Source of the DNA: Selaginella tamariscina
Lineage: Eukaryota > Streptophyta > Lycopodiopsida > Selaginellales > Selaginellaceae
Assembly (NCBI GenBank): GCA_003024785.1
Contig: PUQB01000437.1
Span: 1 to 64,000, forward strand
Length of the DNA stretch: 64,000 bases
Reading direction: 5' to 3'
Shown here in pieces: positions 1 through 64,000 of the stretch; the stretch's first letter is position 1, and each line of letters begins with the position of its first letter. A program made the position numbers and the translations under genes. The notes beneath the pieces were generated by a model. The model was not told where the DNA came from. It did no database searches and saw only the letters and a list, made by a program, of their open reading frames with translations.

Positions 1-575
1 GTGGGATTAATCGGCCATTTTTTTTCGCCTTTTAGAAGAGGTGGCGGGATTAATCCCGCACCATCTTTCTTATAGCTATGACAGAATTAGTCCAGGCAAT
101 GCTTCTGTTCAAAAAAGAGTGGCGGGATTAATCCGCCGATAACTCTCTCAATAATAAAAGAGTTTAAAAGAGTTGTCGGGATTAATCGCCAACCATTTTA
201 GGAGGCAGAGAAAGGGGTGGCGGGATTAATCTCGCCACCACTTCCCTGTTTTAAATATTTGGGGCAGGATTATCCCGAGATCTCTTTGAAATCATAGTTT
301 CGAGAGAGAGTTGTGGGCAGGATTAATCCCGCCACCCATTCCCCGTCGTAAGAAGTTGTGGGCGGGATTAATCCTCTTCCTCGTTGGAGGGAGCGGGATT
401 AATCCCGCCCTCTTCCTCGTCGAGGGAGGCGGCGGGATTAATCCCGCCGACTTCCTTCCGGAGGGAGTCAAGGCGGGATTAATCCCGCCGACTCTCTCCG
501 AAGGGGTAGAGTCGGGGGCCACCGTTCCTCGTCGGAGGGAGTCGTGGGCGGGATTAATCCCGCCCATCAGTTGTA
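1..575. repeat. Palindrome array in gene A 5' intron (copy 1)
   Basis: About 12 copies of the 18-bp palindrome GGCGGGATTAATCCCGCC and 1-3 base variants, about 40-70 bp apart. Spacers in the half nearest gene A are themselves partly self-complementary (CTCCGACGAGGA-type). The array lies in the intron that splices at 710/711. Short ORFs across it, with GGINPA or AGLIPP repeats, are by-products. Confidence 0.9.
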
Positions 576-710
576 TTAATAAAGCATGAGATATTATCTT
601 ATACATAATTATGTATTATTGCACATGCATATTATTAAGCAACCGCATTCAGATTTCTTAGAAATATTGCATAAACAGATATCATAAATAACACAATTAT
701 TTATGTGCAG

Positions 711-3700
711 GACAATATTTAATACTGGAGATAAAGTATGTCTTCTTCGGAACAACGAGATAGTTGGCACTGGAACTGTGGAAGTTCGAGATGATAATGC
801 ATCATGTCACAATATTGCCCAAGGATCTTGTGTGTACGTATGGGTGAACACCATTTCAAGCATGTTGAGGTTCGGGAATGGAATTTGAGGAGGGTTCTCC
901 TGTATTGTGGAATTTGGATGAAGTCAAGGCTGACACAGAATATGCAGAGTCACAAACAAATAGTAGCACGAGTTTACCAGATGATGGCTTGCCTGCTGTG
1001 ATGGATGAGGTGATTCTCTTTCTTCATGAGATTGAGGTTGGGAGAGGCATCATCACAGCTATAAATCCAATGGAAGCAGTGTCAGAAGAGAAACTAGGGT
1101 CCGACTTCGTGGGTGTAGTTGTGACAGAGGTTTCACCTAATGGCACATTGCATCCTGGATCCCTCGTGAGGTGGCGAACATCTGAATTAAGACGGCAAGA
1201 TGGTTCAACATATTCTGGGTTGGATTTCAATAATAACAACCCGGAAGAACAACTCATATTTGAAGAGGTTCCTTGCATTGGTCCTATTGTAAGAAAAAGG
1301 CGATTCATGGGTTGCAGATCTTCCCCTGCAAGTTTCAGCAAGAGGGTAAAGATGGATCCTACATCTTCCGAAAGTGTTACGAGCATTTCCACGATTGACT
1401 GCTGCAAGAAGAAGTGTTGTCAGATGGCAGACCGGAATGAAATTACCCAATGTAGACATGTCTTTCGTACGCTCACCCAAAAGCAAAGGCATGAGTTTGT
1501 ATATGCTGCACTAACTGGGTGTATTGATGGAATGGCCTCGGACACAGGTTATCAGAGTACATCCATGGTATTTAATAAGGTGGCCATCTGCTTCAAAGCT
1601 TGGTACAGTATATACGGGATCCCAAAGACCACGTTCTACCGTCGGAGGGATGAGTGGCTAGATGGAGCGCGAACCTCAGTACATGGGAACACTCGCTTGG
1701 TCAAAACCCGCTCTCACATTATGGCAGCCATAGAGATACTCAAGGCTTTTGTGGAAGCAAATGCAGACAGGATGCCTCACAAATGCCGAACCACAAATGC
1801 AGGGGTCAGGGAAAATCTCAAGGTTTTGCCTTCAATCTACACTCAATTGAAGCTGTGTGAACATGTGAACAAGTGCCTCAGTTTGATGGGGCTCCAAGCA
1901 ATCTGCACTGGTACCTTCAACAACATATGGAATACTCATTTTAAGGATGTGGAGATTGCAAAACACTCTAGCTTTTCCAAGTGTGACACTTGTACATCAT
2001 TGAAGGCTGCAGAGGCTTGTGCAAAAACCTTGGTGGAGATCACTGCCATTCAAAAGAAGATGGAGGCCCACATGATTGCACAACAAACTTGCCGGTCTCA
2101 GTACTATGCACACCGCATGCTTTCTGTGTCACGCCCATCAGAGTACCTGTGCTTGATCCATGACAAGATGGATCATTCAAAGACCAGCATTCCAAAGCTC
2201 TTTGCAACACCAAAGTGCCTTGGAAATGTCATGAAACTTCCGATTTCATTGACAGGTGTGCTAACACATGGACACGGTTGTGAGTCATATGGACACTTTT
2301 CACTTCCACATTGGTCTAGCGACTCCAATTTCACTATTGGGTCGTTGGCCATGTGTTTCAGAAACCTTGAAGCCCACTCACAGACAAGTCCTATCAGTGA
2401 TCTCAAAGTGAAGAAACAACACCTTCAACCTTTACATAATGCTCTCATGAACACGTCTGCACTTGAGGCTACTTGGGAATATGAGAGGCATTGTCAGCAC
2501 CTGCAAAAAACAGATGGCCCTGTTGAGAGTTCAGGTTCAGTGGAGGGATCTAGCTCAAATAGTGTACATGTGTCCTCAACATCAAATAAGCTTCCTCGTC
2601 ATTTGCTTTTACAGATGGATAATTGTGCAGGCGAGAACAAAAATAGGTAAATCATTTTACTTAAGGGTTTCTCAAGCTCATACTTACTTTTATTTTCTAG
2701 ATATGTGCTAGCATACTTGTCAATGCTTGTTGCCAAAGGTGTGTTTGAAACAATCACGCTCAGTTTCCTTATGGTTGGTCACACTCATGAAGATATTGAT
2801 GCGTTCTTCAGCAAGGTCTCCAACTCTACAAAAAGGACAAGTGCACTTACCTTACCGCATATGATGAATCTTTTTGAAAATTGCATCTCCAAAAAAAGTT
2901 GTGCTTTGCTTGTGACTGAGGTGCCAGACTTCAAAAAATTTCTCAAGGAGTATATAAAAGAGGGAGTGATTCTTTAGTTGGTCACCTTGTGCCGCTACAA
3001 TTCTTTTTCTCCATACGAGATGGTATACCTATTATGCAGTACAAGTTACGGCCATCAGAGCAGGAGTGGTTACCGAAAGAGGGTTAATGCTCTTCAAAAG
3101 TGGAGAGGATGGAAAGCCACTTCTCCCAGAAGGACAACCAGACCCTATTCCATTGAGTGCCCAGCTCAAGGAACAAGAGGTTATTATTGATGGCATCAAA
3201 AAATATGTGGCATGGGTTCAAAAATCGATGCCAAAGAATTCTGATAAGGCAACTGGTTACTCAGAACTATATAAGCATGTGGTCGACTATTGGGAGACTG
3301 TTGTTCGAGAGTTGGAAGGGCCTACTGTCACAAGTACAGAATTGCAACACCCTTTTTGGCCTAAAACAAGGTGGCGAGAGGAGATTGAAATGACATCACT
3401 GAGCACAGACGACATAGAAGCCAGTAGTGATGTGGAAGTGCAAACCCCACACTTTGTTGGACAAAGGAACCAAAAACCTAAAGCATACTTTGATTGCTGC
3501 AGGATCTTCAAAAACTAATGATGGTTCTCATTACTCCAGATGCGTCATATAATCAGCCTATTTGGATGGGTCAAATTATCGACACACCTGAAGTAATCAC
3601 AAAAAATAGTATTGTTAAGGTTGCATGGTTCAAACCAAAAAAAGGCGACACGAGAAGGAGAGCGAAAGATATAATGGATGCCTAGAGAAAACATGGTCTC

Positions 3701-3825
3701 CCAATCAAAAAGACCCAGCATGTTTTATAAATGTTAAATCCATTCGATATGGGTGGATGTCAAGAAGCGTTGATAAAGTCACGATTAACAAAACTGCAAG
3801 GGAATGTATGTTTTCTGAAGCTTAA
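711..3825 (+). CDS. Gene A, DDE/RNase H-type transposase-like protein, copy 1, frameshifted
   Basis: Probable transposase of the element. An acceptor at 710 opens the coding exon. The main frame runs 878-2646, a 54-bp GT-AG intron spans 2647-2700, and coding resumes at 2701. N-terminal half: two similar segments of about 50 residues (around 730-860 and 1000-1150) with a shared [L/F]-x-EI-x-VG-x-G pattern, resembling the plant-transposon DUF8039 type. Middle: basic RKRR, a Cys cluster CCKKKCC and a helix-turn-helix-like stretch ending FYRRRDEWL. Catalytic region, DUF7869-like: LIHDKMD (about 2154), LLQMDNCAGENKN (about 2610, next to the intron) and VGHTHEDID (about 2775), as expected for three acidic residues of an RNase H fold. 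C-terminus: IWMGQII...VKVAWFKP, a small Tudor-like segment. Odd: the ATG seen in copies 2 and 3 is lost by a 2-base deletion near 716; frameshifts lie near 850-875, 2965, 3515 and 3645. The family-level assignment is from motif memory. Confidence 0.75.
2647..2700 (+). other. 54-bp intron in gene A
   Basis: The reading frame before the site ends in ENKNR and the frame after it begins YVLAYL. Joining AG/GTAAAT to TTTTCTAG/A restores one frame. The same intron recurs in copy 2 (minus strand, about 10016-10069) and copy 3 (about 43941-43993). It sits between the second and third catalytic motifs. Confidence 0.85.
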
Positions 3826-4304
3826 AGCAATTACAAAATTATAAAATATCATATATTTAATATTCATAATTATTATAAACTCTTTAATAATAGTACCAAA
3901 TTTTTACTTAACTATATAAATTTAAAAAATGATATGGAAGATTGACTATATTATTATAGGATTTATATATATATATATTATTACTACTACAAATTTTTAA
4001 TTAATAATGTTATATTTAAATATTAATATTTTAATAACAACATCAATATTTATATAATGTACCTCTTATGCTCTTCCTTAATTGTTATATTAGGCAATAT
4101 ATTATATAATTTAATACCTTCTACTTTTATAATGTTATTAATTTTTGTTCAATGAATGCTATAATTTATTAAAGGGGAATACAAAATAGAATATTCTAAA
4201 GAATATTCTTTTTCAAACATATATTCTAAAGAATATTCCTTTAATATTAGAAAATGCTAATTAAATAGCTAAAATTGCTAATTATTAGGAAATGGGACTA
4301 TAGC
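3826..4304 (+). repeat. AT-rich subterminal region with GAATATTC palindromes
   Basis: Very AT-rich non-coding sequence after the gene A stop. At 4186-4243 it holds several AAGAATATTCTTT-type palindromes, repeated in copy 2 (8471-8530) and copy 3 (45488-45545). The same GAATATTC core occurs near the opposite end (22525-22575), so it may be a subterminal transposase-binding site. Confidence 0.55.
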
Positions 4305-4331
4305 CATGCCCATTTTAGTTACAACTTGCAT
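4305..4331 (-). repeat. Terminal inverted repeat, gene A end (copy 1)
   Basis: 27 bp. Read inward, the outer part is ATGCAAGTTGTAACTAAA followed by ATGGGCATG. It is identical to the left end of copy 2 and differs at 2 positions from the gene B end. Flanking host sequence begins ATATAT. Confidence 0.85.
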
Positions 4332-6020
4332 ATATATGCCAAGAATTTGTTATATATGCATATGTACACAACCTGTACATGTATCACGATTACTAATTTC
4401 ATTGACAATTTGTGTGTCCCCTCGTGTTTATCAATGCAAGGTGAAAGTGTGTGTGAACATGTACTAATAAGTGAGTGTTGATGTAAGAATGAAAGACTAT
4501 ATTTGATGTCATATGCTATATCACAAACACATGACATGCATGTGTGGCACAATTGCTTGTGTGTGTGTGTGTCTCTCTCAGAGAGATATGTGTATGTAAG
4601 CCCAATTCACTGAAACGTGCATATGTACACATGCGAATGTGTTGCATAGAGATGTGTGTGTATATTGTATATCTAGATTTTATTACTTTTTCTTTTTAAT
4701 ATTTAACTAAGTGATCAAGTGTTTGGTGCAGCAACTTGTGGTGTGAATCCTCCCTATCTTGAGTTATTTTTTGTCTATCGACAACACCACCTCCTCTCTG
4801 TCATTTAAAGATGCTTTATTGCTTGTTTTTCTTTCACCTCCAATAACATTGGTAACTTCCTTGCCTACATTCCTAATACCCACGGTATTTCCCTTAAATA
4901 ATTTATCCTTAGTTTATATATTAAGTCCCAACAAACCTCTGCCATCAAAGCCCTCGTGATATTGAGAAAGAAAAATGACAAAAGAAACCTCAATTGTCAG
5001 ATCTACAAGACAAATTAAAATATTTTATATAGTATAGAGGGTTTTTGTTTAGGAAAATTGAGATAGGTTTCAAAAGATGACGAACGAGATAGCTTTATGT
5101 AGCGTTGCTAGAGAAATGTATGCAGGGAGGTAGCAATGTTATTGGAGATAATTGGTAGACAAGATAAGAACTTAATAGAGTGGTTTTGGATGCAGCGGAT
5201 AAGACTGTGCATGTGGATGAGGAATTACTAAATAAATTCACATGCGTAAAGAATCCCGACCATGAGTGCTTGAAGAGATAAGGAAGGCATTAGATCAATT
5301 AGCAAAAGATGTTGTCAATCATATCCATATTGAAAATGAGGAAAATTAATATGTATAATTTTTATATAAAGGGAAAATAATAGTAAATAAACTAACTACA
5401 TAGTTTATTTTATACTAGGTTCATTTAAGTCCCAATTAAATTTCAGTTATTAGCTCTTAATTTCTTGTAAAATAATTTTTCATATATAAATCCACTATTA
5501 CTCTTTAGTACTCACTCCTCTACGTTTTTTATTTTCATTTTTTAATAATTTCTATACACAACAGAATTTTTTTTTAATGTATTTATCAATTTTTTTTTAA
5601 CACACACATCACACACAAGAACATGCACACACCACACTTACACACACAACAAATGCCTTTGCTATGCATTTAAAAATAAAATTAAACTATAAATTAATGA
5701 ACTTACATGTCAAATTTATAAAACACACATGTATCAATTAGATGATGTCTTTTGTTCTAAGTCTTTTCATTCTTACCCAAATTGCCTTAATTTAAAATAA
5801 TGGTGTTTGATTATTCTTTTAACCATCACCACATATTTAAATAGAATCTCAATATTCATTATAAATATTCTAATATTTTGTCCTTAACTATGTTAAATTT
5901 TAGGGAAGCATATCAAAACTCGACTTCGTCTAACTAAATATGTATTGTGCATCATTTAATTTAATCTTTATCGTAATTATAATACGATTTCAACACTTTA
6001 TGCTTTACTTTAAAGTAAAT

Positions 6021-6085
<65 letters not shown>

Positions 6086-8382
6086 TTCTTTCTATCTTGA
6101 ATATAATATGAGTAAATTTCAAATCTTATTCTAGGTATAGTTATTTCTTTATTGTGTAATACTTTATATTTAATGTTTATATTAACTAGTTATTAAAACT
6201 ATCCAGAACATAAGCTCTAGTGTTTAGTGATTAGGCAAGTGACAATGAAAAGCATAGTACAAATTCAGATGTTTGTGCAATTGGAGTAGCAATATCCAAC
6301 ACACATTCTTTTTTTATGTAGGAAGCAAGCCCATGTGATGAACTTTTACTAGTCTGCCTATGCGACAAAGATGAGTTAGATGCTATAATTGTTAATTATA
6401 CAACACTCACAATTGTGTTAAGTTTCAATATAAGGTAATATATGAGGAGATGGTTATATGTGTATAGTTATGATACATACATTCAATCTTTACTAAGTTT
6501 CTACACGATGTCTAATGTGTGTGTGTGTATAAATATATATATGCCATGAATTTGTTATATACACAAGATATACATGTATCACAATTACTAAACTCATGTA
6601 CGTATGCCATGAATTTGTTATATATCATATGTCACAACTTGTACATGTATTATGGTTACTAATTACATTGACAATTTGTGTGTGCCCTCATGTTTGTCAA
6701 TGCAAGGTGAAAGTGTGTGTGAACATGTACTAACTAAGTGAGTGTTCATGTAAGAATGAGAGACTATATTTTATGTCATAGCTATATCACACAACATGCA
6801 TGTGTGGCACAATTGCTTCTATGTGTGTGTGTCTTTGAGAAATTTTATTACTCTTTATTCTCAATATTCATAAGTTGGACATAATCTTTAGCTAATTGAT
6901 CAAGTGTTTGGCGTAGCCACTTGTGATGTGATCCTCTCTATCTTGAGTGATTCTTTGTCTACCAACAACACCGCCTCCTCTGTGTGCATCCAAAGACACT
7001 TTATTGCTTTGTTGTTTTGTCTTCCTTTCACTCCAATAACATTGGTAGCTTCCTTGCATGCATTCCTAATATCCATTGTATTTCCTTAAATAATCTAATC
7101 CTAGCTTATATATTAAGTCCCAACAAACCTTTGCCATTTAATCACTCTGATATTGAAAAAGAAAAATGACAAAAGAAACCTTGATTGTCGAATCTGCAAC
7201 ACAAATTAAATATGTCAAGTCAAAGAGAACCTACACACCTTATCCTCTACAAGAATTTCTTGAGCCATTTTATGTGCAATTTGAGCTGGATAACATCTTC
7301 ATCCTCATCTTATAGATCATTCTCTTCCTTATTAATCATGGCTAACCCTTCTTCTTCATTAAGTTCTAAATCTAAGCTTTCCTCCTCATTCTAGACTCCT
7401 GTTAACACAGCTCCTCCAACAAAGATTGAAAGTTTTGCTACTATTCATCTACTTGCACAACCCCTTCAATCGCTCCTCTTCATTGTACTCCTCAAAAACT
7501 ATATTTTACATGGTCTTCAAGTGATAGTAAAAGCTACTCTTGCTATAATATTTACCCTCATATCCTCTCCCTCAAACAATTACTACAACGACATTGGAAA
7601 CTACCTTGATGCTTTGATCCGGCCATCTAGTCGATTTCTTGAAATCCTGTGATACTTGTACACACATTTAGTAACAACAACTCTAAGATAAGAAGAATCA
7701 ACATCTAAGAAAAAATTATATATATGTCATTTTTACTTTGTGAAATTTGTGAAATATAGCATTAGAAGCCTTAGATTCAATATGGGTCATCCATAAACAA
7801 TGGTTTTCTTACATAGTTTTAATAAACCATATATATAATTTTTTGGGACTTTGACAAAATTTGTGGAAATATAACATTACAAGCCCTACATTCAATTTGG
7901 GCCATCCATAATAAATGATTTTCTTAACTCTGTTAAATTAAAAGCCCTATATTCAACATCACTAACAAGACCTAAACCTAGATTCAGTATAGGTCATTCT
8001 TCTCTCTGTCGTTGCCTTTCACAACTTCTTCTCTCTTGCCACCATTTAAACTTTGTCTCGCCACCTTTCACATCCTCCATCTCTGATCGAGTAACTAAAA
8101 TGGACATCACAAGATTGAACCTAAAGAGCTAAGGTAGTATATTTTAGATAGGCATCAAGTAACTTAGAAGTGTGCTCAATTGCTTTGAGAAGGAAAGCCT
8201 TTGATGGCTATATAACTTCTACTCTCAAGTTGAAGGATTATGAACTCTTAGTTGTAATGTGGGTGAGACAAGGCATCTGAGGACTTGCTTCAAAAGCAAA
8301 CACAAGACAACTTTCTACTCTTGAGGAATGGGATCCATAGCACCGTCTAAGGTAACTCCCTAACATCACAAAGCAAACCTAG
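4332..8382. other. Flanking AT-rich DNA with a diverged direct repeat
   Basis: No supportable gene. A segment of about 650 bp at 4332-5000 recurs diverged at about 6530-7200. Both carry TGCCA-x-GAATTTGTTATAT, a TGCAAGGTGAAAGTGTGTGTGAA stretch and the AACTTGTGGTGTGAATCC-like region. A pure (AT)n tract lies at about 6026-6083. Several runs of CA/TG repeats. Short ORFs (for example 7185-7394) are not conserved or recognisable. Confidence 0.6.
6026..6083. repeat. (AT)n microsatellite
   Basis: Uninterrupted TA dinucleotide run of about 58 bp in AT-rich non-coding DNA. Confidence 0.95.
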
Positions 8383-8409
8383 ATGCAAGTTGTAACTAAA
8401 ATGGGCATG
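8383..8409 (+). repeat. Left terminal inverted repeat (gene A end)
   Basis: Begins ATGCAAGTTGTAACTAAA and continues ATGGGCATG. The complement of 22706-22732 matches it at 25 of 27 positions. Confidence 0.9.
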
Positions 8410-8470
8410 GCTATAGTCCCATTTCCTAATAATTAGCAATTTTAGCTATTTAATTAGCATTTTCTAATAT

Positions 8471-8530
8471 TAAAGGAATATTCTTTAGAATATATGTTTG
8501 AAAAAGAATATTCTTTAGAATATTCTATTT
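8471..8530. repeat. Subterminal GAATATTC palindromes (copy 2, gene A end)
   Basis: Several GAATATTC/AGAATATTCT palindromes within 60 bp, the mirror of 4186-4243. Confidence 0.6.
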
Positions 8531-8885
8531 TGTATTCGACCCTTTAATAAATTATAGCATTCATTGAACAAAAATTAATAACATTATAAAAGTAGAAGTA
8601 TTAAATTATATAATATATTGCCTAATATAACAATTAAGGAAGAGCATAAGAGGTACATTATATAAATATTGATGTTGTTATTAAAATATTAATATTTAAA
8701 TATAACATTATTAATTAAAAATTTGTAGTAGTAATAATATATATATAAAATCCTATAATAATATAGTCAATCTTCCATATTTTTTTAAATTTATATAGTT
8801 AAGTAAACAATTTGGTACTATTATTAAAGAGTTTATAATAATTATGAATATTAAATATATGATATTTTATAATTTTGTAATTGCT

Positions 8886-11800
8886 TTAAGCTTCAGAAAA
8901 CATACATTCCCTTGCAGTTTTGTTAATCGTGACTTTATCAACGCTTCTTGACATCCACCCATATCGAATGGATTTAACATTTATAAAACATGCTGGGTCT
9001 TTTTGATTGGGAGACCATGTTTTCTCTAGGCATCCATTATATCTTTCGCTCTCCTTCTCGTGTCGCCTTTTTTGTGGTTTGAACCATGCAACCTTAACAA
9101 TACTATTTTTTGTGATTACTTCAGGTGTGTCGATAATTTGACCCATCCAAATAGGCTGATTATATGACGCATCTGGAGTAATGAGAACCATCATTAGTTT
9201 TTGAAGATCCTGCAGCAATCAAAGTATGCTTTAGGTTTTTGGTTCCTTTGTCCAACAAAGTGTGGGGTTTGCACTTCCACATCACTACTGGCTTCTATGT
9301 CGTCTGTGCTCAGTGATGTCATTTCAATCTCCTCTCGCCACCTTGTTTTAGGCCAAAAAGGGTGTTGCAATTCTGTACTTGTGACAGTAGGCCCTTCCAA
9401 CTCTCGAACAACAGTCTCCCAATAGTCGACCACATGCTTATATAGTTCTGAGTAACCAGTTGCCTTATCAGAATTCTTTGGCATCGATTTTTGAACCCAT
9501 GCCACATATTTTTTGATGCCATCAATAATAACCTCTTGTTCCTTGAGCTGGGCACTCAATGGAATAGGGTCTGGTTGTCCTTCTGGGAGAAGTGGCTTTC
9601 CATTCTCTCCACTTTTGAAGAGCATTAACCCCTCTTTCGGTAACCACTCCTGCTCTGATGGCCGTAACTTGTACTGCATAATAGGTATACCATCTCGTAT
9701 GGAGAAAAAGAATTGTAGCGGCACAAGGTGACCAACTAAAGAATCACTCCCCTCTTTTATATACTCCTTGAGAAATTTTTTGAAGTCTGGCACCTCAGTC
9801 ACAAGCAAAGCACAACTTTTTTTGGAGATGCAATTTTCAAAAAGATTCATCATATGCGGTAAGGTAAGTGCACTTGTCCTTTTTGTAGAGTTGGAGACCT
9901 TGCTGAAGAACGCATCAATATCTTCATGAGTGTGACCAACCATAAGAAAACTGAGCGTGATTGTTTCAAACACACCTTTGGCAACAAGCATTGACAAGTA
10001 TGCTAGCACATATCTAGAAAATAAAAGTAAGTATGAGCTTGAGAAACCCTTAAGTAAAATGATTTACCTATTTTTGTTCTCGCCTGCACAATTATCCATC
10101 TGTAAAAGCAAATGACGAGGAAGCTTATTTGATGTTGAGGACACATGTACACTATTTGAGCTAGATCCCTCCACTGAACCTGAACTCTCAACAGGGCCAT
10201 CTTTTTTTGTGCTGCTGACAATGCCTCTCATATTCCCAAGTAGCCTCAAGTGCAGACGTGTTCATGAGAGCATTATGTAAAGGTTGAAGGTGTTGTTTCT
10301 TCACTTTGAGATCACTGATAGGACTTGTCTGTGAGTGGGCTTCAAGGTTTCTGAAACACATGGCCAACGACCCAATAGTGAAATTGGAGTCGCTAGACCA
10401 ATGTGGAAGTGAAAAGTGTCCATATGACTCACAACCGTGTCCATGTGTTAGCACACCTGTCAATGAAAAAGTTTCATGACATTTCCAAGGCACTTTGGTG
10501 TTGCAAGAGCTTTGGAATGCTGGTCTTTGAATGATCCATCTTGTCATGGATCAAGCACAGGTACTCTGATGGGCGTGACACAGAAAGCATGCGGTGTGCA
10601 TAGTACTGAGACCGGCAAGTTTGTTGTGCAATCATGTGGGCCTCCATCTTCTTTTGAATGGCAGTGATCTCCACCAAGGTTTTTGCACAAGCCTCTGCAG
10701 CCTTCAATGATGTACAAGTGTCACACTTGGAAAAGCTAGAGTGTTTTGCAATCTCCACATCCTTAAAATGAGTATTCCATATGTTGTTGAAGGTACCAGT
10801 GCAGATTGCTTGCAGCCCCATCAAGCTGAGGGTTCACATGTTCACACAGCTTCAATTGAGTGTAGATGAAGGCAAAACCTTGAGATTTTCCCTGACCCCT
10901 GCATTTGTGGTTCGGCATTTGTGAGGCATCCTGTCTGCATTTGCTTCCACAAAAGCCTTGAGTATCTCTATGGCTGCCATAATGTGAGAGCGGGTTTTGA
11001 CCAAGCGAGTGTTCCCATGTACTGAGGTTCGCGCTCCATCTAGCCACTCATCCCTCCGACGGTAGAACGTGGTCTTTGGGATCCCGTATATACTGTACCA
11101 AGCTTTGAAGCAGATGGCCACCTTATTAAATACCATGGATGTACTCTGATAACCTGTGTCCGAGGCCATTCCATCAATACACCCAGTTAGTGCAGCATAT
11201 ACAAACTCATGCCTTTGCTTTTGGGTGAGCGTACGAAAGACATGTCTACATTGGGTAATTTCATTCCGGTCTGCCATCTGACAACACTTCTTCTTGCAGC
11301 AGTCAATCGTGGAAATGCTCGTAACACTTTCGGAAGATGTAGGATCCATCTTCACCCTCTTGCTGAAACTTGCAGGGGAAGATCTGCAACCCATGAATCG
11401 CCTTTTTCTTACAATAGGACCAATGCAAGGAACCTCTTCAAATATGAGTTGTTCTTCCGGGTTGTTATTATTGAAATCCAACCCAGAATATGTTGAACCA
11501 TCTTGCCGTCTTAATTCAGATGTTCGCCACCTCACGAGGGATCCAGGATGCAAAGTGCCATTAGGTGAAACCTCTGTCACAACTACACCCACGAAGTCGG
11601 ACCCTAGTTTCTCTTCTGACACTGCTTCCATTGGATTTATAGCTGTGATGATGCCTCTCCCAACCTCAATCTCATGAAGAAAGAGAATCACCTCATCCAT
11701 CACAGCAGGCAAGCCATCATCTGGAAAACTCGTGCTACTGTTTGTTTGTGACTCTATATTCTGTGTCAGCCTTGACTTCATCCAAATTCCACAATACAGG

Positions 11801-11992
11801 AGAACCCTCCTCAAATTCCATTCCCGGAACCTCAACATGCTTGAAAATGGTGTTCACCCATACGTACACACAAGATCCTTGGGCAATATTGTGACATGAT
11901 GCATTATCATCTCGAACTTCCACAGTTCCAGTGCCAACTATCTCGTTGTTCCGAAGAAGACATACTTTATCTCCAGTATTATACATATTGTC
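8886..11992 (-). CDS. Gene A, DDE/RNase H-type transposase-like protein, copy 2, frameshifted
   Basis: Minus-strand copy of gene A. The acceptor (GTGCAG) leaves the exon starting at 11992 with the first ATG at 11986, giving an N-terminus MYNTGDKVCLL. This copy keeps the start codon lost in copy 1. N-terminal domains and the DNA-binding-like middle are open down to about 10852. The post-intron exon (10015-9194, 271 codons) is fully open and carries VGHTHEDID and the region after it, broken in copy 1. The last segment (9218-8886) is in another frame, with IWMGQII and a terminal SEA. Copy-specific indels break the frame near 11840, 10830-10850, 10490 and 10200. Transcription would start in the GC-rich segment near 13500 and cross the palindrome intron. 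Combining open parts of copies 1 and 2 indicates a protein of roughly 1,000 residues. Confidence 0.75.
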
Positions 11993-13143
11993 CTGCACAT
12001 AAATAATTGTGTTATTTATGATATCTGTTTATGCAATATTTCTAAGAAATCATAACTGCGGTTGCTTAATAATATGCATGTGCAATAATACATAATTTAT
12101 TATAAAGATAATATCTCATGCTTTATTAATACAACTGATGGGCGGGATTAATCCCGCCCACGACTCCTCCGACGAGGAACGATGGGCGGGATTAATCCCG
12201 CCGCGACTCTACCCCTTCGGAGTGAGTCGGCGGGATTAATCCCGCGACTCCCTCATCGAGAGGTCGGCGGGATTAATCCCGCCGCGACTCTACCCCTGGA
12301 GAGAGTCGGCGGGATTAATCCCGCCGACTCTACCCCTCGGAGAGAGTGCGGATTAATCGCCGCCGATTCCTCCCGAAGGAAGAATCGGCGGGATTAATCC
12401 CCCGCGACTTCCTCGTCGGAGAGGGCGCGGATTAATCCCGCCGCGACTCCCTCCGACGAGGAAGTACCGGCGGGATTAATCCCGCCGATCTTCCTCGTCA
12501 GGAGAGTCGGCGGGATTAATCCCCGCAAATCCCTCCGACGAGGAAGGGGGCGGGATTAATCCCCCACAACACTGACGAGGAGAATAGGCGGCGGGATTAA
12601 TCCGCCCACAACTCTGACGACGGGGAATAAGCGGCGGATTAATCCCGCCACAACTCTCTCCGAAACTATGATTTCAAAGAGATTCGGGATGAATCCTGCC
12701 CACAAATATTTAAAACAGGAAAGTGGTGGCGAGATTAATCCCGCCACCCCTTCTTGCCTCCTAAAATGGTTGGCGAGATTAATCCCGTAGGTAACTCTTT
12801 CTAATAAATTCAAGTAACTTTTATCAGTTGAGAATTATCGCGGGATTAATCCGCCGCTTTTTTAAAGGCAGAAGCATTGCCCGAACTAATTCTGCCATAG
12901 CTATCAAAGAATGGTGGCGGGATTAATCCCGCCACCTCTTGAAGAGGCAAAAAAAATGGCCGGATTAATCCCGCCGCCCGGCTAACTGAGAATATTAAGT
13001 TAGAAGTATATTTAAACGGGATAAATCCCTAACATATATATTGTAATCCTAATGCATTCCTAAATCCCTAAATTCTAAAATTTAAGAGAGAATGTAAGAG
13101 AGTGAATCTTTATAAATATATCTAAATTTGTTTATATACTTAC
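11993..13143 (-). other. Predicted 1.15-kb 5' intron of gene A
   Basis: On the minus strand, donor CAA/GTAAGTAT at 13143 and acceptor TTATTTATGTGCAG at 11993, placed immediately before the gene A ATG. The donor is also kept in copy 3 (about 41053). It contains the palindrome array. Inferred from splice signals and conservation, with no transcript evidence. Confidence 0.55.
12139..12978. repeat. Palindrome array in gene A 5' intron (copy 2)
   Basis: About 19 units of GGCGGGATTAATCCCGCC or close variants, spaced at about 40 bp near the gene and wider further away. Spacers contain imperfect palindromes of CTCCGACGAGGAAG type. The GC-rich arms contrast with the AT-rich surroundings. Confidence 0.9.
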
Positions 13144-13535
13144 TTGTAAAACTGGTCGTCAGGGACTCCGCAGGCCAGATGTGTAGTTGCTCAGGAAGCT
13201 GCAGTGGTCACTAGACGCTGTTGAGGGCATCCAACCCCGGGGTTCTGCCGGTCGTCGGAGTAATGGGAAGTATTGGGATGGCCTCTACCCGGACGCCGCG
13301 AGGGTCCGTGTACAGGTGAGAGGAGAGTTCTACTGAGATGACTGGGCAGAGAGGATTGGGACCCAGGAGTCGGCAAGCGGGAAACGGCCGCTGGTGGAGA
13401 ATAGAAGGAAATGGACATATATATATTGCCTGCCTGAGTACAACTATCTCCGACAATGGAGTAATCTATAAGACGCAGACTTGACTCCAAAAGACCCCGA
13501 CCCACTACCAGCCTTTCGGCTTATATAATGGGTAC
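13144..13535 (-). promoter_or_regulatory. Predicted gene A promoter and non-coding first exon
   Basis: Part of a GC-rich block (about 13147-13815) in an otherwise AT-rich centre. On the minus strand a TATA-like TTATATAAGCC lies at about 13520-13530, so transcription may begin near 13495. The exon would end at 13144 at a strong GTAAGTAT donor. Copy 3 lacks the whole block: there GCTGTTTATAA is followed directly by GTAAGTATT. The block could alternatively be a later insertion into copy 2; no target duplication was found. Confidence 0.45.
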
Positions 13536-13859
13536 CTACCACTAGTCCCTAGCTACAGGTGGCGCTCTCTCACTGGTCCGCCGCCTGGTGACAGAGTTCT
13601 GCCTATCACATTTATGCGCCTCCCCACGCGTGTTGTCCTATGTACCCTGGGTAGTTGGTCTGACGATCGATCTTCGCCCGCTTACGCCGCTGCCTGACAT
13701 CGGTCGCATCAGTCTGTACCTGAAGTACCTCTGTTATCCGGTGTTCGTCCAACCGCTCGTCTGCACCGTGGCGATCTGCGGATGGCGCGATGACGGGCCA
13801 CCATCAACCATAAACAGCACTGAAGGCGTCGTGCTTTCCTATAAACAATAGCGCACCCA

Positions 13860-14270
13860 ATTTAATGTCGCTCTAAGTTGATCACTAAGAAGAAAAAGAA
13901 AATTTGAAGAGTGAAAAAAATAAAGAATTGCCGGAGAAAGAACCAGATCTGAATTTGAGTAGGAAATTAAATGCATTTTCAAATTTACATGTCAGACTGA
14001 ATACTTATATCAGAAATTTGAAATTTTTGAAATAACAGAAAAGAAAATTTAAGATGAGTTGAAATAAATAACCGACAGTCTGACATATATACTCTCCAAT
14101 TCTAATAAGTGTTTTAAATTGCATTTAATGTCATTCAAGTGCTTTCAAGCTGTTTAATATTACGAAATTTTTGTAATTATTCTACATTCTTAAATTTAAT
14201 ATTATATAATATATATATACACTAATACATAAATAATTGATATATTATTATGTATCATTTTAAAATATAT
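13860..14270. other. AT-rich central spacer
   Basis: No gene or clear motif. The reverse complement is conserved in copy 3 at about 40615-41030, so it belongs to the transposon. Confidence 0.6.
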
Positions 14271-14274
14271 TCAT

Positions 14275-14935
14275 AGTTTATTTATTATTATTATTTTCTT
14301 AATTACTCGAGAATTAATTTACATTTCCTACTATTAATGGGATATTCTTTATTATTTCTTAATATTCAAAGAATATTCCATATTAAACCTGATTATCAAA
14401 TATTAAATTAGTCTTATTTAATTATCTCAGTAATTATTTACATTTGTATATATAATGGGATTTTCTCAATTAATATTTGTTATTATTTCAAGAATATTTC
14501 CTATGTAAACCTTATTATCAATATTAAATTAATATATATTATTAAAACTATATATGACTATATATTAAATAAAATTTTGTATTATTATGTATAATTTAAA
14601 ATATGTTCATAGTGTGTATATTAATATCATTTTCTTAATTACTTGAGTAATTAATCTTCTTTATATTAATGCGATATTCTTTATTATTTTCTTATTATTC
14701 CAGAATATTCCAATATTAAACATGATTATCATAATTATTTAGTTAATTATTTCAGTCCTTGATCTACATTTGTATATATTAATAGGATTTTCTCAATTAA
14801 TTTCTTATTATTTCAAGAATATTCTAATGTTAAACCTTATTATCAATATTAAATTAATATATATTATTAAAACTATATATGGCTATATATTAGATAAAAT
14901 CATATATTATTATGTATAATTTAAAATATGTTCAT
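14275..14935. repeat. About 320-bp tandem duplication in the AT-rich centre
   Basis: Two tandem units (about 14275-14590 and 14600-14930) share GATATTCTTTATTATT, GAATATTCC and ACTATATATG blocks. The mirrored region in copy 3 lies at about 39880-40520. It contains the same GAATATTC palindrome as the subterminal regions. Confidence 0.65.
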
Positions 14936-15289
14936 AGTGTGTTATTAATATTATTTCTTAATTATTTTATGTTTGTTTTGCACACATATATAAACACAAT
15001 CATAAATTTATATATACACGTGTCCACACATTAGAAGCACTTACAAGACACATATGCACACACATGCACTTGCCCTAAACCAAACTTGAGAATTATAATG
15101 TTGCTTCTTTATTGAAAAACATCATGTTCAAGCATGTATGATCTATATGTACTCAGTCTGTGTGTATGTAACACATTGAATTTACACATGTAATATATAT
15201 GTATGTCTGTGTGTATACATGTGTGTATGTATATATGTGTATTAATATATGCAATGTGTACGATTTTTATTTGTTAACACTCTATCTCT

Positions 15290-15740
15290 TCTCTCATACA
15301 TACACAGTGTCACCATGCATAATCCCTTCTCTCATACATACACACCATGCATGATCATGATCCATAATATGTAGCCTGTCTCCTCTTCTCTCATGCATAC
15401 ACACCATGCATGATCCATAATATGTACTGATGTTACAATATTATGTAATATGTATAATGTATATCTATGTATAACACTCACTCCTCTCATACATAAACAC
15501 CATGTATGATCCATCCTAACCCTAAACCCTAAACCCTATGTAATACATTGAATTTACACATCTAATATGTATGTATGTCTGTGTGTATACACGTGATGTA
15601 TATGTGTGTACTAATATATGCAATGTGTATGAATTTAATTTGTTAACACTCACTCTCTTTTCTTAAACATACACACCATGCATGATCCATATATGTATTG
15701 TCTCTCTTCTCTCATACATACACACCATGCATGATTCATA
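15290..15740. repeat. Repeats with RY elements (ACCATGCATGATCCAT)
   Basis: Five or more copies of CTCATACATACACACCATGC followed by ATGATCCATAATATG. Each contains CATGCATG, the plant RY element recognised by B3-domain factors of the ABI3/FUS3/LEC2 type. They lie upstream of the inferred gene B promoter. Mirrored in copy 3 at about 38800-39270. Confidence 0.65.
15513..15538. repeat. Short plant telomere-like repeat
   Basis: CCCTAAACCCTAAACCCTA-type run, with further telo-box AGGGTTT motifs at 15980-16075. The inverted counterpart in copy 3 is at 39053-39087. Too short and too internal for a telomere; telo-boxes are known in plant promoters. Confidence 0.75.
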
Positions 15741-15899
15741 ATATATACTTCTGTCTCTCTAATATTAATATGTATTAATATGTATATATGTTTATGTGTA
15801 TAATACTATGTGTGTATATATGTATTGCTACACGTAAAAAATTTAAACACTCTCATGGACACACACATGTTAAACCCTGCATGATTTTTATTCTTGGGG

Positions 15900-16129
15900 T
15901 GTATGTGATACACCCACGCACACGTACACGCTGATAATATAATGAAAGAATATTCGTTTAGGACGAATCTATAATTTATTCTTTTTAGGGTTTAAGTATA
16001 TTCTTAGAACGAACGAATATTCAATTAGGGTTAATATATATCTATTCCTTTTAGGGTTTTGATATATTCCTAGGGTTTCAAGAAGTAAGAAGGCGGTGGC
16101 TGTGAAATCTCTTTCTCTCTCACACACAG
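15900..16129 (+). promoter_or_regulatory. Predicted gene B promoter and non-coding first exon
   Basis: Three TTTTAGGGTTT-type telo-box motifs and GAATATTC elements precede a pyrimidine-rich leader. CACACACAG/GTGAGATC provides a donor at 16130. The matching acceptor TTTTGCAG at 17893 lies 39 bases before the gene B ATG. The copy 3 equivalent is at about 38420-38660. The exact transcription start is not visible. Confidence 0.45.
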
Positions 16130-16257
16130 GTGAGATCTCTCTCTCTCACACGCACACTCCTGAGTTTATTTATTTATTTTTATTCACATATATATTTATA
16201 TGTGTGTGTATCTTAATAATATAATTTAGATCTCTATCTCTCGCACACACACGCACA

Positions 16258-16304
<47 letters not shown>

Positions 16305-16628
16305 CTGTGTGTGTTTGTGTTTGTGTATTTGTAAATTATATTAATTTATTAATTATCTCTTGCACACGCACGCACACTCCTGTATAATTCTATTTATTTA
16401 TCTATTTCTCGCACACACACGCACACCCCTATACATACATACACATATATATATATATACACACACACACACATATATATATGTGTGTGTGTGTATCTGT
16501 ATATTTTATTGATTTGTTAATTGTGTCTCTCACACACACACGCACACTCCTATATATATATGTGTGTGTGTGTGTGTTTGTTTATCTGTATGATTTATTT
16601 GTTTCACACACACGCATACACACGATAT

Positions 16629-16659
<31 letters not shown>

Positions 16660-16982
16660 TATTATAATTATATATATATATACCTATGTACATATATACA
16701 TACATATATTATGTGTACCAGTATCTGTATAATTTTATTTATTTATCTATCTCTCGCACACACCCGCACACTCCTGTATATACATATATACAATATACAT
16801 AAATATATACATATACATATGTGTGTGTGTGTGTATCTGTATAATTTAATTTTATTTAGCACACACATACGATATACATACATATACATATGTGTGTGTG
16901 TATCAGTATAATTTTTATCTGATTTGTTTATCTCTGGTACACACACGCACTCTCCTACACACACATATACATACATATATAT

Positions 16983-17019
<37 letters not shown>

Positions 17020-17020
17020 A
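16130..17020. repeat. CA/TG/TA microsatellite block
   Basis: Compound dinucleotide repeats with recurring CTCGCACACACACGCACAC and TCTGTATAATTTTATTTATT blocks, giving a loose higher-order repeat of about 100-140 bp. Counterparts lie at 38045-38420 and 45632-46195. ORFs rich in HTHTH or CVCVC are by-products. Confidence 0.85.
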
Positions 17021-17600
17021 GCGGCGGGATTAATCCCGCCGCTATATGGTTAGACCTCAGCAGCGGGATTAATCCCGCCGCCATTTCAGGCAGGTTATTC
17101 GGTTAGCCTCATGAGCGGCGGGATTAATCCCGCCGCCCATAAGGCTAACCAAAGAGCAACGGGATAATCCCATCGCCTACACATGCCTTGCGCAGAATCC
17201 GGCGGGATTATCCCACCGCCATTGGCCTATCTGAAGGGCCTAGGCGGCGGGATTAATCCCGCCGGATTCTGCACAGGGCATTGGCGTCCGGCGGGATTAA
17301 TCCTGCCGCTAGGGCTCAAGTGAAGGGCCTGGGCGGTGGGATTAATTCGCGTACTAAGAAGGGTGCGAGATTCATTTCACCATCCCTTACATGGTGGGCG
17401 AGATTAATCCCGCCTTTCCTGGAGTCACTGAAGGGGTGTGCCAAATAAATCCTGCCAAGTTCTCTCTGAGACCGAGAAGGGTGGCAAGATTAATTCCGCA
17501 CTCCCGTTCAAGGCCTCCAGAAAGGTGGCGAGATTAATCCCGCCCACTCTTTCAGGAGGCATTGAAGGGGTGGCGAGATTAATCCCGCCGCACCTTCCAT
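17021..17600. repeat. Palindrome array in gene B 5' intron (copy 2)
   Basis: About 14 units of GGCGGGATTAATCCCGCC and variants at about 40-48 bp spacing. The core is the same as in the gene A intron but the spacers differ (GCCTCATGAGCGG, GAAGGGCCTAGGC types). The side near the gene is more diverged, often GGCGAGATTAATCCCGCC. Confidence 0.9.
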
Positions 17601-17703
17601 GTGAATATATATGTGTATTAGTATATATAAGTTGCATATCTCATTTTATTTACTTTTATCATCTTATCATAATATTTCGAGTAAAAGCTAGGAATCTATG
17701 TAA

Positions 17704-17790
17704 AACTGTCCAGAGCTCACATTTGTGGTGGTTCTAAAACGAAATGTTATCTTTCTTTTGCACTAGCACAAATGTGAGCTTTGGACAGTT
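17704..17790 (+). ncRNA. MicroRNA-precursor-like hairpin in gene B intron
   Basis: The arms 17704-17727 and 17767-17790 can pair over all 24 positions with a single G-U wobble, closing a 39-base loop. The hairpin is kept in copy 3 (37240-37327, inverted) and copy 4 (47000-47086), on the gene B sense strand. Size and stem suit a plant miRNA or siRNA precursor, but no target or expression data are available. A small MITE-like insertion is an alternative. Confidence 0.5.
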
Positions 17791-17932
17791 AATTCCGTCT
17801 ACTTCTCTCTGTGTATTATTTTTGTATATTCGGGTTTATACAAGTGTGTGTGCGTTTTTATATGATTTGTATTCATAGTGTATTATTTTGCAGAAGGACG
17901 ATTTAATTAAACAAGGAGATCGAGTCATTAGT

Positions 17933-20900
17933 ATGGAGTCGTCGTCAAATTCTGGGTAAGAATTAAAATAAAATCTGTTATACTCGGATATGTGTTGAAC
18001 TAATCATTTTTGTATTCAGATGTGGAATTGAGGTGACATTAAAGACAGAGCAGGAGAAGAGATGGGCAGGGGGATTCTGGAATCAACTTGGCCATATTTC
18101 AAACTAAACGGGAAGCGCATTGGAACAACCATGGTTGCTGTCAAACTAACCTCTGTCACATCGCATGGACAAGCAAAACAATGGAAAGTGGGTGTGCTAG
18201 TCAAGCATCCGAAAGCATGCTGAACCCAGATTGAACGATGCTCGACACATATGCCTTGTTCCATCCAATGTCACGTTCTCGATCCAGAGTCAACATTAAG
18301 GGTGGTTTTGTCGACTTGTGGATAATGACGTTCACGTGTTCACTAATGATGTTTGACCGTGGAGTTCTTCTTCAACTCAACGAAAGCCCATCTATGGAGG
18401 GGATCCACTGGATGTCTACTTCGAAGATCTTCAGACTCATCGAGTAGGTGTATTTGTCAGGAGATATTGCTTCACAATACAGAAAATCCACAAGTGGAGC
18501 AATCGTCCCTCTTCACATTGAAGAAGAACACAGCGACATCATAAGGAGATTGAGAGGGTGGCTTGGTCTCAGGTTCTTTACAGATCACGTTCAATTTGCT
18601 TAGAAATTTGGGAGCTGGAAGAGTGTGCCGAGAACATTAGAACAGCATCAATCGGGGATCACACATGTTGATTCGGATCGTAAAGAAAATCATTATCGTT
18701 TTGTCAGCTGCACCTGTGGCATCCCATGCTGCAATAAGCCACAAGGAAATGATGTTGGATGATAGGATTTACAGTGTAGGGTTAAGTATTGCAGCGTCAA
18801 CCCAAACTTCAATTACAGGCCACTCAACCAGGAACGTGTAGCTGAGCTCATGGAGAAGATGAAGGACGACAATTCTTACACCGTTCCACATAATGCTGTT
18901 TTGTGCGCATACTACGAGAGAAACAAAGGCGCTGACAAAGTGTGGATCACAACACCGGAACAAATGAGGAAGGTTCAGACGGAGAATAGAAAATCATTAA
19001 GTACTACATCATTAGTGGCCAGCACACAATAACGGCAGCCCAACGACTTCTCGACGAACACAACAAAGGAACGATGGCAACAAAACTTTCCGAGCATACC
19101 CGTGAGAAGCTGACGAAAAGATCGGCGTTTTTAGCGAAGCCGAATCTCACAATCGAGCAGTACCATAAGTTATCGGCGGAATGGGACGCTGCAGACACCA
19201 ACCACTACAACAGCAAAATATGGGAGAAGTTCAAACACACGCGAGCCGTGTGGGAATCTCTTCAGCGACCACAAAGAGCTACCGCAGGGAATACACAATC
19301 TGCGGACTACCGGGTAAGCAAATTGTTTGGGCGGGATTTATCTCGCCGGTATATTAATCTGTCTTTTTTCTCAGAGAGTTGAAGAAATTGTAGCAGTTGA
19401 TTTTGCCCAGGTGGGCGGGAAGGAAACATCCTTTTTGATGATGTTGATTTCTTGTCCCGAGGATAGGATCTTTGCAAATGGTTGGGGATTATGGAATCCT
19501 TTGCAAAAGGAACACTGAAGAAGAAGCAGACAAGTGAAGGGAGCCCTCAGAGAAGTCTGCAAAGAAACCCAGTAAGACGCCGAAGGCTAAGTCTGTTCAA
19601 TCTATAAAGGATGTAGACAACGATTTCAAGCTCACATGGTTGAAGCCTTTAAATGGAACAACGATGGAGGAGATGGAAGTCTTGGCTGATTTGGTGATTG
19701 ATGGCAAATTACAGATTAACAACAGCAGCCCCACCTCTCCTTTTCATCTCAAGGCAATGGAGTTGAAGACGGTCAGGCACTTCAAGGAGTGGTTGGGAAT
19801 ACACTGCCACAAACTGGGTTGGACCTCGGCTTCAACATACGAAGAGGTCAGCAAATATTTGCATGTGACAAACGATGATATGCTTGTCGAATGGGTGAAT
19901 CAATCGGAAGATCTGGGCAAGAATCTATTGCACGCCAACGCCAAAAGGAGAACATTGGATGACGCCTTCTCTTATGGCAGTCCTTCAGCAGCGGAGAACC
20001 GAGTTGAACCTTATAAAGGAGGATGCTACGAATCACGACAAGCCCTACAGATGTTTGTTGTTGGATTCGGAGACTTTATGGGGTACCATCACTGCTTGTA
20101 GGAAACCGTTTCAATTGTTCGTGATGGATCGGCGGGTGTCAAAAAATCCTTCGACAGACAGGACACTAGAGGATTTGGTGGAGAAACTTAGCCGTGCAAG
20201 CATGTACAAAGAAGGTATTTATTATTGAATTCATACTTGCACTCTTGACTGATATCTACGTTTTCAGGTATTTATTTCTTGATTCTTGCTCATGTCACCG
20301 ATACCTTTGCCTTCGCCTTTGCCAAGAGGAATAAACATCGTTGGACAGGATTTTATATGAATGATGCTGATCCGAAGTGCATTGATTCGGTTGTTCACTT
20401 GGTTGTTAGGAATGCGCCAAACATTTCAAACTTCCAAATGACTGGCCAGGCATCTGTTTGCACTCCAACGGCCCTGAACCTCCATCCGATACACCGATAG
20501 TGAGAGTGACGTATTCGGCAATGTACGTTATCCAAACATTACAAGTCAAGCGGCACGGAGCATCGTCAACTTGATCAGGGGTCCTCACAGTGATGCGTGG
20601 GTTTTTGACTACTGCACTAGGGGGTCCGTCTTGAAGGAGTGTTACCTTCGGATACATGTGTTTGCCGTTGAAAAGGATAAGACCATGGTTGAGGACCTGA
20701 ACAAGTGGATAGATAGGTTCTCAACTGACTACCCCAACGAATCCATAAAGGAGTATTTGAGAAAGTTCCCTCCAGATAAGTGCGATAGCTCTGAAGACGA
20801 ATCTGGTTCAATGTCGGAGTCTGAGGACGAACTTCAATCAGATATTAGACCGGAAGTTATCTCGAGGAGTACAGAACATTCACACACTCCATTACCCATG

Positions 20901-21009
20901 GAAACATCAATAGAAGATGGAAGATCTTGAACCATCTCACAAGCGGCTTAGACCTTCTTCGCCTCACTCAGAAGGTAATAGCGAAGAAGAATTGTTAATG
21001 AGTTCTTAG
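17933..21009 (+). CDS. Gene B, ParB-like plus DNA-methyltransferase-like protein, copy 2, frameshifted
   Basis: Multi-exon gene. ATG at 17933, introns at 17956-18019, 19314-19374 and 20215-20267 (all GT-AG), stop at 21007. The N-terminal third (18020-18700) has no recognised domain. A ParB/sulfiredoxin-fold segment follows (about 18790-19060): RPLNQERVAELMEKM and, after a gap, YYIISGQHTITAAQRLL. A Lys/Pro/Ser-rich linker (about 19540-19600) looks like a nuclear localisation region. The C-terminal part resembles a permuted N6/N4-type DNA methyltransferase: a motif IV-like position QLFVMDRRV (about 20112-20140), then a motif I-like WVFDYCTRGSVLKEC followed by HVFAVEKD (about 20597-20670). The tail is acidic. 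Motif IV reads DRRV instead of the catalytic [D/N/S]PP[Y/W], and motif I lacks one Gly, so catalysis is doubtful. An in-frame TGA at 19535 is shared with copy 4. Several copy-specific indels break the frame. Prokaryotic ParB-methyltransferase fusions are known; this pairing in a plant transposon is my inference. Confidence 0.6.
19314..19374 (+). other. 61-bp gene B intron carrying a diverged palindrome
   Basis: Donor CCGG/GTAAGC, acceptor TTTTTTCTCAG/AGAG. It contains GGCGGGATTTATCTCGCC (about 19331-19348), a two-mismatch relative of the array palindrome. The copy 4 equivalent is at about 48616-48675. Confidence 0.7.
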
Positions 21010-21117
21010 AGTGACGAATAGTTGTAAATGAGTGTAACATAAGGCATTTTTGTATATTTCGTTTATATTTGTACAGAAAATAAATTCTCAAGGATTAATG
21101 AAGCTTTTAGTTCAAAC

Positions 21118-22452
21118 ATGGGTCACACATTAACAAGGTAAATAATATACCTTGATAATTTTAAGGTCAGCTAATTATCATTTTGCAGATGTAATGAAAC
21201 ATTGAGAACATGGATTTTCAGCATTGCATGAGGTAAGAGAGGGGTTTGGCGACAATTTCTTGTGCCACATGTCAGAATGACAGAGTTCATGCAGGAAATG
21301 GATAATAATGCAGCTCAAAACATCGTTACCATGGGGGCCACTTCAGTTTTTTCATCATCATTTTATTGGCTTCAGTTCCGAAATCAATTTCTTCAGCGCA
21401 TGCAATATCTGAATCTTGTAAGGATGATGTACAATTAAATGATGAAGGGATAGGCAACGAGATAGTCAACGGATAAATGTGAAAGGGAGCAAACAAGTGA
21501 TTTGCAAAGTATTCAAGAGGCAACGCTATCCATGTTACTCATGGCCATATTGTGTTGTTGGATGTCAATGGTGTTCTGCTTCATCGACAAAGGCCCGAGG
21601 ATAGGAAAAAAGAAATCAAACAAGGAGATTTCATTCCTTGTCATGGTAAATTTCGATATGATATTATTTTTCGTCCAGGGTTGGATCGTCTCTTTCAAAA
21701 GCTTAAGGAGATGGGTGCGCTTGTGGGGATTTGGTCATGCATGCAGATTCATAACTTAACACCGCTGTTGAATTTGCTTAAGAAACATTGTAGTGTTGCA
21801 GAAGAGGTGATTCGTAAAGATTGGATTTTTGACCAGCGAATGTTATAAACCTCTCGAATTTCACAATATAAGAAAGGAAAGCAAGCCATACTTCTTCAAG
21901 AATGAAAGAATAATTGGGACTCATGGGGAGATCAGTCGCTTAAGGATAATGAAGAATGCAATATTCTTAGTGGTAGACGACTCTCCTCAGAAGGCTATGC
22001 TCAACCAAAACATTGCTTGTATTCATCCAATCACTTTCGATCCATATTCTGATACCGATATCATGGATGAGCTAGTGAACTACTTGGATACGTGCCTCAG
22101 AAAGAAGAATCTCGAAAATTTTTGTGAGCAGTATCCACCGTATCAACATTTCCTGAAGCTTTTCTTTCTCGTGATTTTGAATTTTATAAAATGAAGGATA
22201 GCAACCGGGCGCTTTATAATATTATTCTTAAGGAACGTCATTTTTAGATGAGCCTTTATGCAGACCTGGTCTTATTACATCTTATGTATTAACAAGGATG
22301 GCAACTCCCAATTGCATTCGTGAGAGTGTTAAGTGGTGGCAACAACATCAAGATATTGACCAAAATGATTTGATTAATCCGGAGAGTGATGATTTAGACA
22401 AAATGAGGAGATTTCTCTATATGGTTAGAAGAAAGTATTTATAAAAAATTAA
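21118..22452 (+). CDS. Gene C, HAD/FCP1 (NIF)-like phosphatase, copy 2, frameshifted
   Basis: Follows gene B on the same strand. The HAD core is clear at about 21540-22130. Motif I is LLDVNGVLLHR (about 21555), with Asn where classical FCP1 has the second Asp (a DxNG variant I associate with plant NIF-domain proteins). Then FRPGLDRLFQKLKEMG and VGIWSCM. Motif III is VVDDSPQKAMLN (about 21966). These fit the FCP1/SCP class that dephosphorylates phospho-Ser/Thr proteins. Upstream, two small introns (21138-21188, 21233-21275) may connect a short N-terminal part starting at 21118; this is tentative because a TGA at 21498 interrupts the frame before the core. The end of the gene (about 22250-22452, with a WWQQHQD stretch) may be a further exon after TTTTTAG. 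It could instead be a downstream part of gene B. Confidence 0.6.
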
Positions 22453-22524
22453 CATGTTGATAAGAAAATGATTTCATTTGTAATTATGTTTGATAGTATT
22501 TCTTCATTATTGTAAACTATTTTT

Positions 22525-22705
22525 AGAATAATATGAATATTCTAAGATATTTTAGGAATATTCCTTACTAAGTAAGGTTATTGAAGGATTAATTAATTAA
22601 TTAATTAATATTTAAGGCTTAATTACATATTAATTAAATGATTAATTAATAATTAAAACTTAAGTATTAATTAGTAATTTATTTTATATTCCCATTTTCA
22701 CGTAT
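22525..22705. repeat. Subterminal AT-rich region, gene B/C end
   Basis: Contains GAATATTC and GGAATATTCC palindromes (22540-22568) and TTAATTAATTAA repeats (22585-22660). It mirrors the palindromes near the gene A end. Confidence 0.55.
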
Positions 22706-22732
22706 CATGCCCACTTTAGTTACAACGTGCAT
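22706..22732 (-). repeat. Right terminal inverted repeat (gene B/C end)
   Basis: Read inward, the outer part is ATGCACGTTGTAACTAAA, then GTGGGCATG. It pairs with 8383-8409 and matches 51984-52010. Confidence 0.9.
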
Positions 22733-24466
22733 CTAAAGACAGATTTGCCAAAGAAACGACCACATGCTACAGAGCTTGTAGTGAGCAAGAGGAAGAAAGT
22801 GAAGAAGAAAATGGTGGTTGAGACAAGAAAAAGCACAAGTGCTAACAATACAGAGGTTACAACGATGTCACCAACAATACAACATAAGGTTTTTGTATTT
22901 ATTTTGTTTTCTATTGGTTTTTCTACAATGTTGTTGTTTTATGGTTTTTCTAGTGGTTTTTTTGGGAATGGTTAGTTTATGTTTTTCTAGGGTTTTTAGC
23001 AATGGTTAGTTTATGGTTTTTCTAGTGGTTTTCTTGGCAATGGTTAGTTTATGGTTTTTCTAGTGGTTTTCTTGGCAATGGTTAGTTTATGGTTTTTCTA
23101 GTGGTTTTCTTGGCAATGGTTAGTTTATGGTTTTCTAGTGGTTTTCTTGACAATGGTTAGTTTATAGTTTTTCTAATGGTTTTTATTGATTGTTTTGTAG
23201 GTTCTCCTATCTAAGTTGAAGAATGTGTTTCCAAATTGCAAGAAAAGAGACTCATCAATACAAAGCTTACCACATATATGTCTTGCAAGCAAAAAGACTC
23301 ATAAGTGCAAAGCTTACCAATTTATGCTAGCAACTCCACAAAGCTTTCTCAAAGAAATCAAAAGTGGAATATGTACTGAGAAAATCACATGTGAAGTTCC
23401 TTGTATACAAACAGAAATTGGCAGTAGGTAATTTTATTTTTTACTTACTTTATATGATTTTGTTATTTCCTTTATGCAGGACCTTTTTGAAGCTCAATTT
23501 CATGTACTTGGTTTTTTTTGTGTTGCTGAACATGTGGTCGGAATAGCTATGTGCTCTCTATTCATAAAGCAACAAAGAAGTTAGTTCTCTCACACTATTG
23601 TTGAAGGTGGAGTCACTATGTGAACCCCTATCGAACTACATTAAGTTGCCATTCGAAAAATGTCTTTCCTAAAGCCACCCGTCAATACCAAAGCTTATCA
23701 AGGATGTACATTTGAAGATAAACCATTTCTCTTATATTGATATTGTTTTTATGTACAACTACTTGATAGTTTTTTTTTAAAAAAACTATTCGTTGACCAC
23801 AATGTTGCATATGACTTCTTAAGCTTATGTGAATCCACTGAGGATGAAGGGGATAGTGAAGAAGTTATGAAACTGATGAAGAATGTTGAAGCGGTGAGGA
23901 AGAACCTAAGGAGCTTGCTTCTACACCTAACGAGCCTACTTCTACACTCAAGGAACACCTAAAAAGTTTGCTTCTACACAAGATAAGCTTGCTTCTACAC
24001 ATGAGAAGCCTTGTTCCACACATGAGGAGCATGCTTGTGTACATGTGAGGAGCCTACCTAAAGCCATGTATAAGGATGTAGAGCCTCATAAGACAACTAA
24101 GAACCAACTTTCTCATGTACGTAGCTCATTTTTTGTTAATATATACATGTTAGAACACAATTCAAGGTTGGTGGTGAGGTACATAATGTACATTGAAGAA
24201 TACTAAACAACATATGTTGTTATTCATTTTGTTAAAATGATCTTATTTATTTTATTATATAGAGCTCCAAGATGACGTTGACAGTGCAAAGAAGGTATGT
24301 TAATTTCAATTTTGAAATTTCATGTTTATATTTTTTGTAGAGGTGCATGGCTCCTAAAGATTTGAAGGTTGTAGCTGTAGTATTGTTTGATCATGAAGTT
24401 GGAGACATGAACTTGGCAACGTTGAAGTCTCTTTGTTTAGCAAGCAACAAGAAAAACCCTAGTTAA
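22733..24466 (+). pseudogene. Possible multi-exon gene remnant, unknown
   Basis: A string of open segments separated by plausible introns. A Lys-rich piece ends at 22887 (RKKVKKKM). Then 23203-23429 (VLLSKLKNVF...TEIGS), 23481-23587 (DLFEAQFHVLGFF, ends in a stop), an acidic/EEPKELASTP-repeat piece at about 23810-24060, and 24264-24292 joined to 24342-24466 (DLKVVAVVLFDHEVGDMN). Borders look like GT-AG sites. I do not recognise the family. It directly abuts the right TIR of copy 2, so the transposon may have landed in it. Confidence 0.35.
22970..23170. repeat. 38-bp minisatellite
   Basis: About five tandem copies of a unit beginning GGTTAGTTTATGGTTTTTCT, within a likely intron of the unknown gene. 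Confidence 0.85.
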
Positions 24467-24689
24467 AGTCCAATATCAAACAGAAAACAACATTCAAAAA
24501 TGTTTTTTAAAGATCCATTAAGCTTGGTCTAAACATTTTCAAGATCCATTGAGCTTGGTGTAGTGGTCATCGAGAAAGGTGAATGGGAATGGAATATATA
24601 AGATGCATCAACTGTGAAGAAAAGATGGGGAAGGGCTAGGCACATGACTTCATTTGTAAGAAACCATGTAGATATATGAAGAAAATATA

Positions 24690-25330
24690 TTAGAAACCAT
24701 ATTATTTCTGTAGAAATCACAAGCTAGCTATATCAAAAACCATTATTTAAACTAGAAACCACAACAAAAACTAGTGGTTAAACCATGTTTTTGGAAGCAA
24801 AAACTACAATAAAAACTAATGGCTACACATTTAACTCACCATAATATCTAATCATATCATACTAAAAACCATGTTTTTTTAAATAAAGATCATCACAAAA
24901 ACTAGTGGTTGAACTTGAAACTCATCATAATAGTTAACCATACCATACTAAAAACTATGCTTTTTTTTTAGCAAAAAACACTACAAAACCATTAGTTAAA
25001 CTTTGAACTCACCATAATAATTAATCATACCATATTGTTTCTTGAAGTATAAAGCATTACAAAAACCAATTGTTGAACTTCTAACTAACCATAATAGCTA
25101 ACCAAATTAAATAAAAAAGTAAAGTACACAAACCAATTAGAAAGACCATATGCCACACTTTGTTCAAAACCACATATAAAATAACACACTTATACGACCC
25201 TTCCAAAAATAACATAATGGGACCATTTTAAAAACCATTTAGTTTTTTCTTAAAATGATCAATATGAAGTTCAACCATTAGTTTTTTACATGGTTTTCTA
25301 GAATAAAAACCATGTTATGTGTATTATTAT
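24690..25330. repeat. Degenerate tandem repeat, about 100 bp unit
   Basis: Repeated blocks of AAAAACTAGTGGTT, ACTCACCATAATA and CATACTAAAAACCATG with strong divergence. No coding potential. Confidence 0.55.
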
Positions 25331-27050
25331 GTTGGTCAAGAAATTTAGGACATTTTATCTCTCTAAAACTATAATTTGTAAACATAATTCATGAATAAAC
25401 TTCCACATTGGGCTCAATATGAAGTAGTCCTCATGAATATGAAAAAACAATCCTCATAAATCTAAAGACAGCTTTTAGCATTTTTTTCTCACATTCACTA
25501 AAATAATAATGCATAATCCATGGTAAAATACTAATTTGATGTCCTTTTGTAATAAATGAATTTCATTTTTACAATTTGAAAATAGTTTTGTATGTGTTTT
25601 TGTTGATTTCTTTTGTCATGTTTTCATGCAAAAAAAATCACTTTTATTCATGCTTTGATAATAAAGTTATACCAAATTGTTTTAAGGATTGATGGTATTG
25701 TTGTTATATTAATGATGGTTCAATAACACTGAAATTATCATAATTTTTAAAACAAATCTATTACATACTATATTTCAATATTTTTAATTGATGTGCTATA
25801 AACCAAATCCATTATATCATTAGTTCACCAAAAATGTTTGATAAACTATACCTAAAAGCTAAGAGTCTTTTTGTGAAAACCAGGTTTCATGTTTTTTGAC
25901 TCATAAACTATATTATAAATGAGGGTTTAAGAAAGACTAGTTATAAACCAAGGGTTGGTTTAAAGGTCAGCCAATGTGGTAAATTTTTTAAATAAATTAA
26001 AATATAATAAAGTTATAGGATAAGGGTTCGGCTATGGCATAATACAATTAGGTGGCTACGCAGAATATATAAAGTATTGACATTTGTAGATCTTGATTTC
26101 TTCACATAAGTATGTGTTTTTAATGCATGTTTTTCATATATATAGAAAAAAAAACTTTCATTCTTTATAATTTAATAACAATTAAATAAAATTCATTAAA
26201 TGATTGTTTGTCTAACCCCCTCACCTATAGAGAATTTTTTCATATACTTTTTCAATTTAATAAGTTAATAAAAATGGATACTTATGTATTAATTAATTAT
26301 GTTTAAAGTACTAAAAAAATTTCTAGGTTAGGAAGTTTATATAGCTAACGATAATGTTCTTGTAAGGTTTATTATGGCATTTATCAACGATGGAGATTAA
26401 TGGTTATGATGCTTTTAATTATTCACAAAAGCATGCGAAAAAAGTGAAGTACATGTGTATATTTGTATAAAGTTGCACACAAATAAGTTCATGTTTCATA
26501 TGCACTTTTATTTCTAAAATTTTAGTAGATCTCCAAACCTTGGAATACCTCAAATAATATTTACAACTTGGGAGGTGGGATCCATTCTTGGTGGAGAATA
26601 TGAAGCAAATAGTGAAGGTAAAATTCTTAATATAATACATCGTATCTTTAATACATATATATATATATATTATTTTTTAATTATTTGGTGTGTGTGTGCA
26701 TATTTATGTATGTATATTTTATAGGAAGGGGACAATAGCAAGAAGTACAAGGAGTGGAAGTTGATGAGAGTAATTTTTCTTATGAAGTACATGCAAATAT
26801 GTCTCTTTCACAACCTAGTCTCATGACCAAGTAACAATAACCCTTGCTTTTGTAAGAAAAAGGACTCGAACCAAAGTTGTTTAGTTAGCTCTATTTATGC
26901 CTCAAGAGCATTGCATTGTACATCTCCAGTTGATGTGGCAATCCTCATGATGAATTTTCTTTTTTACCAAATGATTTATTTATTTGTAATTATGAAATGA
27001 ATTTCTCTTTTTTACATGTGTATAAATTTGTTCTAATTAAAAACTATCAC
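25331..27050. other. AT-rich intergenic sequence
   Basis: No gene, RNA or ordered repeat seen. Only short low-complexity AT runs. Confidence 0.6.
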
Positions 27051-27051
27051 C

Positions 27052-27720
27052 ATGACGACGGAATGGACTGAACACAACAGACCAAATGTCATCCAAGAGA
27101 TTCACATGTCCTATGGAGGTCAGGTAAAGACAGCGAAACTTATTGCACCTAGGAACTCTAGATTCAAGGAGCTGATCGAGCACCCTAACCTCCGAGAAGT
27201 CAAAAGGCAGATGTGCCTGCTCGAGTTCTTCAACCTCCCTTGGGGAGAAGTGGAGAACCTAGGGTTTGCCAAGATAGCCAGACAATTTATCTAGTCCACA
27301 TAGTTGGTACTTAGCCAAACCAAGCAAATAAGGATTGATTTTGTTTAGGGGATAGCACATTCTTCCACATAGGGTTCGATGAGATGACAACAGTATTTAG
27401 ATTACCAAAGGACGGCCTCACAATAGTAGAGTTATCAGAGGCCGAGCAGCAGAGGTCCTCCATTGGAGGGGATGAGGCATTACGACCTAAGGGGGGCATA
27501 TAGGGAAGGAAAGAGGCAATTGAGTTTGTAACACTTGTAGCATTCATTTTCACTGGAAGAATGGAGAGATAGATCGCCATGCAACTAGTGAATGGCCTTT
27601 GTAGAGCCTAGGAAAGAGTTGCAGTGACTTGGGCAGATTGCCTTAGGCATTACATAGTCTTGGTACTAACCCACGAGATTTATGGAATCCAGACCGGGTC
27701 CGAGTGAAGACTTTTCACAG
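27052..27720 (+). pseudogene. Decayed unassigned ORF, possibly retroelement-derived
   Basis: An 80-codon ORF (27052-27294) starts MTTEWTEHNRPNV. Coding-like sequence continues in shifted frames to about 27720 (FDEMTTVFRLPKDG, then HYIVLVLTHEIYG) with several stops. More GC-rich than its surroundings. The position before an LTR suggests a gag-like or other retroelement remnant, but I see no diagnostic motif. Confidence 0.3.
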
Positions 27721-27784
27721 CCAGCCATATTGGTATCATGACTACCAGCCTAATCAGCGGAGCTACAACTCCAATACCAGCACA

Positions 27785-28757
27785 TGTCATAATTTTTACT
27801 ATGACTTGACCCTTTACTTTGGGGTTTGACTGTTGTTACTTACTGAGTTGTGTGACGAACCCAATATGTAGTAGGAAACATGCCCGCTTAGTGCACTTGG
27901 GTATCTAGTGATGGTTCGGCCGGGTGTCATTAGGTATTTACAGGAAACTCTAGGCAAAGCTAAAACTTACCTTCAAGAAACTCTCCCCCATTTTGACGTT
28001 CAGGTTAGGGTTCTTCGCAAAATATAGCTTGTAAAATAAGGGTTAGGGACACCCCTAGGGTTGACCTAACCCTAGGGCTGCCCTAACCCCACGCCCTAAA
28101 CCCCCCTAGGGGTTAGGTTTAGGGTTAGGTTAGGACAACCATTTTCTCTAAGGGCTGGCATTTCCGTGCCAGCCCACTTACTCACTTAAGTAAACAGGGA
28201 GGGGGTCCGTCACATAAATAAGGTAGAGTATATATAGTGAGGCTTCTTGAGTTCAAAAGAGAGCTCGTTAACCTCCTACCGGTGCAAGCTAAGCTTGTGT
28301 CGTCAAGGCACAACCCTCTGTTCTGCCGCCTTAACTACCATACGACAGGGGTACGTCCCACCTTTGGGTTAAATTATCCTTATCGTTAGCAGGATCACGC
28401 CTTTGTGATGGGAGTACGTTACTTCCAAGGAGTTAGCCAGATTTCTTGGCCCAAAAACCTGCTCACAAGCTCAAAGGTGTTGCCCAAGTTCACGTTCTGT
28501 AAAACTAGTGGTTGAGGCTTGCTCCGGCCACCTTAACCACGCCAAGCTAGGAACGATACCCGTAGCTTGGTTAGTCTGCATGTCTTAATTCACAAGGTGA
28601 GCCTCATTCGTGGACTTGGTCAGCTAGGGGTTTAAGTTTTTAAGGTCGGGTTCCTAATACGGATTACTTTACCAGATTCCGTGGGGTTTCCAGAGAGGTG
28701 ATTCCAGGGTTGGCACCTGGCAAGCCGCCTTTGTGGCACCAGGTAAAAACTCTGACA
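27785..28757 (+). mobile_element. Old LTR of the TGTCATA family plus primer site
   Basis: Starts TGTCATAATTTTTACTATGA and ends AAAACTCTGACA. It is followed by TGGTACCGGAGC (28760), an initiator-Met-tRNA-type primer site, so this is a 5' LTR. About 970 bp: it lacks the roughly 0.9-kb 3' section of the long LTRs at 28888 and 34466. About 80 bp of internal sequence remains before transposon DNA begins. Confidence 0.8.
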
Positions 28758-28840
28758 ATTGGTACCGGAGCAAGTTCTCTATGGTCAGTAGGATTGCCTT
28801 AAGTTGTAGGGTGTTTCAGTGTTTAGGTTGTAGGGTGTTT

Positions 28841-28887
28841 GGCCTGTAATTGAAGTTTGAGTTGACGCTACAATACTTCTCATAAAT
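28841..28887 (-). pseudogene. Gene B scrap (copy 3), left of the retrotransposon
   Basis: 47 bp that is the reverse complement of the start of the gene B ParB region (compare 18780-18825). It ends TAAAT at the retrotransposon border. The other side of the insertion (36218 onward) continues the same gene B sequence. Confidence 0.8.
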
Positions 28888-30717
28888 TGTCATAGTTTTT
28901 ACTATGACTCCTCTTTACTTTGGACGTTGACTATTGTTACCTACTGTACTATGTTGATAAGCCCTAGGTGTAGAAAAATAGGCCCGCTTAGTGCACTTGG
29001 ATATCTAGTGATGGTCCAGCCGGGTGTCATTAGGTATTTGCAAGAAACTCTGGGCGAAGCTAGCACTTCCATCTAGAAAACTCTTACCTTGGTTTTCGTG
29101 TCCGGTTGGATTAATGGCTAGTTCCGGTGAGTTCAGCATGTCGGATATGCTTAGAAATACCCCTAGGTTTGACAGGTTAGGGTTTAGGGTCGATGGATAA
29201 CTCACCAAGTATGTTCCCTCTGGGAATGAGATTTCAGTGCTAGCCCACTTATGTAAACAGGAAAACGGGGGGGGGCCTCTGTCACATAAATAAGGTAGTA
29301 TATAGAGTGAGGGTTCCTGGGTTCATGACTGAGCTCGTTACTCTTCTCCCGGTGCAAGCTCTAGCTTGTGTCGTTAAGGCACAACCCTCTGTTGTGCCGC
29401 CCTAACTTCCAGATGCCAGGGGTACGTCCCACCTTCGGGGTAGCTTACCCTTAACGTTGGCGAATCCATGCCTGGAGGTCTTGTCGGAATGCACGTTCCA
29501 AGAGGCAGGTTGAGGCTTGTCTCCAGCCTCCTCCTCCACGTCAAGCTAGGTGTAGCACTCACGGCCAAGCAAGGCACATCCGTGTCCTTGTCCAACTGTG
29601 AGCGTGGGATCTTGTTTGATAAGTTCATGTTACTTGGTTCCTGAGGGTTCATTGAGGGGTTCTAGAGTCGGCATTTAGGAGCCACGTTTGTGGCACTTGG
29701 TGCAACTCTTGAATCTAAGGGCTATGGCATGATAGCCCACATGGGGAAGGCAGTGTCACATGGGGATGTGACACTGGGCTAAACGTCACATGGTACAACG
29801 CCCGAGGCACGCCCTTTGGGGTTATGTCATGGGCTTGTCGCTAAGGGGTTGGATACTCTAGCAAACAGGCATGCTTGTGCTTGCACTAGGGTGCTAAGCC
29901 TTGGGCATCCGCTCAAGGGAGGTTAGGTCTCATAACTAGGTGTGCTTTGACACACTTGGCTAGGGGAGTGTTCTCCTTGGAATTCAAGGGTTGAACAACC
30001 TAAGCGTGTTAGCATGAGCCCTTTCGTGAGGCACTCGCAAGGTCATGTGCTTAGGGTCCCAAACCTAGCCTTAGGGAGTTTGCTTAGCAGAACACTCGTG
30101 TCGCCTACGGCGCACACTCGTGTCCTCACTAAGTACTAGCCCTAGGTCTAGGGTATAACTTGGCCACTCAAACCCTTAGGGGTTAGTCGTGGTTCAGGGT
30201 ACCCCTTGTCGCCCTAAAGGGGTTGTACTCCCGGATGAGGGTGATTCCTCAAGGGGTAAGTGACAATGCCTTAGCTCTGTCCAGGGGTATGTGTGGAACA
30301 CACGTCTCCTTGATGGGGGTTAGGGCATGAGCCTGTCTAGGTCTTCTAGGGCAAGACCCTAAGTCAACTAGGGTTATCCCTCAAGGGTTTTGGGGGTAGA
30401 CACTCTAGGGAGACTTAGGCTAAACCCTAAGTCAACTAGGGTTATCCCTCAAGGGTTTTGGGGGTAGACACTCTAGGGAGACTTAGGCTAAACCCTAAGT
30501 CAACTAGGGTTATCCCTCAAGGGTTCTGGGGGCAGACATTCTAGGGAGACTTAGGCTAAACCCTAAGTCTTGTCCACTTGGGCATTAGAGTCTAACCCTA
30601 GGGGTCGTTGGGGTTGTTCTGGGAAACTTAGCGTTGCTCACACAGGGTGATGACGCCAAATGGCCACTGGCAGCCACGTGTTGCCACGTGTTGGCCCTTT
30701 GGGTTAAAACTCTGACA
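28888..30717 (+). repeat. 5' LTR
   Basis: 1,830 bp, TG...CA. It contains three copies of a 68-bp tandem unit (about 30356-30560, starting CCCTAAGTCAACTAGGG). ORFs within it are not meaningful. Confidence 0.9.
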
Positions 30718-30719
30718 AT

Positions 30720-30732
30720 TGGTATCGGAGCC
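30720..30732 (+). other. Primer binding site
   Basis: TGGTATCGGAGCC, two bases after the LTR. Complementary, with one mismatch, to the 3' end of plant initiator methionine tRNA. Confidence 0.85.
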
Positions 30733-33700
30733 TATTCTCTACGGTCAGTAGGACTACCTAAAGTGTAGTGTATTTTAGGGTTTAGTTAGTTCTAAATTTT
30801 GAAGTACTCTATCACTTTCGGCTAATGTCTGAATTCTGCGTGGAGAGTTGGTCCTGAGATCTATAACTCTTCAAAGTACACCTACTTCATAAGTGGGTGT
30901 GGGTTATGGACTTAGAAGGTAGCACTCGAAGGCAACTTCCAAGTTGCATGCCAGGTTACGTTTTCTAGGTTACTTACCTTTAATGTTCCAGGTTACTTTA
31001 CCATATACTTCCACAAGACGTGGCGTGTTAGTTTGTTCTGGCTTACAAACTAAGTCTTGTGAGTGGGCCTTGTGATATCCTAATTCTACACATTATTGAA
31101 AATTTTTCTTTTTCTTTAAGGTGTTTGAATTTGGGATAACACATGATTTGAGAACATGATATGTCCATTGAGTTTTGGCTTAGGTCAAGATTCAATATCA
31201 GCAATAGTGTTCAAACGGGGAAAGACTTATGTTCAGAAGTGCATCTTTGACTTCGGAGAAGGGGCATATTCAAACATAAGATGAACACTACATTTTGACA
31301 TAAAAGTGTAAAATAAGCTCTCATTATAGTGCATGTTTCCGAGAGTGTAACTCTAGAAGCAGACTATGGTGATGAACTTATAATACAACGAATGTCAAAT
31401 ATTAACATATGATGAATATGTTAAGCAGTTGGTTCGAAGATCCAATGTAATCAAAGTATTGTCCGATGACGCAATATTTTGATGACGCTAGCTGCAAGTA
31501 ACATTAGGTGAAATAGTTTACTAAGTTCAAGTCTTGATTTGAACAAAGTACAACTTGAAACCTTAGTTGGTTGTAGCGCGCACTTTGTATTCAAGTTAGC
31601 TACTCAACTAACTTGATTATGAAGTTATCTCATGGGATCTTAAGAATGGATAGAATAATATATTTTGGCAGTAGACGGATTTAATGTTGCATCCCTATCA
31701 ATGCAACTTTTGGGATAGATGGCATGATCTATCAGAAAGAGTAATGTTGGAAACATACGTTTACATTTTCAGTTTACTGAGTAATAAGGACTTGCATAGT
31801 GAAGGCGTTCGGCGCACACTTGTGCATTTTCATTGTTAACTCTTTAATCTTGAAATCTGTAACGTTGTTTGCAATGTGGGAGAAGTTCTTGAACAAGGGT
31901 GATTCCTTGGTTAAGAAGAGCATGATTTGGGATTCTTCACTTTGTTTATCGACTAAGTAAGGAAACTTGCTAAGTTTGATAACTTATGTTGAGAATTACC
32001 AATAAAGTAACATCGGATTGTTTAAGTGCATGTACCTCCTCAGAGAGTCGGTGTTCGATGAGAATTAAAGTTGATATTGATTTTCAATATCAATTTCATT
32101 TTAGAGTCGAATACGATTATTCAAAAGACGGTTTCTTGACTCTGCATCATGGTCAAATGTGGGCACTTAAAGAACAAATAAAGTATGTATCTTCAATCTT
32201 TCGGAATATTGAAAAATAGAACTATTCTTGACTCAAGGTTTGATTGTATTCCTTGGGTTAGTTGTTAGTTCTATCTCAAGGTTTGATGGTGTTCCTTGAG
32301 TTGGTTCAATATTCTTGTAAGTATGATATTGTGTAGCGGGATTAGCTCAAGAAGATGGTGTCCCTTCTTGATGATTGTAGTTCAAGGTTCGTCCAATATC
32401 CGGTTCGAGAATATGAGGTTTCCTATCACCTCATCTGTTGAGATATTTATATTCTAAACTTTTTAGAATTTGTGACAATCTTTTCAAGATTGTTATAAAT
32501 GACTTGTCAAAGTATAGTATGATATCTCTTCAATATTGAGTTTGGAGCGCTCAATATCAAACTTGGTTATGATCACATGAGGTGGCCGTAATCATATAAT
32601 ATAAAGACTCAAGTGGATTTGAGTCTGACACTTTGGTAAGGCACTACCTTAGTGTTATAACTTGAAACGTGTTTTCAAGTTAGTTGAGAAATGAGACATT
32701 TCTCAATACATTGCTTGAGGGGCAATGTGATACTTTCTGGATTGCTAGGTGTCTAGAGTGAATAATGTATCTTAGTTCAATGTACTGAACTAGATATTTT
32801 ATTCATGTTTGGGGAGATCTATTGAATTATAAGGTATGACTAAAACATGAAGTTGATATAACACTTCAGTGTTATGATAACATTTATGTGGAGGTTGATA
32901 TCTTACTAAATCAATTAGATGAACCAGACACTAGTTCATGATTCCTCTTAGTCTCTGAACAAAGTTCCTCGAAATACTGTCATAACATTATATTCCGTCT
33001 CAAAATTGAAGTTCGGTTCATGTAAACTAAGACCATATCTATAATAGTTGTAGCATTTCGATAAATTGATATGATTGTAAGTTTATATCCACTAGTATAA
33101 CAACTAGTTGATAAGCTTAGGATTTGAACGTTAAAACGATCATTATCCATTCGAGAGTATCAATATCGAAATTGTACTATTTATAGAATAAGGATTAGTT
33201 TTAAAAGATGTTTATCAAAACACTAGTTGCTTCAATTAGTGAAATGCTATACTTCGGTATAGTGTTGAAAACATTTACGAAATAAGTTTAAGAGTTGGAA
33301 ATAAATATAATGTTATGGAGGCGTGCAGTATTACGAGTTCAGGAGACTCTTATCGTGGAAACTAAGTTTAAAATTTGGTATTTTGAACTTAGTACGATAA
33401 GGAGTTAGGAATTATTGAATGGCATCTAGTATGTTGTGCTCTTTGGAGAATGAGTACAATGAGGTACAATTAAGACAAAGATTGTTGATTGAGGCATTAG
33501 AGATGGGTTGAATTTCCTGGTTTCCACATTAGTTTGTAAGAAAGGTATGTTAGCTTATCTGGTCCCTGAACTGGTCGGTGTTATGAAAGAGTAAAATGGT
33601 TGCGAAGGACAAATGGTAAGGCTATCACACTTGGTCGCGGATTTGACTGAATTTGATTCCTATCGGGAATAAATTTATGTTAATAACACACCAAGTGAAT

Positions 33701-34451
33701 GGCATTGGTAGATTGGCAAGACCTTGTTGTTACATGTGTACAGCCATGCGCCTCTGTGATCGCCTCTGGCCAGATTGACATGTTTACAAAGAACAGGGTT
33801 TTACGACTTGTACTCTTAATCGGAAAAGAGCTTGATTCCGATAAAAGTCTCATACTTAGTCTGGCGTAGCTATATACTAATGAGAGATAGGTATAGTAGC
33901 AGACCCTTATGAAAAGGGGTAATGAGAAGCACCGAGGGATGCAGAGATGTAAGCTATAATATCGTAACATGTGGAGATGTGGGACCATTGGAAAATCAAA
34001 AGAAATGCGAAGGTGTTTGGTCAAGCATTTGAGAAGTGCTTGTTGTGTTAGACGACAGAGGTCGTCAACAGCATTTAATATTAAGGAATAAAGCAAGTCT
34101 TTATTTCTTGTTAACCAAGGGGCCGGCAACAACACTAACTAGAGGCCTCCAATATAAATTCTAGTTAAGTAAAGAAATTAACCATGTGTTGTGTGCGTCG
34201 GGTGACAGACTTTGCAGACGTGCAAAAGGTCTCCAAGTGACTTCATGTCGCAGGTGGTGCCTCCGGCAGCTAGGTTTACGACTTAGTGAACGACGGTTCT
34301 GAAGTACTTGGTTTCGCGTAATGCAAGGGGGTAATAAAACTTATGTGAACTTTTGGCTGACTCCGCATAGAGTGATATGTTAGTTTTGGTTAGTTTTCTC
34401 TAACATTATCTAGTCTTGGAGTTGGACGTCAACGAGGACGTTGACATTTTC
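30733..34451 (+). other. Retrotransposon interior without recognisable genes
   Basis: AT-moderate sequence with many stops in all frames. It has local repeats such as CTCAAGGTTTGAT...TTCCTTG (32232-32310). The last 30 bases before the polypurine tract can read EDVDIFKGGE, like the C-terminal tail of Ty3/gypsy polyproteins. No catalytic motif was found by eye. Confidence 0.6.
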
Positions 34452-34465
34452 AAAGGCGGGGAGTG
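34452..34465 (+). other. Polypurine tract
   Basis: AAAGGCGGGGAGTG immediately before the 3' LTR. Confidence 0.8.
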
Positions 34466-36217
34466 TGTCATAGTTTTTACTATGACTCCTCTTTACTTTG
34501 GACGTTGACTGTTGTTACCTACTGTACTATGTTGATAAGCCCTAGGTGTAGAAGAAACAGGCCCGCTTAGTGCACTTGGATATCTAGTGATGGTCCGGCC
34601 GGGTGTCATTAGGTATTTGCAAGAAACTCTGGGCGAAGCTAGCACTTCCATCTAGAAAACTCTTACCTTGGTTTTCCGTGTCCCGGTTGGATTAATGGCT
34701 AGTTCCGGTGAGTTCAGCATGTCGGATATGCTTAGAATACCCCCAGGTTTGACAGGTTAGGGTTTAGGGGTCGATGGATAACTCACCAAGTATGTTCCTC
34801 TGGAATGAGATTTCAGTGCTAGCCCACTTATGTAACAGGAAAACAGGGGGGGGGCCTCTGTCACAATAAATAAGGTAGTATATAGAGTGAGGGTTCCTGG
34901 GTTCATGACTGAACTCGTTACTCTTCTCCCGGTGCAAGCTCTAGCTTGTGTCGTTAAGGCACAACCCTCTGTTGTGCCGCCCTAATTCCAGATGCAGGGG
35001 TGTCCACCTTCGGGGTAGCTTACCCTTAACGTTGGCGAATCCGTGCCTGGGAGGTCTTGTTGGAATGCACGTTCCAAGAGGTAGAGGTTGAGGCTTGTCT
35101 CCAGCCTCCTCCTCCACGTCAAGCTAGGTGTAACATCACGGCCAAGCAAGGCACATCCGTGTCCTTGTCCAACTGTGAGCGTGGGATCTTGTTTGATAAG
35201 TTCATGTTACTTGGTTCCTGAGGGTTCATTGAGGGGTCTAGAGTCGGCATTTAGGAGCCACGTTTTGGCACTTGGTGCAACTCTTGAATCTAAGGGCTAT
35301 GGCATGATAGCCCACATTGGGGAAGGCAGTGTCACATGGGGATGTGACACTGGGCTAAACGTCACATGGTAACAACGCCCGAGGGCAGCCCTTTGGGGTT
35401 ATGTCATGGGCTTGTCGCTAAGGGGTTGGATATCTAGCAAACAGGCATGCTTGTGCTTGCACTAGGGTGCTAAGCCTTGGGCATCCGCTAAGGGAGGTTA
35501 GGTCTCATAACTAGGTGTGCTTTGACACACTTGGCTAGGGAGTGTTCTCTTGGAATTAAGGGTTGAACAACCTAAGCGTGTTAGCATGAGCCTTTCGTGA
35601 GGCACTCGCAAGGTTTGTGCTTAGGGTTATCCCAAACCTAGCCTTAGGGAGTTTGCTTAGTAGAACACTCGTGTCCGCTACGCGCACACTCGTGTCCTCA
35701 CTAAGTACTAGCCCTAGGTCTAGGGTATAACTTGGCCACTCGAACCCTTAGGGGTTAGTCGTGTTCAGGGTAACCCCTTGTCGCCCTAAAGGGGTTGTAC
35801 TCCCGGATGAGGGTGATTTCTCAAGGGGTAAGTGACAATGCCTTAGCTCTCTGTCCAGGGGTATGTGTGGACACAGTCTCCTTGATGGGGGTTAGGGCAT
35901 GAGCCTGTCTAGATCTTCTAGGGCAAGACCCTAAGTCAACTAGGGTTATCCCTCAAGGGTTTTGGGGGTAGACCTCTAGGGAGACTTAGGCTAAACCCTA
36001 AGTCAACTAGGGTTTCCCTCAAGGGTTCTGGGGGCACATTCTAGGGAGACTTAGGCTAAACCCTAAGTCTCTTGTCCACTTGGGCATTAGAGTTTAACCC
36101 TAGGGGTCGTTAGGGTTGTTCTGGGAAACTTAGCGTGCACACAGGTGTGATGACGCCGAATGGCCAATGGCGCAGCCACGTGTTGCACGTGTTGGCCCTT
36201 TGGGTTAAACTCTGACA
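34466..36217 (+). repeat. 3' LTR
   Basis: 1,752 bp. Same sequence as the 5' LTR but with two copies of the 68-bp unit instead of three, plus scattered 1-base indels. Confidence 0.9.
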
Positions 36218-37066
36218 TAATCTTATCATCCAACATCATTTTCTTGTGGCTTATTGCAGCATAGGATGCCACATGTGTAGCTAACAAAACGACTGATGAT
36301 TTTTTTATAATTCGAATCAACATGTGTGATCCCGACTGCAGTTGTTCTAATGTTTTCGGCACACTCTTTCAATTTCCGAAGATTCCTAGGCAAATTAAAC
36401 GTGATCTGTAAAGAATCTGGGACCGAGCCACCTTCAATCTCCATAATGATGTCGCTGTGTTCTTGTTCAATGTGAAGAGGGATGATTGCTCCACTTGTGG
36501 ATGTTCTGTATTGTGAAGCAATCTCTATTGAGAATACACTTACTCGATGAGTCTGAAGATCTTCAAAGTAGATATCTAATTGGATCCCTCCATAGATGGG
36601 CTTTCGTTGAGTTGAAGAAAGAACTCCACGGTTAACATCATTAGTGAACACGTGAACATCATTATCCACAAGTCGACAAGACCACCCGAGATTAATGTTG
36701 TAACTAGTGACCTCTGGATCCAAGAACGTGACATTGGATGGAATAAGCTATGTGTCGAGCATCGTCCAATCTGGATTCGCAGACTACTTTCGGGTGTTTG
36801 ACTAGTAAATTTTTTCTATTATTTTGTTATCCATGCGATGTGATAAATGTTAGTTTGACAGCAACCATGGTTGTTCCAATGCGCTTCCCGTTTAGTTTGA
36901 AATATGGTCAAGTTGATTCTAGATCCCCTGCCCATCTCTTCTCATGCTCTCGTCTTCAATGTCATTCAATTCCACATCTGAATACCAAAAAAATTAGTTC
37001 TTCAAGTACATATCCAAGTATAACAAACTTTATTTTAATTCTTACCAGAATTTAACGACGATCCAT
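36218..37066 (-). pseudogene. Gene B 5' half, copy 3 (disrupted)
   Basis: ATG at 37064-37066, first intron about 36978-37043, then the N-terminal domain open over 36723-36226 (165 codons, including HRVSVFSIEIASQYR). This shows the N-terminal region in one frame, which copies 2 and 4 lack. It is interrupted by the retrotransposon at 36217. A G is lost just after the ATG, shifting the first exon. Any ORF reading on into the LTR is spurious. Confidence 0.75.
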
Positions 37067-37239
37067 ATTAATGACTGAATCTCCTTGTTTGATCAAATCG
37101 TCCTTCTGCAAAATAATATACTATGAATACAATTCATATAAAAACGCACACACACTTGTATAAACCTGAATAAACAAAATTAATACACAAATAAATTCAC
37201 ATAAACCCCTCTTTGTCTTAGAGAGAAGTGGATGGGATT

Positions 37240-37327
37240 AACTGTCCAAAGCTCACATTTGTGCTAATGCAAAAAGACAAAACATTTGGTTTTAGAACCA
37301 CCACAAATGTGAGCTTTTGGACAGTTT
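37240..37327 (-). ncRNA. Hairpin, copy 3
   Basis: Inverted counterpart of 17704-17790. The long stem is conserved with one extra T in an arm. Confidence 0.5.
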
Positions 37328-37433
37328 CACATAGTTTACTGGCTTTTACTCAAAATATTATGATAAGATGATAAATTTAAATAAATGAGATATGTAACTT
37401 ATATATACTAATACATATATATTCACATGGAAG

Positions 37434-38045
37434 GTGGGGTGAGATTAATCTCGCCACCCCTTCTATGCCTCTTGAAAGGGTGGGCGGGATTAATCTCGCC
37501 ACCTTTTTGGAGCCCTTGAATGGGTGTGCGGGATTAATCCCGCCCCTTCTCGGTCTCATAGAGAACTGGGTAGGATTTATTTAGCACATCCTTCGGTGAT
37601 TCAGAAGGGTGGCGGGATTAATCTCGCCCACCATGTAAGGCATGGTGGAATTAATCTCGCCCCCTTCTCAGTCTTCTCCATTAGTATGCTATAACCTTCT
37701 TCGTCTTGACAGAGGTGGTTAAGATTGATTTGACTACCAATGAAGGAAAAAGAGAAGGGTGGCGGATTAATCCCGTCCCCTTCCATGCCTATTGGGCGGG
37801 ATTAATCCTGCCACGACACTCTCATATGGATTTAAGGCGGTTGGCGAGATTAATCCGCCACCAGGCATAGAAGGGTCAGCGAGATTAATCCCGCCGCCCT
37901 CTCGTAAATCATGTGCACACACACATATATATGGGTGGCGGATTAATCCCCTTACCCTCCAAGAAGGGATGGGTGAGGGGCAAGATTGAACCCACTGCCC
38001 TTCGTGCAAGGCATGGGCGTGCGATGGAATTAATCCGCCGCAGTG
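37434..38045. repeat. Palindrome array, gene B intron, copy 3
   Basis: About 13 diverged units of the GGCGGGATTAATCCCGCC type, many GGCGAGATTAATC. Confidence 0.85.
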
Positions 38046-38420
38046 TGTGTGTGAGAGAGTGTGTGTGAGAGAGATAGATAAATAGGAGTGTGTGTGAGAG
38101 AGATAGATAAATAATAAAAGTATACAGATACTGGTACACATAATTATGTTGTATATATGATATAAGTATATATATGTGTGTATATGTATATCGTGTGTAT
38201 GCGTGTGTGTCCGAGAGATAAAATTAATAAATCAATAAAATTATACACACACACACACACACATATATATATGTATGTATGTATGTATTATGTATAGGAG
38301 TGTGCGTGTGTGTGCGAGGAAATAAATAAATTTTTTATTAAGATACACACACATATAAATGTATATGTGAATAAAAATAATAAATAAATTCAGGAGTGTG
38401 CGTGTGTGAGAGAGAGAGAG
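38045..38420. repeat. CA/TG microsatellite block, copy 3
   Basis: Shortened counterpart of 16130-17020. Confidence 0.8.
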
Positions 38421-38799
38421 ATCTCACCTGTGTGTGAGAGAGGGAAATTTCACAGCCACCGCCTCCACCGCTTTTCTTCTTGAAACCCTAAGAATATACC
38501 CCTAAAAGGAATGAATATATATTAACCCTAATCAAATATTCCTTTTAAGAATATACTTAACCTAAAAAGAATAAAATATAGATTCGCCCTAAACGAATAT
38601 TCTTTTATATATTATTAGCGTGTGCGTGTGCGTGGGTGTATCACATACACCCCAAAAATATAAATCATGCAAGGGTTTAACATGTGTGTGTCCATGAGAG
38701 TGTTAAATTTTCACGTGTAGCAATACATATATACACACATAGTATTATACACATAGACATACATACATTAGTACATAATATTAAAGAGACAAGAGTACA

Positions 38800-39270
38800 T
38801 ATTATGGATCATGCATGGTGTGTATGTATGAGAGAGAGACAGTACATTATGGATCATGCATGGTGTGTATGTTTGAGAGAAGAGAGACAATACATATTAA
38901 CATGGATCATGCATGGTACGTATGTATGAGAGAAGAGAGAGTGTTAAAAATTAAATTCATACACATTGCATTATTAGTACACATATATACATACACACGT
39001 GTATACACAGACACACATACATATTACATCTGTAAATTCAATGTGTTACATAGGGTTTTAGGGTTTAGGGTTTAGGTTTAAGGTTTAGGATGGATCATGC
39101 ATGGTGTGTATGTATGAGAGAAGAGAGAATGTTAAAAAATTAATTTTGTACACATTGCATTATATAGTACACTATATACATACACTTATTATACACATAT
39201 ACATACATGTACATACAGTACATATTATGGATCATGCATGGTGTGTATGTATGAGAGAAGGGATTCTGCA
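38800..39270. repeat. RY-element repeats and telomere-like tract, copy 3
   Basis: Five units with ATGGATCATGCATGGTGTGT, and a TTTAGGG-type run at 39053-39087. Inverted counterpart of 15290-15740. Confidence 0.7.
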
Positions 39271-39839
39271 TGGTGACACTGTGTATGTATGAAAAAAGAG
39301 AGAGAATGTTAACAAATTAAAATTGTACACATTGCATATATTAGTACACTATATACATATACACGTGTATACACACAACATACATACATATTACATGTAT
39401 AAATTCAATATGTTATATACACACATACTGAGTATATATAGATCATACATGCGTTGAACATGATGTTTTCAATAAAGAAGCAACATATTCTCCAGTTTGG
39501 TTTAGGGTTTAAACCCAATGCAAGTATTTTATTATAAAATTTTTATAATATAATATATACATTAGTATAAATCTTTATACTATATAAACTAAATGCATGC
39601 ACATTTTTCTAATTATTTACTCTAAACACTAAACATATGTAAGTCCTAGTGTAGAGTGTGTGTAACTATAAATATTTGGTTTTGGTTTTAAACTTTATAT
39701 CATAAATACAAAGCTAGATGCTTTATTTATATCGTGATTCACTCTTCGGCTTGTGCATGTGTGTGCATATGTGTCACTTACATGCTTCTAATGCATGTGC
39801 ACGTGTATATATAAATTTATGATTGTGTTTATATATGTG

Positions 39840-40561
39840 TGCAAAACAACATCAAATAATTAAGAAAATAATATTAATAACACACTATAAACATATTTTA
39901 AATTATACATAATAATATATGATTTATCTAATATATAGCCATATATAGTTTTAATATATATTAATTTAATATTGATAATAAGGTTTAACATTGGAATATT
40001 CTTGAAATAATAAGAAATTAATTGAGAAAATCCCATTAATATATACAAATGTAGATCAAGTACTGAAATAATTAACCAAATTAATTATGATATCATGTTT
40101 AATATTGGAATATTCTTGGAATAATAAGAAAATAATAAAGAACATCCATTAATATAAAGAAGATTAATTACTCAAGTAATTAAGAAAATGATATTAATAT
40201 ACACACTGATGAACATATTTTAATTATTAAATATTACATATTTTATCTAATATATAGTCATATATAGTTTTAATAATATATATTAATTTAATATTGATAA
40301 TAGGTTTAACATAGGAATATTCTGAGAAATCCAATAATATATACAAATGTAAAATAATTACTGAAATAATTAAGAATAAGACTAATTTTTATGATAATCA
40401 AGTTTAATATTGGAATATTTTTTAATATTAAGAAATAATAAAGAATATCCCATTAATAGTAGGAAATGTAAATTATTACTCGAGTAATTAAGAAAATAAT
40501 ATTAATAAACAGACTATGAATATATTTTAAATGAATAATATATCAATTATTTATTGTATAA

Positions 40562-40610
<49 letters not shown>
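39840..40610. repeat. AT-rich tandem units, copy 3
   Basis: Mirror of 14220-14935, with GAATATTC palindromes and an expanded (AT)n run at about 40566-40610. Confidence 0.6.
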
Positions 40611-40612
<2 letters not shown>

Positions 40613-41217
40613 ACTTAATAATATATACTTGAATATTAAGAATGTAGAATAATTACTAAAATTTCGTAATATTAAACAGCTTGAATCACTTGAATAACAT
40701 TAAATGCAATTTTATAACACTCATTAGAATTAGAGAGTATATATGTCAAAGTGTTGGTTTATTTGTGTCAACTCATTTTAAATTTATTTTCTGTTCTTTT
40801 CAAAAATTTGAATTTATTTTCAAAAATTTTGAATTTCTGATATAAGTATTGTCGGTCTAACATGTAAATTTGAAAATGCATTTAATTTCCTACTCAAATT
40901 CAGATTTGGTTCTTTATCCAGCAATGGTTTTTTCATTTCTGTATTTTTCACTCTTTAGATCTTATTTTTTCTTCATAATGATCAACTCATGAGCGACATT
41001 AATTGGGTGCTATTGTTTCTAGGAAAGCACAACGCCTTCAATGCTGTTTATAAGTAAGTATTATAACAAATTTAAATATACTTATAAAGATTCACTCTCT
41101 TACATTCTCTCTTAAAATTAAAATTTAGGGGTTTAGGAATGCATTAGGATTACAATATATTCCGTTAGGATTTATCCTATTTAAATATCCTTTTAACTTA
41201 ATATTCTCGGTTAGCCA

Positions 41218-41880
41218 GGGTGGCGGGATTAATCCGACCATTTCTTTTTCGCCTTTTAGAAGAGGTGGCGGGATTAATCCTGCCACCATCTCTTTGATAA
41301 CTATGGCAGAATTAGTCCGGGCAATGCTTCTACGTCTCTGAAAAAGAGTGGCGGGATTAATCCCGCCGATAACTCTCTCAACTAATAAAGAGTTACCTGA
41401 ATTTATTAGAAAGAGTTGTCGATGGGATTAATTCTGCTAACCATTCTAGGAGGCAGAAAAGGGGGTGGCGGGATTAATCTTGCCACCACTTCCCTGTTTT
41501 AATATTTGTGGGCAGGATTTATCCTGAGATCTCTTTGAAATCATAGCTTCGAAGAGAGTTGTGGGCGAGATTAATCTCGCCACCTATTCCTCGTCGTAAG
41601 AGTTGTGGGCGGGATTAATCCGCCGCCTCTCCTCGTCGGAGGGAATTGCAACGGGATTAATCCGCCCACTTCTTCCTCTCGGATGGAGTTTGCGGCGGGA
41701 TTAATCCCACTGCCTCTCTCCGACGAGGAAGATCCAGCAGCGGGATTAATCCGCCGATTCTTCCTCGCCGGAGGGAATCAGCGGCGGGATTAATCCCGCC
41801 GACTCTCTCCGAAGGGGTAGAGTCGGCGGCGGCCCACTGTTCCTCGTTGGGATTCGTGGGCGGGATTAATCCGCCCATCA
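41218..41880. repeat. Palindrome array, gene A intron, copy 3
   Basis: About 14 units. Same order of spacers as 1-575. Confidence 0.9.
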
Positions 41881-42022
41881 GTTGTATTAATCAAACATGA
41901 GATATTATCTCTAAACATAATTATGTATTATTACATATGCATATTATTAAGTAACCATATTCAGATTTCTTAGAAATATTGCATAAACAGATATCATAAA
42001 TAATACAATTATTTATGTGCAG

Positions 42023-44932
42023 GACAATATGTTTAATACTGGAGATAAAGTATGTCTTCTTCGGAACAACGAGATAGTTGGCACTTGGAACTGTGGAAGT
42101 TCGAGATAATAATGCATCATGTCACAATATTGCCCAAGGATCTTGTGTGTACGTATGGGTGACACCATTTACAAGCATGTTGAGGTTCTGGGAATGGAAT
42201 TTGAGGAGGGTTCTCCTGTATTGTGGAATTTGGAAATGATGAGTCAAGGCTGACACAGAATATGCAGAGTCACAAACAATAGTAGCACGAGTTTACCACA
42301 ATGATGGCTTGCCTGCTGTGATGGATGAGGTGATTCTCTTTCTTCGTGAGATTGAAGTCGGAAGAGGCATCATCACAGCTATAATCCAATGGAAGCAGTG
42401 TCAGAAGAGAAACTAGGGTCCGACTTTGTGGGTGTAGTTGTGACAGAGGTTTCACCTAATGGCACATTGTATCCTGGATCCCTCATGATGAGGTGGCGAA
42501 CATCTGAATTAAGACGGCAAGATGGTTCAACATATTCTGGGTTGGATTTCAATAATAACAACCCGGAAGAACAACTCATTTTGAAGAAGTTCCTTGCATT
42601 GGTCCTATTGTAAGAAAAAGGCGATTCATGGGTTGTAGATCTTCCCCTGCAAGTTTCAGCAAGAGGGTAAAGATGGATCCTACATCTTCCGAAAGTGTTA
42701 GAGCATTTCCACGATTGACTGTTGCAAGAAGAAGTGTTGTCAGATGGCAGACCGGAATGAAATTACCCAATGTAGACATGTCTTTCGTATGCTCACCCAA
42801 AAGCAAAGGCATGAGTTTGTATATGCTGCACTAACTGGGTGTATTGATGGAATGGCCTCGGACACAGGTTATAGAGTACATCCATGGTATTTAATAAGGT
42901 GGCCATCTGCTTCAAAGCTTGGTACAGTATATACGGGATCCCAAAGACCACGTTCTACCGTCGGAGGGATGAGTGGCTAGATGGAGCGAACCTCAGTTCA
43001 TGGGAACACTCGCTTGGTCAAAACCCGCTCTCACATCATGGCAGCCATAGAGATACTCAAGGCTTTTGTGGAAGCAAATGCAGACAGGATGCCTCACAAA
43101 TGCCGAACCACAAATGCAGGGGTCAGGGAAAATCTCAAGGTTTTGCCTTCAATCTACACTCAATTGAAGCTGTGTGAACATGTGAACAAGTGCCTCAGTT
43201 TGATGGGGCTCCAAGCAATCTGCACTGGTACCTTCAACAACATATGGAATACTCATTTTAAGGATGTGGAGATTGCAAAACACTCTAGCTTTTCAAGTGT
43301 GACACTTGTACATCATTGAAGGCTGCAGAGGCTTGTGCAAAAACCTTGGTGGAGATCACTGCCATTCAAAAGAAGATGGAGGCCCACATGATTGCACAAA
43401 ACTTGCCGGTCTCAGTACTATGCACACCACATGCTTTCTGTGTCACGCCCATCAGAGTACCTGTGCTTGATCCATGACAAGATGGATCATTCAAAGACCA
43501 GCATTCCAAAGCTCGTTGCAACACCAAAGTGCCTTGGAAATGTCATAAAACTTGATTCATTGTGCTAACACATGGACACGGTTGTGAGTCATATGGACAC
43601 TTTTCACTTCACATTGGTCTAGCGACTCAATTTCACTATTGGGTCGTGGCCATGTGTTTCAGAAACCTTGAAGCCCACTCACAGACAAGTCCTATCAATG
43701 ATCTCAAAGTGAAGAAACACCTTCAACTTTACATAATGCTCTCATGAAACGTCTACACTTGAGGCTATTTGGGAATATGAGAGGCATTGTCAGCAGCCTG
43801 CACAAAAAATAGATGGTCCTTGAGAGTTTGGTTCAGTGGAGGGATCTAACTCAAATAGTGTACATGTGTCCTCAACATAAATAAGCTTCCTCGTCATTTG
43901 CTTTTACAATGGATAATTGTGCAGGTGAGAACAAAAATAGGTAAACATTTAAATTAAGGGTTTCTCAAGCTCATACTTACTTTTATTTTCTAGATATGTG
44001 CTAGCATACTTGTCAATGCTTGTTGCCAAAGGTGTGTTTGACAATCACGCTTACTTTCCTTGGTTGGTCACACTCATGAAGATATTGATGCGTTCTTCAG
44101 CAAGGTCTCCAACTCTACAAAAAGAAGTGCACTTACCTTACCCATATGATGAATCTTTTTGAAAACTACATCTCCAAAAAAATTTTGTGCTTTGCTTGTG
44201 ACTGAGGTGCCAGACTTCAAAAAATTTCTCAAGGATATATAAAAGAGGGAGTGATTCTTTAGTTGGTCACCTTGTGCCGCTACAATTCTTTTTCTCCATA
44301 CGAGATGGTATACCTATTATGCAGTACAAGTTACAGCCATCAGAGCAGGAGTGGTTACCGAAAAAGGGCTTAATGCTCTTCAAAAGTGAAGAGGATGGAA
44401 AGCCACTTCTCCCAGAAGGACAACCAGACCCTATTCCATTGAGTGCCCAGCTCAAGGAACAAGAGGTTATTATTGATGGCATCAAAAAATATGTGGCATG
44501 AGTTCAAAAATCGATGCCAAAGAATTCTGATAAGCAATTGGTTACTCAGAACTATATAAGCATGTGGTCGACTATTGGGAGACTGTTGTTCGAGAGTTAA
44601 AAGGGCTATTGTCACAAGTACAGAATTGTAACACCCTTTTTGGCCTAAAACAAGGTGGCAGAGGAGATTGAAATGACATCACTGAGCACAGACGACATAG
44701 AAGCCAATAGTGATGTGGAAGTGCAAACCCCACACTTTATTGGACAAAGGAATCAAAAACTTAAAGCATACTTTGATTGCTGCAAGGATCTTTAAAAACT
44801 AATGATGGTTCTCATTACTCCAGATGTGTCATATAATCAACCTATTTAGATGGGTCAAATTATCAACACACATGAAGTAATCACAAAAAATAGTATGGTT
44901 AAGGTTGCATGGTTCAAACCATAAAAAGGGCG
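42023..44932 (+). pseudogene. Gene A, copy 3, frame broken many times
   Basis: Same gene as at 711-3825. Acceptor GTGCAG at 42022, ATG at 42029. At least 15 small indels relative to copies 1 and 2 split the frame (for example near 42165, 42233, 42485, 42570, 42700, 43290, 43400, 43555, 43690 and 44040). The 3' end lies in the N gap. Its upstream promoter/exon block is deleted, so this copy is unlikely to make transposase. Confidence 0.8.
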
Positions 44933-45487
44933 NNNNNNNNNNNNNNNNNNNNNNNNNNNNNNNNNNNNNNNNNNNNNNNNNNNNNNNNNNNNNNNNNNNN
45001 NNNNNNNNNNNNNNNNNNNNNNNNNNNNNNNNNNNNNNNNNNNNNNNNNNNNNNNNNNNNNNNNNNNNNNNNNNNNNNNNNNNNNNNNNNNNNNNNNNNN
45101 NNNNNNNNNNNNNNNNNNNNNNNNNNNNNNNNNNNNNNNNNNNNNNNNNNNNNNNNNNNNNNNNNNNNNNNNNNNNNNNNNNNNNNNNNNNNNNNNNNNN
45201 NNNNNNNNNNNNNNNNNNNNNNNNNNNNNNNNNNNNNNNNNNNNNNNNNNNNNNNNNNNNNNNNNNNNNNNNNNNNNNNNNNNNNNNNNNNNNNNNNNNN
45301 NNNNNNNNNNNNNNNNNNNNNNNNNNNNNNNNNNNNNNNNNNNNNNNNNNNNNNNNNNNNNNNNNNNNNNNNNNNNNNNNNNNNNNNNNNNNNNNNNNNN
45401 NNNNNNNNNNNNNNNNNNNNNNNNNNNNNNNNNNNNNNNNNNNNNNNNNNNNNNNNNNNNNNNNNNNNNNNNNNNNNNNNNNNNNNN
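44933..45487. other. Assembly gap (555 N)
   Basis: Falls within the gene A 3' end and subterminal region. By comparison with copy 1 the missing part should be about 540 bp, so the gap size is realistic. Confidence 0.99.
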
Positions 45488-45605
45488 AATAGAATTCTAA
45501 AGAATATTTTATTTTCAAAATATATTCTAAAGAATATTCCTTTAATATTAGAAAATGCTAATTAAATAGCTAAAATTGCTAATTATTAGGAAATGGGACT
45601 ATAGC

Positions 45606-45631
45606 CATGCCCATTTACTTACAACTTGCAT
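45606..45631 (-). repeat. Terminal inverted repeat, gene A end, copy 3
   Basis: 26 bp, one base shorter than the other copies, ending TTGCAT. The next bases, ATACACACGATATACAT, already belong to the copy 4 microsatellite (compare 16620-16640). Confidence 0.85.
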
Positions 45632-46195
45632 ATACACACGATATACATATGCACATATATATATACCTATACACATATATACATACATATATTATGTGTA
45701 CCAGTATCTATATTATGGTACCAGTATATATATGTGTGTGTGTGTGTATCTGTATAATTTTATTGATTTATTAATTTTATTTCTCGCACACACACGCACT
45801 CCTATATATATATGTTGTGTGTGTGTGTGTGTTTGTTTATCTGTATGATTTTCTTTGTTTCGCTCACACACACATACACACGATATACATATACACATAT
45901 ATATATACTTATGTACATATATATATACATATATGTGTACCATTATCTGTATAATTTTATTTATTTATCTATCTCTTGCACACACACACACACTCCTGTA
46001 TATACATATACATATACATATATGTGTGTGTGTGTGTGTGTCTGTATAATTTAATTTATTTAACACACACATACGATATACATATACATATACATATGTG
46101 TGTGTGTATCACTATAATTTTATTTGATTTGTCTATCTCTGGCACACACACGCACTCTCCTACACACATATACATATACATATAATATGTGTGTA
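45632..46195. repeat. CA/TG/TA microsatellite, copy 4
   Basis: Counterpart of about 16620-17020, including the CTGTATAATTTTATTTATT blocks. Confidence 0.8.
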
Positions 46196-46905
46196 GCGGC
46201 AGGATTAATCCTGCCGATATGTTTAGCCCCGCATGCGGCAGGATTAATCCTGCTGCTATATGGTTAGAGCTTAATCCTGCCGCTCATTCGTTACCCTCAT
46301 GAGCGCAGGATTAATCCCGCCATCGAGGCCCTTCATGCAGGTCATGAGCGGCGGGATTAATCCCACTGCCCTTCAGGCGCTATTCGATTAGCCTCATGAG
46401 TGGCAGGATTAATCTCGCTGCCCATGAGCTAACCGAAGATCGGGATTAATCCCGCCGCCCATGGCTTGCACAAAGGGTGCAGGATTCATCGTGCCACCCA
46501 TGGCCTGCATACTGGGCCTAGGCAGCGGGATTAATCCGCCGACCCTTCAATGCCGTGGAGGGATGAATCCCACCACCTTCTTTTTTTCCTCCATTGGTGA
46601 GTCGGACCAATCCCAAACGTTTTGTCTGAGACGTAGAAGGTTTACAACATACCAATGGAGGGAGAAGAAGGGTGGCGAGATTCATTTCACCATCCCTTAC
46701 ATGGTGGGCGAGATTAATCCCGCCCCTTTCTGGAGTCACTGAAGGGGTGTGCCAAATAAATCCTGCCCAGTTCTCTCTGAGACCGAGAAGGGTGGCAAGA
46801 TTAATTCCGCACACCCGTTCAAGGCCTCCAGAAAGGTGGCGAGATTAATCCCGCCCACTCTTTCGAAGGGTGGCGAGATTAATCCCGCCGCACCTTCCAT
46901 GTGAA
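46195..46905. repeat. Palindrome array, gene B intron, copy 4
   Basis: About 15 units. The distal ones are variants such as GGCAGGATTAATCCTGCC, in which compensatory changes keep the palindrome intact. Confidence 0.88.
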
Positions 46906-46999
46906 TATATATGTGTATTAGTATATATAAGTTGCATATCTCATTTTATTTACTTTTATCATCTTATCATAATATTTCGAGTAAAAGCTAGGTATGTAA

Positions 47000-47086
47000 A
47001 ACTGTCCAGAGCTCACATTTGTGGTGGTTCTAAAACGAAATGTTATCTTTCTTTTGCACTAGCACAAATGTGAGCTTTGGACAGTT
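47000..47086 (+). ncRNA. Hairpin, copy 4
   Basis: Same sequence as 17704-17790, with both arms fully conserved. Confidence 0.5.
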
Positions 47087-47229
47087 AATTCCGTCACTTC
47101 TCTCTGTGTATTATTTTTGTTTATATTCGGGTTTATACAAGTGTGTGTGCGTTTTTATATGATTTGTATTCATAGTGTATTATTTTGCAGAAGGACGATT
47201 TGATCAAACAAGGAGATCGAGTCATTAGT

Positions 47230-50200
47230 ATGGAGTCGTCGTCAAATTCTGGGTAAGAATTAAAATAAAATCTGTTATACTCGGATATGTGCTTGAACTA
47301 ATCATTTTTGTATTCAGATGTGGAATTGAGGTGACATTAAAGACGAGAGCAGGAGAAGAGATGGGCAGGGGGATTCTGGAATCAACTTGGCCATATTTCA
47401 AACTAAACGGGAAGCGCATTGGAACAACCATGGTTGCTGTCAAACTAACCTCTGTCACATCGCATGGACAAGCAAAACAATGGAAAGTTGTGCTAGTCAA
47501 GCATCCGAAAGCATGCTGCGAACCCAGATTGAACGATGCTCGACATATGCCTTGTTCCATCCAATGTCACGTTCTCGGATCCAGAGGTCGCCAGTTACAA
47601 CATTAATTTCGGGTGGTTTGTCGACTTGTGGATAATGACGTTCACGTGTTCACTAATGATGTTGACCGTGGAGTTCTTCTTCAACTCAACGAAAGCCCAT
47701 CTATGGAGGGGATCCAACTGGATGTCTACTTCGAAGATCTTCAGACTCATCGAGTAGGTGTATTCTGTCAGAGATTGCTTCACAATACAGAAAATCCACA
47801 AGTGGAGCAATCGTCCCTCTTCACATTGAAGAAGAACACAGCGACATCATAAGGAGATTGAGAGGGTGGCTCGGTCTCAGGTTTTTACAGATCACGTTCA
47901 ATTTGCTTAGAAATTTGGGAGCTGGAAGAGTGTGCCGAGAACATTAGAACAGCTCAATCGGGGATCACACATGTTGATTCGGATCGTAGAAAAATCATCG
48001 TCATCGTTTTGTCAGCTGCACCTGTGGCATCCCATGCTGCAATAAGCCACAAGGAAATGATGTTGGATGATAGGATTTATGAGTGTAGGGTTAAGTATTG
48101 CAGCGTCAACCCAAACTTCAATTACAGGCCACTCAACCAGGAACGTGTAGCTGAGCTCATGGAGAAGATGAAGGACGACAATTCTTACACGTTCCACATA
48201 ATGCTGTTTTGTGCCATACTACGAAAGAAACAAAGGCGCTGACAAAGTGTGGATCACAACACCAGAACAATCATGAAGATTCAGACGGAGAATAGAAAAT
48301 CAATCAAGTACTACATCATTAGTGGCCAGCACACAATAACGGCAGCCCAACGACTTCTCGATGAACACAACAAAGGAACGATGGCAACAAAACTTTCCGA
48401 GCATACCCGTGAGAAGCTGACAAAAAGATCGGCGTTTTTAGCTAAGCCGAATCTCACAATCGAGCAGTACCATAAGTTATCGGCGGAATGGGACGCTGCG
48501 ACACCAACCACTACAACAGCAAAATATGGGAGAAGTTCAAACACACGCGAGCCGTGTGGGAATCTCTTCAGCGACCACAAAGAGCTACGCAGGGAATACA
48601 CAATGCGGATACCGGGTAAGCAAATTGTTTGGGCGGGATTTATCTCGCCGGTATATTAATCTGTCTTTTTTTCAGAGAGTTGAAGAAATTGTAGCAGTTG
48701 ATTTTGCCCAGGTGGGCGGGAAGGAAACATCCTTTTTGATGATGTTGATTTCTTGTCCCGAGGATAGGATCTTTGCCAAATGGTTGGGGATTATGGAATC
48801 CTTTCAAAAGGAACACTGAAGAAGAAGCAGACAAGTGAAGGGAGCCCTCAGAGAAGTCTGCAAAGAAACCCAGTAAGACGCCGAAGGCTAAGTCTGTTCA
48901 ATCTAAAGGATGTAGACAACGATTTCAAGCTCACATGGTTGAAGCCTTTAAATGGAACAACGATGGAGGAGATGGAAGTCTTGGCTGATTTGGTGATTGA
49001 TGGCAAACTACAGATTAACAACAGCAGCCCCACCTCTCCTTTTCATCTCAAGGCAATGGAGTTGAAGACGGTCAGGCACTTCAAGGAGTGGTTGGGAATA
49101 CACTGCCACAAACTGGGTTGGACCTCGGCTTCAACATACGAAGAGGTCAGCAAATATTTGCATGTGACAAACGATGATATGCTTGTCGAATGGGTGAATC
49201 AATCGGAAGATCTGGGCAAGAATCTATTGCACGCCAACGCCAAAAAGGAGAACATTGCATGACGCCTTCTCTTATGGCAGTCCTTCAGCAGCGGAGAACC
49301 GAGTTGAACCTTATAAAGGAGGATGCTACGAATCACGACAAGCCCTACAGATGTTTGTTGTTGGATTCGGAGACTTTATGGGGTAACATCACTGCTTGTA
49401 GGAAACCGTTTCAATTGTTCGTGATGGATCGGCGGGTGTCAAAAAATCCTTCGACAGACAGGACACTAGAGGATTTGGTGGAGAAACTTAGCCGTGCAAG
49501 CATGTACAAAGAAGGTATTTATTATTGAATTCATGCTTGCACTCTTCACTGATACCTACGTTTTCAGGTATTTATTTCTTGATTCTTGCTCATGTCACCG
49601 ATACTTTTGCCCTTTGCCAAGAAGAATAAACATCGTTGGACAGGATTTTATATGAATGATGCTGATCCGAAGTGCATTGATACGGTTGTTCACTTGGTTG
49701 TTAGGAATGCGCCAAACAATTTCAAACTTCCAAATGACTGGCCAGGCATCTGTTTGCACTCCAACGGCCCTGAACCTCCATCCGATACACCGATAGTGAG
49801 AGTGACGTATTCGGCAATGTACGTTATCCAAACATTACAAGTCAAGCGGCACGGAGCATCGTCAACTTGATCAGGGGTCCTCACAGTGATGCGTGGGTTT
49901 TTGACTACTGCACTAGGGGGTCCGTCTTGAAGGAGTGTTACCTTCGGATACATGTGTGTTTGCCGTTGAAAAGGATAAGACCATGGTTGAGGACCTGAAC
50001 AAGTGGATAGAGAGGTTCTCAACTGACTACCCAACGAATCCATAAGGAGTATTTGAGAAAGTTCCCTCCAGATAAGTGCGATAGCTCTGAAGACGAATCT
50101 GGTTCAATGTCGGAGTCTGAGACGAACTTCAATCAGATATTAGACCGGAAGTTATCTCGAGGAGTACAGAACATTCACACACTCCATTACCCATGGAAAC

Positions 50201-50302
50201 ATCAATAGATAAGAAGATCTTGAACCATCTCACAAGCGGCTTAGACCTTCTTCGCCTCACTCAGAAGGTAATAGCGAAGAAGAATTGTTAATAAGTTCTT
50301 AG
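47230..50302 (+). CDS. Gene B, ParB-like plus methyltransferase-like, copy 4, frameshifted
   Basis: ATG at 47230, first intron 47253-47317, further introns at about 48616-48675 and about 49515-49567, stop at 50300. Open pieces complement those of copy 2: 47318-47570 (N-terminal domain), 48085-48370 (ParB-like, with YYIISGQHTITAAQRLL), 48660-49255, 49260-49514 (methyltransferase-like, motif IV position again DRRV) and 49586-49870. Motif I-like WVFDYCTRG lies at about 49890. It shares the in-frame TGA (about 48835) and DRRV with copy 2, so both changes predate the copies or reflect normal family sequence. Other indels are copy-specific. Confidence 0.6.
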
Positions 50303-50410
50303 AGTGACGAATAGTTGTAAATGAGTGTAACATAAGGCATTTTTGTATATTTCGTTTATATTTGTACAGAAAATAAATTCTCAAGGATTAATGAAGCTTT
50401 TAGTTCAAAC

Positions 50411-51735
50411 ATGGGTCACACATTAACAAGGTAAATAATATACCTTGATAATTTTAAGGTCAGCTAATTATCATTTTGCAGATGTAATGAAACATTGAGA
50501 ACATGGATTTTCAGCATTGCCATGAGGTAAGAGAGGGGTTTGGCGAAATTTCTTGTGCCACATGTCAGAATGACAGAGTTCATGCAGGAAATGGATAATA
50601 ATGCAGCTCAAAACATCGTTACCATGGGGCCACTTCAGTTTTTCATCATCATTTTTATTGGCTTCAGTTCCGAAATCTTTCTTCAGCGCATGCAATATCT
50701 GAATCTTGTAAGGATGATGTACAATTAAATGATGAAGGGATAGGCAACGAATAGTGCAACAGATAAATGTGAAAGGGAGCAAACAAGTGATTTGCAAAGT
50801 ATTCAAGAGGCAACGCTATCCATGTTACTCATGGCCATATTGTGTTGTTGGATGTCAATGGTGTTCTGCTTCATCGACAAAGGCCCGAGGATAGGAAAAA
50901 AGAAATCAAACAAGGAGATTTCATTCCTTGTCATGGTAAATTTCGATATGATATTATTTTTCGTCCAGGGTTGGATCGTCTCTTTCAAAAGCTTAAGGAG
51001 ATGGGTGCGCTTGTGGGGATTTGGTCATGCATGCAGATTCATAACTTAACACCGCTTGAATTTGCTTAAGAAACATTGTAGTGTTGCAGAAGAGGTGATT
51101 CGTAAAGATTGGATTTTTGACCAGCGAATATGTTATAAACCTCTCGAATTTCACAATATAAGAAAGGAAAGCAAGCCATACTTCTTCAAGAATGAAAGAA
51201 TAATTGGGACTCATGGGGAGATCAGTCGCTTAAGGATAATGAAGAACGCACATATTAGTGGTAGACGACTCTCCTCAGAAGGCTATGCTCAACCAAAACA
51301 TTGCTTGTATTCATCCAATCACTTTCGATCCATATTCTGATACCGATATCATGGATGAGCTAGTGAACTACTTGGATACGTGCCTCAGAAAGAAGAATCT
51401 CGAAAATTTTGTGAGCAGTATCCACCGTATCAACATTTCCTGAAGCTTTTCTTTCTCGTGATTTTGAATTTTATAAAATGAAGGATAGCAACCGGGCGCT
51501 TTATAATATTATTCTTAAGGAACGTCATTTTTAGATGAGCCTTTATGCAGACCTTCTTATCACATCTTATGTATTAACAAGGATGGCAACTCCCAATTGC
51601 ATTCGTGAGAGTGTTAAGTGGTGGCAACAACATCAAGATATTGACCAAAATGATTTGATTAATCCGGAGAGTGATGATTTAGACAAAATGAGAGATTTCT
51701 TGTATGTTAGGAAGAAAGTATTTATAAAAAATTAA
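50411..51735 (+). CDS. Gene C, HAD/FCP1 (NIF)-like phosphatase, copy 4, frameshifted
   Basis: Near-identical to 21118-22452. Motif I LLDVNGVLL at about 50845, motif III VDDSPQKAML at about 51260. The open end piece 51535-51735 (starting MSLYADLL) is intact here but broken in copy 2. Two short N-terminal introns are tentatively placed before 50570. The frame breaks after HNLTPL (about 51055) by loss of 2-3 bases relative to copy 2. Confidence 0.6.
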
Positions 51736-51983
51736 CATGTTGATAAGAAATGATTTCATTTGTAATTATGTTTGATAGTATTTTTCATTATTGTAAACTA
51801 TTTTTAGAATAATATGAATATTCTAAGATATTTTAGGAATATTCCTTACTAAGTAAGGTTATTGAAGGATTAATTAATTAATTAATTAATATTTAAGGCT
51901 TAATTACATATTAATTAAATAATTAATTAATAATTAAAACTTAAGTATTAATTATAATTTATTTTATTCCCATTTTCACGTAT

Positions 51984-52010
51984 CATGGCCACTTTAATTA
52001 CAACGTGCAT
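51984..52010 (-). repeat. Right terminal inverted repeat, copy 4
   Basis: 27 bp, two mismatches to 22706-22732. Flank starts AAATCA. Confidence 0.88.
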
Positions 52011-52547
52011 AAATCAATAATTATTAATCCTTGTTGTACAAATTTGTCATCTTTAAAACCCTTGTATTTAAGTGCTTTTACAAAAGTGCTTCTATAATAA
52101 ACATTATACAATCTAGTATAGGACTTATAAAATCTCGTAATTAACCAATTGTTGTGTCTCTCACCTAGTTTGGAACTTATAAAATCTTGTAACTAACTAG
52201 TTGTTGTGTCTTATCTATTCATGATTTGTTTTTAGGATTTGATTAACTTTTATGAGCATTTTTTCTTGTATAAATTAAATAAGTGTTAGTACATATTATG
52301 GTTGAATAGAAAAAATGTTTTTATTTTATATAAAAATTCCCTCATTTAAAAAACTCTTCCATGCCATAAGCTAGGGTACTTTCAATTTAAGAAACTTGAC
52401 TTTCTTTTCTTTTGTTGAAAAATTTAGCAATTACATACATTAGCCTCAAATGTTCTTCTTGATGTTTTTCATAAATATATTTAATTGTGTGTATACACAA
52501 ACTTTATTCAAAATGAAAAACACAATCTTTTCTCTAAACATATCTTA
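52011..52547. other. AT-rich flank
   Basis: No gene or repeat recognised. Ends in TCTTA, the left target duplication of the next LTR. Confidence 0.6.
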
Positions 52548-55177
52548 TGTCATAGTTTTTACTATGACTCGACTTTTTACTTTGAAGGTTAACTATTATT
52601 ACCTATTGAATTATGTGACGAACCCTAGATGTAGTGAGAAACAGTCCCACTTAGTGCACTTAGGTGTTTAGGAGTAATCCAACTGATTGTCTTTAGATAT
52701 CACGAAAAATTCTAAGCGAAGGTAGCACTTATCTTCTAGAAAAACCTTCTCTAATTTTAACATCCTAGTTAGGTTTTTCAGTTAGTGCAGATGAGTTCAA
52801 CATGTTAAAAAGGTTAGGAACACCCCTAGAGTTGACCTAACCCTAGGGTTGCCTCCTAAATCTTGAGTAGAGTTTAAGGGTAGGAGTTAGGTTAAGTTTA
52901 AAACTCATTTCATCTAACTAAGGGGTTAGCATTTTGTGAGGGGGGGGCTTCATCACATAAATAAGGTAGGGTATATATTATAGAAGAATTCTTGGGTTCA
53001 TAACTGAGTTTGTTACTCTTTTATCGATGCAAGCTTTAGCTTGTGTCGTTAAGGCACAACTCTATATTGTGTTACCCTAACTTCCAGCCAATAGGGTACG
53101 TCCCACTTTCAAGGTAGCCTACCCTTAACGTTGGCAAATTCATGACTAAAAAGTCTTGTCAGAATGCACGTTCCAAGGGTTAGAGGTTGAGGTGTAGCAC
53201 TCACAGCTAAGTAAGGCACATTCGTGTCCTTGTCCAACTATGAGCGTGGGATCTTGATTGATGGGTTTTCGTTACTAGGTTCCAAAGTGGTTCTGGAGTT
53301 CTGGGGGGGGGCTCTGTCACATAAATAAGGTAGAGTATACGTAGGAGAGCTCCTGGGTTCATGACTGAGTTCGTTGCTCTTCTGCCGGTGCAAGCTTCAG
53401 CTTGTGTTGTTAAGGTACAACCCTCTGTTCTACCGCCCTAACTTCCAGACGACAGGGGTACGCCCCACCTTCGGGGTAGCTTACCCTTAACGTTGGCAAA
53501 TCCATACCTGGGAGGACTTATTGGGATGCATGTTCCAAGAAGTAGAGGTTGAGGCTTGTCTCCAGCCTCCTCCTCCATGTCAAGCTAGGAGCAACACTCA
53601 CAGCTAACCAAGGCACGTTCGTGTCCTTGCCCAACTGTGGGTGTGGGTTCTTGATTGACAGGGTTTCCTTACCGAGTCTTAAAAGATAATTGAGGGGTTC
53701 TAGAGTTGGCATTTAAGAGCCACGTTTGTGGCACTTGGTGCAACTCTTGAATCTAAGGGCTATGGCATGATAGCCCACATCGAGGAAGGCAGTGTCACAT
53801 GGAGATGTGACATTGGGCTAAACGTCACATGGTACAACGCCTGAGGCACGCCCCTTTGGGGTTATGTCATGGGTTTGTTGCTAAGGGTTGGATACTCTAG
53901 CAAACATGCATGCTTGTGCTTGCACTAGGGTGCTAAGCTTGGGCATCCGCTCAAGGGAGGTTAGGTCTCGTAACTAGGTGTGCTTTGGCACACTTGGCTA
54001 GGGGAGTGTTCTCTTTGGAATCCAGGGGTTGAACAACCTAAGCTCATTAGCAAAAGCCCTTTTGTAAGGCACTTGCAAGGTCATGTGCTTAGGGTTATCC
54101 CAAACCTAGCCTTAGGGAGTTTGCTTAGCAGAACACTCATGTCCGCCTACGGCGCACACTCGTGTCCTCACTAAGTACTAGCCCTAGGTCTAGGGTATAA
54201 CTTGGCCAGTCAAACCTTAGGGGTTAGTCGTGGTTCAGGGTACCCCTTGTCGCCCAAAAAGGGTTGTGCTCCCGGATGAGGGTGATTCCTCAAGGGGTAA
54301 GTGACGATGCCTTAGCTATGTCTAGGGGTATGTGTGGAATACACGTCTCCTTGATGGGGGTTAGCGCATGAGCCTGTCTAAGTCTTCTAGGGCAAGACCC
54401 TAAGTCAACTAGGGTTATCCCTCAAGGGTTTTGGGGGCAGACACTCTAGGGAGACTTAGGCTAAACCCTAAGTCAACTAGGGTTATCCCTCAAGGGTTTT
54501 GGGAGTAGACACTCTACGGAAACTTAGGCTAAACCCTAAGTCTCCTGTCCACTTGGGCATTAGAGTCTAACCTAGGGGTCGTTGGGGTTGTTCTGGGAAA
54601 CTTAGCGTTGCTCACACAGGGTGATGACGCCAAATGGCCACTGGCAGCCACGTGTCGCCACGTGTTGGCCCTTTGGGTTAAAACTCTGACACGCAAGGTC
54701 ATGTACTTAGGTTATCCAAACCTACCCTTAAGGAGTTTGCTTAGTAGAACACTCATGTCTTCATTAAGTGTTAATCATAAGTCTAGGGTATGACTTAGCC
54801 ACTTAAACCCTTAGGGTTAGTTGTGGCTTTAGTACCCCTTGTCGCCCTAAAGGGTTGTACTCTCGATGAGGGTGATTCCTCAAGGAGTAAGTGATGATGC
54901 TTTAGTTATATCACGGGGTATGCGTAAGGCACATCTTCTTGATGAGGTTAGGACATGAGCCTATCTAGGTCTACTAGGATAGGATTCTAAAGTTACTTGG
55001 GTTGAGGGGATAGTCATTTAGGGGACGTAGAGTAGGACTTTAAGTCTTCTGCCTAATTAGGCATCTGAGTCAGACTTTTGAGGTTATCTTGAAAAACTTA
55101 GTGTTGCTCACACATAGTGATGATGCCGAATGGCCACTTAACAACCACATGTTGGCCTTTAGGTTAAAACTTTGACA
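52548..55177 (+). mobile_element. Composite solo LTR of the TGTCATAG family
   Basis: Starts TGTCATAG and ends ACTTTGACA, flanked on both sides by TCTTA (52543-52547 and 55178-55182), a perfect 5-bp target duplication. A second, younger LTR lacking its first part runs from about 53300 to 54693 (ending AAACTCTGACA). It carries two 68-bp units, and the older LTR resumes at CGCAAGGTC. Nesting or LTR-LTR recombination are both possible. Confidence 0.8.
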
Positions 55178-55182
55178 TCTTA

Positions 55183-56005
55183 CCACTAAAATCTTTGACA
55201 ACATTGCAATTTGCATAACCCTCATCTATCATGAATCACAAAATACATTTCTGAAATGAAGTTCTCTCTTTATTAAGTTGTTCAGTTTGGTTCATAACAA
55301 CAATTATTAATAACATCTTCGATTTTAAATTTACAACTATGGTGATAATGATTCTTAAGTTTAAATTTTAATTGAGTATTATATACTTGTACAATTGTAA
55401 TAATATATAAACCATGAATCATAAACATGAACAATCATCATTGCCCAATTCTTTATCACTTGTATATAGATGAAATGCACATGTTGCATTCTTTTCACAA
55501 AATTGACTTCACTTTCATATTTTTTTGTTGACAATTTTATTACAAAGCACTTCTTAAAATGAATATATTAATTGGTATAAAATGGGATATCTAAAAGAAT
55601 TGTATGTTATTATATAATGCATTCCTATTTGGTCTCATGTCTCATTGGAAATTGTACACTCACCTTCTTAACTTGCAAAAAGTTAAGAAATGCATTTATT
55701 AATATTAATTGAGCTCAAGTAGTGATAATTGAATGATTTTTGATATAGAGTTTAGTTATTTGACATTATTTGGCTTTTTAAAATTCTTTTATAAATTCTA
55801 TTTTCTAGGCAAAGGTTAAGAGGGGGATGAATATTATGTACAAAAGAGATTGCCAAAGTTGAAGGATGAGAACAAAATGAATACGATTAATGGAGTTTGT
55901 CACTTCAAATCATCTAAAAAAGGTTTCACTTTTACCATCGAGAGTTGCAAGTTTTAGCTAAGACATATTTATGCTTGGTGAGGTTGTCATAGAGATGATG
56001 TTGGA
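55183..56005. other. AT-rich intergenic sequence
   Basis: Nothing recognisable. Confidence 0.55.
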
Positions 56006-56700
56006 TGTCAGAGTTTTGGTTGAAGGACCGACATGTGGCATTACGTAACTACTAAGTGACCATCAATGTCATCCCCTGTGTGAGACGACCCTAAGAGTCT
56101 TAGTCAAATGCCCATGTAGGCATGAGACTTAAGGGCCCAACCTAAGTCCCTAGAGTGACTACTCTCAGAACCCTAAAGACAACATGAGCAGATTTTATGA
56201 TCTTGCCCCAAGAGACTTAGATAAGCTTCACGCCCAAACCTCACCAAGGAAACATGCCTTGCACATACTCTCATGACAAAGCTAAGGCATCATGACTTAC
56301 CCTTTGAGAAATTAACCTTCATTCAAGAGTATAACCCCTTTAAAACGATGAGGGGTACCCTGATCCATGACTAATCCCTAAGGATTTAAATGGCCAAGTT
56401 ATACCTTAATCCTAAGGTTAGTATTTAGTGAAAAACATAAGTGTGGGCATAAGTGTTTTTATTAAGCAAACCCTTAAGACTAGCTAAGGTTTGGACAACC
56501 CGAAGTACGTGACCACATGAGTGCTTCACAAAAGGGCTTCTGCTAATGAGTTTAGGTTATTTAACCCTTGGACATGTTTACATCTAACCAAGTGTGCTTG
56601 CTCTAACACACCTAGTTATAAGACCTAACCTCCCTTAAGTAGATGTTCAATGCTTAGCACCCTAATGCGAACATAAACAGCATGCTTGTTAGGGGCAAAA
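56006..56700 (-). mobile_element. Decayed LTR fragment, reverse orientation
   Basis: Begins TGTCAGAGTTTTGG, the reverse complement of the family LTR 3' end. It matches in reverse the CCCTAAGTC, GGGGTACCCTG and CTAGTTATGAGACC blocks with strong divergence. Confidence 0.75.
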
Positions 56701-57448
56701 AATATGGCATGTAAGAACATAGCATACACAGAACTTTCCTACGGTGGAGGAATAACCTGTAGGAAGGAATAGTAAGAATTTTATGTACATGAAAAATTCC
56801 TACGGGGATAGGAAAAATCCTACGATGGTAGGAAAGATCCTATGCAGGAAGGAAGCAAACGGTTATGATTGTTGAAATGAGAAGGCAAAGGAGGACAAGA
56901 TTCAGTTAGGGGCTAAGAGGGCTATGAAGGCTATAGTGGAGTTAGGGAGAGCTATAAGGAGAGCAATGCATGAGAGAGAGAGAGAGAGAATCTTTATGAG
57001 AGAAGTAAGTCTCCACACTTGTTATTTCTTTGTAATCATTTAGTAATGTAAGTGCATGATTATGATATATGAATTATTAAACATATTCTTGTCTTATGAG
57101 CAAGGTATCTTGTAAATGTTATAACATGGCAATGACCAAAACAAAATCTTATCTTTAACTTTAAAGATGAGATAAATGATATATAAAGCTATTACCAATA
57201 TGAAATCCCCTAATCTTTAACTGGAAATTTTTTCTACACTGTGAACAGTGATTTCTGCACATAGGAAAGTTTGGCCATGTTAATAATGCTTGTCAAGATA
57301 TCCAAACCCCTCAACGTTAAACTCATGACACAATTCCAAAGGTTGTGCCTTGGGAGTTATAATGTGTGCCATCTAGCCTAGTCTATATGTTTATATTATA
57401 ATATTTCCCAATATGTAGTCTATCTCGCCATAACCCTCAGACTCAAGA

Positions 57449-59066
57449 TGTCATAGTTTTATTATGACTCCTCTTTACTTTAGATGTTGATTATTGTTAC
57501 TTACTGTACTATGTTGATGAACTAGATACCTTGAGAAACTCTAAGCGAAGGTAAAAATTAACTTCTAAAAAACTCTCCCTCAATTTTAACGTCCCAGTTA
57601 ATTTTTTTGGTTAGTTCAGATGAGTTAGGCATGTTAAATAGGGTTAGGAACACCCCTAGGGCTGACCTAACCCTAGGGTTGCCCTAACCCACGAGCTAAA
57701 ATCCCTGCCCCCTCATGTAGGTTTAGGTAGGAGTTAAGTTAGGGTTAAGCTCATCTAATTAACAAAGGGGCTGGCATTCCGTGCCAAGCCACTTACACAA
57801 ATAGGAAAAGAGGGGGGTGGGGGGGGGGGGGGCTCCATCACATAAATAAGGTAGTGTATATGTAGTGAGGGTTCCTAGATTCATGACTAAGCTCATTATT
57901 TTTACTAGTGCAAGGTGTCGTCAAGGCACAATTTTTTGTTGTGTTGTCTCAACTTGCAAACAATAAGGGTACATCCACCTTCAGGGTAGCTTATTCTTAA
58001 CGTTGATGAATCCATGCTTGGGAGGTCTTATTGGAATGCACGTTCCAAGAGTCAAAGGTTGAGGCATGTCTCCAGCCTCCTTCTCCACATCAAGCCCTCA
58101 CAACTAAGCAAGACACATATGTGTCCTTGTTTAATTTGGGTATGGAATCTTGGATGATAGATTTTCGTTATCAAGTTCTAGAGGGTTCACAGAGGGGGTT
58201 TAGAGTTGGCATTTAGGAGTCACATCTGTGGCACTTGGTGTAACTCTTGAATTTAAGGGCTATGGCATGATAGCCCACATCATGGAAGATAGTGTCACAT
58301 GAAGATGTGACACTAGGCTAAACAATACATGGTACAATGCTCAAGGCATGCCCTTTGGGCTTGTGTCATGAGTTTATCGCCAAGGGTTAGATACTGTAAC
58401 AAATATGCATACTTGTACTGCACTAGGGTGTTAAGCCTTGGGCATTAGCTCAAGGGAGGTTATTGTAACTAAGTGTGCTTTTGGCACACTTAGCTAGGAA
58501 GGGTTCTTCTTGGGATTTAAGGGTTGAACAACCTAAGCTCATTAGCATGAGCACTTTTGTGAAGCACTCGTAAGGTTGTACTTAGGATTATCTAAACCTA
58601 ACCTTAGGGAGTTTACTTAGCAGAACACTCATATCTACCTACGGCTACACTCATGTCCTCATTAAGGACTTGGCCACTCAAACCTTTAGGGGTTAGTCAT
58701 GGTTCAGGGTACCCCTTGTCATCCTAAAGGGGTTGTACTCCCGGATGAGGGTGATTCCTCAAGGGATAAGTGACGATGCCTTAGCTCTATTACAAGGGTA
58801 TGTATGAGAGACATTTCCTTCATGAGGTTAGGGTATGAGTTTGTCTAAGTCTACTGGAACATGATCTAAAGTCTACTCAGGTTATCCTTTAGGGTTCAGG
58901 GGATAATCATTCTAAGGGACTTAAGGTAGAACTTTAAATATCCTGCCTAATTAGGCATTTGAGTCAGACTTTTGGGGTTATCTTGGAAGATTTAGCGTTG
59001 CACACAGGGTGTTGATGCCTGAACCAGCCACTTGGCATTCATGCCCTTTGGGTAAAAGCTCTGACA
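57449..59066 (+). mobile_element. Solo LTR with CAAGA target duplication
   Basis: TGTCATAG to GCTCTGACA, 1,618 bp, with CAAGA on both sides (57444-57448 and 59067-59071). It has a G homopolymer near 57815 in the same position as other members. No primer site follows, so it is a true solo LTR. Confidence 0.88.
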
Positions 59067-59071
59067 CAAGA

Positions 59072-61408
59072 GCTACACCTAGTGCCACAGATGTGACTCG
59101 CAAATGCCAACTTTAGAACCCTCATTATGACCCCTCAAGAACATAGTAAAGAGAACCCGTCTAATTAATAGAACGTATACTTTGATAAAATCTTGCAGGT
59201 ATGTGATCGGGTTATTGAACAAAAAAAGTTAGTTAACCTTTAGATGTGGCATACTTAAGCATAACAGTGTGGATCTACCAATCCTAAGGTAGGCTTACCC
59301 TTAGAGGCAATTCACATGTGCCCTCACTCTTAAGAATCTTTTTACCCTTGTGGGTTTTACATGTAATATTTTATACTCACCCTCGCGAGGGTCTCGAGGA
59401 TAAGATTCTAAATAAGCCTAGATTTATTTAAATTCCCTTACTAGATTTATGCTTTTTCTTGCCACGTGTTTTGTTATCATATTTAAATAAAGATTTTTAA
59501 ATATATTAATATAAATAATTAATATTTTTAATTTTATTTATTTTATATAAAAAATTATATAATTGAGAAGCCTACAATTTATACTTATTTTATTTTAAAA
59601 ATAAAATTTATTATAAACTTAAATTAATATCACAAGTAAAAAATCACATGTAACCCTCACCCTCGCCCTCACCCTTATGTGAGGTAAGGCACATGTGAAC
59701 TGCCTTTAGGGTGTGACGATTTAGGACAACACAAAGGATGTGTCTTGATGGGGTAGGAAGGAATTAGACACTTTTTAGTTTTTGACATGTTTTTCCCACC
59801 ATTACTCTACTTAATTTATGTGACGAAGGTGCCCATTTTATAAAGTGGATTCACATGGAATTTTATTTTCAATGAAATATCAATTGGTGAGTGTAAATGC
59901 CGGTTTAAGGCATAGGTTAAGGCAACCTTGTGGTTAGGTCAAAACTAGGTGTGTTTACTCACCAAAATTAATTAAGACTCTAATTAGGATGTAAAAAATG
60001 AGGGTGTAGTTTTGTAGATGAAAGGGTTATCTTGCATAGAGTTTTTTTACAAAAATCTAATGAGACTCCACTAGACTGTCACTAAATATGTAAGTGTACT
60101 AAGTGTAGGATTTGTTAACATAATTTAATAAGTAATAATAATCTATCTCTAAAGTAAGAGTAATAATAATAAAAATTATAACATTGGATGGCCACTTAAC
60201 AACCATATTTTACATGTTAGCCAAAACTTTAATAATAGAGCACACATAATATTTACTTGAATTTAATTCTAATAATTAAATTTAAATAAGTTCGTTTAAA
60301 ATATAACCAAATCCACCTAGATAGTAACCTAAAGATGAAAGGTAGAGTACAAATAGTATTCACTTCAAATTAGATTTTGAATAATAATTAATGATGTTCA
60401 TTATTTTTATTTTATTTATTTTTAATTTACAAATTTATTAAAATGAACCAATTTAATAACATATTTTACCATATTAACACAAACTAATATGTCCTACCAA
60501 GATGGTCAACTAGAATAAGTGTTAAACTTTGTCAACACAATGTATATGTTATGTTGAATGGTCAATTTAATAAGTCGTTGATTATATTTTACACATGACA
60601 ATACGATGTGATATGTGGAATTGAAACAGTATTGATAACATATTTTACCGTGTCAACACAATTTTATAGCATATCTTACTATGTCAACACAACAATTTAA
60701 TATGTAGTGTTGAGAAGTCATTTAGATATTAAGATGATAACATATTTTACTATGTCAATACAACTTGATATGTAAGATAGTCAATCTAGAATAAGCCATT
60801 GATAACAAGTTAACAAAATCTGATATGCCATTTAAATAATAAAATAGAATTATTATTATTTTTTACATTTTTAATTTTACAACATATTCGAACCCAAAAC
60901 CTCAATTCTACAAGACTTTTATAAAGAGACAACTGCTTAAATTTTGTTTGAGTTATACTTAAAACCATTGATTTTATTATCGAGAAAAACATTTCACACG
61001 GTGATTTAGGATAATCTTAATTAAAAACATTCACACTAACCTTAACACATTAATAACAGGGCAATTATTTATTCGACTCCTTATTTATATTGCATAAGGT
61101 TGGTTAACCAAACTGTGTGATAAAGATTAAACTTTAATTTTATATTAAAACATTTACCTTTCTCTCTCACCCATAGAAGTTTCAGTGTGGTTATGTGATT
61201 TGTAGGCTTATTAACTTGAAGTGGACATTAAATAAAAAGAGTAACAAGCCCAGGATATAATCCCTGGCATTATTGTATCATATTACTGTTTTTCTTAATC
61301 TCAACCGTCAGTGATAATTCTGTATTCTCGGGTCCATACCCCTAATAGCACATTTTAAAGTTTTAAAAGACATATCTTTTTTATTAACATTTTGTGGACC
61401 TGGTTTGT
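59072..61408. other. AT-rich intergenic sequence
   Basis: No gene seen. Loose repeats of ACATATTTTAC...TGTCAACACAA occur at about 60450-60760. Short AT-rich ORFs are not credible. Confidence 0.6.
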
Positions 61409-63324
<1,916 letters not shown>

Positions 63325-64000
63325 TGTATGCTTTGTGTGGCGTTCACTTGTTCAATCTTTTAAGGATGCCATAAACAACAAGACAAAGGTTAAGCATCAA
63401 ACACTCAGAAAGGCTTCTGTACGCTACTGTGGCTGCGGCGGTTTTAACTTGTACGTGGATGTAGCATATACTTTATATACATCAAATTCACAAAGTCAGG
63501 TTATGTCGCTTATTAAGCATATGATATAGACATTTAATAATCATGACCTCACGTCATCAGCTCCTCCAATGCTTCTTCTTCTTCACAATTCCTTTGGACG
63601 TCTAATCTTTTCATATACCAGCTTCCTCTCTCACCAGCTTCTCTGCAATCTTGTGAAGGTAGCCACAGCAGCGTCACCTTGTACAGTATATACACGCTAT
63701 TGATTGTTCCTAGGTGTATATATGTATGCACAATGTATGCATGTCAAACCAGCAACTATATCTATGACTGTTATTCTCTCTCTCTCTCTCTCACACAACC
63801 ACATTCATATTCTATAGATTTTAGATATTCTACCTTGTTGGAGAAGTTTTAATAAATCTTACTCAGTGACACTTGGAGGTCTGTGGACAAAGTTTTATCA
63901 TCTGGAACAAAGGGACTTGCACTTGGCTTGTTCCAGAGGACGCTTGCAGTAATGTTATGCTCTCGTGCTGCACGTCTGATGCGAGTTGCTGCGTAATGCC
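63325..64000. promoter_or_regulatory. Upstream region of the carboxypeptidase gene
   Basis: Presumed promoter side. It contains TTTATATACATC-type AT stretches (63470) and a (CT)n tract at about 63775-63793. The last 150 bp are more GC-balanced and could belong to a neighbouring gene, but no family is recognisable. Confidence 0.35.

Follow-up and report, generated by a model that had tools for sequence, protein, structure and literature searches.

A large inverted-repeat transposon of Selaginella tamariscina with a DUF7869 gene, divergent cargo genes and palindrome arrays in both putative leader introns

Does a 14-kb stretch of the Selaginella tamariscina genome, bounded by inverted repeats and carrying genes that point outward from a common centre, represent one mobile element or two, and what role could be played by the many copies of a single palindrome that lie beside its genes? 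The stretch is part of assembly GCA_003024785.1 (contig PUQB01000437.1), of which positions 1–64,000 of the forward strand were analysed (“the window,” to which all coordinates refer; Table 1). We consider it likely, at a probability of roughly 0.6, that this is a terminal inverted repeat (TIR) transposon in which gene A encodes the transposase and gene B an accessory DNA-binding protein, and in which the palindrome arrays are bound as part of the element's control of itself.

Table 1. Positions of the element copies and their features within the 64,000-nucleotide window
Feature	Positions	Strand	Details
Copy E0, left (A) part, inverted	1–4331	-	left end at 4331; runs past window start
Possible imperfect 4-bp target duplication (3/4), CTAG	8379–8382		CTAA at 22733–22736
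Left terminal inverted repeat of E1, ATGCAAGTTGTAACTAAAATGGGCATG	8383–8409	+	
Gene A, DUF7869 protein, likely transposase	9194–11986	-	exons ~11986–10068 and 10013–9194
Putative leader intron of gene A	11993–13143	-	donor GTAAGT, acceptor GCAG; sites conserved in E2
Left palindrome array, 18 sites (≤5 mismatches) of GGCGGGATTAATCCCGCC	12141–12975		steps of 37–51 bp in 14/17
GC-rich (56%) insert, ~0.66 kb, in leader exon of A	13150–13812		in E1; absent from E2
AT-rich centre separating the leaders of A and B	13850–16000		presumed divergent promoter region
Putative leader intron of gene B	16130–17893	+	donor GTGAG, acceptor GCAG; sites conserved in E2
Right palindrome array, 10 sites (≤5 mismatches) of GGCGGGATTAATCCCGCC	17023–17589		steps of 39–45 bp in 5/9; others 55–107
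Gene B, ~940 aa, hand-stitched	17933–20930	+	visual reading only: motifs resembling ParB (SGQHTITAAQRL) and beta-class methyltransferases
Single palindrome-like site, 2 mismatches	19330–19347		within putative 61-nt gene B intron, 19314–19374
Gene C, NIF/HAD phosphatase domain	21501–22194	+	motif LLDVNGVLL
Right terminal inverted repeat of E1	22706–22732	-	25/27 identical to left
Copy E2, inverted, left end to 5' part of gene B	36219–45631	-	left end at 45631
Copy E3, direct, from the centre to the right end, with genes B and C	45726–52010	+	right end at 52010

The complete copy, E1, extends from 8383 to 22732 (14,350 bp). An end pattern of 29 bp, with up to 3 mismatches allowed, was found at three places in the window, namely both ends of E1 and the end of E0, with 0.00 expected by chance (100 shuffles), and a scan with a 27-mer at up to 8 mismatches added solely the right end of E3. 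Over 27 bp, the left end of E1 is matched at 25 positions by its right end (as a preliminary description had claimed in speaking of matching ends), at 27 by E0 and at 23 by the right end of E3; the left end of E2 aligns to it once small indels are allowed. All five ends seen start with ATGCA. A 17-bp inner end pattern is less telling, with 5 matches against 1.24 expected and 2 of 100 shuffles reaching 5. The trace of a target duplication consists of the CTAG/CTAA pair alone, a 3/4 match in a single copy. The matching inverted ends and the presence of four copies or pieces at different places in 64 kb support E1 as a large class II (cut-and-paste type) TIR transposon with two divergent units.

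The window holds, as previously described, one complete copy and three partial ones. E2 reaches window position 36219, equivalent to base 18769 of E1, and contains a gap of 555 Ns (44933–45487), while E3 starts in the central microsatellite region. The claim that gene order is fixed stands for the parts that overlap (A–centre–5' part of B in E1 and E2; B–C in E1 and E3), but the whole order A–B–C is seen in E1 alone. Frameshifts are present in the copies and differ from copy to copy; they look like assembly indels.

Could two independent elements, one with A and the other with B and C, have been joined here by chance? The divergence between copies is what might suggest it: E2 differs from E1 by 1.0–6.8% mismatches per 500 bp in the A part but by 7–16% over most of the centre and at the start of B, and E0, nearly identical to E1 across 8380–11879 (0–1.0% per 500 bp), differs from it by 15.6–20.0% in the far array. 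The halves of the element may thus have partly separate histories, and the earlier proposal of co-evolved modules is not borne out; the two halves of E2 diverge unequally from E1. Within E1, however, there is no internal pair of ends, either with the 29-bp pattern at up to 3 mismatches or with the 27-mer at up to 8; the A–centre–B linkage is kept in the diverged copy E2; and both arrays use one and the same palindrome. We therefore reject a merger of two elements as very improbable, and the description of one TIR element with two outward units, along with its specific check for a separate TIR pair around each half, comes out in favor of a single element. A clean module swap at the array was also rejected: a three-way count of unique sites in the far array, made for the comparison of E0 with E1, gave no clear grouping, so that exchange and fast turnover are indistinguishable there.

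Gene A is most likely the transposase of this element. Its product matches the DUF7869 profile with 94.9 bits (cut-off 26) and has 36 relatives, from liverwort and metagenomes, seven of which are named Riccia sorocarpa. The blocks HDKMD, LDN..NKN and GHTHEDID are conserved across these relatives (23 of the 36 aligned) and could be the source of acidic residues; a profile search gave no relative of solved structure, and no mention of DUF7869 was found in the literature searched. The two exons, with borders read from the sequence, are separated by a GT–AG intron, and a C-terminal extension to 8886 is possible; the gene is frameshifted in E1 and has a longer open reading frame (ORF) in E0 (869–2650). 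Between E0 and E2, Ka/Ks for exon 1 is 0.34 in its own frame against 1.80 and 0.46 in the shifted frames; for exon 2 it is 0.44, a value without a shifted-frame control. No relatives with context were found among 201 pattern stretches from IMG/VR, and a prokaryote genome collection gave one among 75 stretches: a 4.3-kb contig bearing an intact, intronless DUF7869 ORF and no relatives of B or C (best E 0.43), although so short a contig could miss one lying nearby.

The labels given earlier to the other two genes fared differently. The phosphatase-like label of gene C holds, with a Pfam NIF/HAD match of 47.1 bits for the hand-stitched sequence and 31.5 bits for the unstitched ORF (cut-off 21.8). 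The catalytic motif of these phosphatases is DxDxT/V, and that of gene C is not intact, the second aspartate being changed to N in both E1 and E3. The ParB/methyltransferase label of gene B, a reading of motifs by eye, was confirmed by no profile or sequence search: ParB or methyltransferase matches were absent from Pfam, NCBIfam, PHROGs and PDB sequences, as they were when the ParB-like piece was compared with phages, and the catalytic-like motifs look degenerate. Weak matches to IBN_N (E 0.2), a PHROG of unknown function (E 0.27), a PH domain (E 0.018), DUF658 (E 0.06), GABA receptors (E 1.5–1.8) and two phage places (E 9–10) were judged to be due to chance. Ka/Ks for the start of B is 0.67 (E2 vs. 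E1) and 0.55 (E2 vs. E3), with 0.62 and 0.75 in the shifted frames of the latter comparison; between E1 and E3, the changes in B and C are too few for Ka/Ks.

That no profile recognises B, and that C comes from a phosphatase family widespread in eukaryotes, would also fit a real transposon in which both genes are captured passengers (Pack-type capture) that do nothing for the element, the arrays being ordinary minisatellites. We regard this as doubtful: B and C are retained in E1 and E3 (0.2–4.0% mismatches per 500 bp), the start of B is kept in the diverged E2 as well, and one palindrome recurs in two arrays whose spacers are unrelated. With up to 3 mismatches allowed, the palindrome GGCGGGATTAATCCCGCC occurs at 60 sites in the window, where 0.01 would be expected; all of them lie within element copies, mainly in the putative leader introns of both divergent genes, whose splice-like sites are conserved between E1 and E2. 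Identity within an array is 76–86% for the palindrome, a figure inflated by the picking of sites by similarity, against 30–40% for the flanking 10 bases to its left and right. Between the left and right arrays of E1, the palindrome is shared at 0.85 and the flanks at 0.30, with unrelated spacers, so that one palindrome is found in two otherwise separate arrays. Between copies, the palindromes were more conserved than the spacers at p < 0.05 in four of six comparisons, and the divergence of the two did not differ in the other two comparisons; the latter would suit minisatellites, and with so mixed an outcome purifying selection on the palindromes was not accepted. Elsewhere in the element, the single palindrome-like site in the gene B intron recurs in E3 at 48632, the AT-rich centre contains a 325-bp tandem repeat (14240–14964), and the GC-rich insert is single-copy in the window.

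The literature searched holds no record of this palindrome, its 12-bp core being met only in an unrelated context. The palindrome is also present in one IMG/VR stretch. A hairpin function is not favored, since symmetric changes in the arms are in no visible excess: across 68 sites and six position pairs, complementary double changes number six. The arms vary independently of each other, as would the half-sites of a dimeric protein. Such a protein could come from the host: the half-site GGCGGGAT resembles E2F/DP sites, in which case the arrays would be host-dependent enhancers, and both the GC-rich half-sites and the position of the arrays near both leaders are compatible with this. The full palindrome, however, with its ATTAAT core (in 68 of the 77 sites that a limit of 5 mismatches gives, picked by similarity), exceeds isolated half-sites, and we consider a host factor unlikely.

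We read the arrays instead as putative binding sites for protein B or A. In the transposon that we propose, the gene A product would act as transposase on the ATGCA...TGCAT ends, and B and C, on the opposite strand, would be driven from the common AT-rich centre. The product of B would most likely be a DNA-binding accessory protein of the kind that giant algal transposons carry, the ParB-methyltransferase type, and probably catalytically inactive; either it or the transposase would bind the array in each leader intron and thereby control the element's own expression or chromatin state. A bolder version, which we advance as speculation and think improbable as a whole, is a parS-like system in a land-plant-type transposon, with a dead ParB/methyltransferase-derived protein sitting on the iterated palindromes of both leader introns to set chromatin state or resist host silencing, and with the arrays serving also as borders for module exchange.

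Among known systems, CACTA/EnSpm elements have termini that start with CACTA or CACTG, and the ATGCA ends of E1 do not fit them. Maize En/Spm carries a repeated GC-rich control region near its first exon that is acted on by an element protein; E1 likewise has a GC-rich repeated block near a first exon, but with two arrays of one palindrome in the putative introns of two divergent genes and with unrelated termini. Sola1 elements make a 4-bp target duplication, which would fit CTAG/CTAA. In the part of the published account available, Sola1-1_Ec32 of Ectocarpus is a 21.5-kb Sola-1 transposon with a ParB-like and N4/N6 DNA methyltransferase gene (1104 aa, against ~940 aa for gene B) opposite the transposase, and green and red algal cases of such cargo are also cited (PMC12477816). 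This is a likeness of description (a large DNA transposon with one gene opposite the transposase) and not of sequence, gene B of E1 being recognised by no profile; unlike E1, the account, in that part, mentions neither a phosphatase gene nor palindrome arrays. The giant EnSpm elements of red algae, cited in the same source along with ParB-methyltransferase type proteins in red algal transposons, are similarly large and have several accessory genes, whereas E1 differs from them in its termini, ATGCA rather than CACTA-type, and in the DUF7869 domain of gene A. A table entry lists Sola1 for Physcomitrella (PMC9033089), again a DNA transposon in a non-seed plant and similar by description only. 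The preliminary view of E1 as an undescribed lineage must thus be narrowed: with the opposite-strand ParB-methyltransferase layout in print for Ectocarpus and other algae (PMC12477816), the cargo is of a known kind, and what is new to the literature searched is the palindrome arrays. If an element-encoded protein of the ParB/methyltransferase type does bind these arrays, they would provide a concrete site–protein pair with which to test the idea, already in print, that proteins of this kind bind to the transposon encoding them and mark it, and would suggest that the algal type of cargo also occurs in a land plant.

The transposon is represented in the window by one complete copy, E1, and by E0, E2 and E3 (see the table), and the matching 27-bp ends, single complete copy and three partial copies reported in the preliminary description all held up. 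The two ends of E1 share 25 of 27 bases, read inward from ATGC; a 29-bp end pattern occurs in three places in the window vs none expected by chance, and scanning the window with the 27-mer end (up to 8 mismatches) added only the right end of E3. A 17-bp inner pattern (five matches vs 1.24 expected in the window) is not decisive alone, and the sole candidate target duplication, CTAG/CTAA, is weak, with three of four bases matching. E2 ends beside E3's microsatellite centre, an arrangement suggestive of a nested insertion that has lost its remaining ends. Local assembly quality around E2 is poor, given its run of Ns and many single-base indels. A separate repeated family lies outside the transposon; three of its four places contain a 68-bp tandem unit (ACCCTAAGTCAACTAGGG...).

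Positions of the transposon copies and associated features
Feature	Position	Size	Remarks
E1	8383-22732	14,350 bp	complete copy of the large transposon
E0	4331 to window start		inverted; placed by self-alignment
E2	45631 to 36219		inverted, truncated, with N gap; placed by self-alignment
N run inside E2	44933-45487	555 N	
E3	about 45726 to 52010		placed by self-alignment
E1 left palindrome array	12141-12975	18 sites	
E1 right palindrome array	17023-17589	10 sites	
Single palindrome site	19330		in a putative 61-nt intron of gene B; also in E3
Gene B	about 17933 to 20930		strand opposite gene A
Insert in E1 left leader exon	13150-13812	663 bp	56% GC
Separate repeated family	28238-30638, 34555-36069, 52984-54611, 57975-58788		

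The pieces of gene A, the likely transposase, match DUF7869 (94.9 bits vs a cut-off of 26); in E0 a 593-aa open frame is kept up to a GT-AG intron, and GHTHEDID sits in the second exon. Searching 5.8 billion proteins gave 36 relatives, seven of them named as from the liverwort Riccia sorocarpa, and when 23 of these 36 were aligned with two window ORFs, conserved HDKMD, LDN..NKN and GHTHEDID blocks emerged, which may supply a catalytic triad. Some relatives carry the precomputed label PF26133, which was absent in a Pfam scan of sequences P0001, P0002, P0003 and P0006. Ka/Ks was 0.34 for exon 1 (E0 vs E2; shifted frames 1.80 and 0.46) and 0.44 for exon 2 (E1 vs E2, a value without a shifted control), lending modest support to an encoded protein under constraint. 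An intact, intronless 963-aa DUF7869 ORF was also seen at 547-3438 of L002, a 4.3-kb contig in a cyanobacterial metagenome bin that is possibly eukaryotic contamination; the contig held no relative of B or C.

The frame of gene B is disrupted at positions not the same in E1 and E3, and the frameshifts look like assembly indels. In a version stitched by hand, we took IISGQHTITAAQRL, by eye, to be a ParB-like stretch, presumably followed by motifs ordered as in beta-class DNA methyltransferases, with what we read as DRRV at the DPPY position and a poor glycine motif. No match backing this ParB/methyltransferase assignment, made in the preliminary description, was found in Pfam, NCBIfam, PHROGs or PDB sequences, among 5.8 billion proteins (residues 250-900) or in phage genomes (the ParB-like piece only). 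At the start of gene B, Ka/Ks was 0.67 (E2 vs E1) and 0.55 (E2 vs E3), with 0.62 and 0.75 in shifted frames; E1 and E3 have too few differences in B and C for Ka/Ks. The phosphatase-like character of gene C was borne out by its NIF phosphatase domain, which scored 47.1 bits against a cut-off of 21.8 and has LLDVNGVLL where the usual motif would stand. None of 386 candidates qualified as a homologue at E 0.001, and PDB gave weak, unrelated matches only.

The palindrome GGCGGGATTAATCCCGCC occurs at 60 sites in the window with up to 3 mismatches, vs 0.01 expected, and at 77 with up to 5, all 77 within element copies (E0 10, E1 29, E2 23, E3 15). Neighbouring sites in the left array of E1 follow one another at 37-51 bp in 14 of 17 steps, with less regular spacing in the right array. 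Within arrays the palindromes are 76-86% identical vs 30-40% for the 10 bases either side (choosing sites by similarity inflates the former figure), and between the two E1 arrays the values are 85% and 30%. Because changes in one arm are uncoupled from the other, a pair of putative protein half-sites fits better than a hairpin. Between copies, palindromes were less diverged than spacers at p < 0.05 in four of six comparisons, the remaining two falling short of this, so that selection on them is no more than suggested.

Both arrays probably lie within leader introns of A and B, whose donors (GTAAGT and GTGAG, respectively) and acceptors are kept in both E1 and the diverged E2; between the leaders lies an AT-rich centre, presumably a divergent promoter. 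The GC-rich insert that E1 carries in its left leader exon has no counterpart in E2 and occurs once in the window; it may represent another element's solo insertion.

Over 8380-11879, mismatches per 500 bp were 0-1.0% for E0 vs E1 and 1.0-6.8% for E2 vs E1, the latter pair reaching 7-16% across most of the centre and at the start of gene B, and 22-50% over the poorly aligning stretch of microsatellite and right array. From this profile, the A-centre-B linkage is older than the E1/E2 split; the halves may not, in each of the copies, have a common history. In the far left array, E0, E1 and E2 showed no clear grouping. Comparing 8380-12980 with 1-4334, the A halves of E1 and E0 are near-identical, and identity falls off steeply within the palindrome array, as though exchange or turnover were bounded there.

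The palindrome was found in one IMG/VR stretch and not in the literature searched. Among the matches listed (titles and abstract starts, most subscription journals lying outside the search), neither a comparable land-plant element nor arrays like these appeared, and the word ParB is absent from the portion of the giant-transposon review PMC6431247 covered. The idea of ParB-methyltransferase cargo is itself not new, as it is already published for the Ectocarpus Sola-1 transposon in the part of PMC12477816 consulted; the resemblance between that element and the one in the window is one of described layout.
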